Below are positions 1-64,000 of a stretch of 64,000 nt of DNA, one piece after another; position 1 is the stretch's first letter, and each line of letters begins with the position of its first letter. This DNA comes from Petrimonas sulfuriphila. Lineage in GTDB: Bacteria > Bacteroidota > Bacteroidia > Bacteroidales > Dysgonomonadaceae. The translations under genes and the position numbers were made by a program. Below the pieces are notes generated by a model. It was not told the DNA's origin, ran no database searches, and worked only from the letters and a program-made list of their open reading frames with translations. The stretch covers positions 2,480,001 through 2,544,000 of the forward strand of contig CP073276.1 of NCBI GenBank assembly GCA_038561985.1. The letters are read 5' to 3'.

Positions 1-263
1 ACAGCCATGCTTACAAGACCAAATGTGAGTGCATTCTTGTAGCCGATCCTTTTCAGTAGATACCCTGAAGGGATCGCCATCACAAAATAGGAAATATAGA
101 AGGCTGAGGAGACCAACATGGCCTGGATTGATGTCAATTCACAGGCAATCTGCAGATAAGGGATCAATACGGCGATAGCCCAGGTGACGAAGCCAAAAAT
201 AAAAAATAATCCCCCGATAATCATTAAAGGGTAGAGATAAGCGTTCTTGCGTGCAGCATCCAT
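1..263 (-). CDS. FucP/GluP-like sugar MFS permease, N-terminal part
   Basis: The reverse strand from the ATG at 263 to the window edge encodes about 87 residues beginning MDAARKNAYLYPLMIIGG, followed by FFIFGFVTW and a second hydrophobic helix ending in SGYLLKRIGYKNA. The first helix with GGLFFIFGFVTW and LIPYLQ is typical of the FucP/GluP branch of sugar:proton symporters, and GYLLKRIGYK fits the MFS loop between helices 2 and 3. The ATG shares one base with the TGA of murQ (TGATG), so the two are probably translationally coupled. Next to murQ, a substrate such as an amino sugar or N-acetylmuramate is plausible but is inference. The rest of the gene lies outside the window. Confidence 0.85.
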   Translation of the reverse strand, partial: MDAARKNAYLYPLMIIGGLFFIFGFVTWAIAVLIPYLQIACELTSIQAMLVSSAFYISYFVMAIPSGYLLKRIGYKNALTFGLVSMA

Positions 264-1090
264 CACTTTCTAATCCCTCCGTTTTGGTGTAACGTTTTCA
301 AGGCATTGGCTACACTGCCTTGTTCAAGCAAAAACGTATGTGCCTGATCGTAGTCTCTGATATCGGATTTGTCCATCAAAATCCGCACAGCCCTGTCGGT
401 AATCTTGCGGTTGATCAGCTGCACGTTTACCATTCTGTTGTCGAGCACCCTGCCCATTTGGATCCAGACCGTAGTGCTGATCATGTCAAACACCATCTTC
501 TGTGAAGTGCCTGCTTTCATCCTGGTGCTGCCGGTCACGAACTCGGGGCCGGTGATAACTTCAACCGGATAGTCAGAGACTTCCGCGATCGGTGAGCCGG
601 GGTTATTGACAATGCAGCAGGTGGTGATTCCGTTTTCTCTGCAATTCTTAAGGCCGCTCAATACAAAAGGTGTAGTTCCGCTGGCCGAGATGCCCACCAC
701 GATGTCACGGGATGAGACACCCTTTTCGGTGAGCATCTGCCATGACTCTTCGGTATCGTCTTCTTTCTCTTCCAGCGCCAGTATCAGTTTATCTATACCA
801 CCAGCGAGCACAGCGCAGATGGTATCATCTTCCATACCAAAGGTTGTGGGTAGTTCCAGTACATCAAGCACTGAAAGACGTCCACCTGTGCCAGCTCCCA
901 GATAGATCATCCGTCCACCTGCTTTCACTTTCTCCACAACAGCATTCAAAAGCCTGTCGAGCTGCGGCTTGGCAGCCTCAACTGCCAGTGCAATTTTTTT
1001 ATATTCAGAAATCAATCCAGATGTCAGTTCTTCTACACTTTTCTTCTCCAGATCGTTGTATAACGAGGGTTGTTCGGTAATTTTTTCCAT
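263..1090 (-). CDS. murQ: N-acetylmuramic acid 6-phosphate etherase
   Basis: A 275-residue cytoplasmic SIS-domain protein. MurQ cleaves the D-lactyl ether of N-acetylmuramate 6-phosphate, giving GlcNAc-6-phosphate and D-lactate in peptidoglycan recycling. Visible support: N-terminal TEQPSLYNDLEKKSVEEL, sugar-phosphate loop GAGTGGRLSVLD (about residues 65-76), SIS motif GISASGTTPFV, and the family signature FVTGSTRMKAGTSQK (about 188-202). Length is normal (usually 270-300). The next gene downstream is a sugar permease overlapping by one base, so the pair probably imports and degrades muropeptide sugar. No kinase (murK/anmK type) is visible in the window, so phosphorylation must come from elsewhere. 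Confidence 0.95.
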   Translation of the reverse strand: MEKITEQPSLYNDLEKKSVEELTSGLISEYKKIALAVEAAKPQLDRLLNAVVEKVKAGGRMIYLGAGTGGRLSVLDVLELPTTFGMEDDTICAVLAGGIDKLILALEEKEDDTEESWQMLTEKGVSSRDIVVGISASGTTPFVLSGLKNCRENGITTCCIVNNPGSPIAEVSDYPVEVITGPEFVTGSTRMKAGTSQKMVFDMISTTVWIQMGRVLDNRMVNVQLINRKITDRAVRILMDKSDIRDYDQAHTFLLEQGSVANALKTLHQNGGIRK

Positions 1091-1153
1091 ATTTGTCTTG
1101 ATGAGTAAAATAAGTTGTCCTGTTCGTTTATCTATATTAAATGTGTGAAATTT

Positions 1154-3088
1154 TTATCGGTTGTTATTTTTAATTTCAGTAAGGATCTTTTCTTCTACAT
1201 TCCACGGATAAGTATCGGGCATTCCATACCAGTAAAAGGAATCCATCCCTTCATAATTCCGCTTTTCGATATGTAAGTGAGTAGGTAGATAACTGGAAAC
1301 ATCGTTTGTATAACCGGTTACAGAGACCATTTGGCCTGGCCACATCTTCTTTACATGCAAACTGTAGGGTGTAGTTGTTTCCCGCGAGAAGCCCACCAGT
1401 TTCCAGTTCCCGACATTCAGTGTATGCACATAGACCGGCATCGGAAATTGCTTCGTTCCCCGTTTCAGGTAATCCAGCATGATCTCACCCCAGGTCTGGT
1501 TCCTTTCGGCAAGCATGGCGTTGGCATTGATTTTTTCATCCCCTGTATAGGCCAGGATCTCATCCCTGCTTTTCACCGGTACATCAAAAACAACGCTGTC
1601 GAGAAAAAAGGTGAGAGGCCCACCGATCTTTTCCATTGGACGATTCAGCACAGCCATCACTTCGTTGCCCAACTTTTCACCCGTCGTATATTCTGAATTG
1701 TCTGTCGGATTGATGTCCCCGGCGGTACCCTGTAAAAAGAGAGTACGGGTGATGCCGCTTTTTTCTTCGATCACTTTTCTCGCTACCCCCGGGAAGTTGG
1801 CAGAAAGTGTAAAACGATCCTCCGGTGAACTGAATACTGGATGGCACGCAGCAATAAAGAGACATCCTTCGCTTTGATCATGCAGATAACGGAAGCGAAG
1901 TACATCGACGGCATTATCATAGATCTCCGGATGATCCCTGAGGCTCCTGTTGTAGCCGAGCTGTGCACTGCCTCTGCCAATGAATAGTTCGGCTGGCTTA
2001 GCATTGTCTATCGATTCTTCCACCGCCTTTACAATTGCCTCACGTACCACTGTATAGAGATAGGTGGAGTCAGCAATCCGGTTGCTCTCCTGCCAGGTAG
2101 GCCAGTTTTGAGTGACCGGGGCAAAGTGTGTATGAGAAGAGTTGATAAATACAGCCGAGTGAGGGAGAGCCCGTTTTTTATAGAGTTCATTCTTGACCAT
2201 GTTGGTAAAGGAGTCATTGATACCGGTCAGGTCCAGAGCGACAACTATTACGGTTTTATCGGCAGTGGCAATGGAGAGTGCTCTTGCCGAGAGCTCCTGC
2301 CTGCTTCGGTGTTCTCCCTGAAATAACCTGTTGGAGCTGTCTATCCCATAGAATTGGTGTCCGGCAAGGGCCAGGGCCTTGATATCCTCATGGACAGTTA
2401 CACCGTTTTTATAACCGATCTTGATCCATTTACCCTGCTGATAGGTGCCACCCTGTTGATAAAGCACCCCTTCCCGGGTAAGAGCAAGTAATCTGTCAGC
2501 ATCACCAGCCAGAGAAATTACATCTTCAAGGGGGAAAAAAGAGGCCTTTTCCCATTTCAGTTTCCTGGCTTTAAGGTCTGCGACATGAAATAATCCCTCT
2601 TTGTCTGCCAGATATAGTTTATTTCCTGCAACAGCAATGGCATGGACCGGTTGATCCCAGTGGCCCAGGTTTTTCCACCTGAGCTTTTTCCGGGATAAAT
2701 CACTTTTTTTCAGCTGGCCCTCCGAATCAACACCATAGATTGTGTTCGTTCCCGCGGCTATTTGTCGAATACCGGTTGCATCGCCGATTTTCTCCCATCG
2801 AGAAGTGTTTTTGCTACTGCTGCGGTACAGCGATTGGCCATCCACAAAAAAGAGGTGGCTTTCTCCACCGGTAATTCCCAAATAAGCGGGCATTGTTCCC
2901 TTTTCTTTCCAGTGCAGTGTGAATCGGCCTTCCCAAGGAGCAGCATAGCCGGCAAGGGTAAGTGAGACAAACTGATCGTCCGGCTCAAGACTTGTAGAGG
3001 AAAAACCCACCCGGTAGGAATCCTGAGAAAAACAGGGGTATAGAAACAAAACGATCAGTTGAGAAATAAAGACTGTTTTTATTCTCAT
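1154..3088 (-). CDS. Exported neutral ceramidase-fold hydrolase with inserted beta-propeller
   Basis: 644 residues with a signal peptide (positive start, hydrophobic stretch ending PCFSQ). The neutral/alkaline ceramidase domain (PF04734-like) shows SSHTHFAPV (about residue 315), AACHPVFSS, LSANFPGVARKVIEE and GTAGDINP, the segments that carry the zinc-binding histidines and amidase site in that family. Unusually, between its first strand (RVGFSSTS...GYAAPWEGR) and ALSIATADKTVIVVALDL lie about 200 residues of short WxxIG / YGVDSxGxL / LYLADKEGLFHV repeats, which read as a tectonin-like beta-propeller inserted in the catalytic domain. The true substrate is unknown; the family includes amidases other than ceramidase. 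It sits 63 bp upstream of murQ, same strand. Confidence 0.8.
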   Translation of the reverse strand: MRIKTVFISQLIVLFLYPCFSQDSYRVGFSSTSLEPDDQFVSLTLAGYAAPWEGRFTLHWKEKGTMPAYLGITGGESHLFFVDGQSLYRSSSKNTSRWEKIGDATGIRQIAAGTNTIYGVDSEGQLKKSDLSRKKLRWKNLGHWDQPVHAIAVAGNKLYLADKEGLFHVADLKARKLKWEKASFFPLEDVISLAGDADRLLALTREGVLYQQGGTYQQGKWIKIGYKNGVTVHEDIKALALAGHQFYGIDSSNRLFQGEHRSRQELSARALSIATADKTVIVVALDLTGINDSFTNMVKNELYKKRALPHSAVFINSSHTHFAPVTQNWPTWQESNRIADSTYLYTVVREAIVKAVEESIDNAKPAELFIGRGSAQLGYNRSLRDHPEIYDNAVDVLRFRYLHDQSEGCLFIAACHPVFSSPEDRFTLSANFPGVARKVIEEKSGITRTLFLQGTAGDINPTDNSEYTTGEKLGNEVMAVLNRPMEKIGGPLTFFLDSVVFDVPVKSRDEILAYTGDEKINANAMLAERNQTWGEIMLDYLKRGTKQFPMPVYVHTLNVGNWKLVGFSRETTTPYSLHVKKMWPGQMVSVTGYTNDVSSYLPTHLHIEKRNYEGMDSFYWYGMPDTYPWNVEEKILTEIKNNNR

Positions 3089-3159
3089 AAATATACGGTT
3101 TGAAGTGATTTATTCTTGAACCTGAAACTCTTTATAATTTGAAATGAAGTACAGGAAAA

Positions 3160-4515
3160 TTACAACTTGCTGATTGCTTTCGCTTCACGGGATATCTTCC
3201 TGATAGCGTCGGCAATCATATCCATATTCTTTCTGTCACCAAGCAGCATGGTTTGGGTAAACCATAACGCTTCTTCTTCGCATAACTTATCGTTCACGGG
3301 GCAGGCAATCTGTTCGAGCCATTGTTTCATTCCCCTCTCCCCGTAAATTTTCAGGTAGTGCTTGTTCTTCGCCAGATTATGTACATAGGCCTCTTTGGTC
3401 AGGGAAGTATAACCTGTCGAACAGGGAATGCCTTCCGCATTTAATGCCCGGACAAATGTGGAGCGATCCATACCGGCGAAGGCTTCCTTGTTGTAACGGA
3501 ACATATAGAGATGGAAAGCGCTGCGGGTGGTCCCTTCATAGAGCTTGGCGGGCTTGATCCCGGGAATCTCGGAAAGTAACCCTGAGAGATATGCTGCATT
3601 TTCTGATCGTTGTTTTATTTGTTCAGGGATGCGCGTCATCTGCGCCAGAAGGATTGCTGCCTGGAACTCCGTCATTCTCAGGTTTGAACCACGGGTGCCC
3701 GAGCCGGGTTCAAGGCTTGCCGCATCGGAACCCTGTCCCTGGTGGTGAAAACTGTAGCATTTGTTGTAGAAACCCTTATCGTTGGTGATGATCGCTCCTC
3801 CTTCCCCGGAATTGAGGTTTTTGGAAGCCTGGAAACTGAAAGCCCCTCCCAGTCCGAAATTACCGACTTTTTTCCCTTTCCATTCGGCAAAATGTGCTTG
3901 GCAGGCATCCTCAATGACAGGGAGATTATGCTTGGAGGCAACCTTCATCACGGTATCCACATCAAATGGCGATCCGCCAATATGTACCGGCATTAATGCA
4001 CGGGTTTGAGAAGTGATCGCCGACTCAATCTTTGAGGCATCAATCTGGAAACTTTCTATATCCGTATCCACAAAAATGGGCAGCGCATAGTTTTGTACAA
4101 TCACGTTGTAGGTGGCGATAAAAGTATAGGGTGGCAAGATCACCTCATCGCCGGGGCCGATATCCAATGCTCCGAGCATCGTCGTTAAGGCCGTGGTACC
4201 ACTAGAGGTGGCAAGGGCATGTCCAGAACCGGTCATTTTCCGGTATTCGTCTTCAAACCGTGGTGCTGTGGGACTGCCCAGGCGACACCATTTTCCACTT
4301 CGTAATACTTTTAACAACTCTTCTTCTTCTGGAGTTCCAACTACAGGCCATCCGTGCCAGGTACCGTTGAACGAGCGTTTTCCACCAAGAATTGCCGACC
4401 TGCGCGTCTGCGATTGCATTGAGTAGGGCAAGCCTGACAGCCCAAGGGCTGCTCCCATACCTATCATCGATGAGCTTTTAATAAAGCCTCTTCTGTTGAT
4501 TTTTTTTGTTGTCAT
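3160..4515 (-). CDS. DegT/DnrJ/EryC1/StrS-family PLP aminotransferase with Tat signal
   Basis: 451 residues. The N-terminus MTTKKINRRGFIKSSS followed by a hydrophobic stretch is a twin-arginine signal (RRGFIK), so the protein is predicted to be exported folded. The body is a fold-type I aminotransferase of the sugar-aminotransferase class: SSGTTALTTMLGALDIGPGDEVI (cofactor phosphate loop, about 105-127), PVIEDACQAHF (Asp contacting the pyridine nitrogen), and SFQASKNLNSGEGG with the Schiff-base lysine near residue 232. Family members usually aminate nucleotide-bound keto sugars in the cytoplasm, so an exported copy is odd. It is transcribed with the ceramidase-fold gene and follows a DeoR regulator. 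Its substrate cannot be read from sequence. Confidence 0.85.
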   Translation of the reverse strand: MTTKKINRRGFIKSSSMIGMGAALGLSGLPYSMQSQTRRSAILGGKRSFNGTWHGWPVVGTPEEEELLKVLRSGKWCRLGSPTAPRFEDEYRKMTGSGHALATSSGTTALTTMLGALDIGPGDEVILPPYTFIATYNVIVQNYALPIFVDTDIESFQIDASKIESAITSQTRALMPVHIGGSPFDVDTVMKVASKHNLPVIEDACQAHFAEWKGKKVGNFGLGGAFSFQASKNLNSGEGGAIITNDKGFYNKCYSFHHQGQGSDAASLEPGSGTRGSNLRMTEFQAAILLAQMTRIPEQIKQRSENAAYLSGLLSEIPGIKPAKLYEGTTRSAFHLYMFRYNKEAFAGMDRSTFVRALNAEGIPCSTGYTSLTKEAYVHNLAKNKHYLKIYGERGMKQWLEQIACPVNDKLCEEEALWFTQTMLLGDRKNMDMIADAIRKISREAKAISKL

Positions 4516-4551
4516 GTTATAATCTTTTAGTTATTAAATTGATGTGGTAAA

Positions 4552-5307
4552 CTAATGGATATTTATGTGGCTGTATTGATTCCGGAATCCGTCGAGAAAA
4601 GGATTATTACAATCCAGTTCGGTGATCAAGAAATCGATGTCGGACAAATCTGATACCTGATGGCGTTGCGATAAATTCAGTTTTTCAGCAATTGTAAGCA
4701 GTACATTCTTTTCCGATACCTCAAACATGGCCTTGTTCACCTCAACAACCTCCATATCGATATCTGTCATTCCCCGTTCAACGGAGATCGCATTTACTCC
4801 CATAAAACAAAGATCAAATCTTATTCGATGCAACTCATTAATGGTGTGAGCACCTACATGAATGTTATGATCTTTTTTTAATTCCCCCCCAATAGTAAAT
4901 ACTTTTATGTTTTTGTACTCCGAAAGAGAGATTGCTATCTGCGGACTTATGGTAAAAATGGTGAGGTTGAGATTTTCAGGAATAACCTTCGTCAGTTCAA
5001 AAATAGTGGTCCCTCCCTCAAAAAGCAAGGTCATGTTGTTTTCAATCAGTTTTACAGCTTTTGCAGCAATAATCCTCTTTTCTTCTATCGAATAAACATT
5101 GACGTCAGCAATAAAAGGCCTGACCAGGGATTTACTGATGGCACCGCCGTGAACCCTGACAATGTGTCCGCCATCAGCCAGTTCTTTCAAGTCTCTTCTG
5201 ATGGTGTCTTCTGATACGTTTAACAATTTGCTCAGATCAACAGAAAGCACTTTATTGTGCAAATTGATCTGTTTCATGATAATCTTAAATCGTTCTTCCT
5301 TTAGCAT
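4552..5307 (-). CDS. DeoR/GlpR-family transcriptional regulator
   Basis: 251 residues, the normal length. The N-terminal winged helix-turn-helix has the family signature (LSVDLSKLLNVSEDTIRRDLKELADGG, then VRVHGGAI at 50-57), and the C-terminal DeoRC sugar-phosphate sensor has LFEGGTTIFELTKVIPE and FMGVNAISVERGMTDID. DeoR proteins are usually repressors released by a phosphorylated sugar. The gene lies first in a same-strand run (DegT, ceramidase-fold, murQ, MFS), so it probably controls that cluster in response to a sugar phosphate. The preceding 300 bp have a -7 box on the same strand. Confidence 0.9.
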   Translation of the reverse strand: MLKEERFKIIMKQINLHNKVLSVDLSKLLNVSEDTIRRDLKELADGGHIVRVHGGAISKSLVRPFIADVNVYSIEEKRIIAAKAVKLIENNMTLLFEGGTTIFELTKVIPENLNLTIFTISPQIAISLSEYKNIKVFTIGGELKKDHNIHVGAHTINELHRIRFDLCFMGVNAISVERGMTDIDMEVVEVNKAMFEVSEKNVLLTIAEKLNLSQRHQVSDLSDIDFLITELDCNNPFLDGFRNQYSHINIH

Positions 5308-5607
5308 ATCCTGTCGTCTTTGATTTCAATTAGGTTTGGTGCAGCTACAACGCATACATTTAAGTATAACTAAAAAACAGTTATTGCGTTTTTATGCGCT
5401 TTTACAATGCAAATATAGGCATAAATAAGTACTTAGAGGTAGGATCTTAATAGAAAAAAGTAATTTAGTAATATTTAACTATTTTCCGGAGACAGGATTT
5501 TTATACTCAGGCAGTACAAAAGAATGAAAACGATCCTAAAACGCTAATCGTGATTGATTGTGATGGAGCCGATGATTATATGATTGATTCCTTTTGTGAA
5601 TTCTGGG
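5308..5607 (-). promoter_or_regulatory. Intergenic region with DeoR-gene -7 box
   Basis: 300 bp without a gene. On the minus strand TATATTTG (5410-5417) matches the Bacteroidales -7 box TAnnTTTG; no clear TTTG lies 19-21 bp upstream, so it may need an activator or be weak. The predicted leader to the ATG at 5307 is about 100 nt. The rest is AT-rich and I see no RNA gene or repeat in it. Confidence 0.4.
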
Positions 5608-6990
5608 TTACTTCTGGGTTAGTAAACTTTCGATTGCTTGCATCAGAGTATCACTTGCTTCGGGGGAGATACCCGATACCTCTACTTCATAACCTCCCTG
5701 TTTATAAGCTTCCCGGGGGGCTATATAGCCCGGGCCGTAATCTCCGTAGGCAGCAACTGCTACAAACAAATCGGGACGGATTTTTTTTGCAAACAGCTGA
5801 AATTCTACAAAACACTCTCCGGGTAGTCCGATTATTCTGGCTTTTCCGATTTTTAAACACGTGATGTCAGTTTCTCCGCCATCCCTGTATCGTTGAATAT
5901 ATGCAACCCGGGAGACAATTCCTGGCAGAGCCTCTTTCTCCTTGGTTTTTTCCCATTTGTTAACCTCTTCAAGACTCTTGTCAGAAGGACGCAAACGTAC
6001 CGGTTGAACCAACCACTCTACTGAAACTGCCGCGACGGCTTCTTTCTCTGTGGCGCTCCAGGCCCTTCTCATGCCATCCGCCAGACGTTGAGCGAGAATC
6101 CATCTGTTTATCTTCGAGCCGTCGTTGTATTTTCCAGCGGCAATATTGCCACCTGCTCCGTTAAAATGCAGATGCAAAACATCAGGCACCTCCAGCTGTC
6201 TGAGAAAACGGGCTATTCCCGGAAAATCGGGGTTGGCAATACCGGTCCGATAATAACTTTGAGGATGGGTTGCATAAAAACTCAGTATAGCTACCGGTTT
6301 TTCTCTCTCCCAAAAACTGATCAGGGACACTTTGGGATCGATCAGCCCTTCTGGCTCGTCTCTGAGATTACGATCCCCACATGCCGAAAAACGGGTAGCT
6401 TTGACAAGGGAATCACTTCCGAAAATGCGGCGATTGGAAGCAACTTGATACACTTCAGCCTCTCCCAGACCAATATGTGTAATAGGGTGGGGGTTCTTTA
6501 GTGATTCTTTCACAGCATCAGCCAATTTAACCATCAGCTGGCGGTCGTAGGTGCCTTCATATCGTTCGGGATCAAGATTTGCTTCAATTAACAACTTCTC
6601 AGCTCCAAAATCGGAACGGGGAGCATCATGCTGATGAAGCGAGTGTAATGCAACTCTGTTGGGAGTGGTTCCTGCTGCTTCAGCCAATGCTTTTCTGAAA
6701 GCCACATGACTTTCATTGGCGATGCCAATCCAGTCAATTGCACATAAGACAATCGGTTCCCCCGATCCCAGGATCACTACTCCTCGAGCACGAAGGCCCA
6801 AATCCCAGCTGTTTTTCATTTCATCATATGCCAGAGCTGTCCCAACGGAAGGGGTAGCATCCAGATCGAAGACAGATATTGCAATTGAATTATTGGCTGG
6901 AGGAATCTGATTTTTAGCCATCATCATATACGGTGCCCAGGTAATGGACAGCACCATCAGCAAACATTTCAATCGTTTATGAACTGTCAT
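5608..6990 (-). CDS. Exported ceramidase-like hydrolase without insertion
   Basis: 460 residues with a signal peptide (basic start, hydrophobic core, cleavage near MMMAKNQ). It has the neutral-ceramidase-like layout: AISVFDLDATPSVGTALAYD, LRARGVVILGSGEPIVLCAIDW, a histidine motif HSLHQHDAPRSD (about 135), YATHPQSYYRTG with NPDFPGIARFL, and HFNGAGGNIAAGKYNDG in place of the usual GTAGDINP. The C-terminal PGECFVEFQLFAKKIRPD and GDYGPGYIAPREAY also match this fold. It is a distant paralog of the 644-residue protein at 1154-3088 and lacks its inserted propeller. Substrate unknown; extracytoplasmic amidase or esterase action is inferred from the fold. Confidence 0.7.
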   Translation of the reverse strand: MTVHKRLKCLLMVLSITWAPYMMMAKNQIPPANNSIAISVFDLDATPSVGTALAYDEMKNSWDLGLRARGVVILGSGEPIVLCAIDWIGIANESHVAFRKALAEAAGTTPNRVALHSLHQHDAPRSDFGAEKLLIEANLDPERYEGTYDRQLMVKLADAVKESLKNPHPITHIGLGEAEVYQVASNRRIFGSDSLVKATRFSACGDRNLRDEPEGLIDPKVSLISFWEREKPVAILSFYATHPQSYYRTGIANPDFPGIARFLRQLEVPDVLHLHFNGAGGNIAAGKYNDGSKINRWILAQRLADGMRRAWSATEKEAVAAVSVEWLVQPVRLRPSDKSLEEVNKWEKTKEKEALPGIVSRVAYIQRYRDGGETDITCLKIGKARIIGLPGECFVEFQLFAKKIRPDLFVAVAAYGDYGPGYIAPREAYKQGGYEVEVSGISPEASDTLMQAIESLLTQK

Positions 6991-7126
6991 GACATTTATT
7001 CTTAGAACATATTAATAATCATTCGTGCCAACGATATGGATGATTTCAACACGTGAATTAAAAACCGAAGCCGGCAGGTCACTCTTTAATAGCTGTTATT
7101 GTCGGGCCAGCCGGCTAAGGTGCCGT

Positions 7127-8386
7127 TCAGGTGTCAAGAAAGATTTTTACCAGATCATCTATCTTTTTTCCATTATGATCAAATCTGGCAACGGTATAGA
7201 TATCATTATCATCACCGATAGCAATAGAATTTACATAGGTGGGGAAATTGCCATTCTCATAAAAAACCGGGCCCAGATCCTTATATTTTTGCTCCGGAAT
7301 ATTATACGTAACAACGTGCAGATATTCTAATCCTTTAGGAGCGCCCATGCTTATTTTTTCCAATCCGGCTATTCGTTTTCCATCCTTATATATAGGAGCA
7401 CCGGTAAGATAAAAAATGGTATCGTTCTTAATTTTAAATCCCAGGTATCCATAGCTAAACTGATCGAACATTCCGCTTTTACGAGAAGGTTCAGACGTGA
7501 TTCTTTCGACGATCTCAATCTTCCGGCTCTTAGGATCGAAGTTGAAAAGATATCCTGAGTTCCCATGTACACCGTAAGCTTTGTTTTCTGGCCCGTACCA
7601 GAAGATTTTCCTCCAGTTATATCCCATGCTGCCGGCATCCTTTACATCGTATTTCCCAAAGTAATCAAGTCTCATGCTTACCTCCTCCATTTTCTGTGGA
7701 ACCTGATCTGTGAAAGGATCATATTCGTAGATATCACCTTCAGCCGTAGAATAAAAAACATGTCCGTCATCAGGGTTTACAAGGATGGAACGGCACAACA
7801 CCCTGTAATCTTCCCCTCTTTTTCCGAACTCGCCCAGTCCATTGATAAGACCCAGATTTTTTAGTGTATTCTTTTTTATATCGTAATCGATAAAATATCC
7901 CTTGGGCCAGGTTATGCCATACAAACGTTCTCTTTCTTTATCCATTGTCATGGTAAGAATTCCTTCCCCATCGGGTGCCAATGCTAGATCCTGAATCTCT
8001 CCGGTGGTCATATCGTAATAGAGAAAATGTCCACCCGGATAAAGTTTATATCCATCAGGTGCATTTACAGGAAGTTGCTGTGCACCATCGATCATTTCGT
8101 AATATCCAACATGTGTGGCAAAAAAGAGTTTGTTGTCGTGTTCAAAGAATTCGGTATGACTCTTTCCCTGAGAAATATAATTCAGTTTCTTCTCCCCCAG
8201 GGCTTCTGAGAGATCCGCCAGAAACTGAGTCTTGTCTGAAGCCGGATCGTAGCAATACATCTGAGCTCCAACGTCGTGCCGGGTTGAACAGAGGACGTAG
8301 TAAATTTTTCCGTCACTGGCTTCGGAAATGGCATTGTAGGTTTCATGAGCATCCTGAAATCCTGAAAAATAGGTTTTAGCAATCAT
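7127..8386 (-). CDS. Beta-propeller-like protein, function unknown
   Basis: 419 residues, no signal peptide or membrane segment. Repeating units such as DGKIYYVLCSTRH...YCYDPASDKT, LFFATHVGYYEM...DMTTGEIQDLA, ERLYGITWPKGYFIDYDIKKNTLKNLG, HVFYSTAEGDIYEYDPFTDQ and KAYGVHGNSGYLFNFDPKSRK look like propeller blades (outer strand with Y.YD. then a connecting turn), as in WD40/SMP-30-like sugar lactonases. I cannot assign an activity. It is upstream of the 460-residue ceramidase-like gene on the same strand (136 bp gap), so a shared role in processing one extracellular substrate is possible. Confidence 0.6.
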   Translation of the reverse strand: MIAKTYFSGFQDAHETYNAISEASDGKIYYVLCSTRHDVGAQMYCYDPASDKTQFLADLSEALGEKKLNYISQGKSHTEFFEHDNKLFFATHVGYYEMIDGAQQLPVNAPDGYKLYPGGHFLYYDMTTGEIQDLALAPDGEGILTMTMDKERERLYGITWPKGYFIDYDIKKNTLKNLGLINGLGEFGKRGEDYRVLCRSILVNPDDGHVFYSTAEGDIYEYDPFTDQVPQKMEEVSMRLDYFGKYDVKDAGSMGYNWRKIFWYGPENKAYGVHGNSGYLFNFDPKSRKIEIVERITSEPSRKSGMFDQFSYGYLGFKIKNDTIFYLTGAPIYKDGKRIAGLEKISMGAPKGLEYLHVVTYNIPEQKYKDLGPVFYENGNFPTYVNSIAIGDDNDIYTVARFDHNGKKIDDLVKIFLDT

Positions 8387-8433
8387 TTTTCTAATATTTA
8401 TAGGTTTTATTATCCGTAAACAATCATAGAAAT

Positions 8434-8583
8434 CTACTGGGATTTCCGTTTTTTCATTTTTTTCAAAGTTCGCCAGGATAAACCATATAATATCAGAAAA
8501 TTACGCAAAGCTTCTTTCAAAAAGCGCAAGAAAGAGAAGACATGTTCCATTAGTTGCTTAAAACCTTGGATAATTGTTCTCAT
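8434..8583 (-). CDS. Possible small basic hydrophobic peptide
   Basis: A 49-codon frame from an ATG at 8583 to a TAG at 8434 encodes a peptide starting MRTIIQGFKQLMEHVFSF, with an amphipathic hydrophobic middle and a lysine/arginine-rich end (KKMKKRKSQ). An imperfect -7 box lies just upstream (8609-8617 on the minus strand). It precedes the propeller-like gene by 47 bp. There is no homology argument, so it could equally be untranslated leader. Nothing else is visible between 8387 and 8658. Confidence 0.25.
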   Translation of the reverse strand: MRTIIQGFKQLMEHVFSFLRFLKEALRNFLILYGLSWRTLKKMKKRKSQ

Positions 8584-8658
8584 TGCGTCAGATCTTATAA
8601 AGATAGAACAAAGTATATTTCAGGCGTCCGAATGCAGACAGCCGGAATTAAAAAAAAT

Positions 8659-8700
8659 CCGCCAGGATTTTTGTGTGTTAACCTTACAAAAATCTGGCGG
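8659..8700 (-). terminator. Rho-independent terminator after Gfo/Idh gene
   Basis: Arms CCGCCAGGATTTTTGT and ACAAAAATCTGGCGG pair over 15 bp with one bulged G. Read on the minus strand the hairpin is followed by a run of eight T. It lies 42 bp past the stop at 8742 and ends the oxidoreductase transcript. Confidence 0.85.
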
Positions 8701-8723
8701 AATGAAAGAATGAAAGAATGAGA
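8699..8723. repeat. Short 8-bp tandem repeat (GAATGAAA-type, 3 copies)
   Basis: Three consecutive near-identical octamers (gaatgaaa, gaatgaaa, gaatgaga) sit between the terminator hairpin and the oxidoreductase stop codon. It is a simple repeat with no evident role. Confidence 0.6.
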
Positions 8724-8741
8724 GAATTTATAAGAATGAAT

Positions 8742-10085
8742 TTAAAGTTTCATTTCCCAACCTTTTTGATATTTCCTGCTCCACAGTTTGCTGGCTGCAC
8801 GGTTATTGATAATGTGGGCGTTGGTGGGATTTGTCTCGAATGTAGTTCTTGTGCGTTGGGCTATATTCCCTAAATGTGCCAGGGTTGTGCTGATACATCC
8901 TACGTTAATATCGGCATTAAGCGTAGACCCTTTTCTGATACCGTCCAAAAAGTTGGAAAAATGGAACGAGTCCAATTGTTGGGTGGGGTTTGTAGTATCC
9001 CCGGCCTTGAAACTCATTTCACTGGTTACCTCTTTTACAAGCTTATTCTTCAGGTCGTACACCTTGTAAGCATTTCCTCCTCCGATCACCAGGGTGCCGG
9101 ATTCGCCGTAGAATGCGCAGCCTACCGAAGAGTCTTCAATATTCCGACCGTTGCAACTCCGACCTTCCCATGTGATTAGCTTGTTGCCTCCAAATTCGAG
9201 GTTGACGATTTGTGTATCTGGAAATTCCCAGTCATCACTATAAAGGTATCTGCCTCCTGAGGAATCAACATGGGTAGGATAGGTCAAGTCCATTCCCCAA
9301 CGGAGAATATCAAGAAAATGCACACCATTATTTCCAGCTTCGCCGGTACCCCAATTGTAGAACCAATGCCAGTTATAGTGGAGATAGTTGTCTTTGTAGC
9401 TGGTTACCCTTGGTGCCGGACCTTGCCACAGTTCCCAGTCAAGCCATTCCGGTACAGCCGTAACGTTTCCTGTTCCAATTGATGGCCTGTTATTTGCGTA
9501 CCAGGCTTTACCGAAGTAGACTTTGCCAATGATTCCCTCTTTTATTTCCTGTACCGCTTTGATTACATTAGGCCACGATCTGCGTTGCATACCTGTTGCA
9601 GTAACTATGTTATATTTTTTCACTGCCTGCATGAGGATTTCATCCTCTGCCGGATTGTGACTGGTGGGTTTTTCCAGATAGACATTTTTGCCGGCTTTCA
9701 TAGCCATCAGAGCAGCTGGTGCATGCCAATGTTCGGGTGTAGCAATGATCACGGCATCTAAATCCTTTATTTCAAGCAACTTTCTTAGGTCTTTTTCTCC
9801 CTGAGGGGTATTGCCTGCAATTTTTTTTACGTTGGTGATACATTTTTCCATGGCACGTCTGTCTACGTCGCAAACGTAAGCTATTTCGCATCCTTTTTCC
9901 CGTGCAAAACCTCCCGACAAGGCGTTACCACGTGAGTTTACACCAATAGCGCCCATTTTTATTTTCTCGTTGGCCCCGACTATGTTTTTGTAGCTTCTGG
10001 CGCTAAATCCAGGTAAAACACCCCCTATAGAAACCAGTGTTGTGCCAATGGCTGCTTTTTTGATAAATTCTCTTCTTGTAGTCAT
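8742..10085 (-). CDS. Tat-exported Gfo/Idh/MocA-family oxidoreductase
   Basis: 447 residues from the ATG at 10085. An upstream in-frame ATG at 10130 would add 15 residues ahead of the twin-arginine signal MTTRREFIKKAAIG and is rejected. After the signal comes a Rossmann domain (IKMGAIGVNSRGNALSGGF), then AVIIATPEHWHAPAALMAMKAGKNVYLEKPTSHNP with the EKP dinucleotide/substrate motif, and a C-terminal domain with WYNWGTGEAGNNGVHFLD-like residues (HFLDILRW). Such exported members keep tightly bound NAD(P) and include glycosidases of family GH109, but a specific activity is not established here. A single-gene transcript is likely: -7 box at 10120-10127, terminator at 8659-8700. Confidence 0.85.
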   Translation of the reverse strand: MTTRREFIKKAAIGTTLVSIGGVLPGFSARSYKNIVGANEKIKMGAIGVNSRGNALSGGFAREKGCEIAYVCDVDRRAMEKCITNVKKIAGNTPQGEKDLRKLLEIKDLDAVIIATPEHWHAPAALMAMKAGKNVYLEKPTSHNPAEDEILMQAVKKYNIVTATGMQRRSWPNVIKAVQEIKEGIIGKVYFGKAWYANNRPSIGTGNVTAVPEWLDWELWQGPAPRVTSYKDNYLHYNWHWFYNWGTGEAGNNGVHFLDILRWGMDLTYPTHVDSSGGRYLYSDDWEFPDTQIVNLEFGGNKLITWEGRSCNGRNIEDSSVGCAFYGESGTLVIGGGNAYKVYDLKNKLVKEVTSEMSFKAGDTTNPTQQLDSFHFSNFLDGIRKGSTLNADINVGCISTTLAHLGNIAQRTRTTFETNPTNAHIINNRAASKLWSRKYQKGWEMKL

Positions 10086-10119
10086 GATGATATTTTTAGA
10101 AAAACACGTTTGAATTTGA

Positions 10120-10127
10120 CAAAAATA
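10120..10127 (-). promoter_or_regulatory. -7 promoter box of Gfo/Idh gene
   Basis: TATTTTTG on the minus strand matches TAnnTTTG, 35 bp before the ATG at 10085. No good TTTG at 19-21 bp upstream. Confidence 0.45.
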
Positions 10128-10185
10128 CAAAATTAATTGGCAACGGTTTTTCTATTTACGTTTGATTATCATCAAAAAACGCAGA

Positions 10186-10716
10186 TTACTTCATTTTCAC
10201 GAAGGTTCTTACAACGCCTTCATCAGGCGCAAGCATCGTGACGCTGTAGCCTTTCTTTTGTAGCAAATCGATCAGTGGGGTGGGAGGAAACGAAGAGATA
10301 AATTCCAGACAATCTCCTTGATTCAACTTATTGGCGAGATCAAGTATTTGATCCTTAGGGTGATTTCCGGATTCGATGATGGGGCGGACATCCAATGTGT
10401 GCGTAATGGTTGCCGGGAGCATTTTTTCTGAGAAAGGGATATGAATATCTTCACTGTTTGGACAGAAACTGTTCTCAAGCGGCAATAGTCCTGCTTCCTT
10501 TCTGAGCGTATTAACCATCTCCACTATACTCACACCTCCCACTTTTGCCGCTTGCTGCAACGAGGTTACTTTTGCTACCGTTTTTCGCAATACCGGATTT
10601 TTTAATGCGGCAAAAGCAGGAGAGAAATGCTTCAAAAGCTCTTCCAGTTGCGGAAATTCTTTTAATAAATCGGCAACTTTGGTGTCGGGAGTGATGTCGG
10701 GATTATTTGTGTTCAT
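10186..10716 (-). CDS. DUF1858-DUF2249 protein
   Basis: 176 residues. The first half (DITPDTKVADLLKEFPQLEELLKHFSPAF...ASKVGG-type, to about 75) is a DUF1858 domain. The second half (TLDVRPIIESGNHPKDQILDLANKLNQGDCLEFISSFPPTPLIDLLQKKGY) is a DUF2249/SirA-like domain. These domains accompany hemerythrin, hybrid cluster and nitric-oxide genes in anaerobes; biochemistry is not known. The start overlaps the end of the upstream DUF438 gene by 14 bp, indicating one operon. It is the last gene of the cupin operon controlled by the palindrome at 12318-12345. Confidence 0.8.
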   Translation of the reverse strand: MNTNNPDITPDTKVADLLKEFPQLEELLKHFSPAFAALKNPVLRKTVAKVTSLQQAAKVGGVSIVEMVNTLRKEAGLLPLENSFCPNSEDIHIPFSEKMLPATITHTLDVRPIIESGNHPKDQILDLANKLNQGDCLEFISSFPPTPLIDLLQKKGYSVTMLAPDEGVVRTFVKMK

Positions 10717-11938
10717 ACGAAAGCAGTCGCTGGTCGCCTTCCAGTTTTCTCATTTGTGTGATATCTTGCGTTACTTCCACAACACCCAGATACTCCCCTT
10801 CTTTTCCGCGTACAGCCGAGTATTCGATATAGATGAACCGCCCCATGAAGTTCGACATCCAAAAAACGGCTTTGTTTTCTTTCCCGCTTTTGAAATCGGA
10901 AAGTATTTGCTCTACCACGTGCACACTTCCCGGCGGATGGCACATCCGTACATCACGTCCGATAATAGAACGGTTTCGCTCGAAAACCCTGTTGGGACTG
11001 TGTGAAAAGAAACGTACCTTATCGATTTTGTCCACAAATGTAATGTCGATGGGAAGATGTAAGAAAAGGGCTTCTAGCTCAGCGAGATTAAATGCTCCGG
11101 AGGAAAGGCGTATAGCATCGGCGGTCACGTATTCCTGTTTTTCAACCTTTGTGCCGGACGGTTGCCATTCGTCTTCCGGGTCAAAAAGGCAGTAACCGAA
11201 ATTAGGCGTTTCCTGATAGACCTTGTACCATTCTTCTTCGGTTAATGTGTCCATTGCCATTGGGAACAAAATTTCCTCTTCTTTCATAATCATTCCGTCC
11301 AACATCTCAACGGCCGGAACAAGTACGAGCTGAACAAGGGATTTCATTTCTTCCACCGTTGAAACGGGTGATTCCAGCGCTTCAAAAGAACTTTTCAACA
11401 AATCCCTGATTTCGTCGTGTTTACCCCACATCACCTTTGGAGGGCCTGTGATAAGGTGTTTCTCCAAAAAGGGGAAAAGCAGATATTCCTTCCGTTTGTA
11501 GTGTTTATCCACATCGGATAAGTTATTGAATATTGTACGAAGCTGCAGTATAAATCCCGGCAGTTGTTTTTCGCTAAGGTCAGTTACGTTATCAAACAGG
11601 CCGGCGATTTTAATTACTTCTCTTTTTAATGACTGATTTTCTTTTTTGAATGTGTCCACCGGATGCCCTGCGGGAACGGGTTTGGCACCACCCAAATCGA
11701 TGCTACCGTCGAGTACAGCCGTATGCAAATCGCAGAAATCGAGAATTTCTTCCTCGGTAAGTGCGTTGCTATTGATGAGTTCCTGTTCAACTTCCACCAC
11801 TTCGTTGTATGGGATGTTGCGGAGCACTTCGATAAGTCTTTGTCGCAGCACTTCGGGGTTTTCTCCTTCGTGTAAACGGAGGAGAAGGTGTCGCAACAGT
11901 TCTTTGCGCTGCGACGAGTTGTTGATTACTTCACTCAT
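10703..11938 (-). CDS. DUF438-hemerythrin-PAS sensor protein
   Basis: 411 residues, no membrane segment. Order: DUF438 domain (1-95, ending AVLDGSIDLGGAKPVPAGHP), hemerythrin-like four-helix domain (about 110-240; HYKRKEYLLFPFLEKHL, WGKHDEIRDLL, MIMKEEEILFPMAMDTLTEEEW supply His/Glu ligands of a di-iron site), then a C-terminal PAS domain (about 285-400; GRDVRMCHPPGSVHVVEQIL, GEYLGVVEVTQDITQMRKLEG). A role in sensing or detoxifying NO or O2 fits the architecture and the neighbours (Hcp, Crp/Fnr). No output domain follows the PAS, so signalling, if any, needs a partner. Four bases separate it from the cupin gene. Confidence 0.85.
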   Translation of the reverse strand: MSEVINNSSQRKELLRHLLLRLHEGENPEVLRQRLIEVLRNIPYNEVVEVEQELINSNALTEEEILDFCDLHTAVLDGSIDLGGAKPVPAGHPVDTFKKENQSLKREVIKIAGLFDNVTDLSEKQLPGFILQLRTIFNNLSDVDKHYKRKEYLLFPFLEKHLITGPPKVMWGKHDEIRDLLKSSFEALESPVSTVEEMKSLVQLVLVPAVEMLDGMIMKEEEILFPMAMDTLTEEEWYKVYQETPNFGYCLFDPEDEWQPSGTKVEKQEYVTADAIRLSSGAFNLAELEALFLHLPIDITFVDKIDKVRFFSHSPNRVFERNRSIIGRDVRMCHPPGSVHVVEQILSDFKSGKENKAVFWMSNFMGRFIYIEYSAVRGKEGEYLGVVEVTQDITQMRKLEGDQRLLSYEHK

Positions 11939-11942
11939 AAAT

Positions 11943-12266
11943 TTATTGCTTAATCATTGTCAACACCATTTTAAACGGCTCAATAGCATAGAGTGCATGA
12001 GAGAACCCGGCAGGCATAATGATGCACTCACCTTTTTTCAAATGGTGAGGATTGCCGTCTATGCGGATTTCTGCCTCACCGTCCAGCAGGTATACCATCG
12101 CATCATAGGGCGAGGTGTGTTCCGTCAGTCCCTGGTCTTTATCGAAAGAAAACAATGTGACGTTTCCCGATTGCTTTTTTATAACTTGTTTGCTGATAAC
12201 GCCTCCGGAGGAATATTCAATTGAATCTTCCATCGTAAAAATTTTTGCAGGTTCAAAAGTTGCCAT
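11943..12266 (-). CDS. Small cupin-domain protein
   Basis: 107 residues forming one cupin barrel: FSFDKDQGLTEHTSPYDAMVYLLDGEAEIRIDG (motif 1, with H and the E of YLLDGEAE) and KKGECIIMPAGFSHALYAI (motif 2, with PAGFSHA histidine). Single-cupin proteins like this bind a metal; the substrate is unknown. It is the first gene of a three-gene operon. A -7 box at 12295-12302 and a palindrome at 12324-12339 lie immediately upstream and match those of hcp, so it is very likely induced under the same nitrosative-stress conditions. Confidence 0.85.
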   Translation of the reverse strand: MATFEPAKIFTMEDSIEYSSGGVISKQVIKKQSGNVTLFSFDKDQGLTEHTSPYDAMVYLLDGEAEIRIDGNPHHLKKGECIIMPAGFSHALYAIEPFKMVLTMIKQ

Positions 12267-12294
12267 AATTGGTTTTAATTGATGATTGATGCGG

Positions 12295-12302
12295 TAAAGA
12301 TA
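12295..12302 (-). promoter_or_regulatory. -7 box of the cupin/DUF438 operon
   Basis: TATCTTTA on the minus strand, 7 of 8 to TAnnTTTG-type boxes. Its downstream edge is 36.5 bp from the centre of the palindrome at 12324-12339, the same distance as in the hcp promoter. No TTTG -33 element is present, which fits activator-dependent transcription. Confidence 0.65.
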
Positions 12303-12317
12303 TTATTTAGATTGAAA

Positions 12318-12345
12318 CTAAACTGTAACTCAGGTTACAGTTTAG
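12318..12345. promoter_or_regulatory. Operator palindrome (Crp/Fnr-type), also hairpin after hcp
   Basis: A perfect 12-bp inverted repeat with a 4-nt centre. Its core TGTAACTCAGGTTACA (12324-12339) differs by one base from the core upstream of hcp (TGTAACCCAGGTTACA). It is centred 36.5 bp from the -7 box of the cupin operon. The same hairpin stands 39 bp after the hcp stop codon and on that strand is followed by TTTC, so it may also end or weaken hcp transcription. Binding by the Crp/Fnr protein at 14295 is inferred. Confidence 0.75.
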
Positions 12346-12383
12346 AATTTTTTCGATATCTTTCACTTTTTGAGTAAATCGGA

Positions 12384-14054
12384 TCATTTGCTCTCCACCG
12401 TTTCGAGGAGAAGTTTCATGTCTTCGTCCACGCTTGTAATTCCCGTAATTCCAAAGTTGTTTACCAGTACATTCACCACGTTGGGTGAAAGGAATGCAGG
12501 GAGGGTCGGTCCAAGGTGGATGTTCTTTACTCCCAAATAGAGCAGGGCCAGCAAAACAATTACCGCCTTTTGTTCATACCAGGCAATGTTATAAGCGATG
12601 GGCAAATCGTTCAAGTCGTTTAAACCTAGGGCTTCTTTTAATGCGAGAGCGATTTTTACGAGTGAGTAGCTGTCGTTGCACTGTCCGGCGTCAAGTACAC
12701 GGGGAATGCCATTGATATCACCCAACGGTAACTTGTTGTACCGGTATTTGGCACAACCGGCGGTTAAGATGACTGTATCCCCGGGCAGTTTTTGAGCGAA
12801 CTCGGTATAATAGTTTCTTCCGTTCATTCTCCCGTCGCATCCTCCCATCACAAAGAATTTGCGAATGGCGCCGGACTCGACTGCTTCAACCACTTTATCA
12901 GCAAGAGCAATGACCTGATTGTGTGCGAATCCGCCTACAATCTCACCCGTTTCGATTTCTTTGGGAGCAGCACATTTTTTGGCATGTTCGATTATTGCAG
13001 AAAAGTCTTTTGGTTGTCCCTCCTTTCGGTCCCCGATATGCTTGAATCCTTCGAATCCCGATGCCCCTGTTGTATAGACCCTGTCGATGTAAGTGGATGA
13101 TTTTCGGGGAGGGACAATGCAGTTGGTCGTAAACAGGATAATTCCGTTAAAATTCTCAAAATCTTCGGTTTGATGCCACCATGAACTCCCGTAATTGCCC
13201 ACGAAGTGGCTGTATTTCTTAAATGCCGGATAGTAGTTTGCCGGAAGCATTTCACTGTGCGTGTAAACATCTACCCCTGTCCCTTCGGTTTGTTTCAGCA
13301 GATCTTCCATATCCTTTAAGTCGTGTCCGCTGATGAGAATTCCCGGATTGTTACGTACGCCAAGGTTTACTTTTGTGATTTCCGGATTTCCGTAACTCGA
13401 TGTGTTTGCTCTATCCAGCAATGCCATTACCTGTACACCGTATTTCCCGGTTTCGAGAACCAGTGCGGTCAACTCGTCAACCGAAAGGGTGTCGTCCGTT
13501 GTTGCTACCAGCGCACGCTGCATAAAAGCGAAAATTTCGTTTTCTGTGTAACCTAAGTTGAAAGCGTGTTCGGCATATGCAGCCATTCCTTTTAATCCGT
13601 AAATGGTGAGTTCACGAAGAGAGCGGACATCTTCATTTTTTGTGGTAAGCACACCCACTTCGAACGCTTTTTTTGATATTTCGGCTTCGGTTTCTCCCAC
13701 CCAGAGAGCACCGTCAAAAGTGATCCCATCAATATTTCCCCCTGTGTTAGTCAGGCGTTCCCTTGCGGCATTCCGCATTTCGAAAGCCATTAACAGGCGT
13801 GTGGTAAACCGGTTTTTGTCGAAATTGGCATTTGTGATGGTCATAAACAAGCTATCAGTAATAAATTTGTTGATCTGCGGAATTTCAATCCCATATTTTC
13901 TCAACGGAACGGTATAATGTGAAATTCCTTTGCACAAGAACAACAGCAAATCCTGAAGGTTGGCCACATCTGCGGTTTTTCCACATACTCCCTTTACGGT
14001 GCAGCCTTCGTTCTTTGCTGCTTCCTGACACTGAAAACAAAACATTTTATCCAT
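12384..14054 (-). CDS. hcp: Hybrid cluster protein (hydroxylamine reductase)
   Basis: 556 residues, the length of class III Hcp. The N-terminal cysteine motif [19 protein letters not shown] (Cx2Cx8Cx5C) binds the cubane cluster. Later [58 protein letters not shown] and [15 protein letters not shown] hold ligands of the Fe-S-O hybrid cluster. The enzyme acts in the cytoplasm as an NO reductase and was first described as a hydroxylamine reductase; it protects anaerobes from nitrosative stress. The gene is single, divergent from a Crp/Fnr regulator, with a -7 box at 14091-14098 and a palindrome at 14120-14135. Confidence 0.97.
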
Positions 14055-14090
14055 AATACTTTTAATTTTTATTGTTATTGTTTAGTGAGA

Positions 14091-14098
14091 CAAAGGTA
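14091..14098 (-). promoter_or_regulatory. -7 box of hcp
   Basis: TACCTTTG on the minus strand is an exact TAnnTTTG match, 37 bp before the ATG at 14054. The -33 position holds no TTTG; the palindrome at 14120-14135 occupies that place. Confidence 0.75.
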
Positions 14099-14119
14099 GT
14101 CCGGAGAATCATGAACTTT

Positions 14120-14135
14120 TGTAACCCAGGTTACA
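14120..14135. promoter_or_regulatory. Operator palindrome upstream of hcp
   Basis: TGTAACCCAGGTTACA has 7-bp arms around a 2-bp centre. Its centre lies about 42 bp upstream of the start point predicted from the -7 box, the class II activator position known for Crp/Fnr proteins. It shares 15 of 16 bases with the site upstream of the cupin operon. It is about 160 bp upstream of the regulator's own ATG, so autoregulation from here would need to act at a distance. Confidence 0.8.
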
Positions 14136-14247
14136 CGAGATTTTTTTAGGTAATTTTAAATAGTTTGTTGGATTTTCAGGGTGCATATGCAACCATTTGG
14201 AAGAATAACCTGCGGAACTTAACTGCTTGAGTAAATAAACGTGTTTT

Positions 14248-14279
14248 TTTGATTGTTTGTATGGATTTAATTATTTTTG
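14248..14279 (+). promoter_or_regulatory. Promoter of the Crp/Fnr regulator gene
   Basis: TTTG (14248-14251), a 20-bp spacer and TATTTTTG (14272-14279) match the Bacteroidales consensus at both boxes. The predicted start is about 10 nt before the ATG at 14295, which supports that start over the TTG at 14277. Confidence 0.75.
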
Positions 14280-14294
14280 TTTTTAAAAAAATAC

Positions 14295-14957
14295 ATGTAC
14301 AACCCAATTCTTGCTGATTGTCCACTGTTTTCCGGAATCGACGATAAAACTCTTGAGGATTTTATATCCGATACAGTATGTGAAATCCGGACTTTTCAGA
14401 AAGGAGAATACGTGGTTAGACAGGGAGACACTATCACTTTTCTGTACTTATTGACGGAAGGGATTGTGCGCACTGAAATGATTACAGCTGAGGGTAATTT
14501 GGTTGAAATTGAATTTATTGAGGCCGTTCGTCCATTAGCACCTGCATTTATTTTTTCCGACCAGCACAGGTTTCCTGTCGATGCCATTACCATGGAGAAG
14601 GCAGTTGTTTATATGATTCCAAAATCTGTTTTTCTCAAAAAAATGATGTTGAATGAAACGTTGCTGAGAAACTTTTTGAGGCTGAATTCCAATATGACGG
14701 TCTTTTTATCAGGGAAGGTCAAAATGCTTTCTATCAAGAGTCTGCGTGCGAAGTTGTCCTTATATATCCTCGAGAACACCTCTCCCGATCAGGACAGTTT
14801 TATTTTAAAAAGAACTCAGACGCAATTAGCCGAATATTTTGGTGTTCAGCGTCCGTCCCTTGCACGCACCATTGGCGAGATGATCAATGATGGTGTTATT
14901 TCTTTATACAAAAAGGAATTAAAGGTGTTAAACCGGAAAAAGCTGGAGCATTATTAA
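14295..14957 (+). CDS. Crp/Fnr-family regulator, HcpR-like
   Basis: 220 residues: an N-terminal cyclic-nucleotide-binding-type barrel (CPLFSGIDDKTLEDFI, FQKGEYVVRQGDTITFLYLLTEGIVRTEM), a dimer helix (about 120-145) and a C-terminal winged helix with TQTQLAEYFGVQRPSLARTIGEMINDG as recognition region. The four-cysteine iron-sulfur cluster of E. coli Fnr is absent (only two cysteines near the N-terminus). Divergent placement beside hcp, plus matching palindromes at hcp and the cupin operon, points to an HcpR-type activator responding to NO or nitrite, as described for Porphyromonas and Desulfovibrio. The ATG at 14295 is chosen because the promoter overlaps the longer frame. Confidence 0.85.
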   Translation: MYNPILADCPLFSGIDDKTLEDFISDTVCEIRTFQKGEYVVRQGDTITFLYLLTEGIVRTEMITAEGNLVEIEFIEAVRPLAPAFIFSDQHRFPVDAITMEKAVVYMIPKSVFLKKMMLNETLLRNFLRLNSNMTVFLSGKVKMLSIKSLRAKLSLYILENTSPDQDSFILKRTQTQLAEYFGVQRPSLARTIGEMINDGVISLYKKELKVLNRKKLEHY

Positions 14958-15002
14958 AGCATTTTTTCCACAATAAATGGACTTATATTTGAATTTATCC
15001 GT

Positions 15003-15010
15003 TATATTTG
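15003..15010 (+). promoter_or_regulatory. Candidate -7 box before first tandem Gfo/Idh gene
   Basis: TATATTTG matches TAnnTTTG 62 bp before the ATG; an identical box occurs at 14984-14991. Neither has a clear TTTG at the right distance. Confidence 0.4.
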
Positions 15011-15071
15011 TAAAGTTTAAAGAAAAAAGTTATACTTAAAAAAATTATACTTAAAAATTTATCTAAAAGTC

Positions 15072-16396
15072 ATGAGTAATCAATTAACAAGAAGAAAATT
15101 TTTGAAAACGGCGGCTATCGGTGCTGTTGGTGTAGCCGTATTCCCACAGTTCGTAACGTCTTGTCAGAACAAGAAAGCCGGTGAAGTTGCCGATGGAATT
15201 ATCCGTCTGGGATTTATTGGTTTAGGGCAGCAAGCCATGTATTTGCTGAACGGATTTATGGGGATGCCGGAAGTAGAAGTTGTGGCCGGATGCGACGTGT
15301 ACGGTATCAAGCGGGAACGATTTCTGAAGCGCATAAACGATCACAATGTCACACAGCAGAAATCTGTAGCAGTAGAGGTGTATGAGAACTATAAGGACTT
15401 GATCGCACGAGAGGATATCGATGCGGTTGTGATTGCTACGCCCGATCACTGGCACGCGTTTATTGCCATAGCAGCATGTAATGCCAAGAAAAACGTCTAT
15501 CTCGAAAAACCGTTAACATTTACTATAAAGGAAGGCCAGGAATTGGTAAAAGCAGTAAGAAACAACGGAGTAATTCTTGCTGTTGGCAGCCAACAGCGTT
15601 CAGATCCTAATTTCCAGCACGCTGTAAAAATGGTACAAGAAGGAAAAATTGGAAAAATAGAAAAAGTAAATGCTTACGTAGGCGCTCCCCCAACACCGTA
15701 TGATCTTCCCGAAGAGTCCGTTCCGGCCGACTTGAACTGGCCACTGTGGTTGGGCCCCTCTGAATTTATACATTATAACTCGCAATTAAACCCGCCCATT
15801 TCACTTGATCCCGAGCAAAAAGAACAGTTCTGGGGAGCATGGCGCTGGTACAAAGAGCTAGGGGGTGGATTCACTACCGACTGGGGTGCCCATATGTTTG
15901 ATATTGCACAATGGGGATTAGGCATGGACAATAGTGGTCCGGTGGAAATTATTCCCGCAGGATATCAAGATACAAAATTTCTCACGTACAAATATGCTGA
16001 TGGCGCTGTAATGACTGAAGAACCTTTCGACGAAAAACAAACAAAAGGTGTGAAGTTTTGGGGGTGATAAAGGTTGGATTGAAGTATCGAGGGGGCACTA
16101 CTTAGCTTCGGATGACAGTTTGTTACCTCCTAAAGTTGAAGAAACAGAAGGTGCATATGAAACGAAAGTCCCGCATTTGGAAAACTTCATCAATGCTGTA
16201 AAAACGAAAACCGATCCGGTTGTGCCGGTTGAAATCGGACATCGCAGTTGTACAGTATGTACGCTCGGAAACATCGCTTACGACATGAAGCGCCCGATAA
16301 AATGGGATCCTGCCACAGAAAAAATTTGTAGATGATCCGGAAGCGGATAAAAACAGGTTGTTTAATAAAACCTATACTGAAGGTTATATCCTTTAA
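15072..16396 (+). CDS. Tat/lipoprotein Gfo/Idh/MocA oxidoreductase, copy 1 (frameshifted as given)
   Basis: After correcting two shifts this is about 440 residues. The N-terminus MSNQLTRRKFLKTAAIG...FVTSCQNKK combines a twin-arginine signal with a lipobox cysteine. Then come LGFIGLGQQAMYLL (Rossmann), VIATPDHWHAFIAIAACNAKKNVYLEKPLTF (EKP motif) and TTDWGAHMFDIAQWGL (active-site region). As given, the frame stops after KFWG at 16066; one G too many in 16060-16064 explains it. A second shift lies in the A-run 16319-16324. Removing one base at each restores the whole C-terminus to LEGYIL-type end at 16396, matching copy 2. Neighbour at 16551 is a close tandem paralog. Function beyond an exported sugar oxidoreductase is unknown. 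Confidence 0.8.
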
Positions 16397-16414
16397 AAGA
16401 AGCAATTTATGGCG

Positions 16415-16450
16415 TGAGGGTGTTCTTTAAGGAATACCCTCATCATTTTT
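16415..16450 (+). terminator. Terminator after copy 1
   Basis: TGAGGGT(G)TTC and GAA(T)ACCCTCA form an interrupted 10-bp stem with a 6-nt loop, followed by TCATTTTT, 19 bp after the copy 1 stop. Confidence 0.7.
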
Positions 16451-16550
16451 CCTGCTGATCCATGTTTACATACCATTTTGAATAAAATCCAGACAAGTCG
16501 AAAGACTGGTGTCGGGTGTTAAATTAACTTATATTTATTTATCTAAAGTC

Positions 16551-17878
16551 ATGAGTAATCAATTAACAAGGAGAAAATTTATTAAATCAGCAGCCGTTGG
16601 AGTGGTTGGTGTAACGGTGCTTCCCCAGTTTTTGGCTTCCTGCAACTCAAACAAAAAATCGGGAAATGAGAAGATTGACGATGGTATCACTCGTTTAGGG
16701 TTCATCGGTTTAGGTCAGCAGGGTATAGGCCTGTTGGGTGCATTTCTGACTATTTCAGGAGTGGAGGTTGTAGCAGGAAGTGATGTATACGGGATTAAGC
16801 GGGAACGTTTTCTAAAACGGTTGAACGATCATTATGGATCGCAGCAAAAAAACTGTTTCAGTGGATGTTTATGAAAATTACAAAGATCTTCTGGCTCGCG
16901 ATGATATTGATGCCGTTGTGATTGCCACACCCGATCATTGGCACGCTTTTATTGCCATTGATGCTTGTAAAGCAAAGAAACACATTTATCTGGAAAAACC
17001 GTTAACATTTACGATAAAAGAGGGTCAGGAACTGGTCAAGGCCGTACGCGAAAATAATGTAATTCTTGGTGTAGGCAGCCAGCAACGTTCGGATCCGAAT
17101 TTTCAACATGCTGTGAAAATGGTTCAGGAAGGGAAGATCGGGAAAGTTGAGAAAGTGAATGCTTATGTAGGCCCTGGACCACATCCGTATGATCTGCCGG
17201 AAGAACCTGTACCTGCCGATTTGAATTGGAAAATGTGGCTAGGCCCGTTGGAGTATTTTCATTACAATTCCCGGTTGAATCCACCCATCTCGCTTGATCC
17301 GGAGCAGAATGAAAGTTATTGGGCTGAATGGCGTTACAACAAGGGATTAGGCGGAGGATACACTACCGACTGGGGAGCGCACAACTTCGATATCGCTCAA
17401 TGGGGTATCGGGATGGATAAGAGCGGTCCAGTTGAAATTATTCCCGCCGGCTACGCGGGCACGGAATTTCTTACGTTCAAATACGATAATGGAGTAGTTG
17501 TGACCAACGAGCCGTTTGACGAGGGAAAAAACATTGGGAATTAAGTTCTGGGGAGATAAAGGCTGGATTGAAGTTTCGAGACAATTCTATCATGCTTCCG
17601 ATGAAAGTCTGATGCCTCCTAAGGCAGAAACTCAGGGAGGAAGATATGAAACGAGAGTTCCACATAATCAGAACTTTATCGATGCCGTAAAGTCAAATAT
17701 TGATCCCATTGTCCCGGTAGAGATTGGGCACAGCACGTGTACTACGTGCAATCTAGGCAATATTGCCATTGAACTGAAACGTCCGGTTAAATGGGATCCG
17801 CAAACTCAAACATTTGTAGATGACCCCGAAGCGACAAAATACCTCACGAAAACATACAGTGAAGGGTTTTCGATCTGA
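16551..17878 (+). CDS. Tat/lipoprotein Gfo/Idh/MocA oxidoreductase, copy 2 (frameshifted as given)
   Basis: A tandem paralog of the gene at 15072 with the same layout: MSNQLTRRKFIKSAAVG Tat signal with a lipobox cysteine (FLASCNSNK), LGFIGLGQQGIGLLG, VIATPDHWHAFIAIDACKAKKH, YLEKPLTF, TTDWGAHNFDIAQWGIG. Starts upstream of 16551 are ignored because the first copy begins at the same methionine. The reading frame breaks at the A-run 16846-16852 (seven A where six fit) and again at 17526-17531 (six where five fit). Removing one A at each gives one continuous protein of about 442 residues ending EGFSI. Both paralogs have conserved 5' flanks (TTTATCTAAA...CATGAGTAATCAATTAACAAG), showing a recent whole-gene duplication. 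Confidence 0.8.
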
Positions 17879-17880
17879 TA

Positions 17881-17919
17881 TTAAAAAAGCTGCCAAAATT
17901 TTTTTGGCAGCTTTTTTAA
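17881..17919. terminator. Bidirectional terminator between copy 2 and aspS
   Basis: A perfect 18-bp inverted repeat (core AAAAAAGCTGCCAAAA) with a 3-nt loop, flanked by T-rich runs on each strand. It lies between convergent genes (stop of copy 2 at 17878, stop of aspS at 17939) and can end both. Confidence 0.93.
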
Positions 17920-17938
17920 TATTATTGTTCGCCAAAAC

Positions 17939-19693
17939 TTATTTTTCTTTTTCTACGATAATCAAGCCCAGTTCATCCAGCTGCTCTTGTTCAATGCGCG
18001 AAGGAGCATCAATCATGACGTCGCGTCCGGAATTGTTTTTCGGGAAAGCGATGCAGTCGCGAATACTATCGAGCCCGGCAAAGAGTGAAACCAGCCTGTC
18101 CAAGCCGAAGGCTATCCCTCCGTGCGGAGGTGCCCCGTACTTGAAAGCGTTCATCAGAAATCCAAATTGTTCCTGGGCGCGTTCTTCGGTAAAACCAAGA
18201 ACCGAAAACATTTTCTTTTGCAGCGCGCTGTCATGGATACGGATAGATCCGCCACCAACTTCCACGCCATTGATTACTAAATCGTAAGCGTTGGCGCGAA
18301 CAGCTCCCGGATCTGAATCAAGCAGTGCGATATCTTCCGGTTTGGGGGAGGTAAAGGGATGATGCTTGGCGAAAAACCGGTTCAACTCTTCGTCTTTTTC
18401 CAGCAAAGGAAAATCTACTACCCAAAGGCATTTGTAATTGTTTTTGTCTCGTAATCCTAGGCGCGCACCCATTTCGAGACGAAGTTCAGAGAGTTGTTTT
18501 TGTGTTTTCTCGGTTTCTCCACTTAACACAAGAAGCAGGTCTCCGGGTTTGGCGTTGCAACGTTCCGCCCACAATTTCAAATCGCTTTCGGAGAAGAATT
18601 TATCTACCGATGATTTTAAGGTTGCATCTTCGTTGTAACGAACATAGATTAACCCTTTGGCTCCGATCTGCGGTCGCTTCACAAAATCCGTCAACTCGTC
18701 GAGTTGTTTGCGGGTGTATGCAGCGCATCCCTGAGCACAAATGGCACCGACGTATTCCGATGAGTCGAAGACACCAAAACCCCGGCCGGTTGTCAAATCC
18801 TTTATTTCCACAAACTTCATGTCGAAACGGATATCGGGCTTGTCCGATCCGTATTGCCGCATGGCATCGGCGTAGCTCATCCGCGGAAAATCGGGAAGCT
18901 CAATTCCTTTCTGCGTTTTAAAAAGATGTTTCGTCAGTCCCTCAAACATATTCAGCACGTCTTCCTGCTCAACGAACGACATTTCACAATCGATTTGTGT
19001 AAATTCCGGTTGGCGGTCGGCGCGCAGGTCCTCATCCCGAAAGCATTTCACGATCTGGAAATAACGATCGAATCCCGAAACCATCAGTAGCTGCTTAAAG
19101 AGCTGCGGCGATTGTGGCAGCGCGTAAAACTCTCCCTGGTTCATACGCGATGGTACAATGAAATCGCGTGCACCTTCCGGAGTAGAACCGATAAGCACGG
19201 GAGTTTCTACTTCCAGAAAGTCTCTTTTATCGAGATACTTCCGTGCCTCGAACGCCATTTTGTGACGGAGTTCAAGGTTTTTTCTAACTATGCTGCGTCG
19301 TAAATCGAGGTAGCGGTATTTCATGCGTAAATCATCACCCCCATCAGTTTCTGTTTCGATGGTGAAAGGAGGCGTTTGTGCTGCGTTTAAAACAGTCACA
19401 GCCGTTGCTACTATTTCAATATCTCCGGTAGGTATGTTTTGATTCTTGCTTGATCTTTCTGCTACTTTTCCCGTCACCTGAATTACATATTCACGTGCCA
19501 GTTTATTTGCCTGTTCGCAAAGTTCGCGGTCTATCTCCTGGTTAAACGATAATTGAGTGACTCCGTATCGGTCGCGTAAGTCAATAAAAGTCATACCTCC
19601 CATTTTACGAATTTTGTGCACCCAGCCCGAAAGGGTGACCTCCTTATTTATGTCGGCGATTCGTAATTCGCCACAAGTCCTGTTTCTATACAT
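17939..19693 (-). CDS. aspS: Aspartyl-tRNA synthetase
   Basis: 584 residues from the ATG at 19693; the longer frame adds 11 residues that precede the conserved start [11 protein letters not shown]. It charges tRNA-Asp in the cytoplasm. Order: OB-fold anticodon-binding domain ([23 protein letters not shown]), class II motif 1 region ([23 protein letters not shown]), motif 2 ([23 protein letters not shown]), the bacterial GAD insertion, and motif 3 ([16 protein letters not shown]). Length is standard for the bacterial type. A -7 box lies at 19724-19731. Confidence 0.97.
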
Positions 19694-19723
19694 ATATTTT
19701 GCTCGTTTGCCATGTTTGAATTG

Positions 19724-19731
19724 CAAATTTA
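19724..19731 (-). promoter_or_regulatory. -7 box of aspS
   Basis: TAAATTTG on the minus strand fits TAnnTTTG, 31 bp before the aspS ATG. The -33 box is weak. Confidence 0.5.
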
Positions 19732-19780
19732 CACATTTCTAACGTTGAAACCGCTTATCGATTAAAAAAAGCTGAAAAGT

Positions 19781-19812
19781 TTTGATATTATCGGGATAAA
19801 ATCGTACTTTTG
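19781..19812 (+). promoter_or_regulatory. Promoter of tRNA-Pro
   Basis: TTTG (19781-19784), a 20-bp spacer and TACTTTTG (19805-19812) match the Bacteroidales consensus at both boxes, 25 bp before the mature 5' end. Confidence 0.85.
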
Positions 19813-19837
19813 CACCCACGTTTTGAAAAGAACGACT

Positions 19838-19912
19838 CGGGGTGTAGCACAGTCCGGTTAGTGTACCTGCTTTGGGAGCAGGGGGTCGCGAGTTCGAATC
19901 CCGCCACCCCGA
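19838..19912 (+). tRNA. tRNA-Pro (anticodon TGG)
   Basis: A complete cloverleaf: acceptor arms CGGGGTG (19838-19844) and CACCCCG (19905-19911), anticodon stem CCTGC/GCAGG with loop TTTGGGA (anticodon TGG), and T arm with GTTCGAATC. The discriminator is A at 19912. The CCA end is not encoded and must be added after transcription. Confidence 0.97.
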
Positions 19913-19920
19913 CTTAAAAA

Positions 19921-19960
19921 TGAGGGAGTTACAGTTAATATTGTAACTCCCTTAATTTTT
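19921..19960 (+). terminator. Terminator after tRNA-Pro
   Basis: An 11-bp perfect stem (AGGGAGTTACA at 19923-19933, TGTAACTCCCT at 19942-19952) with an 8-nt loop, followed by TAATTTTT, nine bases after the tRNA. Confidence 0.9.
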
Positions 19961-20376
19961 GATTGAAATACAGTTGAAACATTTAGTTTCCAGTTTTCGC
20001 TATATTAACTACTATGAAATACATACTTTAATCTTTACTGATTTTTTTAATGGAGGTGTGATGAAGTGCTATACTTCACATTAGCTGCAAAACTATTCTA
20101 CTTTCTGTTATTTATTATTAAATGGGTTAGTGAATTAATATCCATAAGTTTACATGCATCACTGATTTTTTGGTTATGTTCAAATCTGCACTAGTTGGAG
20201 TTAAGTTACCAGAAGGATAATTATGTATCAAAACTATCGATGACGATGCTTATTCAATGAGACTGGCATAAGAAAAAATAAATCTCTGCTAGCATAAAAC
20301 CGTAGTGGTATGACAAAAGTAAAAAGTTTTTTTTGAATTTCTTTATTTTAGCTTACTCCTTTTTGAAACTTAAAGC
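19961..20376. other. AT-rich region without a recognised gene
   Basis: About 400 bp, strongly AT-rich, lie between the tRNA terminator and the esterase promoter. I find no frame with a recognisable product, no repeat of the tRNA 3' end, and no RNA structure I can name. Together with the AT-rich esterase it may be imported DNA. Confidence 0.5.
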
Positions 20377-20407
20377 CTTGTAGCTTCAACGAATTTACGT
20401 ACTTTTG
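20377..20407 (+). promoter_or_regulatory. Promoter of the double esterase gene
   Basis: CTTG (20377-20380), a 19-bp spacer and TACTTTTG (20400-20407), with the predicted start about 28 nt before the ATG. Confidence 0.6.
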
Positions 20408-20440
20408 TATACGTTACTTTATCTTAAATAATATTCAGCT

Positions 20441-22170
20441 ATGAGAAAAATGGCATGCTTATTAACTTTGTTTATTAGTATAAGTTTATTTGCTAGTGAA
20501 AGAGTTCCTATTTGGCCAAAGGATAAAATGCCACATAGGCAAGATCATCAGATTGCAGCCATGGTAGACGAGGCTGGGAAAAAAGATTTTAATGCAGACA
20601 AGAATCGGGTAGCTTACCTGGAATGGTTTGATGCCCCCCCTAAGGAAGTACGTAATGGAGGATGTATGATTCTTATTTCGGGCGGTTCTTACGAGTCCTG
20701 TTGTGATGTAGAACTCATTAAACTATGGAATAAAACATTTACTCAATTAGGGTTTCAATGTATAAACTTTGTGTATAGGACGCCTAGGCCTGTGGGGCTT
20801 CCTATTTATCAAACTGCATGGGAAGATGGACAACGTGCTGTACGTAAAGTACGGAGTGAAGCTAAAAAACGTGGATTTGATCCAGAAAAAATAGGAGTTA
20901 TATCCATGTCAGCAGGTTCACATTTAGCTTTATTGCTAGCGACTAGTTCACAAACATCGGCTTATGAAAAAGTGGACCCAATTGACGAACTACCTTGCAA
21001 CATTAATTGGGCGATTATTAATGCTCCAGCCTATGGTACTAACGATGCAGAAACAGGTATACCTGCTAGCCGACAAGGATATGGAACGGATGTGAATTTG
21101 AGTAATGTTTTTAAATTTGATGAACGTACCTGTCCGATGAGTCTTCATCACGGAGGAACTGATATTTATGCTTCACAGACCTCGACATTGGTTTACCGCC
21201 AACTCAGACGAATGAATATTCCTGCCGAATTACATCTATATGCGGATAAGGGACATGGCGCTTTTGGACTAGAAAGAGGAGTTGAATTTATGCGCCAAAT
21301 GGGATATATGGGTAAGCTAGCTGGGGAAGAAGAATTGATGAAGCGATATGCTTCCGATGATAGTCGTACCGATTATTTTAAGATGAATATTTGGCCAGAG
21401 GGAAAAACACCAGATATTCAACCGAATCAATGCACACCTTATTTAGAATGGCATACACCAAAAAACCTAAAGATAAAAGCGATACAAATTATCTACTCGG
21501 GCGGAAGTTATGAAGGCAACGACCCAGATGGTTTTGAAGTGGCTCCTGCCCGTCGCTATCTAAATGAAATGGGAATGACAGTAGTAACCTTAAAGTATCG
21601 TACACCTAGACCTACTACAGGGTTATCTAAACATACCACAGCTTGGCAAGACTTGCAGCGTGCCATCAAAATCGTACGAAGCGAAGCGTCTAAACGCGGG
21701 CTTGATCCAGAACGAATAGGTATTATGGGTAGTTCTGCAGGTGGGCATTTAACTTTGATGGGGGTTACTTCGTCTTTGCATCAGTCTTATTTGCCTATTG
21801 ACGAAATTGATAAACTTCGTTGTAATGTACAATGGGGAATTGGTATTTATCCTGCATATGCGCTAACCGATGGCTCGGAGCAACCCAATATAGATAAAGG
21901 CAATGAAGATAGTGCCGTTCTCGTTCCAGAACTCTCTTTCGATTTAAAAACGGCTCCTATGCTATTTGTACACGGAGATGCTGACGGATGGGCTGCTATG
22001 AACTCAGTAAAGACTTGGGAAAAGATGCAACAGATGGGAATTCAAAGCGAACTTCATACCTTAGCTACTCGTGACCACTGTTTCCAGCTTAAAGCATCTC
22101 CAGGAACAGGGAGCTATACATACCTGGAACGTATTTGGGAATTTCTTTCCTCAAAAGGTTTTAATAAATA

Positions 22171-22171
<1 letters not shown>
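20441..22171 (+). CDS. Exported tandem-domain alpha/beta hydrolase (esterase-like)
   Basis: 576 residues with a short signal peptide (hydrophobic to SLFASE). Two homologous alpha/beta hydrolase domains follow. Domain 1 (about 25-300) has an oxyanion region LISGGSYES, nucleophile elbow SMSAGSHLA, and DIYASQT...DKGHGAF for the acid and histidine. Domain 2 (about 315-575) repeats this: IYSGGSYEG, GSSAGGHLTLM, HGDADGWAA and ATRDHCF. Both halves keep the serine and histidine, so both may be active. Family members include acetylxylan and other carbohydrate esterases. Base composition is visibly lower in GC than the neighbours. Its stop codon TAG is completed by the first base of an inserted IS element; before insertion it was TAA. 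Confidence 0.8.
22165..22170. repeat. Target-site duplication, left copy (right copy 23635-23640)
   Basis: TAAATA flanks both ends of the IS. Six bases is longer than the four usual for many IS5 relatives, so one or two may match by chance in this AT-rich sequence. Confidence 0.65.
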
Positions 22172-23634
<1,463 letters not shown>

Positions 23635-23640
23635 TAAATA

Positions 23641-23926
23641 ATAGTTTAGTGTATCTCTTCAAACTAAAGTTTATCAGTGGAATTACTAACTTAGCCGGGA
23701 CACAGGGTTAAGCCTAAAAGCTTATTTTTGTGTAGTCTGAGAAGTCAGGTAACACATTTTGTCCGGAGTATCCAATGTGCTTGTATATATTTGAATATAT
23801 TGAATCCCGGGGTAATCATAAAGGGAGATTCTCATCATTGGGGAACTTAACCATTGATGAATTTTGGAATCAGTTGATTCCCTGTCGATTCAATTTTATG
23901 GGCTTGTCGTACAAATTTAAACAAAA
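23641..23926. other. Intergenic region after the IS
   Basis: 286 bp between the IS and the glycerate kinase stop. It holds former downstream flank of the esterase gene; I see no gene, clear hairpin or repeat. Confidence 0.4.
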
Positions 23927-25232
23927 TTATTGAACAATTGCCACAATTATATCCATCACGTTTGTACCTGTATTTCCGGTGATGATATGCCCTCCAACTT
24001 GTTGAAAAAAACGATAGGAGTCGCAATTGGAGAGGTAATGGTTCGGGTCGATACCCTTCTCTACAGCCTTGGTCGCGGTTTCGTAATCCACAACTGCCCC
24101 TGCTGCGTCTGTAGGCCCGTCTGTACCGTCGGTGCCCGCACAAAGAATAGTGATGTTTTTTTTACAACAGATTTTTGTTGCTAAATACAAGGCCAGGTGT
24201 TGGTTACGCCCACCTAGTCCCTTCCCCGAAACTTTTACTGTGGGCTCTCCGCCGAATAGCAGGCAAACGGGTTTGTTACCGGTGGGCTTCTGATTATCGA
24301 TTGTTTTCAGAATAAAATTGGCGGTTTCGGTGACATCCTCCTGTATACTGTCGGTTACTGTATGCGTTTCAAAGCCCAGTTCCATCGCCTTTTTTGCGGA
24401 GCTTTCGAGAGCGATACCATTACTACCGATAATGTAGTTGTGCACATTTTGAAAAAACCGGATTGTCCGGTTTGGGAGTATCTGCAATTGAACCGTCTGC
24501 ACCTTCGAGTAAATAATGCAACACAGACGAGGGAAGCCGGTTTTGTAGCGAATACTTATCAATAATAGTCAGTGCATCCGCAAAACTACTTGAATCACCC
24601 ACAGTTGGCCCAGACGCAATCACGTCCAGCCTATCACCGACCACATCCGATAATATCAGGCACACCGTTGTTGCCGGAAAGAGTATCCGGGCGAGTTGAC
24701 CTCCTTTAATTTTTGATAAATGCTTACGTACCGTATTAATTTCGGTAATATTCGCGCCGCATTTGGTCAGCAATTCATTGGTGCGTTTTAAATCATCGAG
24801 AGTTACACCTTCCGGGAAATCGGCCATTAAAGCCGATGCTCCTCCGGATATCAGGCAGATAACCAGGTCATCTTCGGTTGCTTTTCGGGCGATATTAACT
24901 ATTTTTTGAGTACCTTTTACCCCCTCCGCATCGGGTATAGGATGACCAGCTTCGGTAAGTGTCAGGTAGTTCAGGTTCATTCCGTGTCCATACTTGGTGA
25001 CAACGTGACCGTTTGTTATTTTGTCGCCTAAAACTTTTTCCACCCCCCTAGACATTGAGGCGGCTGCTTTACCGGCAGCTAAAACATAAATGTGCCTGAA
25101 ACGGGATAACGGGAATCTCTTTTCTGCGACTTGCAATAGATCTCCGGAGAGTTTCACCTGTGATTGCATCAGCTTCTCAGGCAAGACACCGTTCACTCCG
25201 GCAAAAAATATCAGTTCGGCAATTTTTTTCAT
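23927..25232 (-). CDS. Glycerate 2-kinase, MOFRL family (frameshifted as given)
   Basis: Two overlapping frames join to one protein of about 434 residues. The N-terminal part (FAGVNGVLPEKLMQSQV, YVLAAGKAAASMSRGVE, EAGHPIPDAEGVKGTQKI, LISGGASALM, SDVVGDRLDVIASGPTVGD) and the C-terminal part (LLFGGEPTVKVSGKGLGGRNQ, CAGTDGTDGPTDAAGAVVD) are the DUF4147 and MOFRL domains. The enzyme phosphorylates D-glycerate to 2-phosphoglycerate. The frame breaks in the A-run 24452-24457; six bases where five give DNPVFQNVHNYIIGSN across the join. It is 9 bp after the GntP permease gene, giving a glycerate uptake and use operon. Confidence 0.88.
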
Positions 25233-25241
25233 CTTTTCCGG

Positions 25242-26570
25242 TTACAACATGAAGAGCGAAGTCAGCCACACGCAAAGAAACGTTACAATTCCCATCACAA
25301 CGGTGGCTGATGAGTATACCTTCAGCGCTGTATTTGAGCCGATTCCCGAGAACCGGGAAACCACCCAGAAGTAAGAATCATTGGCATGTGATACCATCAT
25401 CGAACCTGCACCCATCGAGATCATTGCCAAAAGTTTTCCTGGTTCAGAGTCAAGTCCCAAAGCGGGTAGCATTGGTACAACGAAAGATGCAGCCGTGATA
25501 ATTGCCACGGTAGAAGAACCTTGCGCCGTTTTTAAAATTGATGCTATGAGAAACGGAACGGCAAGTCCCAATCCCGTTTGCAGCAAAAACTCGCCCGCAT
25601 AAGCGCCCACCCCGGTTTCCTTGATCACCAGCCCGAACATTCCTCCTGCACCGGTAACGATCAGTATCGGTCCAGCTTTTTCAATGGCAGATTCTAGGAC
25701 TATATTGATATTTTTTATTGCCCTGTTTTTTAGTAGAAACAACGATAGCAATACCCCAATCATCAGTGAAACGATAGGTTGTCCGAGAAAAGCCAATCCT
25801 TTTAGTATAAAGTTGACATTGGAAATATCCAGTACGGTTAGCAACGAGCCGGTTGCTATAAGCAAAAGCGGTGTAACGATAGGTAACAAGGAAAGGTGAA
25901 TCGGAGGAAGTTGTTCATTGCTCCGGATTTCATGATGAGAATTTTCGGTTTCTGTGTAAATGTCGTTTCGGGTTTGCCATTTAATCCACAAAAAGGCGGC
26001 CAAAGCTGCAGGAATAGCAAACAGTGTTCCCAAGACGATCAGCATACCCAGGTTGGCACCCAGAATCCCGGAGGCGGCCAAAGCACCGGGATGGGTGGGA
26101 GTGAGGCAATGAACTGAATAGAGCGAAGTCGCCAGTACAAATGCAATAAAAGGCAGCGCGACTTTGGCTTTGGAACTGAATGACTTTGCCAGTCCGCTCA
26201 TAATGATATATCCAGAATCACAAAAAATGGGCAATCCTACAATGAACCCCGTGATTCCCATTGCTGAGGCAGCGTTCCGGTGTCCTGTCTTCGATAAAAT
26301 ATAATTGGCGATGCTGGCTGCACCACCGGTTTTTTCCAATACCACAGCAATGATTGCTCCAAAAATGATAAGAAATCCGATGGATGATACGGTGTTGCCG
26401 AAGCCCTGTTTAAGAATTTCCACGATGTCTTTACCTGGTAGTGCGATAACCGCAAGCAGTAAAGACACCATGAACAACGATGCAAATGCGTTGAGCTTTG
26501 TGACGGATGTAAGGATTACAATCAGTACGATGCTCAGCAGTACAAGAACGGAAATAGTAAGGATGCTCAT
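25242..26570 (-). CDS. GntP-family permease (gluconate/glycerate)
   Basis: 442 residues with about twelve hydrophobic segments. Family landmarks: GFGNTVSSIGFLIIFGAIIAVVLEKTGGA, GLPIFCDSGYIIM, LTPTHPGALAA, AGGMFGLVIKETGVG, TAQGSSTVAIITAASFV and the C-terminal SMGAGSMMVSHANDSYFWVVSRF. GntP proteins import sugar acids with protons across the inner membrane. Being directly upstream of glycerate kinase, glycerate is the likely substrate, although gluconate cannot be excluded from sequence alone. Confidence 0.92.
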   Translation of the reverse strand: MSILTISVLVLLSIVLIVILTSVTKLNAFASLFMVSLLLAVIALPGKDIVEILKQGFGNTVSSIGFLIIFGAIIAVVLEKTGGAASIANYILSKTGHRNAASAMGITGFIVGLPIFCDSGYIIMSGLAKSFSSKAKVALPFIAFVLATSLYSVHCLTPTHPGALAASGILGANLGMLIVLGTLFAIPAALAAFLWIKWQTRNDIYTETENSHHEIRSNEQLPPIHLSLLPIVTPLLLIATGSLLTVLDISNVNFILKGLAFLGQPIVSLMIGVLLSLFLLKNRAIKNINIVLESAIEKAGPILIVTGAGGMFGLVIKETGVGAYAGEFLLQTGLGLAVPFLIASILKTAQGSSTVAIITAASFVVPMLPALGLDSEPGKLLAMISMGAGSMMVSHANDSYFWVVSRFSGIGSNTALKVYSSATVVMGIVTFLCVWLTSLFML

Positions 26571-26709
26571 GTGTATTTTTAGGTTTTTTACTGGCTTTCC
26601 GGTAAGAATTTTTCAGATTTTTTTGTTTAAACAGCTAATAACAGAGGTAAAATAAATATATTTTATGTGTTTATTTTAACGATCTTGTTTTATTGCGACC
26701 GTGAAATAG

Positions 26710-27597
26710 TTATCGGCGGGAATCAGAACTCCTTCCTGAAGTTGTTTTCTCTCTGTTTCGTGTTGACGTTCCTTCACTCCTTGTTGAAGAACTACGCCCA
26801 CTTGTGTTCCCGCGCATTTGTGGCTGTACTTTCACCGGTTGACCAATTTCTCCGCCGTAGTAATTCGTTTCTTCGGAACGTCTGGTACTCGTGCGCTGAG
26901 TATCGGGTGCCGCCTGTCGGGAAGGCGTTTGCGTGGTACCCGACCGGGATGTGACCATTCTTCCTTCGTCAGCGTTGCCAATTTGTCTGAGTTCTTCAGG
27001 CGAAACGGCTGTGCGTTGTGTTATCCGGCGGGTAACTTCCTGCTGTACCCGGCGATCGTCTGTCGAGTATTTGAATTTACGCCCTTCGCGGATACTTCTG
27101 TCGCCCCATTCACGTGCGCGGTTTCGTTCTGCTTCTCGCCAATATACTGCCCTGCGCCCGTTTTCGTTGTATCCCCTTACGTACGGGATGTTACTGAAGT
27201 CGTAATAATCGATGTAATAATAGCGTGGATAGTGCGAATTGTAATAGTGATGATGCATCCAGGGGGTGTACACACTACGGTTGACGATTACAATAAATGC
27301 ATTATTCAGGTTGAATGCAGCGTAAATGGGCGGAAGCGTTGGTCCGAAAAGCCAACGTCCGTTATTGAGATATACGAAATTGCGTGTGCCCAGATCGTAG
27401 TAGGTTTCAATGTCGGGAAAATAGTAATAGCGCGTTCCAAAGTAATAATCGGGCGCCCATGCCGGATTGTAGTCGTAATAATTGTCGTAGTAATTGTTCT
27501 CCGCTGCCCCGTAATAGGAAGTTCCACAGCTTGTGAAACATAGAACCGTGATAAGTGCTATGAGAACGGTTGTTAATTTTGTAATAGCATTTTGCAT
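26710..27597 (-). CDS. Tyrosine-rich lipoprotein, function unknown
   Basis: 295 residues with a lipoprotein signal (hydrophobic stretch then LCFTSCGTS; Cys is residue 24). Residues 30-140 are very rich in Tyr, Asn and Asp (NNYYDNYYDYNPAWAPDYY, NSHYPRYYYIDYYDF). The last 110 residues are rich in Arg, Ser, Thr and Gln with repeats of the RSE/STR kind and look disordered. Similar Bacteroidota surface lipoproteins have no known role. The gene stands alone between sufB and the glycerate operon. Confidence 0.75.
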   Translation of the reverse strand: MQNAITKLTTVLIALITVLCFTSCGTSYYGAAENNYYDNYYDYNPAWAPDYYFGTRYYYFPDIETYYDLGTRNFVYLNNGRWLFGPTLPPIYAAFNLNNAFIVIVNRSVYTPWMHHHYYNSHYPRYYYIDYYDFSNIPYVRGYNENGRRAVYWREAERNRAREWGDRSIREGRKFKYSTDDRRVQQEVTRRITQRTAVSPEELRQIGNADEGRMVTSRSGTTQTPSRQAAPDTQRTSTRRSEETNYYGGEIGQPVKVQPQMRGNTSGRSSSTRSEGTSTRNREKTTSGRSSDSRR

Positions 27598-27670
27598 TTC
27601 AGTGTCGGCTTTAAATAGTTATACAGCTAATTAACTTGTCTTCAATCCACAACCCATACATACCCGGAGA

Positions 27671-29123
27671 TTAACCTACACTGCCTTCCAAACTGATCTG
27701 CAGCAGCTTTTGCGCTTCCACGGCAAACTCCATAGGAAGTTTATTTACTACTTCTTTCACATATCCGTTCACGATTAATCCTATGGCTTCTTCTTCTCCT
27801 AAACCGCGCTGATTGCAGTAAAAAAATCTGATCTTCACTGATTTTTGAAGTAGTGGCTTCGTGTTCCAAAATCGCTGAGGGGTTTTGGATGTCGGTATAA
27901 GGAAAAGTGTGGGCTCCGCAATGATCGGTAAGTAACAAACTATCGCATTGTGAGTGGTTTCTTGCGTTGATCGCTTTTTTAGAAACCTTCACCAATCCCC
28001 GGTAGCTGTTTTGACTGCTTCCCGCTGAAATTCCTTTGGAGACGATGCGGCTGCGGGTATTTTTGCCCAGGTGGATCATTTTTGTTCCTGTGTCGGCCTG
28101 TTGGAAGTTGTTGGTAACGGCAACTGAATAAAACTCCCCTACGGAGTTGTCTCCTGCCATGATACACGAGGGATATTTCCAGGTAATTGCTGAACCAGTT
28201 TCAACCTGTGTCCAGGAAATCTTTGAATTATTGCCTTTGCAGATACCGCGTTTCGTAACGAAGTTATAAACTCCGCCCTTACCGTTTTTATCACCCGGAT
28301 ACCAGTTTTGTACCGTCGAATATTTTACTTCGGCATTCTCAAGGGCAATGATCTCCACCACTGCCGCGTGCAGCTGATTTTCGTCACGCATGGGGGCCGT
28401 GCATCCTTCCAGATAACTTACGTATGAATTGTCGTCAGCAACAATAAGCGTACGTTCAAACTGGCCTGTGTTTTGCGCATTTATACGGAAATAGGTAGAT
28501 AATTCCATCGGGCAACGAACTCCTTTCGGGACATACACGAAAGAGCCGTCGCTGAAAACGGCAGAGTTTAATGCTGCATAGAAGTTGTCCTTGTAAGGAA
28601 CCACGGTAGCCAGGTATTTTTTCACCAGGTCGGGGTGGTTTTTCACGGCTTCACTGAAGGAGCTGAATATAATTCCTTTTTCAGCAAGGACCTCCTTGAA
28701 AGTCGTTTTTATGGAGACACTATCCATAACGGCATCTACGGCCACGCCGGTCAGCTGTTTTTGTTCGTTGAGCGGAATACCTAATCGTTCAAATGTTTTC
28801 AACAACTCCGGATCTACTTCCTCCAACGATTTTGGAGTCTTTTTTTGAGTCGGATCTGCGTAGTAAATAATTTCCTGAAAATCTATTTCCGGGATATTTA
28901 ACTGCGCCCAGTCGGGCAGTTTCATTGTCAGCCAATGACGATATGCTTTTAACCGGAATTCCAGTAACCATTCCGGCTCATTTTTTTTCGAAGAAATTAA
29001 CCGGACAACGTCTTCATTCAGCCCTTTTTCAATTGTATATGTTTCAACGTCCGTGACGAATCCGTATTTGTAATCTTGTGTTGTTAAGTCGGTTAATATC
29101 TGATCTTGATCTAATTCCTGCAT
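27671..29123 (-). CDS. sufB: Fe-S cluster assembly scaffold SufB (frameshifted as given)
   Basis: About 483 residues when corrected. SufB with SufC and SufD assembles iron-sulfur clusters in the cytoplasm. Seen: [94 protein letters not shown], and [20 protein letters not shown]. As given the frame runs into [11 protein letters not shown] and stops at 27741. The A-run 27820-27826 has seven bases; with six, the product continues [18 protein letters not shown], and then [20 protein letters not shown] to a TAA at 27671, the normal SufB ending. Because SufB is normally essential, a sequencing error is likely. A -7 box (29224-29231, minus) precedes it. Confidence 0.93.
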
Positions 29124-29223
29124 GATAAATATTGATTATCGATCGCTGTGATCGGTTCTTAATAAAGAAGAGAGCCCAATTCCCCCTCCATGGATAAACA
29201 AACTTTGTATGGATTTGTTTACG

Positions 29224-29231
29224 CAAAATTA
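29224..29231 (-). promoter_or_regulatory. -7 box of sufB
   Basis: TAATTTTG on the minus strand fits TAnnTTTG about 100 bp before the ATG; a TTTG occurs only 14 bp further upstream. Confidence 0.4.
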
Positions 29232-29302
29232 CATCAATTTCTGAACAAAACCTGTGGTAGGTGGGTTAAAAGGTGGAATTAAATTAAAAAAGGAATAAAA
29301 CG

Positions 29303-29872
29303 ATGAAAAAAACAGGTTTAACATTTTTAGTATTGTTTTTTATGTTCGGCTTAATGGCCCAAACGAGATATTTGGTGGATAAAGCACATTCTTCCGTCAA
29401 TTTTAAAGTGAAACATAACGGAATATCTTTTGTCAACGGCAGTTTTAATTCTTTCGAAGGATTTATAGAAGGGGATTTAAACAGCCTGGAGAATGCCAAT
29501 ATTGAGTTTACGGTTGATGCGGAAAGTATTGATACCCGGATTGAGCCGCGTGATAAGCATTTGCGTAGTGCGGATTTTTTCGATGTGGAAAAGTATCCAA
29601 AAATGAGTTTTAAAAGTACAGACATCGAGAAAACCGGCGACAAGAGATACAAATTAAACGGTTTGCTTACCGTCAAAGATGTAACAAAACCCGTTACGTT
29701 TGAGGTTAAATACGGTGGAAAAATTGTGGGCAGAGACGGTAAGGATATTATCGGCTTTACGGCTAAAAACAGTATCAACCGGTTGGATTATAACGTAGCT
29801 TACGATCCTGATTCCAAGGCGATTGCAAAAGATGTAGATCTTGTTCTTTATATGGAGTTTGTCGCCAATTAA
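29303..29872 (+). CDS. YceI-family secreted protein
   Basis: 189 residues with a signal peptide (hydrophobic to GLMAQ). The mature part is one YceI lipocalin-like barrel: VDKAHSSVNFKVKHNGISFVNGSFNSFEG, DAESIDTRIEPRDKHLRSADFFDVEKYPKMSFKST, and LNGLLTVKDVTKPVTFEV. YceI proteins bind isoprenoid-like lipids in the periplasm; a physiological role here is unknown. The gene is a single unit divergent from sufB and ends at a shared terminator. Confidence 0.93.
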   Translation: MKKTGLTFLVLFFMFGLMAQTRYLVDKAHSSVNFKVKHNGISFVNGSFNSFEGFIEGDLNSLENANIEFTVDAESIDTRIEPRDKHLRSADFFDVEKYPKMSFKSTDIEKTGDKRYKLNGLLTVKDVTKPVTFEVKYGGKIVGRDGKDIIGFTAKNSINRLDYNVAYDPDSKAIAKDVDLVLYMEFVAN

Positions 29873-29886
29873 CTGAATCTTTCAAA

Positions 29887-29914
29887 AAACTCGGGTCAGC
29901 GATGACCTGAGTTT
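29887..29914. terminator. Bidirectional terminator between yceI-like and DUF3298 genes
   Basis: A 12-bp stem (AAACTCGGGTCA/TGACCTGAGTTT, one G-U) with loop GCGA sits between convergent genes. The stop codon of the minus-strand gene (29896-29898) lies inside it. Confidence 0.85.
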
Positions 29915-30765
29915 AAAAAGAATTTTTGTGTAACGTTTTCCGGTTTGAGGATAGCCGACAAATCCCCGTAGGGAATGTCAACATTAATTACGCCCATTGA
30001 GTAGGGTGCAATCTCGTATTGATTAAATGAGTAGTGAATCCCTTCATGGTCCAGCCAAAAATTGTTGTTCGGAAAAACTTCGTCCAGATTAAAAAAACCT
30101 AAGCTGATTAAGGAATCAGGAACGCTGACATTGTATTGATCCATCAATCTGTTAATTATGATTTCTGCGAGTGGCTTTTTATAATTGGACACAAAGATGT
30201 CCTCTTCCGAAACAGTAACCAATTCACCCAGATCGATGTTCGTATAAGTAATTCTGTACGAGCCGTGTGCACCACCGGTATAATCACTATATTCTATAGC
30301 GTAACTCAGCAGTGAATCGTTTTGAAACATCACTTTATTGGTGTTGTACATATAATACCAGTACCACATAGGTATCTCACCTTTTGGAAGTCGGCTCTTT
30401 TCGGAATAATAGGTGTTTGACAGCGACTTATATTCCTCTTTGTAACCGGAAACATATGCCTTAACAGCTTCTTGCGGAGAAAGGGTGTCGAGGTGGAGGC
30501 TGTTGAAAAATGTACCGATAAAGATTTGTTGCAAACGGGCAAGGTCTTCCTTGTTGCCAAACTTTACCGGATAAGTAAAGCTTATTTTAACATCGGCAAA
30601 AGGCAATGTTGTGTCGTTCGTTTCGAGTAGGGGTATCTGGTCTTTAATCACGATACTGTCAAAAACTATTTTTGTGGAAATTTGTGCGGTCTTTTTGCAG
30701 GAAAACAATGTGCACAAAAGTAAGAAAAACAAAATAGCAACGGGAAGAAAAATATTTTTTCTCAT
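29896..30765 (-). CDS. DUF3298/RsiV-like lipoprotein
   Basis: 289 residues from the ATG at 30765; the longer frame adds nine residues before the signal and is rejected. A lipoprotein signal (MRKNIFLPVAILFFLLLC, then FSC) is followed by a DUF4163-like region (ISFTYPVKFGNKEDLARLQQIF, to about 110) and a DUF3298 domain (YSDYTGGAHGSYRITYTNIDLG, IFVSNYKKPLAEIIINRLMDQY, YSFNQYEIAPYSMGVINVDIPY). The pair resembles the extracellular part of RsiV. Here there is no transmembrane anti-sigma portion, so only an envelope location can be stated. Confidence 0.8.
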   Translation of the reverse strand: MRKNIFLPVAILFFLLLCTLFSCKKTAQISTKIVFDSIVIKDQIPLLETNDTTLPFADVKISFTYPVKFGNKEDLARLQQIFIGTFFNSLHLDTLSPQEAVKAYVSGYKEEYKSLSNTYYSEKSRLPKGEIPMWYWYYMYNTNKVMFQNDSLLSYAIEYSDYTGGAHGSYRITYTNIDLGELVTVSEEDIFVSNYKKPLAEIIINRLMDQYNVSVPDSLISLGFFNLDEVFPNNNFWLDHEGIHYSFNQYEIAPYSMGVINVDIPYGDLSAILKPENVTQKFFLNSGHR

Positions 30766-30910
30766 ATCTAAATTATTTGTTGGGACTGCCAATAAAAATT
30801 CTTACCCTGCAGTCTCTGGTTTTCCACCTTTATATCCATGCGTCAGGTCTGAACAAAATACCTTTTTCCGGCAATGTCCTTGACGCCGGCAGGATGAATA
30901 GGGTGTCTGA

Positions 30911-31993
30911 TTACTGAATAATCTGCTTTATAGCACCCAGATCGGGATAGAAAACTACCTTAATGGGTTGTTTCATATTGTCGAACATTTTTTTGGCAAG
31001 TACATCCTTTGTGCCAAACTGAACGATATCTGTTTCCATATTTTTCAACGTTTTGTTCCTGAACTCCAGTGTGAGTTGCGCTTTTCCTGGAACATTATAC
31101 ACTACTCCTTCGGAGAGTTTTTTTGCGAGGCGTTCTTTATCTTTGTCGGTAAGAATGGTCTCTGCTTTCTGTGTTTTACTTCTCAGTGTCAGGTAAATGG
31201 GAGCCCCGGCAAGATTATCAGCATCCACAGGACCAAGTTTTTCGGAAAACCTGCCAATAATCCTTTTATCAATATCTTTTTCTGTGGGGATAACCACAAT
31301 TTCTTTGGTGAAATATTCAGTTTGTGTACTTCCCGAAAACATTTCAGTCAATGCTTTTTCCTGATTGTTTATTTGCTCCATAACTACTTTGTAGGCTTCA
31401 CCGTCGGGCGGCATATTATCGGCTTCGCCGATCAGGATATCGTTTCGGCTTCGCCGTAGCTCAAAAATCTGTTTCGAGACCAATTCTGCCTGCTTGGCTG
31501 TTGAACCCGCCATCAGCGTTTCTTCCGACAAAAACCTTCTCGGGTTTAGCGGAGCGGGAGATGGCTCAGGAACGTCGAAAGAAGGTGTTTTTTCTGATTC
31601 AGGGTCTGTGTTTATGGTAGAAATCAGTCCGTCTTGTGTGAGATGAACGTAAGGCGCGATTGAGTTAGGCCTGAAGATTACCATAAACGAATTATCCTTG
31701 TCGGCGACTCCTCGGTTCGTTACCATTACATCTTCAAGTGTAAATTCGGTTCTGCTTTCGGTGATAGGATCAATACTCAAGTATCGTTGTGCGAACTGAT
31801 AAAACTCACCGCGATTGTAAACCGTTTTTTTTACTTTCAGCGTTACCACCAGAGATGTTTTCGGCAATGAATAGATTACCCCGTAGTCGTTGGCTTTGAT
31901 GGCATTCATTCTCACGGTTTGCTGAGCCTGCATGCTAACTGCAGGGAGTAAAACAATTAAAGCGGACAATACAAGACGTTTTATTTTTATCAT
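30911..31993 (-). CDS. DUF4831-family exported protein
   Basis: 360 residues with a signal peptide (hydrophobic to SMQAQQ). The sequence matches the DUF4831 layout: YGVIYSLPKTSLVVTLKVKKTVYNRGEFYQFAQRYL near the N-terminus, VADKDNSFMVIFRPNSIAPYV, ILIGEADNMPPDGEAYKVVMEQIN, and IYLTLRSKTQ near the C-terminal domain. The family is restricted to Bacteroidota and has no known function. The gene lies between the DUF3298 lipoprotein and pheS on the same strand, with gaps of 84-145 bp, so it is probably separately transcribed. Confidence 0.85.
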   Translation of the reverse strand: MIKIKRLVLSALIVLLPAVSMQAQQTVRMNAIKANDYGVIYSLPKTSLVVTLKVKKTVYNRGEFYQFAQRYLSIDPITESRTEFTLEDVMVTNRGVADKDNSFMVIFRPNSIAPYVHLTQDGLISTINTDPESEKTPSFDVPEPSPAPLNPRRFLSEETLMAGSTAKQAELVSKQIFELRRSRNDILIGEADNMPPDGEAYKVVMEQINNQEKALTEMFSGSTQTEYFTKEIVVIPTEKDIDKRIIGRFSEKLGPVDADNLAGAPIYLTLRSKTQKAETILTDKDKERLAKKLSEGVVYNVPGKAQLTLEFRNKTLKNMETDIVQFGTKDVLAKKMFDNMKQPIKVVFYPDLGAIKQIIQ

Positions 31994-32077
31994 ATCATTT
32001 ATTGTTTTATGATATTCAATTGTTTAGTTGAATAGTTTCCCGACACTACGAATAGCGGCCATATTGAATTTTAAAGT

Positions 32078-33097
32078 CTAATGTGCTGCCTGAAATTGCT
32101 TAAGGAAACTCAAATCGTTTTCCGAAAACATCCGCAGGTCTTTTACCTGGTATTTCAGGTTTGTAATACGCTCAATACCCATTCCAAGAGCGTATCCGGT
32201 GTAGACCCTACTATCTATTCCGCAATTATCCAATACATTGGGGTCAACCATGCCGCATCCCAGGATTTCCACCCAACCGGTATATTTGCAGAATGGGCAA
32301 CCTTCACCTCCACATAGGTTACAGGAGATATCCATTTCTGCACTGGGTTCTGTAAACGGGAAATAAGAAGGACGAAGCCGGATTTTTGTTTCGTTACCAA
32401 ACATTTCTTTGGCAAAGAAAAGCAACGCCTGTTTCAAATCGGCAAACGATACATCTTTGTCTACGTATAATGCTTCCACCTGATGGAAAAAACAATGTGC
32501 CCTGTACGAGATAGCTTCGTTCCTATAAACTCTCCCCGGACAAATAATGCGGATGGGCGGTTGCGTTTTCTCCATTACGCGAGTCTGGACAGATGAAGTG
32601 TGTGTGCGTAAAACAATATCCGGGTTGCTTTCGATAAAGAATGTGTCCTGCATATCTCGTGCAGGATGGTCTTCTGCGAAGTTAAGTGAAGAAAAAACAT
32701 GCCAGTCGTCTTCCACTTCCGGCCCTTCGGCGATGGAAAATCCCAGACGTTTAAAAATATCACAAATTTCTTCTTTCACAATCGATATCGGATGACGTGC
32801 TCCGAGAGCAACCGGATAAGCCGTCCGGGTCAGGTCGATATCCACGTTTTTTTCTTTGTTGCCGTTAAACATCTCTTTCAACGAAAGAATTTTTTCCTGG
32901 GCTTTCTGTTTCAGCTCGTTCAGCTTCATACCCACTTCGCGTTTTTGTTCGGGGGCAACGTTTCTGAAATCGTCCATCAGCACAGAAATGATGCCCTTTT
33001 TGCTTAAGTATTTGATGCGTAATGCTTCCAGTTCATCGGCATCCGATGCTGAAAATTGATCTATTTCAGAAAGAAGGGAGTGAATTTTATCTAACAT
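32078..33097 (-). CDS. pheS: Phenylalanyl-tRNA synthetase alpha subunit
   Basis: 339 residues from the ATG at 33097 (MLDKIHSLLSEID); the frame extends ten residues upstream through the promoter. With PheT it charges tRNA-Phe. Seen: N-terminal coiled coil, AYPVALGARHPI, GPEVEDDWHVFSSLNFAEDHPARDMQDTF, LRTHTSSVQTR, motif 2 FFHQVEALYVD, GGEGCPFCKYTGWVEILGCGMV and motif 3 YALGMGIERITNLKY. pheT is not in the window. The -7 box is at 33125-33132. Confidence 0.96.
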   Translation of the reverse strand: MLDKIHSLLSEIDQFSASDADELEALRIKYLSKKGIISVLMDDFRNVAPEQKREVGMKLNELKQKAQEKILSLKEMFNGNKEKNVDIDLTRTAYPVALGARHPISIVKEEICDIFKRLGFSIAEGPEVEDDWHVFSSLNFAEDHPARDMQDTFFIESNPDIVLRTHTSSVQTRVMEKTQPPIRIICPGRVYRNEAISYRAHCFFHQVEALYVDKDVSFADLKQALLFFAKEMFGNETKIRLRPSYFPFTEPSAEMDISCNLCGGEGCPFCKYTGWVEILGCGMVDPNVLDNCGIDSRVYTGYALGMGIERITNLKYQVKDLRMFSENDLSFLKQFQAAH

Positions 33098-33124
33098 ACG
33101 ATCTTTATTGTCTTTAATTTTATG

Positions 33125-33132
33125 CAAAAATA
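33125..33132 (-). promoter_or_regulatory. -7 box of pheS
   Basis: TATTTTTG on the minus strand, 27 bp before the ATG at 33097, which supports that start. Confidence 0.55.
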
Positions 33133-33203
33133 CATTTTTCTTGGCTATTTACCTTGATTTTGAAGAAAGAAATCATTTCCCGCAATTTTTGAAAAACATA
33201 TCG

Positions 33204-33211
33204 TATTTTTG
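33204..33211 (+). promoter_or_regulatory. -7 box of tilS
   Basis: TATTTTTG, 37 bp before the ATG at 33249; no TTTG at the standard distance. It shows that the upstream extension of the frame is not translated. Confidence 0.5.
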
Positions 33212-33248
33212 CATTTACAAAAAATACCTGTTCGTATATCTTGAGCCG

Positions 33249-34568
33249 ATGCTTCAGAAAATAAAATCCTATATTGCCCAAAAACGTTTGTTGGAGAACG
33301 ATAATGTGTTGATTACGGGGCTTAGTGGGGGCGCTGACTCCATGGCTTTACTGGATATAATGACTTTATTGGGTTACCGGTGTATTGCTGCACATTGTAA
33401 TTTCCATCTTCGGGGAGAAGAATCGGAGGAGGATGCCCGCTTTGTAAAGAAATGGTGTAAGGAGAGTGATATTGAATTTACAACCATCGACTTCGATACC
33501 CGGCAATATGCCGCCGATAAAAAAATTTCCATCGAGATGGCAGCACGTGAATTGCGTTACGCCTGGTTTGAAATAGTGAGGAAACAATTTAATGCCGATG
33601 CAATTGCCGTAGCTCATCACAAGGATGATTCGGTGGAAACGGTACTGATGAATTTAATCCGCGGTACGGGAATAAGTGGATTTAGCGGAATTTCGCCCCA
33701 AAACGGAAAAGTTATCCGTCCGATGCTTTGTGTCTCCCGGGTCGAAATCGAAAATTACCTGGTGGAACGTCAAATCCCTTTCAGGACTGACAGTACCAAT
33801 CTCGAAGATATTTATACCCGGAATCACATACGGTTAAATGTTTTGCCGATGTTGCAGAAAATCAATCCGTCAGTCAACGAAACCATTTTCCGTACTGCTG
33901 AAAACTTGGCCGAAGCAGAGAAAATATATAAAAAAGCAGTTCATGCGGATATTGAAGTTGTTTTGAAAAATAACAGAATAGATATTGAGGCGCTAAAACT
34001 ATCCGCTTCCCCCTTATCGGTTTTGTTTGAGATCCTGTCACCTTTAGGGTTTCATCCTGCCGTGATCGATGATGTGAAGGCTGGATTGGATGCTTCGCCG
34101 GGGAAGCAGTTTTTTTCACCTACACATCGGTTGATAAAAGATCGTACGTGTTTCCTAATCGATAAAATAAAAAAAACGGAGTCCGATGACCCAATCTATT
34201 TTATCGATGCGGTATCGCAAGAAATATCCACTCCGGTAAATTTAGCTATTAAATTAACAGGTGTACCGAAACTAATCGATAAAAAGAGTCGTATGTTATA
34301 TGCCGATGTCGCTAAGCTGCAGTTCCCCCTCAAGTTGCGGAAATGGCAAGCCGGCGACAGGTTTATTCCCTTTGGAATGAAAGGCAAAAAGAAGTTGAGT
34401 GATTTTTTCACTGATCAGAAATTTAACCTGAAAGAAAAGGAAGAAACATGGCTTTTGCTTTCGGGTGAGGAGGTGGTTTGGGTTGTGGGGCATCGGGCGG
34501 ATAACCGGTTTAAAATTACACCAGCGACTGAACGTGTTTTGCAAATTGAGTTAAAAACGATGAAATAG
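33249..34568 (+). CDS. tilS: tRNA(Ile)-lysidine synthase
   Basis: 439 residues. TilS changes C34 of the AUA-reading tRNA-Ile to lysidine. The PP-loop is SGGADSMAL near residue 25. Further landmarks are AAHCNFHLRGEESEEDARFV, ISIEMAARELRY, AVAHHKDDSVETVLMNLIRGTGISGFSGI, RPMLCVSRVEIENYL and TNLEDIYTRNHIRLNVLP. The C-terminal TilS domain includes LRKWQAGDRFIPFGMKGKKKLSDFF. The ATG at 33249 is chosen because the family starts just before the PP-loop and the promoter lies inside the longer frame. It is divergent from pheS. Confidence 0.95.
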   Translation: MLQKIKSYIAQKRLLENDNVLITGLSGGADSMALLDIMTLLGYRCIAAHCNFHLRGEESEEDARFVKKWCKESDIEFTTIDFDTRQYAADKKISIEMAARELRYAWFEIVRKQFNADAIAVAHHKDDSVETVLMNLIRGTGISGFSGISPQNGKVIRPMLCVSRVEIENYLVERQIPFRTDSTNLEDIYTRNHIRLNVLPMLQKINPSVNETIFRTAENLAEAEKIYKKAVHADIEVVLKNNRIDIEALKLSASPLSVLFEILSPLGFHPAVIDDVKAGLDASPGKQFFSPTHRLIKDRTCFLIDKIKKTESDDPIYFIDAVSQEISTPVNLAIKLTGVPKLIDKKSRMLYADVAKLQFPLKLRKWQAGDRFIPFGMKGKKKLSDFFTDQKFNLKEKEETWLLLSGEEVVWVVGHRADNRFKITPATERVLQIELKTMK

Positions 34569-34708
34569 CTTTAATAAAACTATTTTCAGGATAATTCTCA
34601 CCCTTATTTTTTGACGAAAAGGTATTTTTATGTAACTTCATAGCGGAAAAATTGATTTTGTTTAAACACAAAAGCAGATAAAACGGTTATAACTAAAAAA
34701 CTACGATA

Positions 34709-34846
34709 ATGAAAAATAGTGTATTTAAGGATATCTTGGTGGTGGCAGCCTTTTCGGCAGTTTCATATATTGTGATGCGAAACTACCAGAGAAAGAAAAG
34801 GAGAGACCGTCAAATGAGGGATTTTGTTCATTTCCAATTGTTCTGA
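34709..34846 (+). CDS. Small membrane protein, 45 residues
   Basis: ATG at 34709 to TGA at 34844-34846 encodes MKNSVFKDILVVAAFSAVSY followed by IVMRNY and a strongly basic stretch (RKKRRDRQMRD). One hydrophobic helix and positive residues after it predict a single-span inner-membrane protein with N-out or a signal-anchor form. It lies alone between tilS and serS, 140 bp after tilS. No family assigned; coding status rests on composition only. Confidence 0.4.
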   Translation: MKNSVFKDILVVAAFSAVSYIVMRNYQRKKRRDRQMRDFVHFQLF

Positions 34847-34906
34847 TTGCCGCTTTACCGGTAAATATATTTTGTGTTACAACTGTTTCGGCGCGAGAAT
34901 TTTTGC

Positions 34907-34914
34907 TACCTTTG
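34907..34914 (+). promoter_or_regulatory. -7 box of serS
   Basis: TACCTTTG matches TAnnTTTG 37 bp before the ATG at 34952. It lies inside the longer open frame, supporting the downstream start. Confidence 0.6.
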
Positions 34915-34951
34915 CATATTCTCAGTCAAAATAGTTGAAACTGTTTTTTTT

Positions 34952-36223
34952 ATGCTTACACTCAAAGTAATAAACGAAGATCGCGAAGAAGTCATTCGCA
35001 AACTTGCCAAAAAAAGATTCGCCGCTGAAGATATAATTAATCAAATTGTGGCGTTAGACGAAACACGTCGTAGTTCTCAAACTCTTCTGGATAGTCAGTT
35101 GTCGGAGATCAACCTCCTGTCGAAGTCGATCGGAGGGCTGATGAAAGAAGGCAAGAAGGCTGAAGCGGAAATTGCCAAGCAACAAGTTTCCGAACTGAAG
35201 GAGCTTTCCAAACTTAATGAAGCCGGGCTGAGAGAAACTGAAGCAGCTATTCAAAATTTGTTGGTTATTATTCCTAATTTACCGCACGATTCGGTGCCTG
35301 AAGGTAAATCTGCCGAAGATAATCTTGTAGAGCGTTCGGGAGGAAACATTCCGCAACTCTCTACTGACGCTCTTCCTCATTGGGAGCTGGCAAAAAAATA
35401 TGACCTGATAGACTTTGAATGGGGGGTGAAGATTACCGGTGCCGGGTTTCCTGTTTACAAAGCCAAAGGTAGTCGCCTGCAGCGCGCACTCATTAATTTC
35501 TTTCTTGACAATGCCCGTGATGCCGGATTTGTTGAAATTCAGCCGCCTTATGTCGTAAATGCGGCATCTGGCTTTGCGACTGGGCAGTTACCCGATAAGG
35601 AAGGACAAATGTATCATGTAGGATTAGACGATTTGTACCTGATACCAACGGCTGAGGTGCCGGTTACCAATCTTTACCGAGACGTGATTTTGGATGAAAA
35701 GGATCTGCCGGTAAAGAATACGGCTTATTCTGCTTGTTTTCGCCGTGAGGCAGGATCCTACGGAAAAGATGTGCGCGGATTGAACCGTTTGCATCAGTTT
35801 GATAAAGTAGAAATTGTGTGTATTGACAAGCCTGAAAATTCGTATCAGCGGTTGGATGAGATGGTCTGTTATGTGCAAACTTTGGTGGAAAAGTTAGGAC
35901 TCCCCTGGCGCATTTTACGTCTTTGTGGCGGTGATATGGGATTCACATCGGCGCTTACGTTCGACTTTGAAGTCTATTCCGCGGCACAACAGAGGTGGTT
36001 GGAAGTGAGTTCCGTGTCTAATTTCGAGAGTTACCAGGCAAATCGGCTGAAATGCCGATACCGCAACGAGGATCGAAAAACACAACTATGCCATACCCTC
36101 AACGGGAGCGCACTGGCTTTGCCACGTATCGTTGCCGCACTTCTGGAAAACAACCAAACCCCAGAAGGAATAATTATACCGGCTGCATTGGTGCCTTATA
36201 CAGGATTTGCGGTGATTGATTAA
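34952..36223 (+). CDS. serS: Seryl-tRNA synthetase
   Basis: 423 residues from the ATG at 34952 (MLTLKVINEDREEVIRKLAK); the upstream extension contains the promoter. An N-terminal two-helix coiled coil (about 25-110) binds the long arm of tRNA-Ser. The class II catalytic core shows GFVEIQPPYVVNAASGFATGQLPDKE, TAEVPVTNLYRDVI, motif 2 FRREAGSYGKDVRGLNRLHQFDKVE, SSVSNFESYQANR and motif 3 NGSALALPRIVAALLENNQ. Length is standard. Confidence 0.97.
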   Translation: MLTLKVINEDREEVIRKLAKKRFAAEDIINQIVALDETRRSSQTLLDSQLSEINLLSKSIGGLMKEGKKAEAEIAKQQVSELKELSKLNEAGLRETEAAIQNLLVIIPNLPHDSVPEGKSAEDNLVERSGGNIPQLSTDALPHWELAKKYDLIDFEWGVKITGAGFPVYKAKGSRLQRALINFFLDNARDAGFVEIQPPYVVNAASGFATGQLPDKEGQMYHVGLDDLYLIPTAEVPVTNLYRDVILDEKDLPVKNTAYSACFRREAGSYGKDVRGLNRLHQFDKVEIVCIDKPENSYQRLDEMVCYVQTLVEKLGLPWRILRLCGGDMGFTSALTFDFEVYSAAQQRWLEVSSVSNFESYQANRLKCRYRNEDRKTQLCHTLNGSALALPRIVAALLENNQTPEGIIIPAALVPYTGFAVID

Positions 36224-36226
36224 TTA

Positions 36227-37126
36227 TTATTTATCGTTGCCGTTTAATTTGCGGTATTCAGAAGGAGTTATCCTGACCCGTTGTTTGAAAAAGGATAAAA
36301 AATATTCGATGGAGCTGAAATTGAGCTCATAGGCAATTTCCTTGATAGGTAAACTTGTTTCCGTCAACAGTTCTTTTGCTTTTCGGAGTTTCAATTCCTG
36401 AAAATATTGTGCGGGCGGATAGCCCGTATATTCTTTGAAAAATTTTCTGAACCAGGAATAGCTTGTTCCCAGATTTGATGCAATTTCCTTTACATCGATG
36501 TCTTTATGGATGTTTTCTCTCATGATGATCTTGGCACGTTCAATTACTTGTGTCGATTCATTAGCATCATAACTTTTGTTTTGAGAAAGTGATAAAATCA
36601 TTCCTAAGATGTGAAAAGCTATTCCGGCGAGATACTGTTGGGCCGATTTTTTGTCTTCCTTGGCAACTCTGATAGCGGTTAAAAACAGATTGATAAGCTC
36701 TTCGTTCGTACCAATATCTAAAACCTGATTTTGTTCTGAAATAAAGCTCTTTTCGATTACAGAGTCGATTATACTTCCTTCAAAACCAATATAATACTCG
36801 TTCCATCCCGTTTCTTTTACGGGTTGATACGAGTGCCACTGTCCTGGAAAAAGGACCATTACCTGACCCTTTTCAATGGATGTTTTTTTTGTCGTGGCAG
36901 ATGAAAAAACCCCTCTCCCTTTACAGATGTAAACAAATTGATACTCAGATAGTATTCTCCCTTTCTGGGGGTTAAAATAATAACTTTTGGGGTGGTCGGT
37001 GGAAGGATATAATGTGTTGGGTGCAATGTGCGAAAAACCAACAGTATTTACTGTTAATCCAAATTCTTTATCTTTCTCGCTGACCAACAAGTATTTAAAA
37101 TCTATACCCAAGTCGTTGTATCTCAT
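36227..37126 (-). CDS. AraC-family regulator, probable rhamnose regulator
   Basis: 299 residues: an N-terminal cupin-type sensing domain (about 1-170; FVYICKGRGVFSSATTKKTSIEKGQVMVLFPGQWHSYQP) and a C-terminal pair of helix-turn-helix motifs (DVKEIASNLGTSYSWFRKFFKEYTGYPPAQY, then LPIKEIAYELNFSSIEYFLSFFKQRVRITPSEYR). It lies next to rhaT-rhaA-rhaB on the same strand, beyond the terminator of that operon, so it has its own promoter (TAAATTTG at 37166-37173, minus). Function as the L-rhamnose-responsive activator is inferred from position, as in Bacteroides RhaR. Confidence 0.85.
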   Translation of the reverse strand: MRYNDLGIDFKYLLVSEKDKEFGLTVNTVGFSHIAPNTLYPSTDHPKSYYFNPQKGRILSEYQFVYICKGRGVFSSATTKKTSIEKGQVMVLFPGQWHSYQPVKETGWNEYYIGFEGSIIDSVIEKSFISEQNQVLDIGTNEELINLFLTAIRVAKEDKKSAQQYLAGIAFHILGMILSLSQNKSYDANESTQVIERAKIIMRENIHKDIDVKEIASNLGTSYSWFRKFFKEYTGYPPAQYFQELKLRKAKELLTETSLPIKEIAYELNFSSIEYFLSFFKQRVRITPSEYRKLNGNDK

Positions 37127-37165
37127 TTTTTCTGTTTTTGTGGTATGTAGCTTTTCTTTTTTTTA

Positions 37166-37173
37166 CAAATTTA
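37166..37173 (-). promoter_or_regulatory. -7 box of the AraC regulator gene
   Basis: TAAATTTG on the minus strand, 40 bp before the ATG at 37126 and directly after the rhamnose terminator's T-run. Confidence 0.5.
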
Positions 37174-37175
37174 CA

Positions 37176-37222
37176 AAAAAAAATGAAGCACAATGCAAAC
37201 TCAATTGATTGCATTGTGCTTC
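37176..37222 (-). terminator. Terminator of the rhamnose operon
   Basis: A perfect 14-bp stem (GAAGCACAATGCAA at 37185-37198 and its complement at 37209-37222) with a 10-nt loop, followed on the minus strand by nine T after CA. It lies 20 bp after the rhaT stop and isolates the regulator gene from rhaBAT. Confidence 0.93.
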
Positions 37223-37242
37223 TGAAAAAATGAGAGAATGAA

Positions 37243-38271
37243 TTAGAATAGATTTGGAATTATTAAAGAAAATATTAAGACGGCCATGCCGATGACAAGA
37301 AATGTGACGGCTTTTTTACCGGCTCCTTTCCATTCTTTCAGAATAATACCCCACACATTACTGAAAACAACGTTTAAGGACATCAGGATGCTCCAGGAGA
37401 ATGCCATCATCACACTGCCCGGTTCAAAAAAACTTTGCCCCATCCCTAATCCGAAGAACTGAGAATACCAGAGTAAACCGGCCAAGGCACAGAAGAGAAG
37501 GTTGTTAACAAGTACCGATTTGGATGTTTTCCGAATTTCCCCACTGGTCTTGTTTTTCGAATTCATGTACAGGCAATAGACCAGATTAGTGAAAAAACCG
37601 CCAATCGTCACCAAAAGTGTTACGGGGTTTTGAGCGAAAATTTCTTTTGCCCCCGCTGCAATAGCGGCTTCCTTTATCGGAATTCCGGCACTCAGGCCTA
37701 AACTGAAACAAGCACTCATTACTCCGGCAAACAACGCTATCAGCAACCCTTTTTTTAGGGCAAAGTCTTTTATAGCTTTCCTGCGTTCTTCTTCCGACAT
37801 GTTTTTAGAGCGTAAACTGCCGGCGTATCCAACCAATGCAATCCCCACTAGGGTTACAACAACGGCCAGTAACAGAACCAACCCTTTTGGTGAAAAGAGA
37901 TTATCCCCGGCAAGAACAGCAGGGATTAGCGTTCCAAATCCAGCACATGTTCCCAAAGCAACAGATTGGCCAAGTGCAATTCCCAGGTACCGCATGCTAA
38001 GCCCGAAAGTTAATCCACCAATCCCCCACAAAGCGCCGTATCCAATCGATTGTAGCGCTGCACCGGAATTTGCAGAATAAACCTGTACCAACTCCGGAAG
38101 GGAATTTGCTAGAAATGCTCCTAAAACTGGAAAAATAAGCCAGGCGAAAACTCCTTGCACCAACCAGAAATTTTCCCACGACCAATTTTTAACTTTGTTG
38201 ATAGGAACGTAGGAGCTTGACTGCCCCATACTTCCTATCGCTATAATAATCAGACCAATAATGGTGTTCAT
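37243..38271 (-). CDS. rhaT: L-rhamnose/proton symporter
   Basis: 342 residues with ten hydrophobic helices. RhaT-family features: NTIIGLIIIAIGSMGQSSSYVPI, WSWENFWLVQGVFAWLIFPVLGAFLA, GALWGIGGLTFGLSMRYLGIALGQSVALG, ACFSLGLSAG and SWSILMSLNVVFSNVWGI with WKG near the C-terminus. It brings L-rhamnose across the inner membrane. It is the last gene of rhaB-rhaA-rhaT, five bases after rhaA. Confidence 0.93.
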   Translation of the reverse strand: MNTIIGLIIIAIGSMGQSSSYVPINKVKNWSWENFWLVQGVFAWLIFPVLGAFLANSLPELVQVYSANSGAALQSIGYGALWGIGGLTFGLSMRYLGIALGQSVALGTCAGFGTLIPAVLAGDNLFSPKGLVLLLAVVVTLVGIALVGYAGSLRSKNMSEEERRKAIKDFALKKGLLIALFAGVMSACFSLGLSAGIPIKEAAIAAGAKEIFAQNPVTLLVTIGGFFTNLVYCLYMNSKNKTSGEIRKTSKSVLVNNLLFCALAGLLWYSQFFGLGMGQSFFEPGSVMMAFSWSILMSLNVVFSNVWGIILKEWKGAGKKAVTFLVIGMAVLIFSLIIPNLF

Positions 38272-38276
38272 TCTGC

Positions 38277-39536
38277 TTATCTTTTAGAGGTTACTTCCGA
38301 TTCGTAACTTTCAATTTCTTTAATGTATTCGTTTCCAACGGGAACACCTTGTTGCAGGCAATAATAGTTGTAAACGGCATTCCAAGGCATGGCCTTCAGC
38401 TCTTCCAGATAAGCCAGACGCTGAAAATTATTGTCTTGATTCTCGTACTCACGCAGTTTTTCAGTCGGCTCTAAAAGCGCTTGTAATAAAGCTTTTTGGG
38501 TAGACCGGATTCCAACAACATATGCGCCAATACGATTGATGGATGCATCGAAATAATCCAACCCGATATGTATTTTTTCCATCTGTCCGGAACGTACTAT
38601 TTCTTGTGTTAACTCCAGCAATGCGTCGTTCAGGATTACTACATGGTCGCTGTCCCAACGTTCTGGGCGGCTCACGTGCAGGGTAATTTCAGGAACAAAA
38701 AGCAACACGGAAGAAATTTTATCTGCAATTCCTTCGGTCGGATGGAAATGTCCTGCATCTAGCGTTAACAACATGTTGTTTTTAACGGCATATCCCATGT
38801 AAAACTCATGAGAACCTACCACATAGCTTTCGCTGCCAATACCAAAAAGTTTGCACTCAACACTATCTTTCAGGTATTCAGTGCTGATTTTTTCTGCCAA
38901 TACCTCGTCCAGAGATTCTTTCAGCAGTTGCCTGTGTTGTATGCGGGATACGCTCTTGTCTTTTTCCCCATCGTGGATCCAGATATTGTGAACACATGCA
39001 TCCCCTTGTTGACGGCCCATTTCTTCTCCAATACGGCGGCAACGGCGTAAGTGTTCTTTCCAGAAGTTGCGAATTTCCGGGTCGAAACTTGAAAGTGAAT
39101 AATTGCCGCTTTTTGAATGAGAGAAAAAGGTAGAATTAAAATCCAGTTTAGCACCAGTTTCCTTTGCCCAATTCATCCATGTTTGAAAATGTTTGGGCTC
39201 AATCTGGTCCCTATCTACCAATTTACCTCCGAAATCACCGTAGATCGCATGTAAACTTAAGCGATGTTTTCCAGGAATCAGATTCAACACTTTCCCGATG
39301 TCTTTTTTTAATTCATCAATCGTTCTGGCTTTGCCCGGATAGTTCCCTGTTGTTTGGATTCCTCCGGTCAGTTCTCCGTCGGGATTTTCAAAGCCCAACA
39401 CGTCGTCGGCTTGCCAGCAGTGAATGGAAATAGATACACTGTTTAGCTTCTCAATGGCTTTTTCCACATCAACTCCAAGTGCAGCGTATTGTTCTTTTGC
39501 AGCGGCAAACTCTTTTTTAATTTGTTCTTCTTTCAT
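38277..39536 (-). CDS. rhaA: L-rhamnose isomerase
   Basis: 419 residues, the family length. It converts L-rhamnose to L-rhamnulose with a divalent metal in a TIM barrel. Seen: ISIHCWQADDVLGFENPDGELTGGIQTTGNYPGKA, LHAIYGDFGGKLVDRD, LDFNSTFFSHSKS, IWIHDGEKD, LTLDAGHFHPTE, HVSRPERWDSDHVV and LDYFDASINRIGAYVVG, which carry the metal-binding Glu, Asp and His residues. It stands between rhaB (36 bp) and rhaT (5 bp). Confidence 0.97.
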   Translation of the reverse strand: MKEEQIKKEFAAAKEQYAALGVDVEKAIEKLNSVSISIHCWQADDVLGFENPDGELTGGIQTTGNYPGKARTIDELKKDIGKVLNLIPGKHRLSLHAIYGDFGGKLVDRDQIEPKHFQTWMNWAKETGAKLDFNSTFFSHSKSGNYSLSSFDPEIRNFWKEHLRRCRRIGEEMGRQQGDACVHNIWIHDGEKDKSVSRIQHRQLLKESLDEVLAEKISTEYLKDSVECKLFGIGSESYVVGSHEFYMGYAVKNNMLLTLDAGHFHPTEGIADKISSVLLFVPEITLHVSRPERWDSDHVVILNDALLELTQEIVRSGQMEKIHIGLDYFDASINRIGAYVVGIRSTQKALLQALLEPTEKLREYENQDNNFQRLAYLEELKAMPWNAVYNYYCLQQGVPVGNEYIKEIESYESEVTSKR

Positions 39537-39572
39537 GATTTTTTTTTATTGTTCATTTAACTGATTTATGTT

Positions 39573-41060
39573 TTATATCTCTTTGAAAAAATTTAAATAT
39601 TCGGTATAATGTTTGTCCCACAGGCTGGTGTCCTGAGGCTCGAATCTCGTAAGGTCAACGGAGTTTCTAACCATTTTTCGCATATCGTTTTTGTCCGCCA
39701 CTAGTCCGACAGCTTTTGCCTGAAGCAATATGTTCCCAATGGCCGTAGCTTCCGACGGTCCGGCAACCACAGCTATTCCGATAGCGTTTGCAGTGAATCT
39801 GTTCAGCATATTGTTTTGTGACCCTCCTCCGATAATATGTAAGGTGTCAATGGGAAAATCGGCCAGGCTTTTCAGGTTCCCGAGTACCTGTTTATACCGG
39901 AAAGCCAGGCTTTCGTAAATACACCGGGCAATTTCTCCTATGCTCTGTGGAACAAACTGTTGGGTTTTTTTGCAATAGTTTTGTATTTCATCAATCATTG
40001 ATTCAGGGCTCGCAAAACAGGATGCGTCAGGATTAATGAAGCATTTAAAAGGGTCAGCCTGAGTAGCCTCAAGCACTATTTCGTCGTAAGAGACATCTTT
40101 TTCTTTTGTCCATTCTTTTCTGCATTGTTCAATAAGCCACATGCCGCAGATGTTTTTCAATAAACGGATAGAGCCGTCAGCTCCACCTTCGTTGGTGAAA
40201 TTCAGTGAAAAAGTTTCCTCACTCACAACAGGTTCTTTCGATTCGATTCCCATCAGCGACCAGGTGCCCGAGCTCAAATAGGCGAAGTTTTCATTTTCAG
40301 CCGGAGTAGCCATGACTGCCGACGCCGTATCGTGTCCTGCTACGGCAATAACCGGAACAGCTCCCAGGTGGGTTTGTTTTTGCGCGGATTCTGACAATGT
40401 GCCGATTAGTGTTCCCGGAAAGACAATCGGCGCAAAATTATCTTTAGATAGATTTAACGCCTGTAACAGCTCTTCGTCAAAAGAACGTGTGAAAGGATTC
40501 AACAGTTGAGATGTAGACGCTATCGTATATTCCGTAACCATCTTGTTTGTCAATAGGTAAGACAAAGCATCGGGCATAAACAAAAACTTGTCCGTTACGG
40601 GATAGATGGGGTTGTTATCTTCGTGTTGAGTAAATAGCTGAAAAAGTGAATTGAAATTCATGATCTGAATTCCGGTTTTCAGGTAGGTATCCTTTTTCGA
40701 TAAAACCTTATTGAAAAAATTTTCTGGAGCAGTGAATGTGCGTGAATCGCGATAGCTGTAGGGCATACGAAGGGGTTCCCCGTCTTTGCCGAAAGACACG
40801 AAATCCACGCCCCAGGTGTCAATTCCAACAGATGCTATTTCAATACCTTGGTGTTGAATGTCTTTTAAAGATTTCACTATCTCACCATACAGATGAAATA
40901 AGTCCCAGTATAATCTGCCGTTGATGTCGATAATCGGATTTGCAAAACGATTGACTTCTTTCAACTCTAACCGGTTGTTTTTGATTGTACCCAAAATGGC
41001 TCGTCCGCTTGTTGCACCTAGATCGATAGCTAAAAAAGAGGTTAGTTTGCTTTCATTCAT
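39573..41060 (-). CDS. rhaB: Rhamnulokinase
   Basis: 495 residues, FGGY kinase family. It phosphorylates L-rhamnulose to the 1-phosphate with ATP. N-terminal FLAIDLGATSGRAILG binds nucleotide, VGIDTWGVDFVSFGKDGEPL and PYSYRDSRTF belong to the sugar site, AGHDTASAVMATPA and YLSSGTWSLMGIE to the FGGY core, and LHIIGGGSQNNMLNRFTANAIG to the ADP site. It is the first gene of the rhamnose operon. No rhamnulose-1-phosphate aldolase follows in the operon; the divergent operon at 41386 supplies an aldolase. Confidence 0.96.
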   Translation of the reverse strand: MNESKLTSFLAIDLGATSGRAILGTIKNNRLELKEVNRFANPIIDINGRLYWDLFHLYGEIVKSLKDIQHQGIEIASVGIDTWGVDFVSFGKDGEPLRMPYSYRDSRTFTAPENFFNKVLSKKDTYLKTGIQIMNFNSLFQLFTQHEDNNPIYPVTDKFLFMPDALSYLLTNKMVTEYTIASTSQLLNPFTRSFDEELLQALNLSKDNFAPIVFPGTLIGTLSESAQKQTHLGAVPVIAVAGHDTASAVMATPAENENFAYLSSGTWSLMGIESKEPVVSEETFSLNFTNEGGADGSIRLLKNICGMWLIEQCRKEWTKEKDVSYDEIVLEATQADPFKCFINPDASCFASPESMIDEIQNYCKKTQQFVPQSIGEIARCIYESLAFRYKQVLGNLKSLADFPIDTLHIIGGGSQNNMLNRFTANAIGIAVVAGPSEATAIGNILLQAKAVGLVADKNDMRKMVRNSVDLTRFEPQDTSLWDKHYTEYLNFFKEI

Positions 41061-41094
41061 GATGAGGCTAAATAATATAAAAAGTTACAGTTCA

Positions 41095-41102
41095 CAAAAA
41101 TA
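41095..41102 (-). promoter_or_regulatory. -7 box of the rhamnose operon
   Basis: TATTTTTG on the minus strand, 34 bp before the rhaB ATG. No good -33 box; a large inverted repeat lies 33 bp further upstream. Confidence 0.55.
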
Positions 41103-41134
41103 AGAATAAGAACGGTAAGTAAAAATAATAAAAA

Positions 41135-41191
41135 TGATTTTGTTGCTGTATTATTTGATATTTTATGACAAAAAATACAGTACAAAAATCA
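41135..41191. promoter_or_regulatory. Large imperfect inverted repeat in the rhaB/E2 divergent promoter region
   Basis: Arms 41135-41159 and 41167-41191 pair at 19 of 25 positions (shared cores TGATTTT, CTGTATT and TTTG) around a 7-bp centre. It lies between the two divergent -7 boxes (41095-41102 and 41223-41230), where an AraC-family dimer would be expected to bind two half-sites. Binding by the regulator at 36227 is inferred. Confidence 0.5.
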
Positions 41192-41199
41192 ATAATTAC

Positions 41200-41230
41200 A
41201 TTGATTAAGAAAGAAAACCCTCTATTTTTG
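41200..41230 (+). promoter_or_regulatory. Promoter of the E2-E3-E1 operon
   Basis: ATTG (41200-41203), a 19-bp spacer and TATTTTTG (41223-41230). The predicted leader to the ATG at 41386 is about 150 nt. Confidence 0.55.
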
Positions 41231-41385
41231 CAACATCAAAAGTTGACCATTATTAGCATTATTTTATTTAATTTTTTTTTTGGATACTTTAGTTAATATG
41301 GGTAACTTTGTGTCAGCATAGTGTGGGATACTTAATACTGTGTTATAAATCAATTATTGAAGAGCTTTCTAAAATCAAAAAAAAT

Positions 41386-42732
41386 ATGGCAATAGTGGTT
41401 ATTATGCCCAAGCAGGGGCAGTCGGTCGAGAGTTGTATTATCGGCTCAATAAACAAGAAAAAAGGGGATAATGTAAAGAAAGGCGAAGTCCTTTTTTCCT
41501 ATGAAACGGATAAAGCCTCCTTCGAGGAGGAATCCCCTTCGGACGGAGTGGTTCTCGAGTGTTTTTACCGGGAGGGTGATGAGGTGCCTGTCCTGGGAAA
41601 CATGATGATTATCGGTGAGCCCGGCGAGGATTATTCCGCTTTGCTGCAAGGCAGTCCGGAGCCCGGGTCCGATAGCGGTAGCGAGGAGTCGATAACTGCA
41701 AGACAGGAAACCGTAAGCGCCGGGCCTGAAAATAACGCCCCGCAGAAGCTCGAATCCCGGAACGCAGGACCCGGAACCCGTTTCATTTCTCCCCGGGCCA
41801 AAAACCTCGCCTCAAAGGAAGCGGTCGATACCGCAGCGATAAGCGGGTCAGGGCCCCAGGGACGCATCCTGGAAAAAGACGTCCTGTCAACCCTGGAAAA
41901 TCGTCCGAAAATGACTCCCCTGGCAAAAAAGATTGCCTCGCAGGAAAACCTGCAGCCACAATCGGGCACCGGCTTGGCGGGGACAGCCCGGTCCGCCGAT
42001 TTGATTCCCTCGCTGAATACTGTCTACGCCAACGACTTTGAGGACAGGAAGCTCTCCAACATGCGCAAGCTCATTGCAAGAGCCATGCACGCTTCACTGC
42101 AAAACTCGGCGCAGCTTACCCACCACCTGGGTGCCGACGCGCGCCGGATCCTTGAGCTCCGGAAACAGGTCAAAGCGGATGTGGAAGCCCGGAAGCTATC
42201 GGCAAACATCACGCTGAACGACATGGTTTGCCATGCCGTGATCAAGGCCCTGAAGAAGTTCCCCAACGTCAATTCGCAATTTCTGGGCGACAGCATGCGC
42301 CTTTTCAACAAGGTGCATCTCGGGCTGGCGGTGGACACTGAACGTGGCCTGATGGTGCCGGTGGTGAAGAATGCCGATGACCTGTCGATCGTGGGGCTCT
42401 CAAACCAGCTGAAAGAGGTGGCGAACGCCTGCAAGGCGGGCAGCGTGAATCCGGATATCCTTTCCGCCGAGGCCGGTTCGTTCACCGTGTCCAACCTGGG
42501 GAATTACGGAGTGGAGATCTTCACTCCCGTTATTAACCTGCCGCAATCCGCCATATTGGGGGTAAACACGATAGTTCCGCGTCCGAAAGACCTGGGTGAC
42601 GGGGTTTATGCCTTTGTTCCCTACATCGGCCTGAGCCTCACGTACGACCACCGGGCGCTTGACGGCGGGGAAGCCACACGCTTCCTGAAGCAGATTGCCC
42701 TGGAAATAGAAAATCTTGAAATCGATTATTAA
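41386..42732 (+). CDS. Lipoyl-dependent acyltransferase E2 of a 2-oxoacid dehydrogenase complex
   Basis: 448 residues from the ATG at 41386 (MAIVVIMPKQGQSVESC); the longer frame starts in the leader. Order: lipoyl domain (1-80; YETDKASFEEES with the lipoylated lysine near 44), Ser/Gly/Glu-rich linker, peripheral-subunit-binding domain (FISPRAKNLASKEA...GSGPQGRILEKDVL, about 125-165), second linker, and the catalytic domain with LSLTYDHRALDGGEATRFL (His and Asp of the active site). It transfers the acyl group from lipoamide to CoA in the cytoplasm. Which 2-oxoacid is used is not visible. It opens an operon that also encodes E3, E1 and a lipoate ligase. GC is much higher than in flanking genes. 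Confidence 0.9.
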   Translation: MAIVVIMPKQGQSVESCIIGSINKKKGDNVKKGEVLFSYETDKASFEEESPSDGVVLECFYREGDEVPVLGNMMIIGEPGEDYSALLQGSPEPGSDSGSEESITARQETVSAGPENNAPQKLESRNAGPGTRFISPRAKNLASKEAVDTAAISGSGPQGRILEKDVLSTLENRPKMTPLAKKIASQENLQPQSGTGLAGTARSADLIPSLNTVYANDFEDRKLSNMRKLIARAMHASLQNSAQLTHHLGADARRILELRKQVKADVEARKLSANITLNDMVCHAVIKALKKFPNVNSQFLGDSMRLFNKVHLGLAVDTERGLMVPVVKNADDLSIVGLSNQLKEVANACKAGSVNPDILSAEAGSFTVSNLGNYGVEIFTPVINLPQSAILGVNTIVPRPKDLGDGVYAFVPYIGLSLTYDHRALDGGEATRFLKQIALEIENLEIDY

Positions 42733-42749
42733 TCTAAAAAAACAAAATA

Positions 42750-44105
42750 ATGTACGACTTACTGATCATCGGCGGTGGACCGGCCGGTTATGTGGCCGCG
42801 GAACGCGCAGGGCACAAGGGGCTGAAGGTGGTGCTGTTCGAGAAGAAAAGCCTGGGAGGCGTTTGCCTTAACGAAGGCTGTATTCCCACCAAGACCATGC
42901 TTTACAGTGCGAAGACCTATGAGAATGCCCTTCACGGGGACAAATACGGTGTTTTTGCGGAGAATGTCCGTTTTGAATACGACAAGATTGTATCCCGCAA
43001 AAATAAAGTGGTGCGCAAATTGGTCGCCGGCGTGAAAACCAAGATGAAGGCCAGCGATGTTGCGGTTGTTGAAGGCGAAGCCTGGATCTCGGGCAGAAGC
43101 GCCAAGGGAATCGAGGTGGTTTGCAACGGAGAGCATTACCTGGGAAACAACCTGTTGATATGTACCGGGTCCGAAGCGTCGGTTCCGCCCATTCCCGGAT
43201 TAGGGGAAGCCGGCGATGTTGTCCTGACCAACCGTGAGGTTCTTGAACTCAAGGAGCAACCCAAAAGTCTAGTCGTCATCGGGGGAGGAGTTATCGGGAT
43301 GGAGTTCGCCAGTTTTTACAACAGTTTAGGGTCCAGGGTGACCGTGATCGAGATGCTTCCCGAGATTCTGGGAAACAACGATTACGAGATATCAGCCCTT
43401 TCGCGCGATATTTTCACCAGGAAAGGCATCGAATTTCACCTTAACGCCAAGGTGGTCCGGGTGGACGGAAATAAAGTGGTTTTTGAGAAGGCGGGAGAAA
43501 CACGCACCGTCGAAGGCGATAAAATCCTGTTGAGCGTCGGGCGCCGCGCGGTGACCAGGGGTTTTGGACTCGAAAATCTGAATGTGGAACTGGACAGGGG
43601 AGGCATCAAGGTCGATGAAAAGATGCGTACCAATGTGCCCAACGTCTTTGCCGCCGGCGACGTGACCGGTTTTTCGCTTTTGGCGCATACCGCCAGCCGT
43701 GAAGGCGAAGTGGTGGTTAACAACCTTACGGGAAAAGACGACATTATGCGTTATAATGCCATTCCGGGAGTCGTGTACATCAACCCTGAAATTGCAGGTG
43801 TGGGTGAAACCGAAGAAAGTGCCAGGGCAAAAGGGATTGCCTACAAGGTAGCCAGACTCTCCATGGCCTATGCCGGGCGTTTTGTCGCAGAAAACGAGGG
43901 CGGTGTCGGATTATGCAAGGTGCTTGCAGGTGAAAAATACGGCGAAGTCATCGGTGTTCACATGCTGGGAAACCCGAGCAGTGAAATGATTTACGGCGCC
44001 TGTCTGGCAATAGAGCAGGAGATGACGCTCGAAGAAATGAAAGAGGTCGTTTTTCCGCATCCTACAGTAAGTGAAATATTCAAGGAAGTGATTTTTGAAT
44101 TTTGA
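42750..44105 (+). CDS. lpdA: Dihydrolipoamide dehydrogenase (E3)
   Basis: 451 residues. N-terminal FAD fold LLIIGGGPAGYVAAERAG, redox-active disulfide GGVCLNEGCIPTK (about 38-50), NAD fold VVIGGGVIGMEFASFYNSLG, second FAD contact VFAAGDVTG, and the C-terminal dimer interface with VFPHPTVSEIFKE carrying the active-site His-Glu pair. E3 reoxidises dihydrolipoamide of the E2 with NAD. It lies 17 bp after E2 and 84 bp before E1, and shares their high GC. Confidence 0.95.
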   Translation: MYDLLIIGGGPAGYVAAERAGHKGLKVVLFEKKSLGGVCLNEGCIPTKTMLYSAKTYENALHGDKYGVFAENVRFEYDKIVSRKNKVVRKLVAGVKTKMKASDVAVVEGEAWISGRSAKGIEVVCNGEHYLGNNLLICTGSEASVPPIPGLGEAGDVVLTNREVLELKEQPKSLVVIGGGVIGMEFASFYNSLGSRVTVIEMLPEILGNNDYEISALSRDIFTRKGIEFHLNAKVVRVDGNKVVFEKAGETRTVEGDKILLSVGRRAVTRGFGLENLNVELDRGGIKVDEKMRTNVPNVFAAGDVTGFSLLAHTASREGEVVVNNLTGKDDIMRYNAIPGVVYINPEIAGVGETEESARAKGIAYKVARLSMAYAGRFVAENEGGVGLCKVLAGEKYGEVIGVHMLGNPSSEMIYGACLAIEQEMTLEEMKEVVFPHPTVSEIFKEVIFEF

Positions 44106-44189
44106 TTGCCCGGACTTGCTTGCTCAAAACCCAATAACAATTTATAAGAAAAATGACGATTGTAAAATCGATCGAAAAAATAAAACAGT

Positions 44190-46649
44190 ATGCCAAAAAT
44201 TCAATTTATTGATCCGGCTGAAGCCCGGAAACCGGGCTTTGTGGAATTTCAGCCCATTCCTGTCAATCAGTATCAAAAAACGGTAAAAGAAGAACGCGAA
44301 AATTTTACCGACGAGGAACTAAAAGCCATTTATCACGACATGGCGCTCATCCGCGAGTTTGAAACCATGCTTAACCTTATCAAAACCAAAGGTGAATACA
44401 ACGGTGTGGCTTACAATCACCCCGGGCCGGCCCACTTGTCCATCGGACAGGAGTCGGCGGCCGTGGGGATGGCCTGGACGCTTACCGTGGATGACTTTAT
44501 TTTCGGGAGCCACCGTTCGCACGGTGAAATCCTGGCCAAGGGGATGTCTGCCATCCATAAGCTTGCCGATGAGGAACTGTTGAAGATAATGCAGGGATTC
44601 TTTGACGGTTCGGTACTGGAAATCGTTCAAAAGGATTTCAACGGAACAACCAGGGAGCTTGCCCGCCGTTTTCTGGTTTACGGAACATTGGCTGAAATCT
44701 TTGCCCGGGAAACCGGATTCAACAGAGGACTGGGCGGTTCCATGCACGCCTTCTTCACGCCTTTCGGCGTGTATCCCAACAATGCCATCGTGGGTGGATC
44801 GGGAGACATAGCCGTTGGTGCCGCGTTATACAAAAAAGTCAACCGCAAACCCGGCATGGTGGTTGCCAACATAGGTGACGCATCGATGGCTTGCGGACCT
44901 GTTTGGGAAGGGATCACTTTTGCCGCCATGGACCAGTTCAAGGAGCTTTGGGACGGAGATATGAAGGGCGGGCTTCCGGTGATCATCAACATCATGAACA
45001 ACCAGTACGGGATGGGCGGCCAGACCTGTGGCGAAACCATGGGTTACGGCATCGCAGCCCGTATCGGTGCAGGTGTGAACGAGGAACAGATGCACGCCGA
45101 ACGCGTGGACGGTTACAATCCGCTGGCGGTAATTGACGCTTACAAACGCAAGCGAAAAATAATTGATGAGAAAAACGGGCCGGTCTTGCTGGATGTCCTG
45201 ACCTACAGATACAGCGGGCACTCTCCCTCCGACGCGTCTTCCTACCGCACGAAGGAGGAAGTGGAAGCCTGGGAAAGACAGGACTGTATTGCGTCGTTCG
45301 GCAAACAGTTGCTGGAGGCGGGCGTGGCCGTCCAGGACGAGCTTGACGCCATCTGGAATGACATAAGGACGCTCATCCACGAGATGTTCCTCAAATCGAT
45401 CAACGATGAGATCTCGCCCCGCATGAAAAATCCCGACGCGATCGGGGATATGATGTTCTCGAACGGTTCCGTGGACAGTTTCTCCGATGCAAGGCCCGAC
45501 GTGCTGATGCCGATGGAGGAGAACTCCCGCGTAAAGAAGATAGCCGGCAAGGAACGTTTTGCGTTCGATGCCGAAGGCAAGCCGTTCAGCAAGATGAAGC
45601 AGTTCCAGTTGCGCGACGCCATTTTCGAAGCCATCATGGACAGGTTTTACAAGGATGCCTCGCTCGTTGCCTACGGAGAGGAGAACCGCGACTGGGGAGG
45701 CGCCTTTGCCGTTTACGGAGGGATGACGGAAGCCTTGCCATATCACCGCCTGTTCAACTCACCCATATCGGAAGCCTCTATCGTAGGTACGGCCATCGGT
45801 TACGCCATGTGCGGAGGAAGGGTTGTCCCCGAAATCATGTACTGCGATTTTCTGGGACGTTGTGGCGATGAAGTGTTCAACCAGCTTCCCAAATGGCAGG
45901 CAATGAGCGGCAACGTGCTGAAGATGCCGGTCGTGCTTCGTGTTTCGGTGGGCTCCAAATACGGCGCGCAGCACTCGCAGGACTGGACATCGCTTGTGGC
46001 ACATATCCCGGGCATCAAGGTTTGTTTCCCGGTGACGCCTTACGATGCCAAGGGGCTGATGAACGCGGCGCTTCAGGGAACCGATCCGGTGATCTTCTTT
46101 GAAAGCCAGCGCATCTACGATATCGGCGAGCAATTCCATGAAGGAGGCGTTCCTGCCGGATATTACGAAATACCCATCGGTGAACCCGACGTGAAGAAAG
46201 AGGGAAAGGACATCACCTTCCTGACCATCGGACACACGCTTTATCCCGCGCTCCAGGCGGCAAAAGAATTGGAGTCGGTCCATGGGATGAGCGCCGAAGT
46301 GATCGATGCCCGTTCACTGGTGCCGTTCAATTACGAAAAAGTGGTCGCCTCGGTGAAGAAAACCGGCAAGATCATTGTTGCCGGCGATGCGACTGCCCGC
46401 GGCTCGTTCCTGAACGACCTGGCGGCAACCATCGGTTCGCTCTGCTTCGATTACCTGGACGCGCCCGTTGCGGTGCTTGGGTCACGCAACTGGATCACGC
46501 CGGCTCACGAACTTGAAGGCGCGTTCTTCCCGCAGCCAGGCTGGTTCATCGATATGATCCACGAACGCATACAGCCCCTCAAAGGGTATATGCCCGGTGA
46601 GAATTTCACCGATGCCGAAATGATCAGGAGAGCAAAAAAAGGAATTTGA
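44190..46649 (+). CDS. Fused E1 alpha/beta 2-oxoacid dehydrogenase (thiamine diphosphate)
   Basis: 819 residues combining both E1 subunits. The alpha half (about 40-440) shows HPGPAHLSIGQESAAVG, FGSHRSHGEILAKG, GLGGSMHAFF, the ThDP motif GDASMACGPVWEGI...NIMNNQYG and RYSGHSPSDASSYR. The beta half (about 480-810) shows AIFEAIMDRFYKDASLVAYGEE, FNSPISEASIVGTAIGYAMCGGRVVPEIMYCDF, SVGSKYGAQHSQDW and EVIDARSLVPFNYE. The enzyme decarboxylates a 2-oxoacid and passes the acyl group to E2. The fold order resembles acetoin, branched-chain and pyruvate types; substrate not determined. Its stop is just ahead of the PHP-gene ATG, so they are coupled. Confidence 0.88.
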   Translation: MPKIQFIDPAEARKPGFVEFQPIPVNQYQKTVKEERENFTDEELKAIYHDMALIREFETMLNLIKTKGEYNGVAYNHPGPAHLSIGQESAAVGMAWTLTVDDFIFGSHRSHGEILAKGMSAIHKLADEELLKIMQGFFDGSVLEIVQKDFNGTTRELARRFLVYGTLAEIFARETGFNRGLGGSMHAFFTPFGVYPNNAIVGGSGDIAVGAALYKKVNRKPGMVVANIGDASMACGPVWEGITFAAMDQFKELWDGDMKGGLPVIINIMNNQYGMGGQTCGETMGYGIAARIGAGVNEEQMHAERVDGYNPLAVIDAYKRKRKIIDEKNGPVLLDVLTYRYSGHSPSDASSYRTKEEVEAWERQDCIASFGKQLLEAGVAVQDELDAIWNDIRTLIHEMFLKSINDEISPRMKNPDAIGDMMFSNGSVDSFSDARPDVLMPMEENSRVKKIAGKERFAFDAEGKPFSKMKQFQLRDAIFEAIMDRFYKDASLVAYGEENRDWGGAFAVYGGMTEALPYHRLFNSPISEASIVGTAIGYAMCGGRVVPEIMYCDFLGRCGDEVFNQLPKWQAMSGNVLKMPVVLRVSVGSKYGAQHSQDWTSLVAHIPGIKVCFPVTPYDAKGLMNAALQGTDPVIFFESQRIYDIGEQFHEGGVPAGYYEIPIGEPDVKKEGKDITFLTIGHTLYPALQAAKELESVHGMSAEVIDARSLVPFNYEKVVASVKKTGKIIVAGDATARGSFLNDLAATIGSLCFDYLDAPVAVLGSRNWITPAHELEGAFFPQPGWFIDMIHERIQPLKGYMPGENFTDAEMIRRAKKGI

Positions 46650-46651
46650 TC

Positions 46652-47821
46652 ATGAATTTACCAAAAGTAAATGCCCACCTGCATACCCCGTTCTCTTTCA
46701 GTGCTTTCCGCGATATTGACGATGCGCTGGACAGGGCCGTTGCTGAAAAGGTTAAAGTGGTTGGTATCAACGATTTTTATACTGCCGAAGGTTACGAAGA
46801 GTGGATGGAAGGTTGTTCCAAACGTGGACTTTATCCGCTTTTCGGCATCGAGTTTATCAGCCTGAACGAAGAGGATCAAAAAGCAGGTTTGCGGGTGAAC
46901 GATCCCGGAAATCCAGGACGGACTTACATCAGCGGGAAAGGATTGTTACAGCCCTTTAAGCTGAGTGAGCCTTATGCTTCGCAATTGACGAATGTACGTA
47001 CAGAGGCTAATAAGCAGGTGGAAGCCATGTGTGAAAAACTGAACGGAATCCTTACTGCTAAAAATGTCGGATTTGTACTCGATATGGATTGGATTAAGGA
47101 TAATCTGACTAAGGGTTCTGTTAGGGAACGTCATTTGGCGAAGGCTTTACGCTTGAAAGTTTATGAAAATTCAGGCGATAACCCAACAAGCATAAAGAAC
47201 CTGCTAGAAGAAATTTTCGATGGAAAAGAACTGAAGTCGGATACTGAAAATCTTGCAGGTGTAGAGAACGAGATCCGTGCTAACCTGTTGAAAGCAGGTG
47301 GTTCGGCTTTTGTTCCCGAGACTGTCGAGGCGTTTCTTCCGATGCAGACGGTATGCAAAATCATTCTGGCAGCCGGAGGAATACCTACTTATCCCTTTTT
47401 AGCGGATGATGCCCAGGGAAATTATACCGATTTTGAACGTGACCTGGAACACGTGGCAAAACAACTGACCGAGCGTGGGTTTCATTCCGTGGAATTTATT
47501 ACCACCCGAAACGATATGAACCTGTTGGAGAAATATGCAACATATCTTCACAACCAGGGTTTTATCGTAACCCTGGGCAGTGAACACAACTCTCCGTCAA
47601 TGGAACCTATTGAACTTTTTGCCCGCAACCAGACCCCGTTATCGGAAAAATTACTGCGGGTCAACTATGAGGGTGCGTGTATTATTGCAGCTCATCAACA
47701 TTTGGTTGCCCAGGGACTGAGCGGTTATTTGGATGAACAGGGGAACGCCGACCGCTCAAAAAGAGGTGAGTTTGTGAAATGGGGAGATGAGTTAATCAGA
47801 AACACAGTCGGAAAACAATAA
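46652..47821 (+). CDS. PHP-domain metal-dependent protein
   Basis: 389 residues from the ATG at 46652, two bases after the E1 stop; an in-frame TTG at 46646 is less likely. VNAHLHTPFSFSAF is the first PHP metal motif (HxH), VVGINDFYTAEGYEEW and LFGIEF supply the next acidic and histidine-type ligands, and FIVTLGSEHNSPSMEPI gives the late His. The PHP fold serves phosphoesterases such as histidinol phosphatase. In this operon a sugar-phosphate phosphatase would fit, but this is inference. From this gene on the operon's GC falls back to the level of the rest of the window. Confidence 0.75.
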   Translation: MNLPKVNAHLHTPFSFSAFRDIDDALDRAVAEKVKVVGINDFYTAEGYEEWMEGCSKRGLYPLFGIEFISLNEEDQKAGLRVNDPGNPGRTYISGKGLLQPFKLSEPYASQLTNVRTEANKQVEAMCEKLNGILTAKNVGFVLDMDWIKDNLTKGSVRERHLAKALRLKVYENSGDNPTSIKNLLEEIFDGKELKSDTENLAGVENEIRANLLKAGGSAFVPETVEAFLPMQTVCKIILAAGGIPTYPFLADDAQGNYTDFERDLEHVAKQLTERGFHSVEFITTRNDMNLLEKYATYLHNQGFIVTLGSEHNSPSMEPIELFARNQTPLSEKLLRVNYEGACIIAAHQHLVAQGLSGYLDEQGNADRSKRGEFVKWGDELIRNTVGKQ

Positions 47822-47823
47822 AG

Positions 47824-49785
47824 ATGAAAGAAATTCAGGATTTAATATCCATTTCGCGATTCTACGGCAAAGACAGCCGTTTTGTGATCGCCGGAGGGGG
47901 AAATACATCGTACAAGAACGAAGAGAAGATCTGGGTGAAAGCCAGTGGTTCATCACTCGAAACCATTACTGAAGATGGCTTTGCCATACTGGATCGCTCG
48001 CTACTTAATCCCATGTCTGGAAAGCAATACAGCGAAAATGCTGCCGAACGCGAAGAGCAAGTCAAAAATGATCTTGCTGCGGCTACTGTCACAAAAGGTA
48101 AACGCCCGTCGGTAGAAACCTCCATGCACAACGTGATCAACTATGCATTTGTGGTTCACTTACATCCAACGATCGTAAATGGATTAATGTGCGCAGTAAA
48201 TGTCACCACAGTGTTGGAAAATCTTTTCGGTGAAAAAGTGTTGTACGTGGAATATACCGATCCGGGCTATGTTCTGTTTAAAAAAGTAGACGAGAAAATA
48301 AAGGAATATCGCCAGAAATTCAGCGAAGAACCACAGGTAATCTGGTTGCAGAACCACGGGATTTTTGTGGCTGCGGATAGTATTGAAGAGATAAAATCTA
48401 TATATGGTTCAATTTTTGCAACACTTGAAAAGGCCGTGAGCATTCCATTGCCGGAAGACGAGAGGAAGGTGTGCCGCTGCGTGAGTGAAGTGTTGCCTGC
48501 AATCCGGATGTTGGTTTCTAAGGATAACCTTAAAACCCTGAAAGTTCGCAGGAACGGATTGATAGAATACTTTTGCGAAAGTCCGAGAAACCAGGTAGCC
48601 ATTGCAAAACCTTTTACTCCCGATGCGATCGTTTACTGCAAGTCTAACTATTTGTTTTTGAACGATGAAACACCTGGACAAGTTCTCGAAAATGCTGAAG
48701 AATTGATTCCCGGCTTTGTAAATAAGTTTGGTTATCTGCCAAAAGTTTTGTTGATAAAAGGCATCGGGCTTGTATCCGTGGGAGATAATGCCAGACAATG
48801 CGATACCATTCTCGACGTATTTGAGGATGCTATGAAAGTTGCCTTTCTCTCTCAATCGTTTGGCGGTGCACACCCAATGACACAGGCTCAAATTGAATTT
48901 ATTGATAACTGGGAAGTGGAAAATTACCGCCGCAGTGTTGCTGCCGGAAATGCTTCGGGGCGGGTAGAAAATAAAACCATTGTTGTAACCGGTGCAGCAC
49001 AAGGTTTTGGCGAGGGAATTGCCGAATGTTTGCTGCGGGAAGGAGCCAATATTGTAGTGGCAGATTTGAACGAAGAGGCAGGACGGAATACGGTTGGGAA
49101 GTTTAATGGCCTGGCGAAAAGTAACCGGGCAATTTTTGTGAAAACAAATGTTTCCGAAATTTCAAGCCTCGACAACCTGGTGCAGGAGACTGTCTGTCAT
49201 TTTGGTGGAATTGACTGCTTTATTAGCAACGCCGGTGTGTTGAGAGCCGGTGGGCTAGAAGATATGACACCCGAAAACTTCGACTTTGTCACAAAGATCA
49301 ACTACAATGCCTATTTCTATTGTACAAAAGTAGTGAGCCAAGTAATGAAGCTGCAAACGAAATATGCATCAAGCGATTATTTTGCCGATATCATTCAAAT
49401 AAATTCGAAATCGGGACTTCGCGGAAGCAAGGCTAACTTTGCATATGCTGGTGGGAAGTTCGGAGGAGTTGGACTTACGCAGTCCTTTGCACTGGAACTG
49501 GCTCCCTTCAGGATAAAAGTCAATTCGGTCTGCCCTGGCAATTACTACGAAGGCCCGCTCTGGAGTGATCCCGAAAATGGGTTGTTTGTACAATACCTGA
49601 ATGCAGGAAAAGTACCCGGTGCCAAAACTATTGACGATGTGAAAGCGTTCTATCTGGCACAGGTGCCGATGCGAAAAGGTTGCACACCCGGGGATGTTAC
49701 CAAGGGGGTACTGTATCTGATGGAGCAATGCGGCGAAACTGGACAGGCATTGCCTGTTACCGGTGGACAAGTAATGTTGAATTAA
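47824..49785 (+). CDS. Bifunctional class II aldolase / short-chain dehydrogenase
   Basis: 653 residues. The N-terminal class II aldolase domain (about 1-400) has GGGNTSYK, KASGSSLETI, the acid residue in SVETSMHNVI, zinc ligands VVHLHP and QNHGIFVAA. The C-terminal SDR domain (about 385-653) has VTGAAQGFGEGIAECLL, SNAGVL, the serine in INSKSG and YAGGK. This is the layout of RhaEW, the rhamnulose-1-phosphate aldolase/lactaldehyde dehydrogenase, and of sorbitol-6-phosphate-dehydrogenase-like fusions. It would split a ketose 1-phosphate to DHAP and an aldehyde. Two bases after the PHP gene. Assignment to rhamnose relies on the divergent rhaBAT operon, which lacks an aldolase. Confidence 0.82.
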   Translation: MKEIQDLISISRFYGKDSRFVIAGGGNTSYKNEEKIWVKASGSSLETITEDGFAILDRSLLNPMSGKQYSENAAEREEQVKNDLAAATVTKGKRPSVETSMHNVINYAFVVHLHPTIVNGLMCAVNVTTVLENLFGEKVLYVEYTDPGYVLFKKVDEKIKEYRQKFSEEPQVIWLQNHGIFVAADSIEEIKSIYGSIFATLEKAVSIPLPEDERKVCRCVSEVLPAIRMLVSKDNLKTLKVRRNGLIEYFCESPRNQVAIAKPFTPDAIVYCKSNYLFLNDETPGQVLENAEELIPGFVNKFGYLPKVLLIKGIGLVSVGDNARQCDTILDVFEDAMKVAFLSQSFGGAHPMTQAQIEFIDNWEVENYRRSVAAGNASGRVENKTIVVTGAAQGFGEGIAECLLREGANIVVADLNEEAGRNTVGKFNGLAKSNRAIFVKTNVSEISSLDNLVQETVCHFGGIDCFISNAGVLRAGGLEDMTPENFDFVTKINYNAYFYCTKVVSQVMKLQTKYASSDYFADIIQINSKSGLRGSKANFAYAGGKFGGVGLTQSFALELAPFRIKVNSVCPGNYYEGPLWSDPENGLFVQYLNAGKVPGAKTIDDVKAFYLAQVPMRKGCTPGDVTKGVLYLMEQCGETGQALPVTGGQVMLN

Positions 49786-49802
49786 TAAAATCATAGCAAA
49801 AA

Positions 49803-51086
49803 ATGAAAACAAGAGCAGTCCGTTTGTACGGCAAAAAAGATCTCAGGCTGGAAGAGTTTGAATTGCCGGCCATTAAGGACGACGAGATACTTGCAAAAGT
49901 AGTTTCTGATTCATTGTGTATGTCGTCTTACAAGGCATCCTCGCAAGGCGCGGAACACAAACGGATCCCCGATAATGTAGCCGAAAACCCTATCATCATC
50001 GGTCATGAGTTTGCCGGAGAATTACTGGAAGTTGGCAGTAAGTGGGCGCATAAGTTCAAAGCAGGTGATAAATTCTCCATTCAGCCGGCCCTGTATTACG
50101 AAAACGGGCCTGTTGGTATTCTGAGCGCTCCTGGTTATAGTTACTCGTATATTGGAGGTGACGCAACCTATGTGGTGATTCCGAATGAAGTGATGGAGCG
50201 AGATTGCCTCCTGGCTTATCACGGTGAAGGGTATTATCCTGCTTCATTGGCCGAACCGCTTTCGTGTGTTATTGGAGCCATGCACGCCAATTATCATACC
50301 ACTCCGGGCAGTTACCGGCATAATATGGAAATAATTGACGGCGGAAAGATGGCTATTCTTGCCGGAGTAGGTCCAATGGGGCTGGCCGCGATCAATTTCG
50401 TGCTCCGTCGCGAAGAAGTAAAGCCATCCTTACTGGTGGTTACCGATATCGACCAGACACGGCTCGACCGTGCAGCATCCATCTATACCGTTGAGTTCGC
50501 TGCTTCACGCGGAATCGATCTGAAGTACATCAATACAGGAAAGATGGAGAATCCCGTGGAAGAGCTGAAAGCAATCAGTGGCGGAGCAGGTTTCGATGAT
50601 GTCTTTGTGTTTGCTCCCGTAAAGCCTGTTGTAGAACAAGGGGATGCTATTCTTGGATTTGACGGATGCCTGAACTTTTTTGCCGGCCCTGACAACCCGA
50701 ACTTCAGTGCCATGTTGAATTTCTATAATGTTCATTACGCCTATACGCATATTGTCGGCACCAGCGGTGGAAATAACGACGATATGGTAGAAGCATTGGA
50801 CATCATGAGCAAAGGGTTGGATCCTGCCGGATTGGTTACTCATATCGGAGGCTTGAATGCTGTTGCTGAAGCGACTAACAACCTGCCCCATATTCCTGGA
50901 GGTAAAAAATTGATTTATACACATATAGAAATGCCGCTTACCCCCATTTCCGATTTTGCAAGTTTGGGAGAAACCGACGGTCTCTTTAAGAAATTAGCTG
51001 AAATCTGTGACCGGCATAACGGTTTGTGGAGCGTAGAAGCAGAAGCATACCTCTTGTCTAACCATCCCTCAATCCGTACCCCATAA
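49803..51086 (+). CDS. SorE-like zinc-type alcohol dehydrogenase
   Basis: 427 residues, medium-chain dehydrogenase family. DSLCMSSYKASS (catalytic-site cysteine), IIGHEFAGELLEVG (His-Glu), LAEPLSCVIGAMHANYH and the Rossmann loop LAGVGPMGLAAINFVL are visible, as is a long insertion (QGAEHKRIPDNVAENP) seen in L-sorbose 1-phosphate reductase (SorE) relatives. The structural zinc cysteine cluster of classical members is not evident. It probably oxidises or reduces a sugar or polyol phosphate with NAD(P). It is 17 bp after the aldolase/SDR gene and 17 bp before the next aldolase. Confidence 0.82.
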   Translation: MKTRAVRLYGKKDLRLEEFELPAIKDDEILAKVVSDSLCMSSYKASSQGAEHKRIPDNVAENPIIIGHEFAGELLEVGSKWAHKFKAGDKFSIQPALYYENGPVGILSAPGYSYSYIGGDATYVVIPNEVMERDCLLAYHGEGYYPASLAEPLSCVIGAMHANYHTTPGSYRHNMEIIDGGKMAILAGVGPMGLAAINFVLRREEVKPSLLVVTDIDQTRLDRAASIYTVEFAASRGIDLKYINTGKMENPVEELKAISGGAGFDDVFVFAPVKPVVEQGDAILGFDGCLNFFAGPDNPNFSAMLNFYNVHYAYTHIVGTSGGNNDDMVEALDIMSKGLDPAGLVTHIGGLNAVAEATNNLPHIPGGKKLIYTHIEMPLTPISDFASLGETDGLFKKLAEICDRHNGLWSVEAEAYLLSNHPSIRTP

Positions 51087-51103
51087 CCCGAAACTGGCAT
51101 CAT

Positions 51104-52402
51104 ATGAAACAACTAGACATTCATTTAATGCATCCGGTAGAGCAGATCAACATAATTATCGGACGAATTTACCGAAGCGGAATGACCACCACTTCCGGTG
51201 GAAATATTTCCATCCGGGATGATAACGGAGATATCTGGATCACACCGTCGGGCGTGGATAAAGGAAATCTGACCACCAAGGACATTATGTGTGTAAAAAA
51301 AGATGGATCCGTCGTAGGCCTTCACAAACCATCTTCAGAATATCCTTTCCACAGGGCGATTTACGAATCTCGTCCGGATATAACGGCAATCATTCATGCT
51401 CATCCACCGGCGCTGGTCGCTTTCAGCATCGCCGGCACTGTCCCCGATACCAAGATTGTTCCGCAGGCGCATAATGTCTGTGGCGATATCGGTTTTGCGC
51501 CTTATGGCACACCTGGGAGTGAAGACCTTGGAAAAAAAATTGCCGGTGTGTTTCAAGACAAACGTTTCCGGGCCGTAATTATGGAAAATCACGGTGTTGT
51601 GCTGGGCGGGACCGATATGATGGACGCTTATCAGCGGTTTGAAACCTTGGAGTTTTGCTGCCGTACCATCGTGAATGCAGGTAAACTCGGAAAAGTAAAA
51701 TATCTTTCTGACGAACAGGTGGCAAGCTATGTGAACCATATCCCGAGGAATATTTCACATTTTATGGATGTAGAATATCCGTCTGATGAACGTGCTTTAC
51801 GTACCGAAATGGTTAATATCATTCGCCGGTCATGCGATCAGGGCTTGATGATTTCTACGTATGGAACGGTGAGTGTACGGTGGCGTAACGATGACTTTTT
51901 AATAACGCCCCGTGATGTTGCCCGTTGGGATATTTTGCCGAGCGATATTGTACAAATCAAAAACGGAATGGCAGAAGCAGGAAAAATACCCAGCCGTTCG
52001 GTAGCGCTTCACCAACGGATTTATCAGCTTAATCCGCACATCAATTCCATTATCTGCACTCAACCCATCAACCTGATGGCACACGCTGTGAGCGGAAGCA
52101 AGTTTGATGTACGTACGATTCCCGAAAGTTGGATCTTCCTGCAGGACGTGCCTTCGATTCCGTTCGGACTGATTTATAACGAGATTGACGGTGTAGCAAA
52201 AATGTTTCGTGAAAACCGGGTGATTTTGGTGGAGAACGACAGTGTCTTTGTTACAGGAGATAAATTGCTCAACACTTTCGATTACCTGGAAGTTGCCGAA
52301 TTTTCGGCCAATTCTCTCGTGATGGCTTCTGCTATCGGACCGTTGAAACCTATCGGGGACAAGGAGATAGATGACCTTCGTATCGCCTTTAATGTTGGAT
52401 AA
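51104..52402 (+). CDS. Tandem class II aldolase/adducin protein with degenerate second domain
   Basis: 432 residues, two aldolase-fold halves. The first (about 1-210) is intact: TTSGGNISIRDDNGDIWITPSG, SSEYPFHRAI (catalytic Glu), IHAHPPALVAFSIAG (zinc HxH) and MENHGVVLGG (third His). The second (about 225-425) keeps the scaffold (STYGTVSVRWRNDDFLITPRD) but SVALHQRIY replaces the Glu motif, CTQP replaces HAHP and VENDSVFV replaces ENHG, so metal binding is lost. The active half probably cleaves or epimerises a phosphorylated sugar; the second may be structural. It overlaps the lipoate ligase start by 11 bp. Confidence 0.85.
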   Translation: MKQLDIHLMHPVEQINIIIGRIYRSGMTTTSGGNISIRDDNGDIWITPSGVDKGNLTTKDIMCVKKDGSVVGLHKPSSEYPFHRAIYESRPDITAIIHAHPPALVAFSIAGTVPDTKIVPQAHNVCGDIGFAPYGTPGSEDLGKKIAGVFQDKRFRAVIMENHGVVLGGTDMMDAYQRFETLEFCCRTIVNAGKLGKVKYLSDEQVASYVNHIPRNISHFMDVEYPSDERALRTEMVNIIRRSCDQGLMISTYGTVSVRWRNDDFLITPRDVARWDILPSDIVQIKNGMAEAGKIPSRSVALHQRIYQLNPHINSIICTQPINLMAHAVSGSKFDVRTIPESWIFLQDVPSIPFGLIYNEIDGVAKMFRENRVILVENDSVFVTGDKLLNTFDYLEVAEFSANSLVMASAIGPLKPIGDKEIDDLRIAFNVG

Positions 52403-53144
52403 GTTCAATTTGAATACGAAACTTATTTTTTCTCCCTCAACCGTACCGGCTTTTAACCTGGCTGCGGAGGAATACCTTTTTTCCGTCCGGGAAGATTATC
52501 TCTTCCTGTATGTAAATAATGCAAGTGTTATTGTTGGCTATAATCAGGCGGTGGTGAACGAAGTGGACATGGACTTTTGTATTGAGAAAGATATTCGCAT
52601 TATCCGGCGTTTATCGGGTGGAGGAGCTGTTTATCACGATTCAGGAAACCTGAACTACGCTTTTATATCCGATAAGAAAGAAATGCCGCTCAGCGCCGAT
52701 TTTCTTTTGCCCGTGATCCATGTGCTTCAGCAGCTGAATATTCCCGTTGAAACCGGAAAGAGAAAAGACTTATGGTTACCCGGTGGGTACAAGGTTTCGG
52801 GTACCGCGTCGCATGTGTCAAAAGGCCGTGAATTGCATCACGGGACATTGCTTTACGAAAGCAATCTAGAACATTTGAAACGTTCGTTAAGTCCGGAAAA
52901 AAGAAACCTTATAACCAAGGCAACGGCTTCCGTACCCAGTCCGGTGAAAAACATAAGTTCTTTTTTGAAAGAAGAAAAAAGGAACCCCTTTTCTTTCCGG
53001 GAATTTGTAAAGCGGTTTGTAGATGAATCGATGAAATATTTTAACATTGCCGGGCTAACCTCATTCTCTCCGGCTGAGGTGGAAGCTATAGAAACATTGC
53101 AACGTGAGAAATATTCGCAACGTACGTGGAATTATAAGATGTGA
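52392..53144 (+). CDS. lplA: Lipoate-protein ligase A
   Basis: 250 residues from the ATG at 52392. It activates free lipoate with ATP and attaches it to E2/GcvH lysines. Seen: FNLAAEEYLFS, the lipoate-site RRLSGGGAVYHDSGNLNYAF (about 72-91), VETGKRKDLWLPGGYKVSGTASHVSKGRELHHGTLLY with the catalytic Lys region, and the C-terminal accessory part. It is the last gene of the E2-E3-E1 operon, overlapping the previous gene, so its likely partner is the E2 made at the other end of the same operon. It meets hemG tail to tail with 13 bp of overlap. Confidence 0.92.
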   Translation: MLDKFNLNTKLIFSPSTVPAFNLAAEEYLFSVREDYLFLYVNNASVIVGYNQAVVNEVDMDFCIEKDIRIIRRLSGGGAVYHDSGNLNYAFISDKKEMPLSADFLLPVIHVLQQLNIPVETGKRKDLWLPGGYKVSGTASHVSKGRELHHGTLLYESNLEHLKRSLSPEKRNLITKATASVPSPVKNISSFLKEEKRNPFSFREFVKRFVDESMKYFNIAGLTSFSPAEVEAIETLQREKYSQRTWNYKM

Positions 53145-54529
53145 CTTTTCTGATTTATCTCATTGGCCAATTTTGTTCCTTGAATAATGCGATGCGCCAT
53201 TCCTACTCCGTCCCTCAGGTTACCGGCTATATGCAAGCCGGGAAATTTTTTTTCCAATTCCGATATCGTTTTCAATCGTTCTTCCGAAGAGATTTCATAT
53301 TGGGGAATAGCATTCGGATGACGAAATATTTTAATCAAATCGGGCATTTTGTTTTCCGGGAATTTCAGCATGCGATGAAAAGCTTTTACCGTTTTTTCTT
53401 CAATCTCCGTGTCAGATAACTGCGTTAAATCTACTCGCTTTGTTCCACCCATAAAGAAAGAAAAAAGAGCGCCGTTTTCCGGACATCTTTTGTCAAAACA
53501 AGAGAACGGAAAAAGAATTCCCAAAAAATCCTCTTTGTCTTTAGATGATACTAATCCGCCAAAAGCGCTGAATGTTAATTCCTCACGTTCTTTTACTCCT
53601 ACTGCCACTTGAACGATTGGGGCGTAGCGCAGATTGCTTATCTTTTCAATTTCGTTATAAGGAATAAACGGTAGGAGTGGCGGCAAAGCATAAGCTCCCA
53701 CGGTGGTTATTACGTGGCGGCAGGTAAAATTAAGTCCTTTTCCGTTTTGTGTGCATTCAATCTGCCATGCTCTGTTTTTAGAATTTTGTGAAACGATGGT
53801 GCCGGTTGCAGAAAGAAACAGGTTTTCTGTTCCGATATGTTTTTGCATGGCTTTGGGTAAATTCTCCATGCCGCCTTTCACCGAAAAAATACCTTTTGGA
53901 GTTTTAGACCGGGAGTCTCTTTTATTTTCGCAGGATTTTTTTATGCTTCCTCCGATAAAACTACCGTAGGTTTGTTCCAGACTATAGAGCTTTGGCAATG
54001 CGTGACGGGTAATGAGTGTTTCGGCATCGCCGGCGTAAACTCCCGATAAGAACGGGTCGATAGCGTAATTGACAAACGATTTTCCTAAACGGCGGGCACC
54101 CAACGCTGCTATGGACTCGTCTGGATTTTTTCCTTTCTTCCGAAAAGGTTCACCCAATATCCGCAGCTTATCACTAAATGTAAACAACGGTGTAATAATG
54201 CCGCTCCACAGACCGTTGGGCAATGGATGGAACTGTCCGTTCTTCCATATCCACCTGCTTTCCGATTCTTTACGGGCAAATTCTATTTCGCAATCGGGCT
54301 GCAGTACATTAAATAAATTAATCACTTCTTCTGATGCGCTTGCTCCGGTATTTGGCCCCGACTCAAACACAAAGCCATTTTCATGAAATGTTTGTATTTG
54401 TCCGCCTACGCGATTACTCTTTTCAAGAATTGCTACCGACAATCCTCTGTTTTTCAGAAGTAAAGCAACAGTTAATCCGGTAAGTCCGGCCCCTATTATT
54501 ACTACGTCTTTTTCCATTAGGCTAATCAT
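53132..54529 (-). CDS. hemG: Protoporphyrinogen oxidase (HemY/PPOX type)
   Basis: 465 residues, FAD amine-oxidase family. VVIIGAGLTGLTVALLLKNR binds FAD, followed by EKSNRVGGQIQTFHENGFVFESGPNT, DPFLSGVYAGDAETLITRHALPKL (a PPOX-specific segment), FSVKGGMENLPKAMQKHIG, and the C-terminal FPGLHIAGNLRDGVGMAHRIIQG. It oxidises protoporphyrinogen IX to protoporphyrin IX. The ATG overlaps the hemN TAA by one base (TAATG), indicating coupling; an alternative ATG four codons later is also possible. HemN directly upstream makes its substrate. The name hemG follows usage in this phylum for the HemY-type enzyme. Confidence 0.9.
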   Translation of the reverse strand: MISLMEKDVVIIGAGLTGLTVALLLKNRGLSVAILEKSNRVGGQIQTFHENGFVFESGPNTGASASEEVINLFNVLQPDCEIEFARKESESRWIWKNGQFHPLPNGLWSGIITPLFTFSDKLRILGEPFRKKGKNPDESIAALGARRLGKSFVNYAIDPFLSGVYAGDAETLITRHALPKLYSLEQTYGSFIGGSIKKSCENKRDSRSKTPKGIFSVKGGMENLPKAMQKHIGTENLFLSATGTIVSQNSKNRAWQIECTQNGKGLNFTCRHVITTVGAYALPPLLPFIPYNEIEKISNLRYAPIVQVAVGVKEREELTFSAFGGLVSSKDKEDFLGILFPFSCFDKRCPENGALFSFFMGGTKRVDLTQLSDTEIEEKTVKAFHRMLKFPENKMPDLIKIFRHPNAIPQYEISSEERLKTISELEKKFPGLHIAGNLRDGVGMAHRIIQGTKLANEINQKSHIL

Positions 54530-55893
54530 TATATCGGTTTTGAAAATGTTTTATCCGATTGCAGCAAAAGCTTGTCGAGCGATGCCGCTACATTTCTTAC
54601 AAACGGAGATCCTTTTTGTTTCATTCTTATTTCCTGTTCAGACCACTCAGTGATGCCGTCATCAGCAAATTCCTGTAATTTTTTTTCGTCGTACGTCGTT
54701 GCAGATTTTACTTCTGCAACAGATAGCTTAACTCTGTCGGCTATTTCTTGCCAGTTTATCCTGTTATTACACATAAGATCCGTGATGACTTCGCGTAAGA
54801 TTTGTTCTTCTTGGCTAAGCGCATATCCTTTTTTTACCGGAATATGTCCTTTGTTTATGGTTTCTATGTATTCGTTTATGCTTTTGGTATTTTGTGTATA
54901 AGCAGAGGTAAGTTGCGAAATGGCTGTGGCGCCAAAAGCATAAACCTGTCCGGTTGTACGTCGGGTACAATATCCCTGAAAATTTCGATGCAGTGTATGG
55001 TTTTGTCGGGCAATGGATAATTCGTCGTTTTGTTTGACAAAATGGTCTATTCCTACTTGAATATAGCCGGCGTGAAGCAATAGTTTTTGTGCATTTTCGT
55101 AGATGTTACTTTTCAGTTCGTCCTGTGGTAATGGATTTCTTTCGAGAAGTTGCTGCCGTGGAAATATATGCGGAACGTGAGCATAAGAAAAAGTTACAAG
55201 GCGGTCGGGAGAAAGTGCGATGGCTTGTTGAATTGTCTCTTCGAAGCTTTCCGTTGTTTGCAGGGGCAATCCGTAAATAAAATCGAAATTGATGTGAATA
55301 TTTCTGTTTCGCAGCGCGGTAACTATTTTATCGATAGGGACTTGGGGTGCTTTACGGTTACAGGCTTTTAATACTGCATTGTTGAAGTCCTGAATGCCAA
55401 TGCTTATTCTGTTGAATCCTGCATCTGCCAGCAATTCAAAATCGTGCTCGTCCATGTATCCCGGATGACATTCGATGGCTATCTCGGGGTTGTCAATGCA
55501 TTCGAATTTTTGCAGTAACAACGAGTTGATTTCCTTAATGTAAGATAATGGTATTGCCGTGGGCGACCCTCCACCAAAATGAATTTGCGATATTTTTCTC
55601 CCGGGGCTTATCTTTTCACAGACCAAATTTATTTCTCTTTTTATGGCGTCCCTGTATTCTCTTACCTCTTGCTCTTGCTGCATAGGAAAAGAGTTGCATC
55701 CGCAATAATAGCACATTCGTTTGCAAAACGGGATATGGATGTAGAAAGAGAGGTGATTGGGTTCTTGAGTGTTGGAGTGTGTAATAGCTTCCCAAAATTG
55801 AGACTCTGCAAAATTATCGTGAAAGAAATTTGCAGGCGGATAACTGGTATAGCGGGGTACAGGAGTATTGTATTTTGAAATTAAATGATCCAT
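54529..55893 (-). CDS. hemN: Oxygen-independent coproporphyrinogen III oxidase
   Basis: 454 residues from the ATG at 55893 (MDHLISKYNTPVPRYTSYPP); the earlier ATG adds 14 atypical residues and lies in the upstream gene. Radical SAM motif IHIPFCKRMCYYCGC (about 57-71) plus HFGGGSPTAIP, SIGIQDFNNAVLKACNR, INFDFIYGLPLQT and YCTRRTTGQVYAFGATAIS are all HemN traits. It decarboxylates coproporphyrinogen III to protoporphyrinogen IX without oxygen. One base separates it from the permease stop; it is followed by hemG. Confidence 0.94.
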   Translation of the reverse strand: MDHLISKYNTPVPRYTSYPPANFFHDNFAESQFWEAITHSNTQEPNHLSFYIHIPFCKRMCYYCGCNSFPMQQEQEVREYRDAIKREINLVCEKISPGRKISQIHFGGGSPTAIPLSYIKEINSLLLQKFECIDNPEIAIECHPGYMDEHDFELLADAGFNRISIGIQDFNNAVLKACNRKAPQVPIDKIVTALRNRNIHINFDFIYGLPLQTTESFEETIQQAIALSPDRLVTFSYAHVPHIFPRQQLLERNPLPQDELKSNIYENAQKLLLHAGYIQVGIDHFVKQNDELSIARQNHTLHRNFQGYCTRRTTGQVYAFGATAISQLTSAYTQNTKSINEYIETINKGHIPVKKGYALSQEEQILREVITDLMCNNRINWQEIADRVKLSVAEVKSATTYDEKKLQEFADDGITEWSEQEIRMKQKGSPFVRNVAASLDKLLLQSDKTFSKPI

Positions 55894-55894
55894 T

Positions 55895-57142
55895 TTATTC
55901 GTTATGTGAAGTATTTGGAATTTGTTCCATTTCAAGTTTATCCATTGAAAAAGGAGGACGATAAAACCACACGAAAACGAACGAAATTACTGCCAGAGAA
56001 ATCTCTAATGCGAATAATCCGTCGTATCCGAAAATATCTCCAATTCGTGAACAAATAATGGCAACGATCATAGAACTTAGATGCGTAATAACAATTTGCA
56101 TAGTAAAATCAGTACCTTCCCTGCCTTCTCGCACAATGTCCATCGATGTGGTATAAACTATAGTGGAAGCCATACCGTAAGTGCCCCATACGAGAGCAAT
56201 TCCTGCCATTATTGCCACGAGACTGTGGACGTTTCCCGAAGCGTGCACCCACAGGAAATAGCTTGCCGTGGCAACGATAAGCAGCGATATGATTCGTCGT
56301 GATTTTTTTCGCCCGATCTTTCGGATAAACAGCCCCGAAAGGAACGAACAGAAGATGCCGGTAGCCGTTCCGAAAACACCTATCATTGCCCCGATTTCTT
56401 TCATATCGTAGCCCAGATCTACCATCAACGGCCGGAGAATGGAGAGAATGCCGATCACTCCCGAATAAAACAAAAAGAGGAATAACACGTGTTTGCCAAT
56501 TCCTTTCTGTTTAAAGAACAGGTACATGTCTTGTGGGCGAGCCTTACTTTTATTTTGCCGTTCGCGTAATCTTAGGTTTATATTTAATTGCAGTGGAACA
56601 AGCGCCAGTAATACAAATATGGCAACCCACGGTAGCATTTTACCCCATCCGATTTGCTGAAAGAGCAGTAGGAGGAATCCCCCGCCTACCATGCTTCCTG
56701 TAAACGAACCCATAGACTGCATGCTGTTGAGCAAGCTGTTATCGCGGCGTTCAAAAGACCTGGCAGCCAACGCATCTGTGGCAATATCCTGAGTAGCCGA
56801 TGAAATAAATGCAAGAAGAATCAACCCGATGATGAGCGTGAAATTTGTTTGCAGGTTGAGCATAGCCACAACAAAAATGAGCAGGGCGTAGACTATTTCC
56901 GAACCCAAAATCCATCGCTTGTAATCGTTTATGCTATCGCATTTTCTATCGATTATCGGTGACCACAGAAATTTCATGATCCACGGCAACTTTATTAGTT
57001 TCAGCAGCGCGATGGCCACGAGAGAATAGTCGCCTTGCCGCATTAAGATAGGTAAAACCGAAGAGAAAAAGCTCATCGGAATGGATTGGGCGATATAGAG
57101 TGTGAAAAAGGTAAAGAGATTGTACGATTTATCTATTTTCAT
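55895..57142 (-). CDS. MFS transporter, AmpG-like
   Basis: 415 residues with about twelve membrane helices. The first helix and loop (FTLYIAQSIPMSFFSSVLPILMRQGDYSLVAIALLKLIKLPWIMKFLWSPIID, then YKRWILGSEIVYALLIFVVAM) and AFISSATQDIATDALAARSF are typical of the AmpG/acetyl-CoA-transporter branch of MFS. It is 7 bp after the TonB receptor gene and 1 bp before hemN. Since AmpG itself carries muropeptides, the substrate here is not obvious; within a heme gene cluster an inner-membrane porphyrin carrier is a reasonable guess. Confidence 0.85.
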   Translation of the reverse strand: MKIDKSYNLFTFFTLYIAQSIPMSFFSSVLPILMRQGDYSLVAIALLKLIKLPWIMKFLWSPIIDRKCDSINDYKRWILGSEIVYALLIFVVAMLNLQTNFTLIIGLILLAFISSATQDIATDALAARSFERRDNSLLNSMQSMGSFTGSMVGGGFLLLLFQQIGWGKMLPWVAIFVLLALVPLQLNINLRLRERQNKSKARPQDMYLFFKQKGIGKHVLFLFLFYSGVIGILSILRPLMVDLGYDMKEIGAMIGVFGTATGIFCSFLSGLFIRKIGRKKSRRIISLLIVATASYFLWVHASGNVHSLVAIMAGIALVWGTYGMASTIVYTTSMDIVREGREGTDFTMQIVITHLSSMIVAIICSRIGDIFGYDGLFALEISLAVISFVFVWFYRPPFSMDKLEMEQIPNTSHNE

Positions 57143-57149
57143 TTTTGCT

Positions 57150-59145
57150 TCAGAAGTTTAAAGTCAAGCTGATCCCAACGGATAAAGGCTTGCCTTGTTT
57201 TCCACGTTTTCGTCCGCCTACCTCAAAAAAGTAACCTAAATATTGAGTGTTGGTGATGTTTTTTCCCCAGAGTGAAAAGCTTACATTGCCGTTTCTTGCG
57301 GTTACGCTTGTATTAAGTAAGCCATAGAACGGTTGTTGTACGGTATTGCTCTCGTGCCAGAACATTACACCAATACCGGTATAGTTTGCGTTAAAACTTA
57401 TTTCATCGGAAAATTCGTTGGTTGTGTGGATCGTATAGTCAGCGTTTACCGAAACTGTATTACGCGGGACAAAAGGTAAAAACTTACCGCTATAATCGAT
57501 ATCATTACTGTATTGATATTTCGTAAACGTTGCATGCGTAAAGCCGTATGCGACATCTATCCCGAAGTTTTTAAAAGGGGTTGCGTTAAGTGTAGCTTCA
57601 AATCCTTGGCTTACAGAACTACCGGCGTTAAATATTTTTATTCCTTGTTGGTCCAGGTGTTGCTTAATTTGTTGATTGTAGGTGTTGATGCAAAACAGAG
57701 CTACCTCTGCAAAAAGTTTTTCGGGTATGATCCAACCCTTGCTTCCCAGTTCATAGTTCCAACTGTATTCGGGTTCGAATGTCCGTTGCAGGGGTGTATC
57801 GAAAACGGTATTAAATCCGCCTGTTTTATAGCCTTTTGCAACGGTAAGATAGAATTGTGATTGATGAGTGGGTAAATATTGGAGTGATGCTTTCGGTGTC
57901 CATTGTGAAAAGGTAAGTGGCGAATCGAAATCGTTAATTAATTGTGCTTCACTCTCGATTATTTTATGTTCTTCGTGAATAGAATTTGCTTTCTCATAAT
58001 CATACCGTAAACCGGCTTCAACACGGAGTTTAGACGTAATGTTGAGTGTGGATTGATGAAACAGGGCAATTCCCCGGCTATAATCATCGTATCTTTTTTC
58101 GAGTTTATACTTTGGGGTCCTCAAGTTCATAAATACATCGGTAGCACGATCGATACCGTGGTTGAAAGCAAACACGCCAAAATTCCATCCGTAAATATTG
58201 TCGTCAAGTCCTTTCAAGATGATTTCTTCGGATATTAGTCGTTGTTTTTCTGATTGAATGGCAAAATACAGATTTTTGGGTGAGCCGTCCTGGTCAACTT
58301 CATACGTATCGTTTAAGTGTTGAACGGAGGTTTGCGATCTGATGGCGATGTAATCGTTGTAATAGCTTATCTGAAGGCCTCCATCGTATAGTTTTCGTTT
58401 ATAATAGCTGGGATGATCTGTGCTTACAGAATCAACGAGAAGTGTTTTGTTATTTACATCTCCATAAGAAAAAGCACCTTGGTGAGCATTCTCGAAATTA
58501 TTAGTTAGGCGGATATTCATTTGTGGTAAAGGCCGCCATTCAAAGCGTGTATTTACAGAAGCTGAACCTAGATAATTGGCCTTTTTCCCCGTATGAACAT
58601 TTGTGATGTGACCGCCGTAGTAATTGTAGTTTCCGGCAATGCTGTGGGCGAATTTGTCGTTCGCTTTGCCGAGATGAGAAAGCGTAACGGAAGTTTCGTC
58701 GTAACTCCCGTAGCGAAGTTGAAGACGGGTGCCTTGATAGCGGAAAGGAGAACGAGTTGATATCGAACGATGATTTTTCAAAATGTGGAATTCCATCAAC
58801 ATACATCGCTACGCCGGGAGTGTTTATAAGCGCACCAACACCTCTGATGAAAACCGAGGAGGTGAGGCGTGTGTCGCGGTCGATGATCATAAAGTTGGGA
58901 ATAATTCCGGTAAAACCTTTCATTTCGCTGATCTGTTGCCGCTCCATAAGTTGTGAGGTAACCACGCTTGCCGCCATTGGCCTCATGAGTTTGTTGTTTT
59001 CATGCTTGAATGTGGAAACCACCAACGTATCTAAGTTGTAATGTCGTAGGGAGTCTTTTTCAATAGCAGAAATTGGAATGATAAGGTAAAGAAAAAGGAA
59101 TAAAATACCGCTTTTTTGTAGTGAAAACGATTTTCTAAAGTGCAT
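57150..59145 (-). pseudogene. TonB-dependent receptor with deletion and frameshift in the plug
   Basis: The N-terminal part (59145 to about 58755) has a signal peptide and plug sequence: LDTLVVSTFKHENNKLMRPM, SEMKGFTGIIPNFMI, TSSVFIRGVGALINTPGVAMYVDGIPHFEKSSFDIN. The remaining barrel (about 535 residues, SPFRYQGTRLQLRYGSYDET to the C-terminal GISLTLNF) is in another frame. Between DIN and SPFRYQG the family normally has about 30 residues including an IERIEVLRGPQGTLYGR-type segment; here they are absent and the frame changes at about 58752-58760. So the deletion is not a multiple of three. It heads the permease-hemN-hemG operon, suggesting a porphyrin or heme-type ligand. Confidence 0.8.
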
Positions 59146-59206
59146 TTGATTTGTGTATAAATTTTAAATTCAACGTACAAAGTAAATGCGTTTTTGTTAA
59201 AAAAAA

Positions 59207-59226
59207 AATCACTACTTGTAGTGATT
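59207..59226 (-). terminator. Terminator overlapping the end of the radical SAM gene
   Basis: A 9-bp stem (AATCACTAC/GTAGTGATT) with a 2-nt loop, followed on the minus strand by ten T. The TAG stop codon (59212-59214) lies in the stem. Confidence 0.8.
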
Positions 59227-60153
59227 CTTATGGGAGTGGAGTTTTCCCTGAAACGTATTTTTCCCCTTAAATCGTTTCTTTACTTTTTCTGTCAACTCAT
59301 AATTTTTCAATCCCCAATCAGGTGCAATAAGCAGTGATTTTGGTGATTGGGACGCAAATCGTTCAATATAAAAATCGGGATTCAGCCGTTCTGCGAAATC
59401 AACGCATAAATCCACATACTCTTCAAGTCCGAAAAGGTGAAACGACTCTGGAAGCAACCTGAACTCTTTGGCCATAGCCGTCCCTCTAATAATTTGTAAC
59501 TGGTGGAGTTTTACGGTTGTTAGCGGTAATTTTGAGATTTCTACGGCGTGACTTAGAATGTCTTCATCTGTTTCTCCCGGTAACCCCAGAATTAAATGTA
59601 CACCTACTGGAACTTCCCTTTCTGCTGTTCTTGTAATGGCTTCAACAGATTCCTCCCAGGTGTGTTGACGGTTTACACGCTCCAGCGTTTTATTTAATGT
59701 ACTTTCTACTCCATATTCGATTAAAACGAACGTTTTTTTGTTGAGCTCTGCAAAATAATCCAGCAACTCATCCGGCATGCAATCGGGCCGGGTGCCTATG
59801 ATGATGCCCACAACATCAGGATAGGCAAGCGCTTCTTCGTACATCTCGATGAGTTTTTGTATGCTGTCGTATGTGTTGGTGTACGATTGAAAATATGCCA
59901 GGTATTTCATTTCGGGATACTTGTGCGAAAAGAAGTTAATGCCGTCAGCCAACTGTTCCGATATGCTTTTTGTCGGTTTGCCATACCCCGGACTGAAGCT
60001 TTGGTTGTTGCAGTAGGTACATCCTCCGCGGCCCTTGCTTCCATCTCTGTTGGGGCACGTAAAGCCGGCATTGATGGAAATCTTTTGAACTTTAAAGGGA
60101 AATCTCTGCGTGAGAAATTCTGAAAAATCGCGGTAGGGTTTGGTTGGTTGCAT
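59212..60153 (-). CDS. TIGR01212-family radical SAM protein (YhcC-like)
   Basis: 313 residues. INAGFTCPNRDGSKGRGGC then TYCNNQSFSPGYG gives the Cys cluster for the radical SAM 4Fe-4S site. Later YLAYFQSYTNTYDS, GIIIGTRPDCMPDELLDYFAEL, FVLIEYGVES, HLILGLPGETDEDI and KLHQLQIIRGTAMAKEF match the YhcC family. Substrate unknown; E. coli YhcC is uncharacterised. The gene has its own terminator, and an upstream gap of about 100 bp to DUF4252. Confidence 0.9.
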   Translation of the reverse strand: MQPTKPYRDFSEFLTQRFPFKVQKISINAGFTCPNRDGSKGRGGCTYCNNQSFSPGYGKPTKSISEQLADGINFFSHKYPEMKYLAYFQSYTNTYDSIQKLIEMYEEALAYPDVVGIIIGTRPDCMPDELLDYFAELNKKTFVLIEYGVESTLNKTLERVNRQHTWEESVEAITRTAEREVPVGVHLILGLPGETDEDILSHAVEISKLPLTTVKLHQLQIIRGTAMAKEFRLLPESFHLFGLEEYVDLCVDFAERLNPDFYIERFASQSPKSLLIAPDWGLKNYELTEKVKKRFKGKNTFQGKLHSHKNHYK

Positions 60154-60257
60154 CTGTTGACCTTTGGTTGTTAAACGGACAAAGATAATTAAAAATAAAA
60201 AACGGAAACACGATATCGCATCCTATTTCCGTAAAGTGTTTGTATTTAAAAGTAGAG

Positions 60258-60698
60258 TTATTTTCTGGGAGCGTATACATTCAATGTAACCATAATGTTG
60301 CCGGGATTTTTTATAAAACTGACTTTTGCTATCCCTTTATCGGTATTTTTCTCATACGTTTCCACCCTGTTTTTCCCGTTTCTTACGATCGAAACCTGTT
60401 CGTATTTATCGGCTTTGAGCGCGTTTTCCACTTCCCGGGTAAAACTTTCGTCCAGCGATTTGTCGGCCGAATTCAACGTGAGCATTTGACGTCCCAGGCT
60501 TGTTGTCGATTTGTCGAACACCCAGACGTCTACGTTTCCGGCATCGTTCAGCCTATCCATCATGCTCGCTTTTTTCTGATACACATAATTGAAACGCTCA
60601 TCCTCCATATATTTGTCGAACAACTTTTCGAGTTGTTGAGCCGATGCTCCGGCAACAAAAACGGTTGCCAAAAATAAAATTGAAAGAATTTTTTTCAT
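60258..60698 (-). CDS. DUF4252 exported protein
   Basis: 146 residues with a signal peptide (hydrophobic to GASAQ). One DUF4252 domain: KLFDKYMEDERFNYVYQKKASMM, DVWVFDKSTTSLGRQ and KVSFIKNPGNIMVTLNVY. The family is limited to Bacteroidota and often follows an ECF sigma/anti-sigma pair, as here (18 bp after the membrane protein gene). Function unknown; probably an envelope protein made in the same stress response. Confidence 0.85.
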   Translation of the reverse strand: MKKILSILFLATVFVAGASAQQLEKLFDKYMEDERFNYVYQKKASMMDRLNDAGNVDVWVFDKSTTSLGRQMLTLNSADKSLDESFTREVENALKADKYEQVSIVRNGKNRVETYEKNTDKGIAKVSFIKNPGNIMVTLNVYAPRK

Positions 60699-60716
60699 AT
60701 TTGTAGGGTTTATAAA

Positions 60717-61241
60717 TTATTGTTTCACAGATTCTATATAATTGATTTTTTGCGATAAGTCGTCAAAGATCCTGTCGGCATCCATTTCGGTTTGTATGAC
60801 ATTTGCTTCTACAATCGGTTTATAGCTGGTGCGGATGATTTCATCGGCTTGCATAAACATTTTATCGGCGTATTGTTGCGCCTTTTGCGGATTGGTTACT
60901 TCATTGCCGTTTATGAAAACCAGGTAATCGCCTGACGGTATTCCTACTTTGTTTTTATACGGAAACAAAGTAACGACCAGGAGAGTAACTGCAGCGATAC
61001 TTGCTGCAGCGATCCATAATTTCCAGATTGGAAACGGTTTTTTACGGTTCTTTTCTGCCGGAATTTCAAAAAAAGGAGCAGCAATTTGTTTTTCTTTATC
61101 GAAAGCAATAAACAGGGGTTTATATATTTCGTGCTGAGGCAAAACGGTACTGCTCCGGAAATATTCCTTCAGCCTGCTTTCCTCTTCGGGCAATGTCTTG
61201 CCTTCAAAATAATTGTTCAGTATGTTATCTATGTTGTTCAT
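60717..61241 (-). CDS. Single-span membrane protein, probable anti-sigma factor
   Basis: 174 residues: a soluble N-terminus (INNYFEGKTLPEEESRLKEYFRSS, about 1-80), one transmembrane helix (LWIAAASIAAVTLLVVTLFPY, about 74-94), then a periplasmic region. The short acidic N-terminal segment with EGKTLPEEE is common in Bacteroidota anti-sigma-like partners of ECF factors. The ORF overlaps the sigma gene by 17 bp, consistent with translational coupling. No zinc-binding ASD motif (HxxxCxxC) is present, so its action on the sigma factor is inferred from context. Confidence 0.7.
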   Translation of the reverse strand: MNNIDNILNNYFEGKTLPEEESRLKEYFRSSTVLPQHEIYKPLFIAFDKEKQIAAPFFEIPAEKNRKKPFPIWKLWIAAASIAAVTLLVVTLFPYKNKVGIPSGDYLVFINGNEVTNPQKAQQYADKMFMQADEIIRTSYKPIVEANVIQTEMDADRIFDDLSQKINYIESVKQ

Positions 61242-61746
61242 AAAGCAGTTTCTCCTGTTGTTGATGAGTCAGAATCATTTCGCGGAGTTTTTTTCGGGCT
61301 CGCGACAGGTTTACGGTAACGGCATTCTCCGTTATCGACATGATTTCGGCAATTTCCTTAACCTCCATCTCCTCCACGTCTTTCATCCGGACAATGGTTC
61401 GTTGCATCTCGGGTAGCAAGTCAATCATCCTGCTGATGGTGTTTACCGTATCGGCCTCCTCCGTAAGCTGATGCGGACCGGGTGCAGGGTATGTCGCGTT
61501 AGCAGGAATTTCCCCGTTGGGTTGTTGTTTTCGCAGCCAATCAATGCACAAGTTTCGCATCGATGTCAGCACAAAGGCCTGCTGGTTTTCGATTATTTCC
61601 AACTGCCCGCGCTTTTCCCACAACCGCATCATCAATTCCTGATAGGCATCCTGCGACAGGCTTTCGTCTTTTAATACCGAGCGTGCCATGCGATACAGCT
61701 TATCGGAATAGCACAGGATTTGATGTTGAAATTGCTGAGCGTTCAT
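61225..61746 (-). CDS. ECF sigma factor (RNA polymerase sigma-70 family)
   Basis: 173 residues from ATG 61746 (MNAQQFQHQIL). Region 2 is YSDKLYRMARSVLKDESLSQDAYQELMMRLWEKRGQLE, then MRNLCIDWLRKQ. Region 4 is LPEMQRTIVRMKDVEEMEVKEIAEIMSITENAVTVNLSRARKKLREMI with its helix-turn-helix. The longer frame adds 20 residues upstream without sigma-like features; another ATG two codons earlier is possible. First gene of the sigma/anti-sigma-like/DUF4252 operon. Confidence 0.92.
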   Translation of the reverse strand: MNAQQFQHQILCYSDKLYRMARSVLKDESLSQDAYQELMMRLWEKRGQLEIIENQQAFVLTSMRNLCIDWLRKQQPNGEIPANATYPAPGPHQLTEEADTVNTISRMIDLLPEMQRTIVRMKDVEEMEVKEIAEIMSITENAVTVNLSRARKKLREMILTHQQQEKLLYEQHR

Positions 61747-61836
61747 ACACATATATAGACGGGAAGCCGGAAAAAATCTTACACCGGTTGGCGGATTTTT
61801 TTTCAAAATGCTTGCCGGTTTTGACTTGGCCGGTAT

Positions 61837-62517
61837 CTAAGTTATGGAGAACAAGTTTTTTACTCTTTCTTCGGCTTCCCGTTGAAACTCTTTTTCGATA
61901 TCCGATAGCGATTCGGTTCTGAAATAAGCGCTTCCGTTTTCCAGGGTAGTGAGGGTGCCGGAAATTCTCAGAAGATGCGAGATGTCGTGCGAAGAAACAA
62001 GAATTAGCGAATCGGAATGTTTCATCTGTTTTAAAATCTCAGATAAATATGCCGATGATTGAATATCCAGTCCGTTGAAAGGTTCATCCAACAGCAGCAA
62101 ATCGTTTTCCTGAAGAAAGAGCGCCAGCAGGTGCAGCTTTTTGAGCATTCCGGTGGAATAGTTTTCGGCGTATTTATCGAGCGGAAGTTCAAACAGTCGG
62201 TTCAGTTGCAGCATCTTTTGCCTGTTTTCCCTGCGGTTTTTTGCCGACAGACAAAAGCGGATAAATTCGTATCCGGTGATGCGCGGGAACATGTAGGGGT
62301 TGGCGGATAACATACCGATGGATTCGATGTTTTTCCGTTCAATTTTCCCGCGGTACGGAGTATTGCGGGCAATGCAGTTGAAAAGCGTGCTTTTCCCCGC
62401 GCCGTTTTTCCCGATGATGCCGTTTATCGTGCCGGAGCGGTAGCGAAGATTCAGGTTTTCCAACACCCGGACATCGCCATATTTCTTGCTTAACGATTCA
62501 ATAATCAGTTCTCTCAT
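61837..62517 (-). CDS. ABC transporter ATP-binding protein
   Basis: 226 residues. Walker A GKNGAGKST (about 37-45), signature YSTGMLKKLHLLALFL with an altered LSGGQ (STGM), Walker B DLLLLDEPFNGLD and H-loop SSHDISHL are all visible. A single nucleotide-binding domain of the exporter/permease-2 class. It overlaps the next upstream membrane gene by 20 bp, so the two form one transporter. Confidence 0.92.
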   Translation of the reverse strand: MRELIIESLSKKYGDVRVLENLNLRYRSGTINGIIGKNGAGKSTLFNCIARNTPYRGKIERKNIESIGMLSANPYMFPRITGYEFIRFCLSAKNRRENRQKMLQLNRLFELPLDKYAENYSTGMLKKLHLLALFLQENDLLLLDEPFNGLDIQSSAYLSEILKQMKHSDSLILVSSHDISHLLRISGTLTTLENGSAYFRTESLSDIEKEFQREAEERVKNLFSIT

Positions 62518-63481
62518 TTTCGGTAAAATAGAGGTGGGTCCTTTTTTTAAAAAAATGGTAAAGCCCGAGATGATAAAAAGGAATTAACGCCAAGCCGTAT
62601 TGCGAGATGGTTAATGCGGCCTGAACAGCTATTCCCACGAAAAAGAACAACGATGCCAATATCATTGACGGGTAAAAAATGTATTTTATCCACAATAAAT
62701 TCAGGCTAATCAGCAGGATGCACAGGAACGACAATGCGATTGCCGGCCATTCCGAAGGGAACAGCGGCAGCAACAAAACGGCAGGCGGCAGTGCGAATAT
62801 GGTGGCGCTCACGAGGGTTTCTTCCGTTGTCCGCTTTCTAAAACGTGAGCCGTTCAGATAAATGCCGATGAAATCGCTTCCTTCTTTTTGCAGCATTACC
62901 GTTATGACGGAAACGAAAACTCCGCCGTTATAAACTACAATGGCCAGGTTGAAATTTTCGTGGATGCGTGCGATAACTGAAATTGCGGCGATAAACAGCC
63001 AAACCGCCGGTAGAAATACCCGGAATTGCGAATGCCACAGATAGGCGCTTTTCGGGAAAAAGGGGGACGGCAGGGCGGGTAGTTTTATGGCGGTTTTTCG
63101 TTCTTTTTGCACAGAAAGCAGTGTATATGGCAGAGCGACGGCAATGGCTACAAACCAAAAAAGAATGTGTGCGAAAAGAAACGGCAGTGTGGTAAGTAAA
63201 GTGTCTGTGAGCAACGAAGCGGGGTAGAGTTTCGGGTATTGATTCAGCAATTCTTTTTTGTTGGCGGGATATTTCAGGCGCGTGCAAACGAGCAGTTGAA
63301 GCATTGCCGCCACGGAAAGGGACTTCCCCGTTACGGGAATATCCGCTTTTAAAAGAAACCAGCTTGTCGAAAGTGCGAAAATGGACAAAAGAATAAGGTG
63401 TACAGGTGGAATTTCCCGCACAGATCGTTTCAAGGTGGTCAGTTTGAGCAGAATAATAAGCTTGAGTTGATTGATAATCAT
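62498..63481 (-). CDS. ABC transporter membrane subunit (multi-span)
   Basis: 327 residues from the ATG at 63481 with about nine hydrophobic segments; the longer frame extends 34 residues through the promoter. No family motif beyond the membrane pattern (for example AALTISQYGLALIPFYHLGLYHFF at the C-terminus) is recognised. It overlaps the ABC ATPase gene, which supports a permease role. The -7 box ends five bases before the ATG, so the mRNA would be almost leaderless. What it transports is unknown. Confidence 0.75.
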   Translation of the reverse strand: MIINQLKLIILLKLTTLKRSVREIPPVHLILLSIFALSTSWFLLKADIPVTGKSLSVAAMLQLLVCTRLKYPANKKELLNQYPKLYPASLLTDTLLTTLPFLFAHILFWFVAIAVALPYTLLSVQKERKTAIKLPALPSPFFPKSAYLWHSQFRVFLPAVWLFIAAISVIARIHENFNLAIVVYNGGVFVSVITVMLQKEGSDFIGIYLNGSRFRKRTTEETLVSATIFALPPAVLLLPLFPSEWPAIALSFLCILLISLNLLWIKYIFYPSMILASLFFFVGIAVQAALTISQYGLALIPFYHLGLYHFFKKRTHLYFTENERTDY

Positions 63482-63485
63482 TGCA

Positions 63486-63493
63486 CAAAGGTA
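63486..63493 (-). promoter_or_regulatory. -7 box immediately before the ABC membrane gene
   Basis: TACCTTTG on the minus strand fits TAnnTTTG exactly, with its downstream edge five bases from the ATG at 63481. Confidence 0.6.
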
Positions 63494-63569
63494 GTGTTTT
63501 TTTATAAAGTAGGCAGACGAAAAATCGCCTGCCCGTGAAAAAGGATAACGTAAAAACGAAGTGAGAACG

Positions 63570-64000
63570 TTATTCTTTTTCAAATTCCTTAAGGTCGAAA
63601 ATGCTTTGGTGGAGGTTTTTTAGCCGTTTAATATCGCGCGTACCTATAAAGACAATTAAAAGAAATGTTGCTAAATACGCAACTATTGCTATTTCAAGTC
63701 TATTGTATTGTACAAACAAATCGTAATAAATTACAATGGTCCATGCGAAAATAATAATAGACCAAATGTATGCTATAATTGTAGAAATATAGGTATATCG
63801 CTTGTATTTTAATAAAAATTTCTCAAGTTCAAGTGTTTTTGTTTTGACAGACATTTTTTTTGCAAATTGAAGCGACCAAAAAACACTAAAACCAATAAAC
63901 AAAAAAGCACAAATTAGAATGAAATAAAATAATATGCCATCTAAATTTTTCTGTTTTTGTACTATAAAAAGAAAGGGAATTAAGATAAGAGCAGAAATTG
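63570..64000 (-). CDS. Membrane protein, C-terminal part (cut by window edge)
   Basis: The frame is open to the last base, so the gene continues outside the window; an in-window TTG at 63902 is not needed as start. The visible 143 codons have at least four hydrophobic helices (ILIPFLFIV, LFYFILICAFLFIGFSVFW, IIAYIWSIIIFAWTIVIYY and IAIVAYLATFLLIVFIG) joined by a charged cytoplasmic loop (KKMSVKTKTLELEKFLLKYKR). It ends with RLKNLHQSIFDLKEFEKE. No family recognised. Confidence 0.6.
   Translation of the reverse strand, partial: ISALILIPFLFIVQKQKNLDGILFYFILICAFLFIGFSVFWSLQFAKKMSVKTKTLELEKFLLKYKRYTYISTIIAYIWSIIIFAWTIVIYYDLFVQYNRLEIAIVAYLATFLLIVFIGTRDIKRLKNLHQSIFDLKEFEKE

Follow-up and report, generated by a model that had tools for sequence, protein, structure and literature searches.

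What does a thiamine- and lipoyl-dependent dehydrogenase complex do in an operon that also encodes sugar-phosphate aldolases, two predicted polyol dehydrogenases and its own lipoate-protein ligase? In the window, i.e., the whole 64-kb stretch of DNA analyzed here, this operon looks like a replacement catabolic module of Bacteroidales for the 6-deoxyhexoses L-rhamnose and L-fucose, supported by gene neighborhood and phylogenetic profile, and like a way of breaking down these sugars that is undescribed so far. Plant, algal and host glycans commonly contain rhamnose and fucose, and the anaerobic breakdown of these two sugars through lactaldehyde is usually depicted with 1,2-propanediol as its end product. 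We recognized no description of the gene set in the open-licence PMC literature, where absence is weak evidence.

Gene arrangement

Eight collinear genes occupy positions 41386–53144 of the plus strand in the order E2, E3, fused E1, PHP, aldolase/SDR, SorE, tandem aldolase and LplA (Table 1), as the original prediction, made from the sequence alone, had listed them. Its description of gene starts that overlap or lie less than 20 bp apart after E1 agrees with gaps of −4 bp (E1–PHP), 2 bp (PHP–aldolase/SDR), 17 bp (aldolase/SDR–SorE), 17 bp (SorE–tandem aldolase) and −32 bp (tandem aldolase–LplA), the two upstream gaps being 17 bp (E2–E3) and 84 bp (E3–E1). The promoter-like site follows a pattern that we take to be the Bacteroidetes-type promoter consensus, and it is the sole strict plus-strand match within 36000–54000. 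Upstream of E2, and absent from that first description, a divergent rhaK-rhaI-rhaT cluster is accompanied by a putative regulator, which we read as AraC-type and which gave no NCBIfam match at 1e-20. The host is an anaerobic, digester-type bacterium.

Table 1. Features of the operon and the divergent rha cluster, in window coordinates.
Feature	Position	Strand	Basis or remark
Putative rha-gene regulator	36227..37126	-	homologues adjoin rha genes in relatives
L-rhamnose/proton symporter RhaT	37243..38271	-	NF010022 426 bits, cut-off 369
L-rhamnose isomerase	38277..39536	-	NF002203 656.6 bits, cut-off 572
Rhamnulokinase RhaK	39573..41060	-	TIGR02627 528.7 bits, cut-off 527.95
Promoter-like site TTTG-N20-TAACTTTG (pattern TTTG-N20-TAnnTTTG)	41279..41310	+	just before E2
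E2: lipoyl, E3-binding and 2-oxoacid_dh catalytic domains	41386..42732	+	Pfam PF00364, PF02817, PF00198
E3 dihydrolipoyl dehydrogenase	42750..44105	+	TIGR01350 484 bits, cut-off 409
E1, alpha and beta fused, 819 aa	44190..46649	+	Pfam PF00676, PF02779, PF02780
PHP-domain phosphoesterase-like protein	46646..47821	+	PF02811
Class II aldolase domain fused to sorbitol-6-phosphate-dehydrogenase-like SDR	47824..49785	+	PF00596 and PF00106
SorE, L-sorbose-1-phosphate reductase homologue (zinc MDR)	49803..51086	+	52.7% to Klebsiella SorE
Tandem class II aldolase	51104..52402	+	PF00596 in two stretches
LplA-type lipoate-protein ligase, 257 aa	52371..53144	+	PF21948

Conservation and phylogenetic profile

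Relatives of the operon were compared at the best 80 of 459 loci, which include near-duplicates and partly repeat others of the 459 (L073/L158, L074/L156). Among the 41 of these named loci spanning at least 20 kb, 36 hold all five of E2, E1, PHP, aldolase/SDR and SorE, on one strand in 36/36 and in that order in 35/36. Proteiniphilum acetatigenes DSM 18083 (L104) is one of the carriers. Co-occurrence of all eight genes, put forward as a check in the original prediction, extends to this five-gene set and, across genomes, to E1, PHP and SorE; the tandem aldolase (25/41 loci) and LplA (15/41) look accessory to the module.

E1 is present in 26 of 198 genomes of the order, distributed over 17 families; a route of this breadth that yields acyl-CoA in place of 1,2-propanediol would call for revised flux models of digesters and sediments. 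PHP and SorE were each counted in 25 of the 198, never without E1 and thus in 25 of the 26 E1 genomes (the SorE distribution was set against that of E1 by eye; for PHP, 28 genomes match at 1e-3, and G031, G032 and G076, with best E values of 1.7e-5 to 7e-4, were excluded). As the 198 genomes are mutually related, a Fisher test on co-occurrence overstates their independence.

L-rhamnose isomerase was found in 23 of the 26 E1 genomes (G118, G136 and G169 gave no match) versus 22 of the 172 others. Within these rhamnose genomes, a RhaD-type aldolase accompanies the isomerase in 2 of 23 with E1, compared to 19 of 22 without E1, at a threshold of E 1e-30 chosen because the curated cut-off would leave no genome of the order with a match. 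In G006, the matching frame has 217 aa and lies at a contig edge, and three of the 22 lack RhaD as well as E1 (G002, G029, G112). The canonical lactaldehyde reductase occurs in none of the 23 versus 11 of the 22, with weaker, sub-cut-off TIGR02638 matches in five E1 genomes (G006, G058, G064, G096, G164). The host shares RhaI, RhaK and RhaT with the classical Bacteroidales route (RhaI-RhaK-RhaD plus lactaldehyde reductase), but its genome gave no match to RhaD (TIGR02624) at 1e-30 or to lactaldehyde reductase (TIGR02638) at 1e-80, its one Fe-ADH not being of the TIGR02638 kind. The two sampled genomes of its own family (G019, G133) carry rhamnose isomerase and RhaD, and no E1.

Some other copies of the operon lie near fucI/fucP; in 15 of the 41 loci of at least 20 kb, no rha or fuc gene was found within the fetched flank. 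Together, the distribution of the three enzymes and the copies near fucI/fucP give the operon the look of a replacement L-rhamnose/L-fucose route, and two sugars named in the original prediction thereby gain support from the divergent rha genes, the neighborhoods in relatives and the genome profile. For sorbitol or sorbose, also named there, we saw nothing beyond the SorE homology; both were set aside as growth substrates, given that no PTS, kinase or transporter is found among the eight genes and that rha/fuc genes lie nearby.

The E1-E2-E3 complex

By adjacency, Pfam domains and motifs, the first three genes belong to the 2-oxoacid/acetoin dehydrogenase multienzyme complexes. E2 reads DKA in its lipoyl domain and DHRALDG, and E3 reads CLNEGC. 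E2 scores under the cut-off of every NCBIfam E2 model listed, and E1 under the curated PDH E1 cut-offs (NF006667, 223/321; NF008854, 213/454; TIGR03182, 191/394; TIGR03181, 130/411 bits).

We placed E1 in a tree that used 12 Bacteroidales rows of 97, with fused E1s cut at fixed positions; neither tree nor alignment includes L181, annotated with its E1 in two frames. The operon E1 and those of rhizobial sugar operons form a deep separate clade (support 100), outside the BCKDH clade, and the BCKDH row joins the cell's other E1 (support 100). Backbone supports for placement with acetoin or pyruvate enzymes are 12–42, and at these values the two acetoin-locus E1s do not cluster with the operon E1. 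The alignment shows insertions common to the operon and rhizobial E1s, R500 and N523 invariant in 101/101 aligned rows, and invariant E1 features that are absent from the PDH and BCKDH rows.

The closest E1s outside the order (52–54% identity) belong to rhizobial sugar operons that also encode kinases and a split, AcoC-like E2, the five relatives retrieved having a separate lipoyl protein and an alpha/beta-hydrolase; two of the operons include a mannitol-dehydrogenase-family gene. The acetoin dehydrogenase complex (AcoABCL) is alike in its TPP-dependent alpha/beta E1, lipoyl E2 and E3, whereas the operon is set among sugar rather than butanediol genes and its E1 shows additional insertions and residues specific to the family. 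The E1 structure model was poor (pLDDT 57), its active site unreadable.

LplA aligns to positions 2–241 of the 328 of TIGR00545 at 228.5 bits (cut-off 280), short of a full-length match; the catalytic domain PF21948 is present, and the C-terminal part of the model is missing. Two other genes of LplA/LipB type lie in the genome. The PHP protein scores 20.5 bits against NF041577, which calls for 400, and gave no usable solved relative by sequence search and no match among the plasmids searched. Its AlphaFold2 model (pLDDT 93) best matches 2yb1, 3e0f and 9etk in Foldseek (E 5e-12 to 1e-11), of the metal-dependent phosphoesterase/RNase AM type, and this fold, with the metal-site region of the RNase AM/nucleoside bisphosphate phosphatase type, is accompanied by invariant H9, H11, D41, E67, E311 and H312.

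SorE, SDR and aldolases

SorE is a close, full-length homologue of SorE of the Klebsiella sor operon (52.7% identity over a 419-column alignment), and annotated sorE genes of Klebsiella, Citrobacter and Serratia are among its best plasmid matches; from this homology to L-sorbose-1-phosphate reductase, we predict ketose-1-phosphate reductase activity. The best solved relative of the SDR domain is the sorbitol-6-phosphate dehydrogenase 5o3z (1.1e-36). The likeness to the Klebsiella sor operon, an L-sorbose system with SorE and an SDR, has its limits: the operon SDR is only 24% identical to the Klebsiella SDR, there is no PTS, the ketose-1-phosphate would be kinase-made, and the genes share their operon with aldolases and a dehydrogenase complex.

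Both the aldolase/SDR protein and the first domain of the tandem aldolase have the zinc-site residues of class II aldolases, which the second domain has lost; the tandem protein reaches 51.9 bits against the RhaD model TIGR02624 (cut-off 400.95). These are the only PF00596 aldolases of the host genome. Among 21 of the 26 E1-carrying genomes searched, 18 have a long PF00596 frame (fused in 13, separate in 5), G006 and G014 have partial frames only, and G118 (90% complete) alone has neither; seven have two-domain frames of 433–444 aa like the tandem aldolase. In some relatives, the SDR comes without an aldolase part. We rejected the idea that such loci dispense with the aldolase, as five genomes have the separate long frame and G006 and G014 partial ones.

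A candidate pathway and its alternatives

The best explanation overall, to which we assign a probability of roughly 0.4, is that L-rhamnulose-1-phosphate is reduced and then re-oxidized at the carbon adjoining the methyl group, after which E1-E2-E3 splits the product into acetyl-CoA and a tetrose phosphate; we infer every step after RhaK. RhaI and RhaK would supply L-rhamnulose-1-phosphate, and SorE would reduce its C2, yielding a 6-deoxyhexitol phosphate. Oxidation of the carbon beside the methyl group by the SDR domain (in some relatives perhaps by an MtlD-like enzyme) would then give a 1-deoxy-2-ketose-6-phosphate (CH3-CO-CHOH-R). The fused E1 with thiamine diphosphate would attack this methyl ketone as acetoin dehydrogenase does, freeing tetrose-4-phosphate, and the acetyl group would pass from E1 to E2, lipoylated by LplA, and on to CoA, with NADH formed at the E3 step. 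The tetrose phosphate might be salvaged by the operon aldolase domains and phosphatases, or by transaldolase-type neighbors elsewhere, and the net product would be acetyl-CoA in place of lactaldehyde and 1,2-propanediol. At the core of such a new 6-deoxyhexose pathway, the complex would tentatively be a thiamine- and lipoyl-dependent ketose-cleaving dehydrogenase, or 'oxidative transketolase' (1-deoxyketose phosphate + CoA + NAD+ -> acetyl-CoA + NADH + aldose phosphate), as would the related rhizobial sugar-operon E1s. Should ketoses indeed be the substrates of E1, the names 'pyruvate', 'acetoin' or 'alpha-ketoacid' dehydrogenase would be wrong for a branch of the genes that carry them. LsrF (AI-2 phosphate to acetyl-CoA and DHAP) and phosphoketolase similarly cut a sugar-derived phosphate to an activated acetyl group, with enzymes unrelated to those of the operon and no lipoyl chemistry.

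The sugar-operon setting and the polyol dehydrogenases point to acetoin-type ketose cleavage rather than to a 2-oxoacid as the E1 substrate. In its favor we count SorE, the SDR and the MtlD-like genes (found within the flanks at 5 loci, adjoining E1 or E2 in L086 and L094) as predicted enzymes of ketose-phosphate/hexitol-phosphate exchange; TalB lies in the flank of 4 E1 loci, and FSA-like genes (see below) in that of 5. Against it, the SDR domain is just 24–29% identical to two SDRs of sor-type operons, the loci of the next fused E1 relatives (Phaeobacter, Paenarthrobacter) are not sugar operons, the tetrose would by stereochemical reasoning be threo unless a center were epimerized, and no obvious task falls to the constant PHP protein.

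The aldolase frames in 18 of 21 carriers fit plain aldol cleavage at least as well as ketose cleavage, and the apparent replacement of RhaD is likewise expected if an aldolase splits rhamnulose-1-phosphate to DHAP and L-lactaldehyde, the SDR makes lactate as RhaW does, lactate is oxidized to pyruvate, and the complex, as a pyruvate dehydrogenase, turns this into acetyl-CoA. The pyruvate option of the original prediction corresponds to this route. The same domain layout is found in RhaEW of Chloroflexus and Bacillus, likewise an aldolase-SDR fusion of rhamnose loci, which acts as aldolase plus lactaldehyde dehydrogenase (PMC3870299). We nevertheless consider this route the less likely of the two: identity to the RhaEW-type proteins listed is just 24–27% and the TIGR02632 score is 224.7 bits (cut-off 567.75), on which grounds RhaEW orthology was set aside; SorE and PHP, nearly as constant as E1, would have no role; the operon lacks a lactate dehydrogenase; a different E1 of the cell groups with BCKDH; and no aldolase is annotated beside the rhizobial E1 relatives, in a gene table that is incomplete.

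It is unlikely that the complex takes another sugar-derived 2-oxoacid (e.g., C4) or is a generalist co-regulated with rhamnose genes. Its 2-oxoacid dehydrogenase domains and a near-identical E2-E3-E1 block at another locus of Petrimonas IBARAKI would suit such a role, but the co-occurrence of SorE and PHP with E1, and the invariant features missing from aligned PDH and BCKDH rows, argue against it.

The fusion of aldolase to SDR, and the FSA-like genes that immediately follow E1 in L093 and L101 (among 5 E1 loci with such a gene in the flank, two of them on the same contig), would be explained if SorE and the SDR made the 1-deoxyketose-6-phosphate, the fused aldolase or an FSA-like enzyme cleaved it to hydroxyacetone and glyceraldehyde-3-phosphate, and E1 took the three-carbon ketol. 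Every operon enzyme but PHP would then have a step; we find this sequence of reactions improbable, as it would require E1 to give off a one-carbon unit, formaldehyde or another, and none of the eight genes is one for handling it.

That the complex is the cell's ordinary pyruvate or branched-chain enzyme, placed in a sugar operon by chance, would fit its domain content alone and is hardly credible next to two other E1 systems in the same genome (near 3.06 and 3.49 Mb) and the separate E1 clade, which led us to set that identity aside and which uphold the originally predicted sugar route with a dedicated acyl-CoA-forming complex.

Gene content and conservation of the operon

The original prediction of an operon running from E2 to a lipoate ligase was borne out: E2, E3, an alpha/beta-fused E1 of 819 aa, a PHP-domain protein (PHP), a class II aldolase/SDR fusion (AldSDR), a SorE homologue of the zinc dehydrogenase type, a tandem class II aldolase and an LplA-type ligase are all encoded on one strand, with intergenic gaps, in that order, of 17, 84, -4, 2, 17, 17 and -32 bp. 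The window's genome (G000) is a single contig of 3.83 Mb.

Features of the operon, its surroundings and related loci
Feature	Sequence	Coordinates	Strand	Remark
Bacteroidetes-type promoter	window	41279-41310		one strict match, between operon and divergent rhaK, rhaI, rhaT
Operon	window	41386-53144		E2 to LplA
E2-E3-E1 block	window	41386-46647		E2 start to E1 end
Tandem aldolase	window	51104-52402		second domain degenerate but conserved
Downstream run	window	53132-60153	minus	convergent with operon; protoporphyrinogen oxidase, HemN, AmpG/RhtX-like permease, frame matching C-terminal part of TonB-siderophore receptors, MnmL/YtqA radical SAM gene
blastn piece 1	window	34450-39587		99.4% identical to Petrimonas sp. 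IBARAKI L096
blastn piece 2	window	39570-56646		99.6% identical to L096, which has ~240 bases more where the pieces join
Second E2-E3-E1 copy	IBARAKI L093	7197-12458		
Acetoin-dehydrogenase-like set	G000:C1 (L002)	near 3063000-3067000		E1alpha-E1beta-E2
Gene run	L101	3725-13146		FGGY kinase, SIS isomerase, TIM-like isomerase, YjbQ, E2, E3, E1, FSA-like aldolase

The co-occurrence check suggested for these genes was run with E1, which retrieved 459 relatives from the genome contigs; counts refer to the 41 loci of at least 20 kb among the best 80 of the 459. SorE was present in 39/41, PHP in 38/41, AldSDR (whole or SDR part only) in 38/41, the tandem aldolase in 25/41 and LplA in 15/41. E2, E1, PHP, AldSDR and SorE occurred together in 36 of the 41, on a single strand in every case and with their order unchanged in 35 (L124 being the exception), and the operon is thus a conserved unit. 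The fetched flanks of 26/41 loci held a rhamnose/fucose-type isomerase, kinase or permease gene, with rhaI or rhaT in 17, fucI or fucP in 8 and both kinds in 1; the one FucI and one FucP checked passed their curated models. A GntR-like regulator gene, so assigned by a profile scan of one member, recurred in 31 of 102 clustered loci and lay divergently, directly before E2, in the examples viewed.

Apparent replacement of the classical rhamnose route

Among 198 Bacteroidales genomes, E1 was found in 26, spanning 17 families; PHP and SorE were each present in 25 of these, and neither occurred without E1 in the 198 at the thresholds used. L-rhamnose isomerase was present in 23/26 E1 genomes versus 22/172 others. 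Within these rhamnose genomes, a RhaD-type aldolase (TIGR02624, E 1e-30) was called in 2/23 with E1 (G006 and G064) versus 19/22 without, and lactaldehyde reductase scored above cut-off in 0/23 versus 11/22. Both sampled members of the window's family, G019 and G133, carry rhamnose isomerase and RhaD and lack E1. In G000, PF00596 aldolases occur only in this operon, and its sole iron-type alcohol dehydrogenase, which we take to be YqhD-like, did not match the lactaldehyde reductase model TIGR02638 at 1e-80.

The operon is therefore strongly linked to rhamnose and fucose, by flanking genes as well as genome profile, and seems to stand in for the textbook rhamnose route of RhaD plus lactaldehyde reductase. 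The proposed self-contained path from a sugar phosphate to an acyl-CoA is partly supported, in its sugar association and its dedicated acyl-CoA-forming complex, the E1 reaction being a matter of hypothesis. RhaD is the form reported in Bacteroidales by a published survey (PMC3870299), the main text of which contains neither "pyruvate dehydrogenase" nor "acetyl-CoA".

Phylogeny of E1

That the complex might be the cell's ordinary pyruvate or branched-chain enzyme was examined by E1 phylogeny. G000 has two further E1 systems, at 3.49 Mb (clustering with BCKDH) and 3.06 Mb (clustering with an E1 from a sugar locus in C. difficile); the operon E1 falls in a separate clade and is distinct from the cell's ordinary complex. 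Its clade partners are the fused E1s of rhizobia (support 100), with which it shares insertions in both halves; next come fused E1s of Phaeobacter and Paenarthrobacter from non-sugar-operon loci (support 100) and then an Arthrobacter sugar-locus E1 (support 89). Deeper branching, towards the acetoin and pyruvate enzymes, has supports of just 12-42. Among the residues shared by the operon-rhizobial clade, R500 and N523 are each invariant in 101/101 rows, as are H108, R109, E497 and H595, which presumably have catalytic roles.

Among E1s outside the order, the nearest found in a plasmid collection belong to Rhizobium, Agrobacterium and Pleomorphomonas (52-54% identity over 96-97%). In all five loci of this type that were fetched, genes for a lipoyl-domain protein and an alpha/beta-hydrolase (acoC by annotation in one case) come after E1, and the surroundings include ABC transporters, a carbohydrate kinase and regulators of the sugar or DeoR type; 2/5 have a mannitol-dehydrogenase-family gene within 10 kb of E1. 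On rhizobial plasmids (L178, L179, L180, L187), the 52-54% fused E1, mostly annotated as alpha-ketoacid dehydrogenase, accompanies a stand-alone lipoyl protein and the alpha/beta-hydrolase in sugar operons. Among more distant E1s (31-34%), some come from sugar loci, in Arthrobacter, S. chiapasense and R. sophoriradicis together with a class II FBA and also in C. difficile, and others from acetoin or unrelated loci.

Individual enzymes and proposed mechanism

SorE shares 52.7% identity with SorE of a Klebsiella sor operon and 52% with E. coli YggP. The closest solved structure to the SDR domain is sorbitol-6-phosphate dehydrogenase 5o3z (130 bits; runner-up 105), and identity to two SDRs of sor-type operons is only 24 and 29%. 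The first half of the tandem aldolase is closest to fuculose-phosphate-type aldolase structures and retains the E, HxH and NHG residues; in the second half these positions are occupied by SRS, CTQP and END. Tandem aldolase copies (47-62% identity) are also found in a further three genomes from the same phylum (L067-L069), with E1 absent in the 20 kb fetched; that in L069 lies beside rhaK and rhaI homologues. The predicted PHP fold (pLDDT 93) resembles metal-dependent phosphoesterases.

In the sor pathway, SorE and sorbitol-6-phosphate dehydrogenase shift the ketone of a ketose phosphate from end to end via the hexitol phosphate. Acting likewise on rhamnulose-1-P or fuculose-1-P, SorE and the SDR would produce a methyl ketone adjacent to a hydroxyl, the motif cleaved by acetoin dehydrogenase, and the E1 complex would then cut C4-C5 to give acetyl-CoA and a tetrose phosphate. 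By our reasoning, this cut would also abolish the stereocentre in which the two sugars differ, so that one complex could serve both. Because of this, and of the shared motif, such acyloin cleavage is our preferred hypothesis for E1. Its weak point is the place of the aldolase domains and PHP, which might dispose of the tetrose phosphate by condensation with DHAP and dephosphorylation, or by epimerisation. Alternatively, these same proteins may point to plain aldol cleavage as the true first step. On either reading, the module takes the place of RhaD plus lactaldehyde reductase, and its end point is a dedicated complex forming acyl-CoA.

The E2-E3-E1 block in other contexts

The second copy in Petrimonas sp. 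IBARAKI (L093) is 99.5% identical in DNA to the window over 5262 bp, stopping at gene boundaries; it is followed by an FSA-like gene and a different SorE (83%), and PHP and AldSDR are both absent from the locus. Since this copy ends at gene boundaries and the GC content of E2-E3-E1 is 52-56% versus 42-47% in the other five operon genes, the block appears to travel, or to be converted, as one piece. E3-E1 of Petrimonas, 100% identical at the protein level, is also present on a probably misbinned contig (L092) from a MAG labelled Syntrophobacterales.

The L101 gene run is possibly another sugar route employing the same complex. Across the 105 loci searched, MtlD-like genes occurred in five, adjoining E1 in L086 and E2 in L094 and lying about 5-6 kb or more off in L093, L104 and L151. 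FSA-like genes were likewise found in 5/105 (L074 and L156 being one contig, judged by length), and TalB in 5/105, four of which contain E1.
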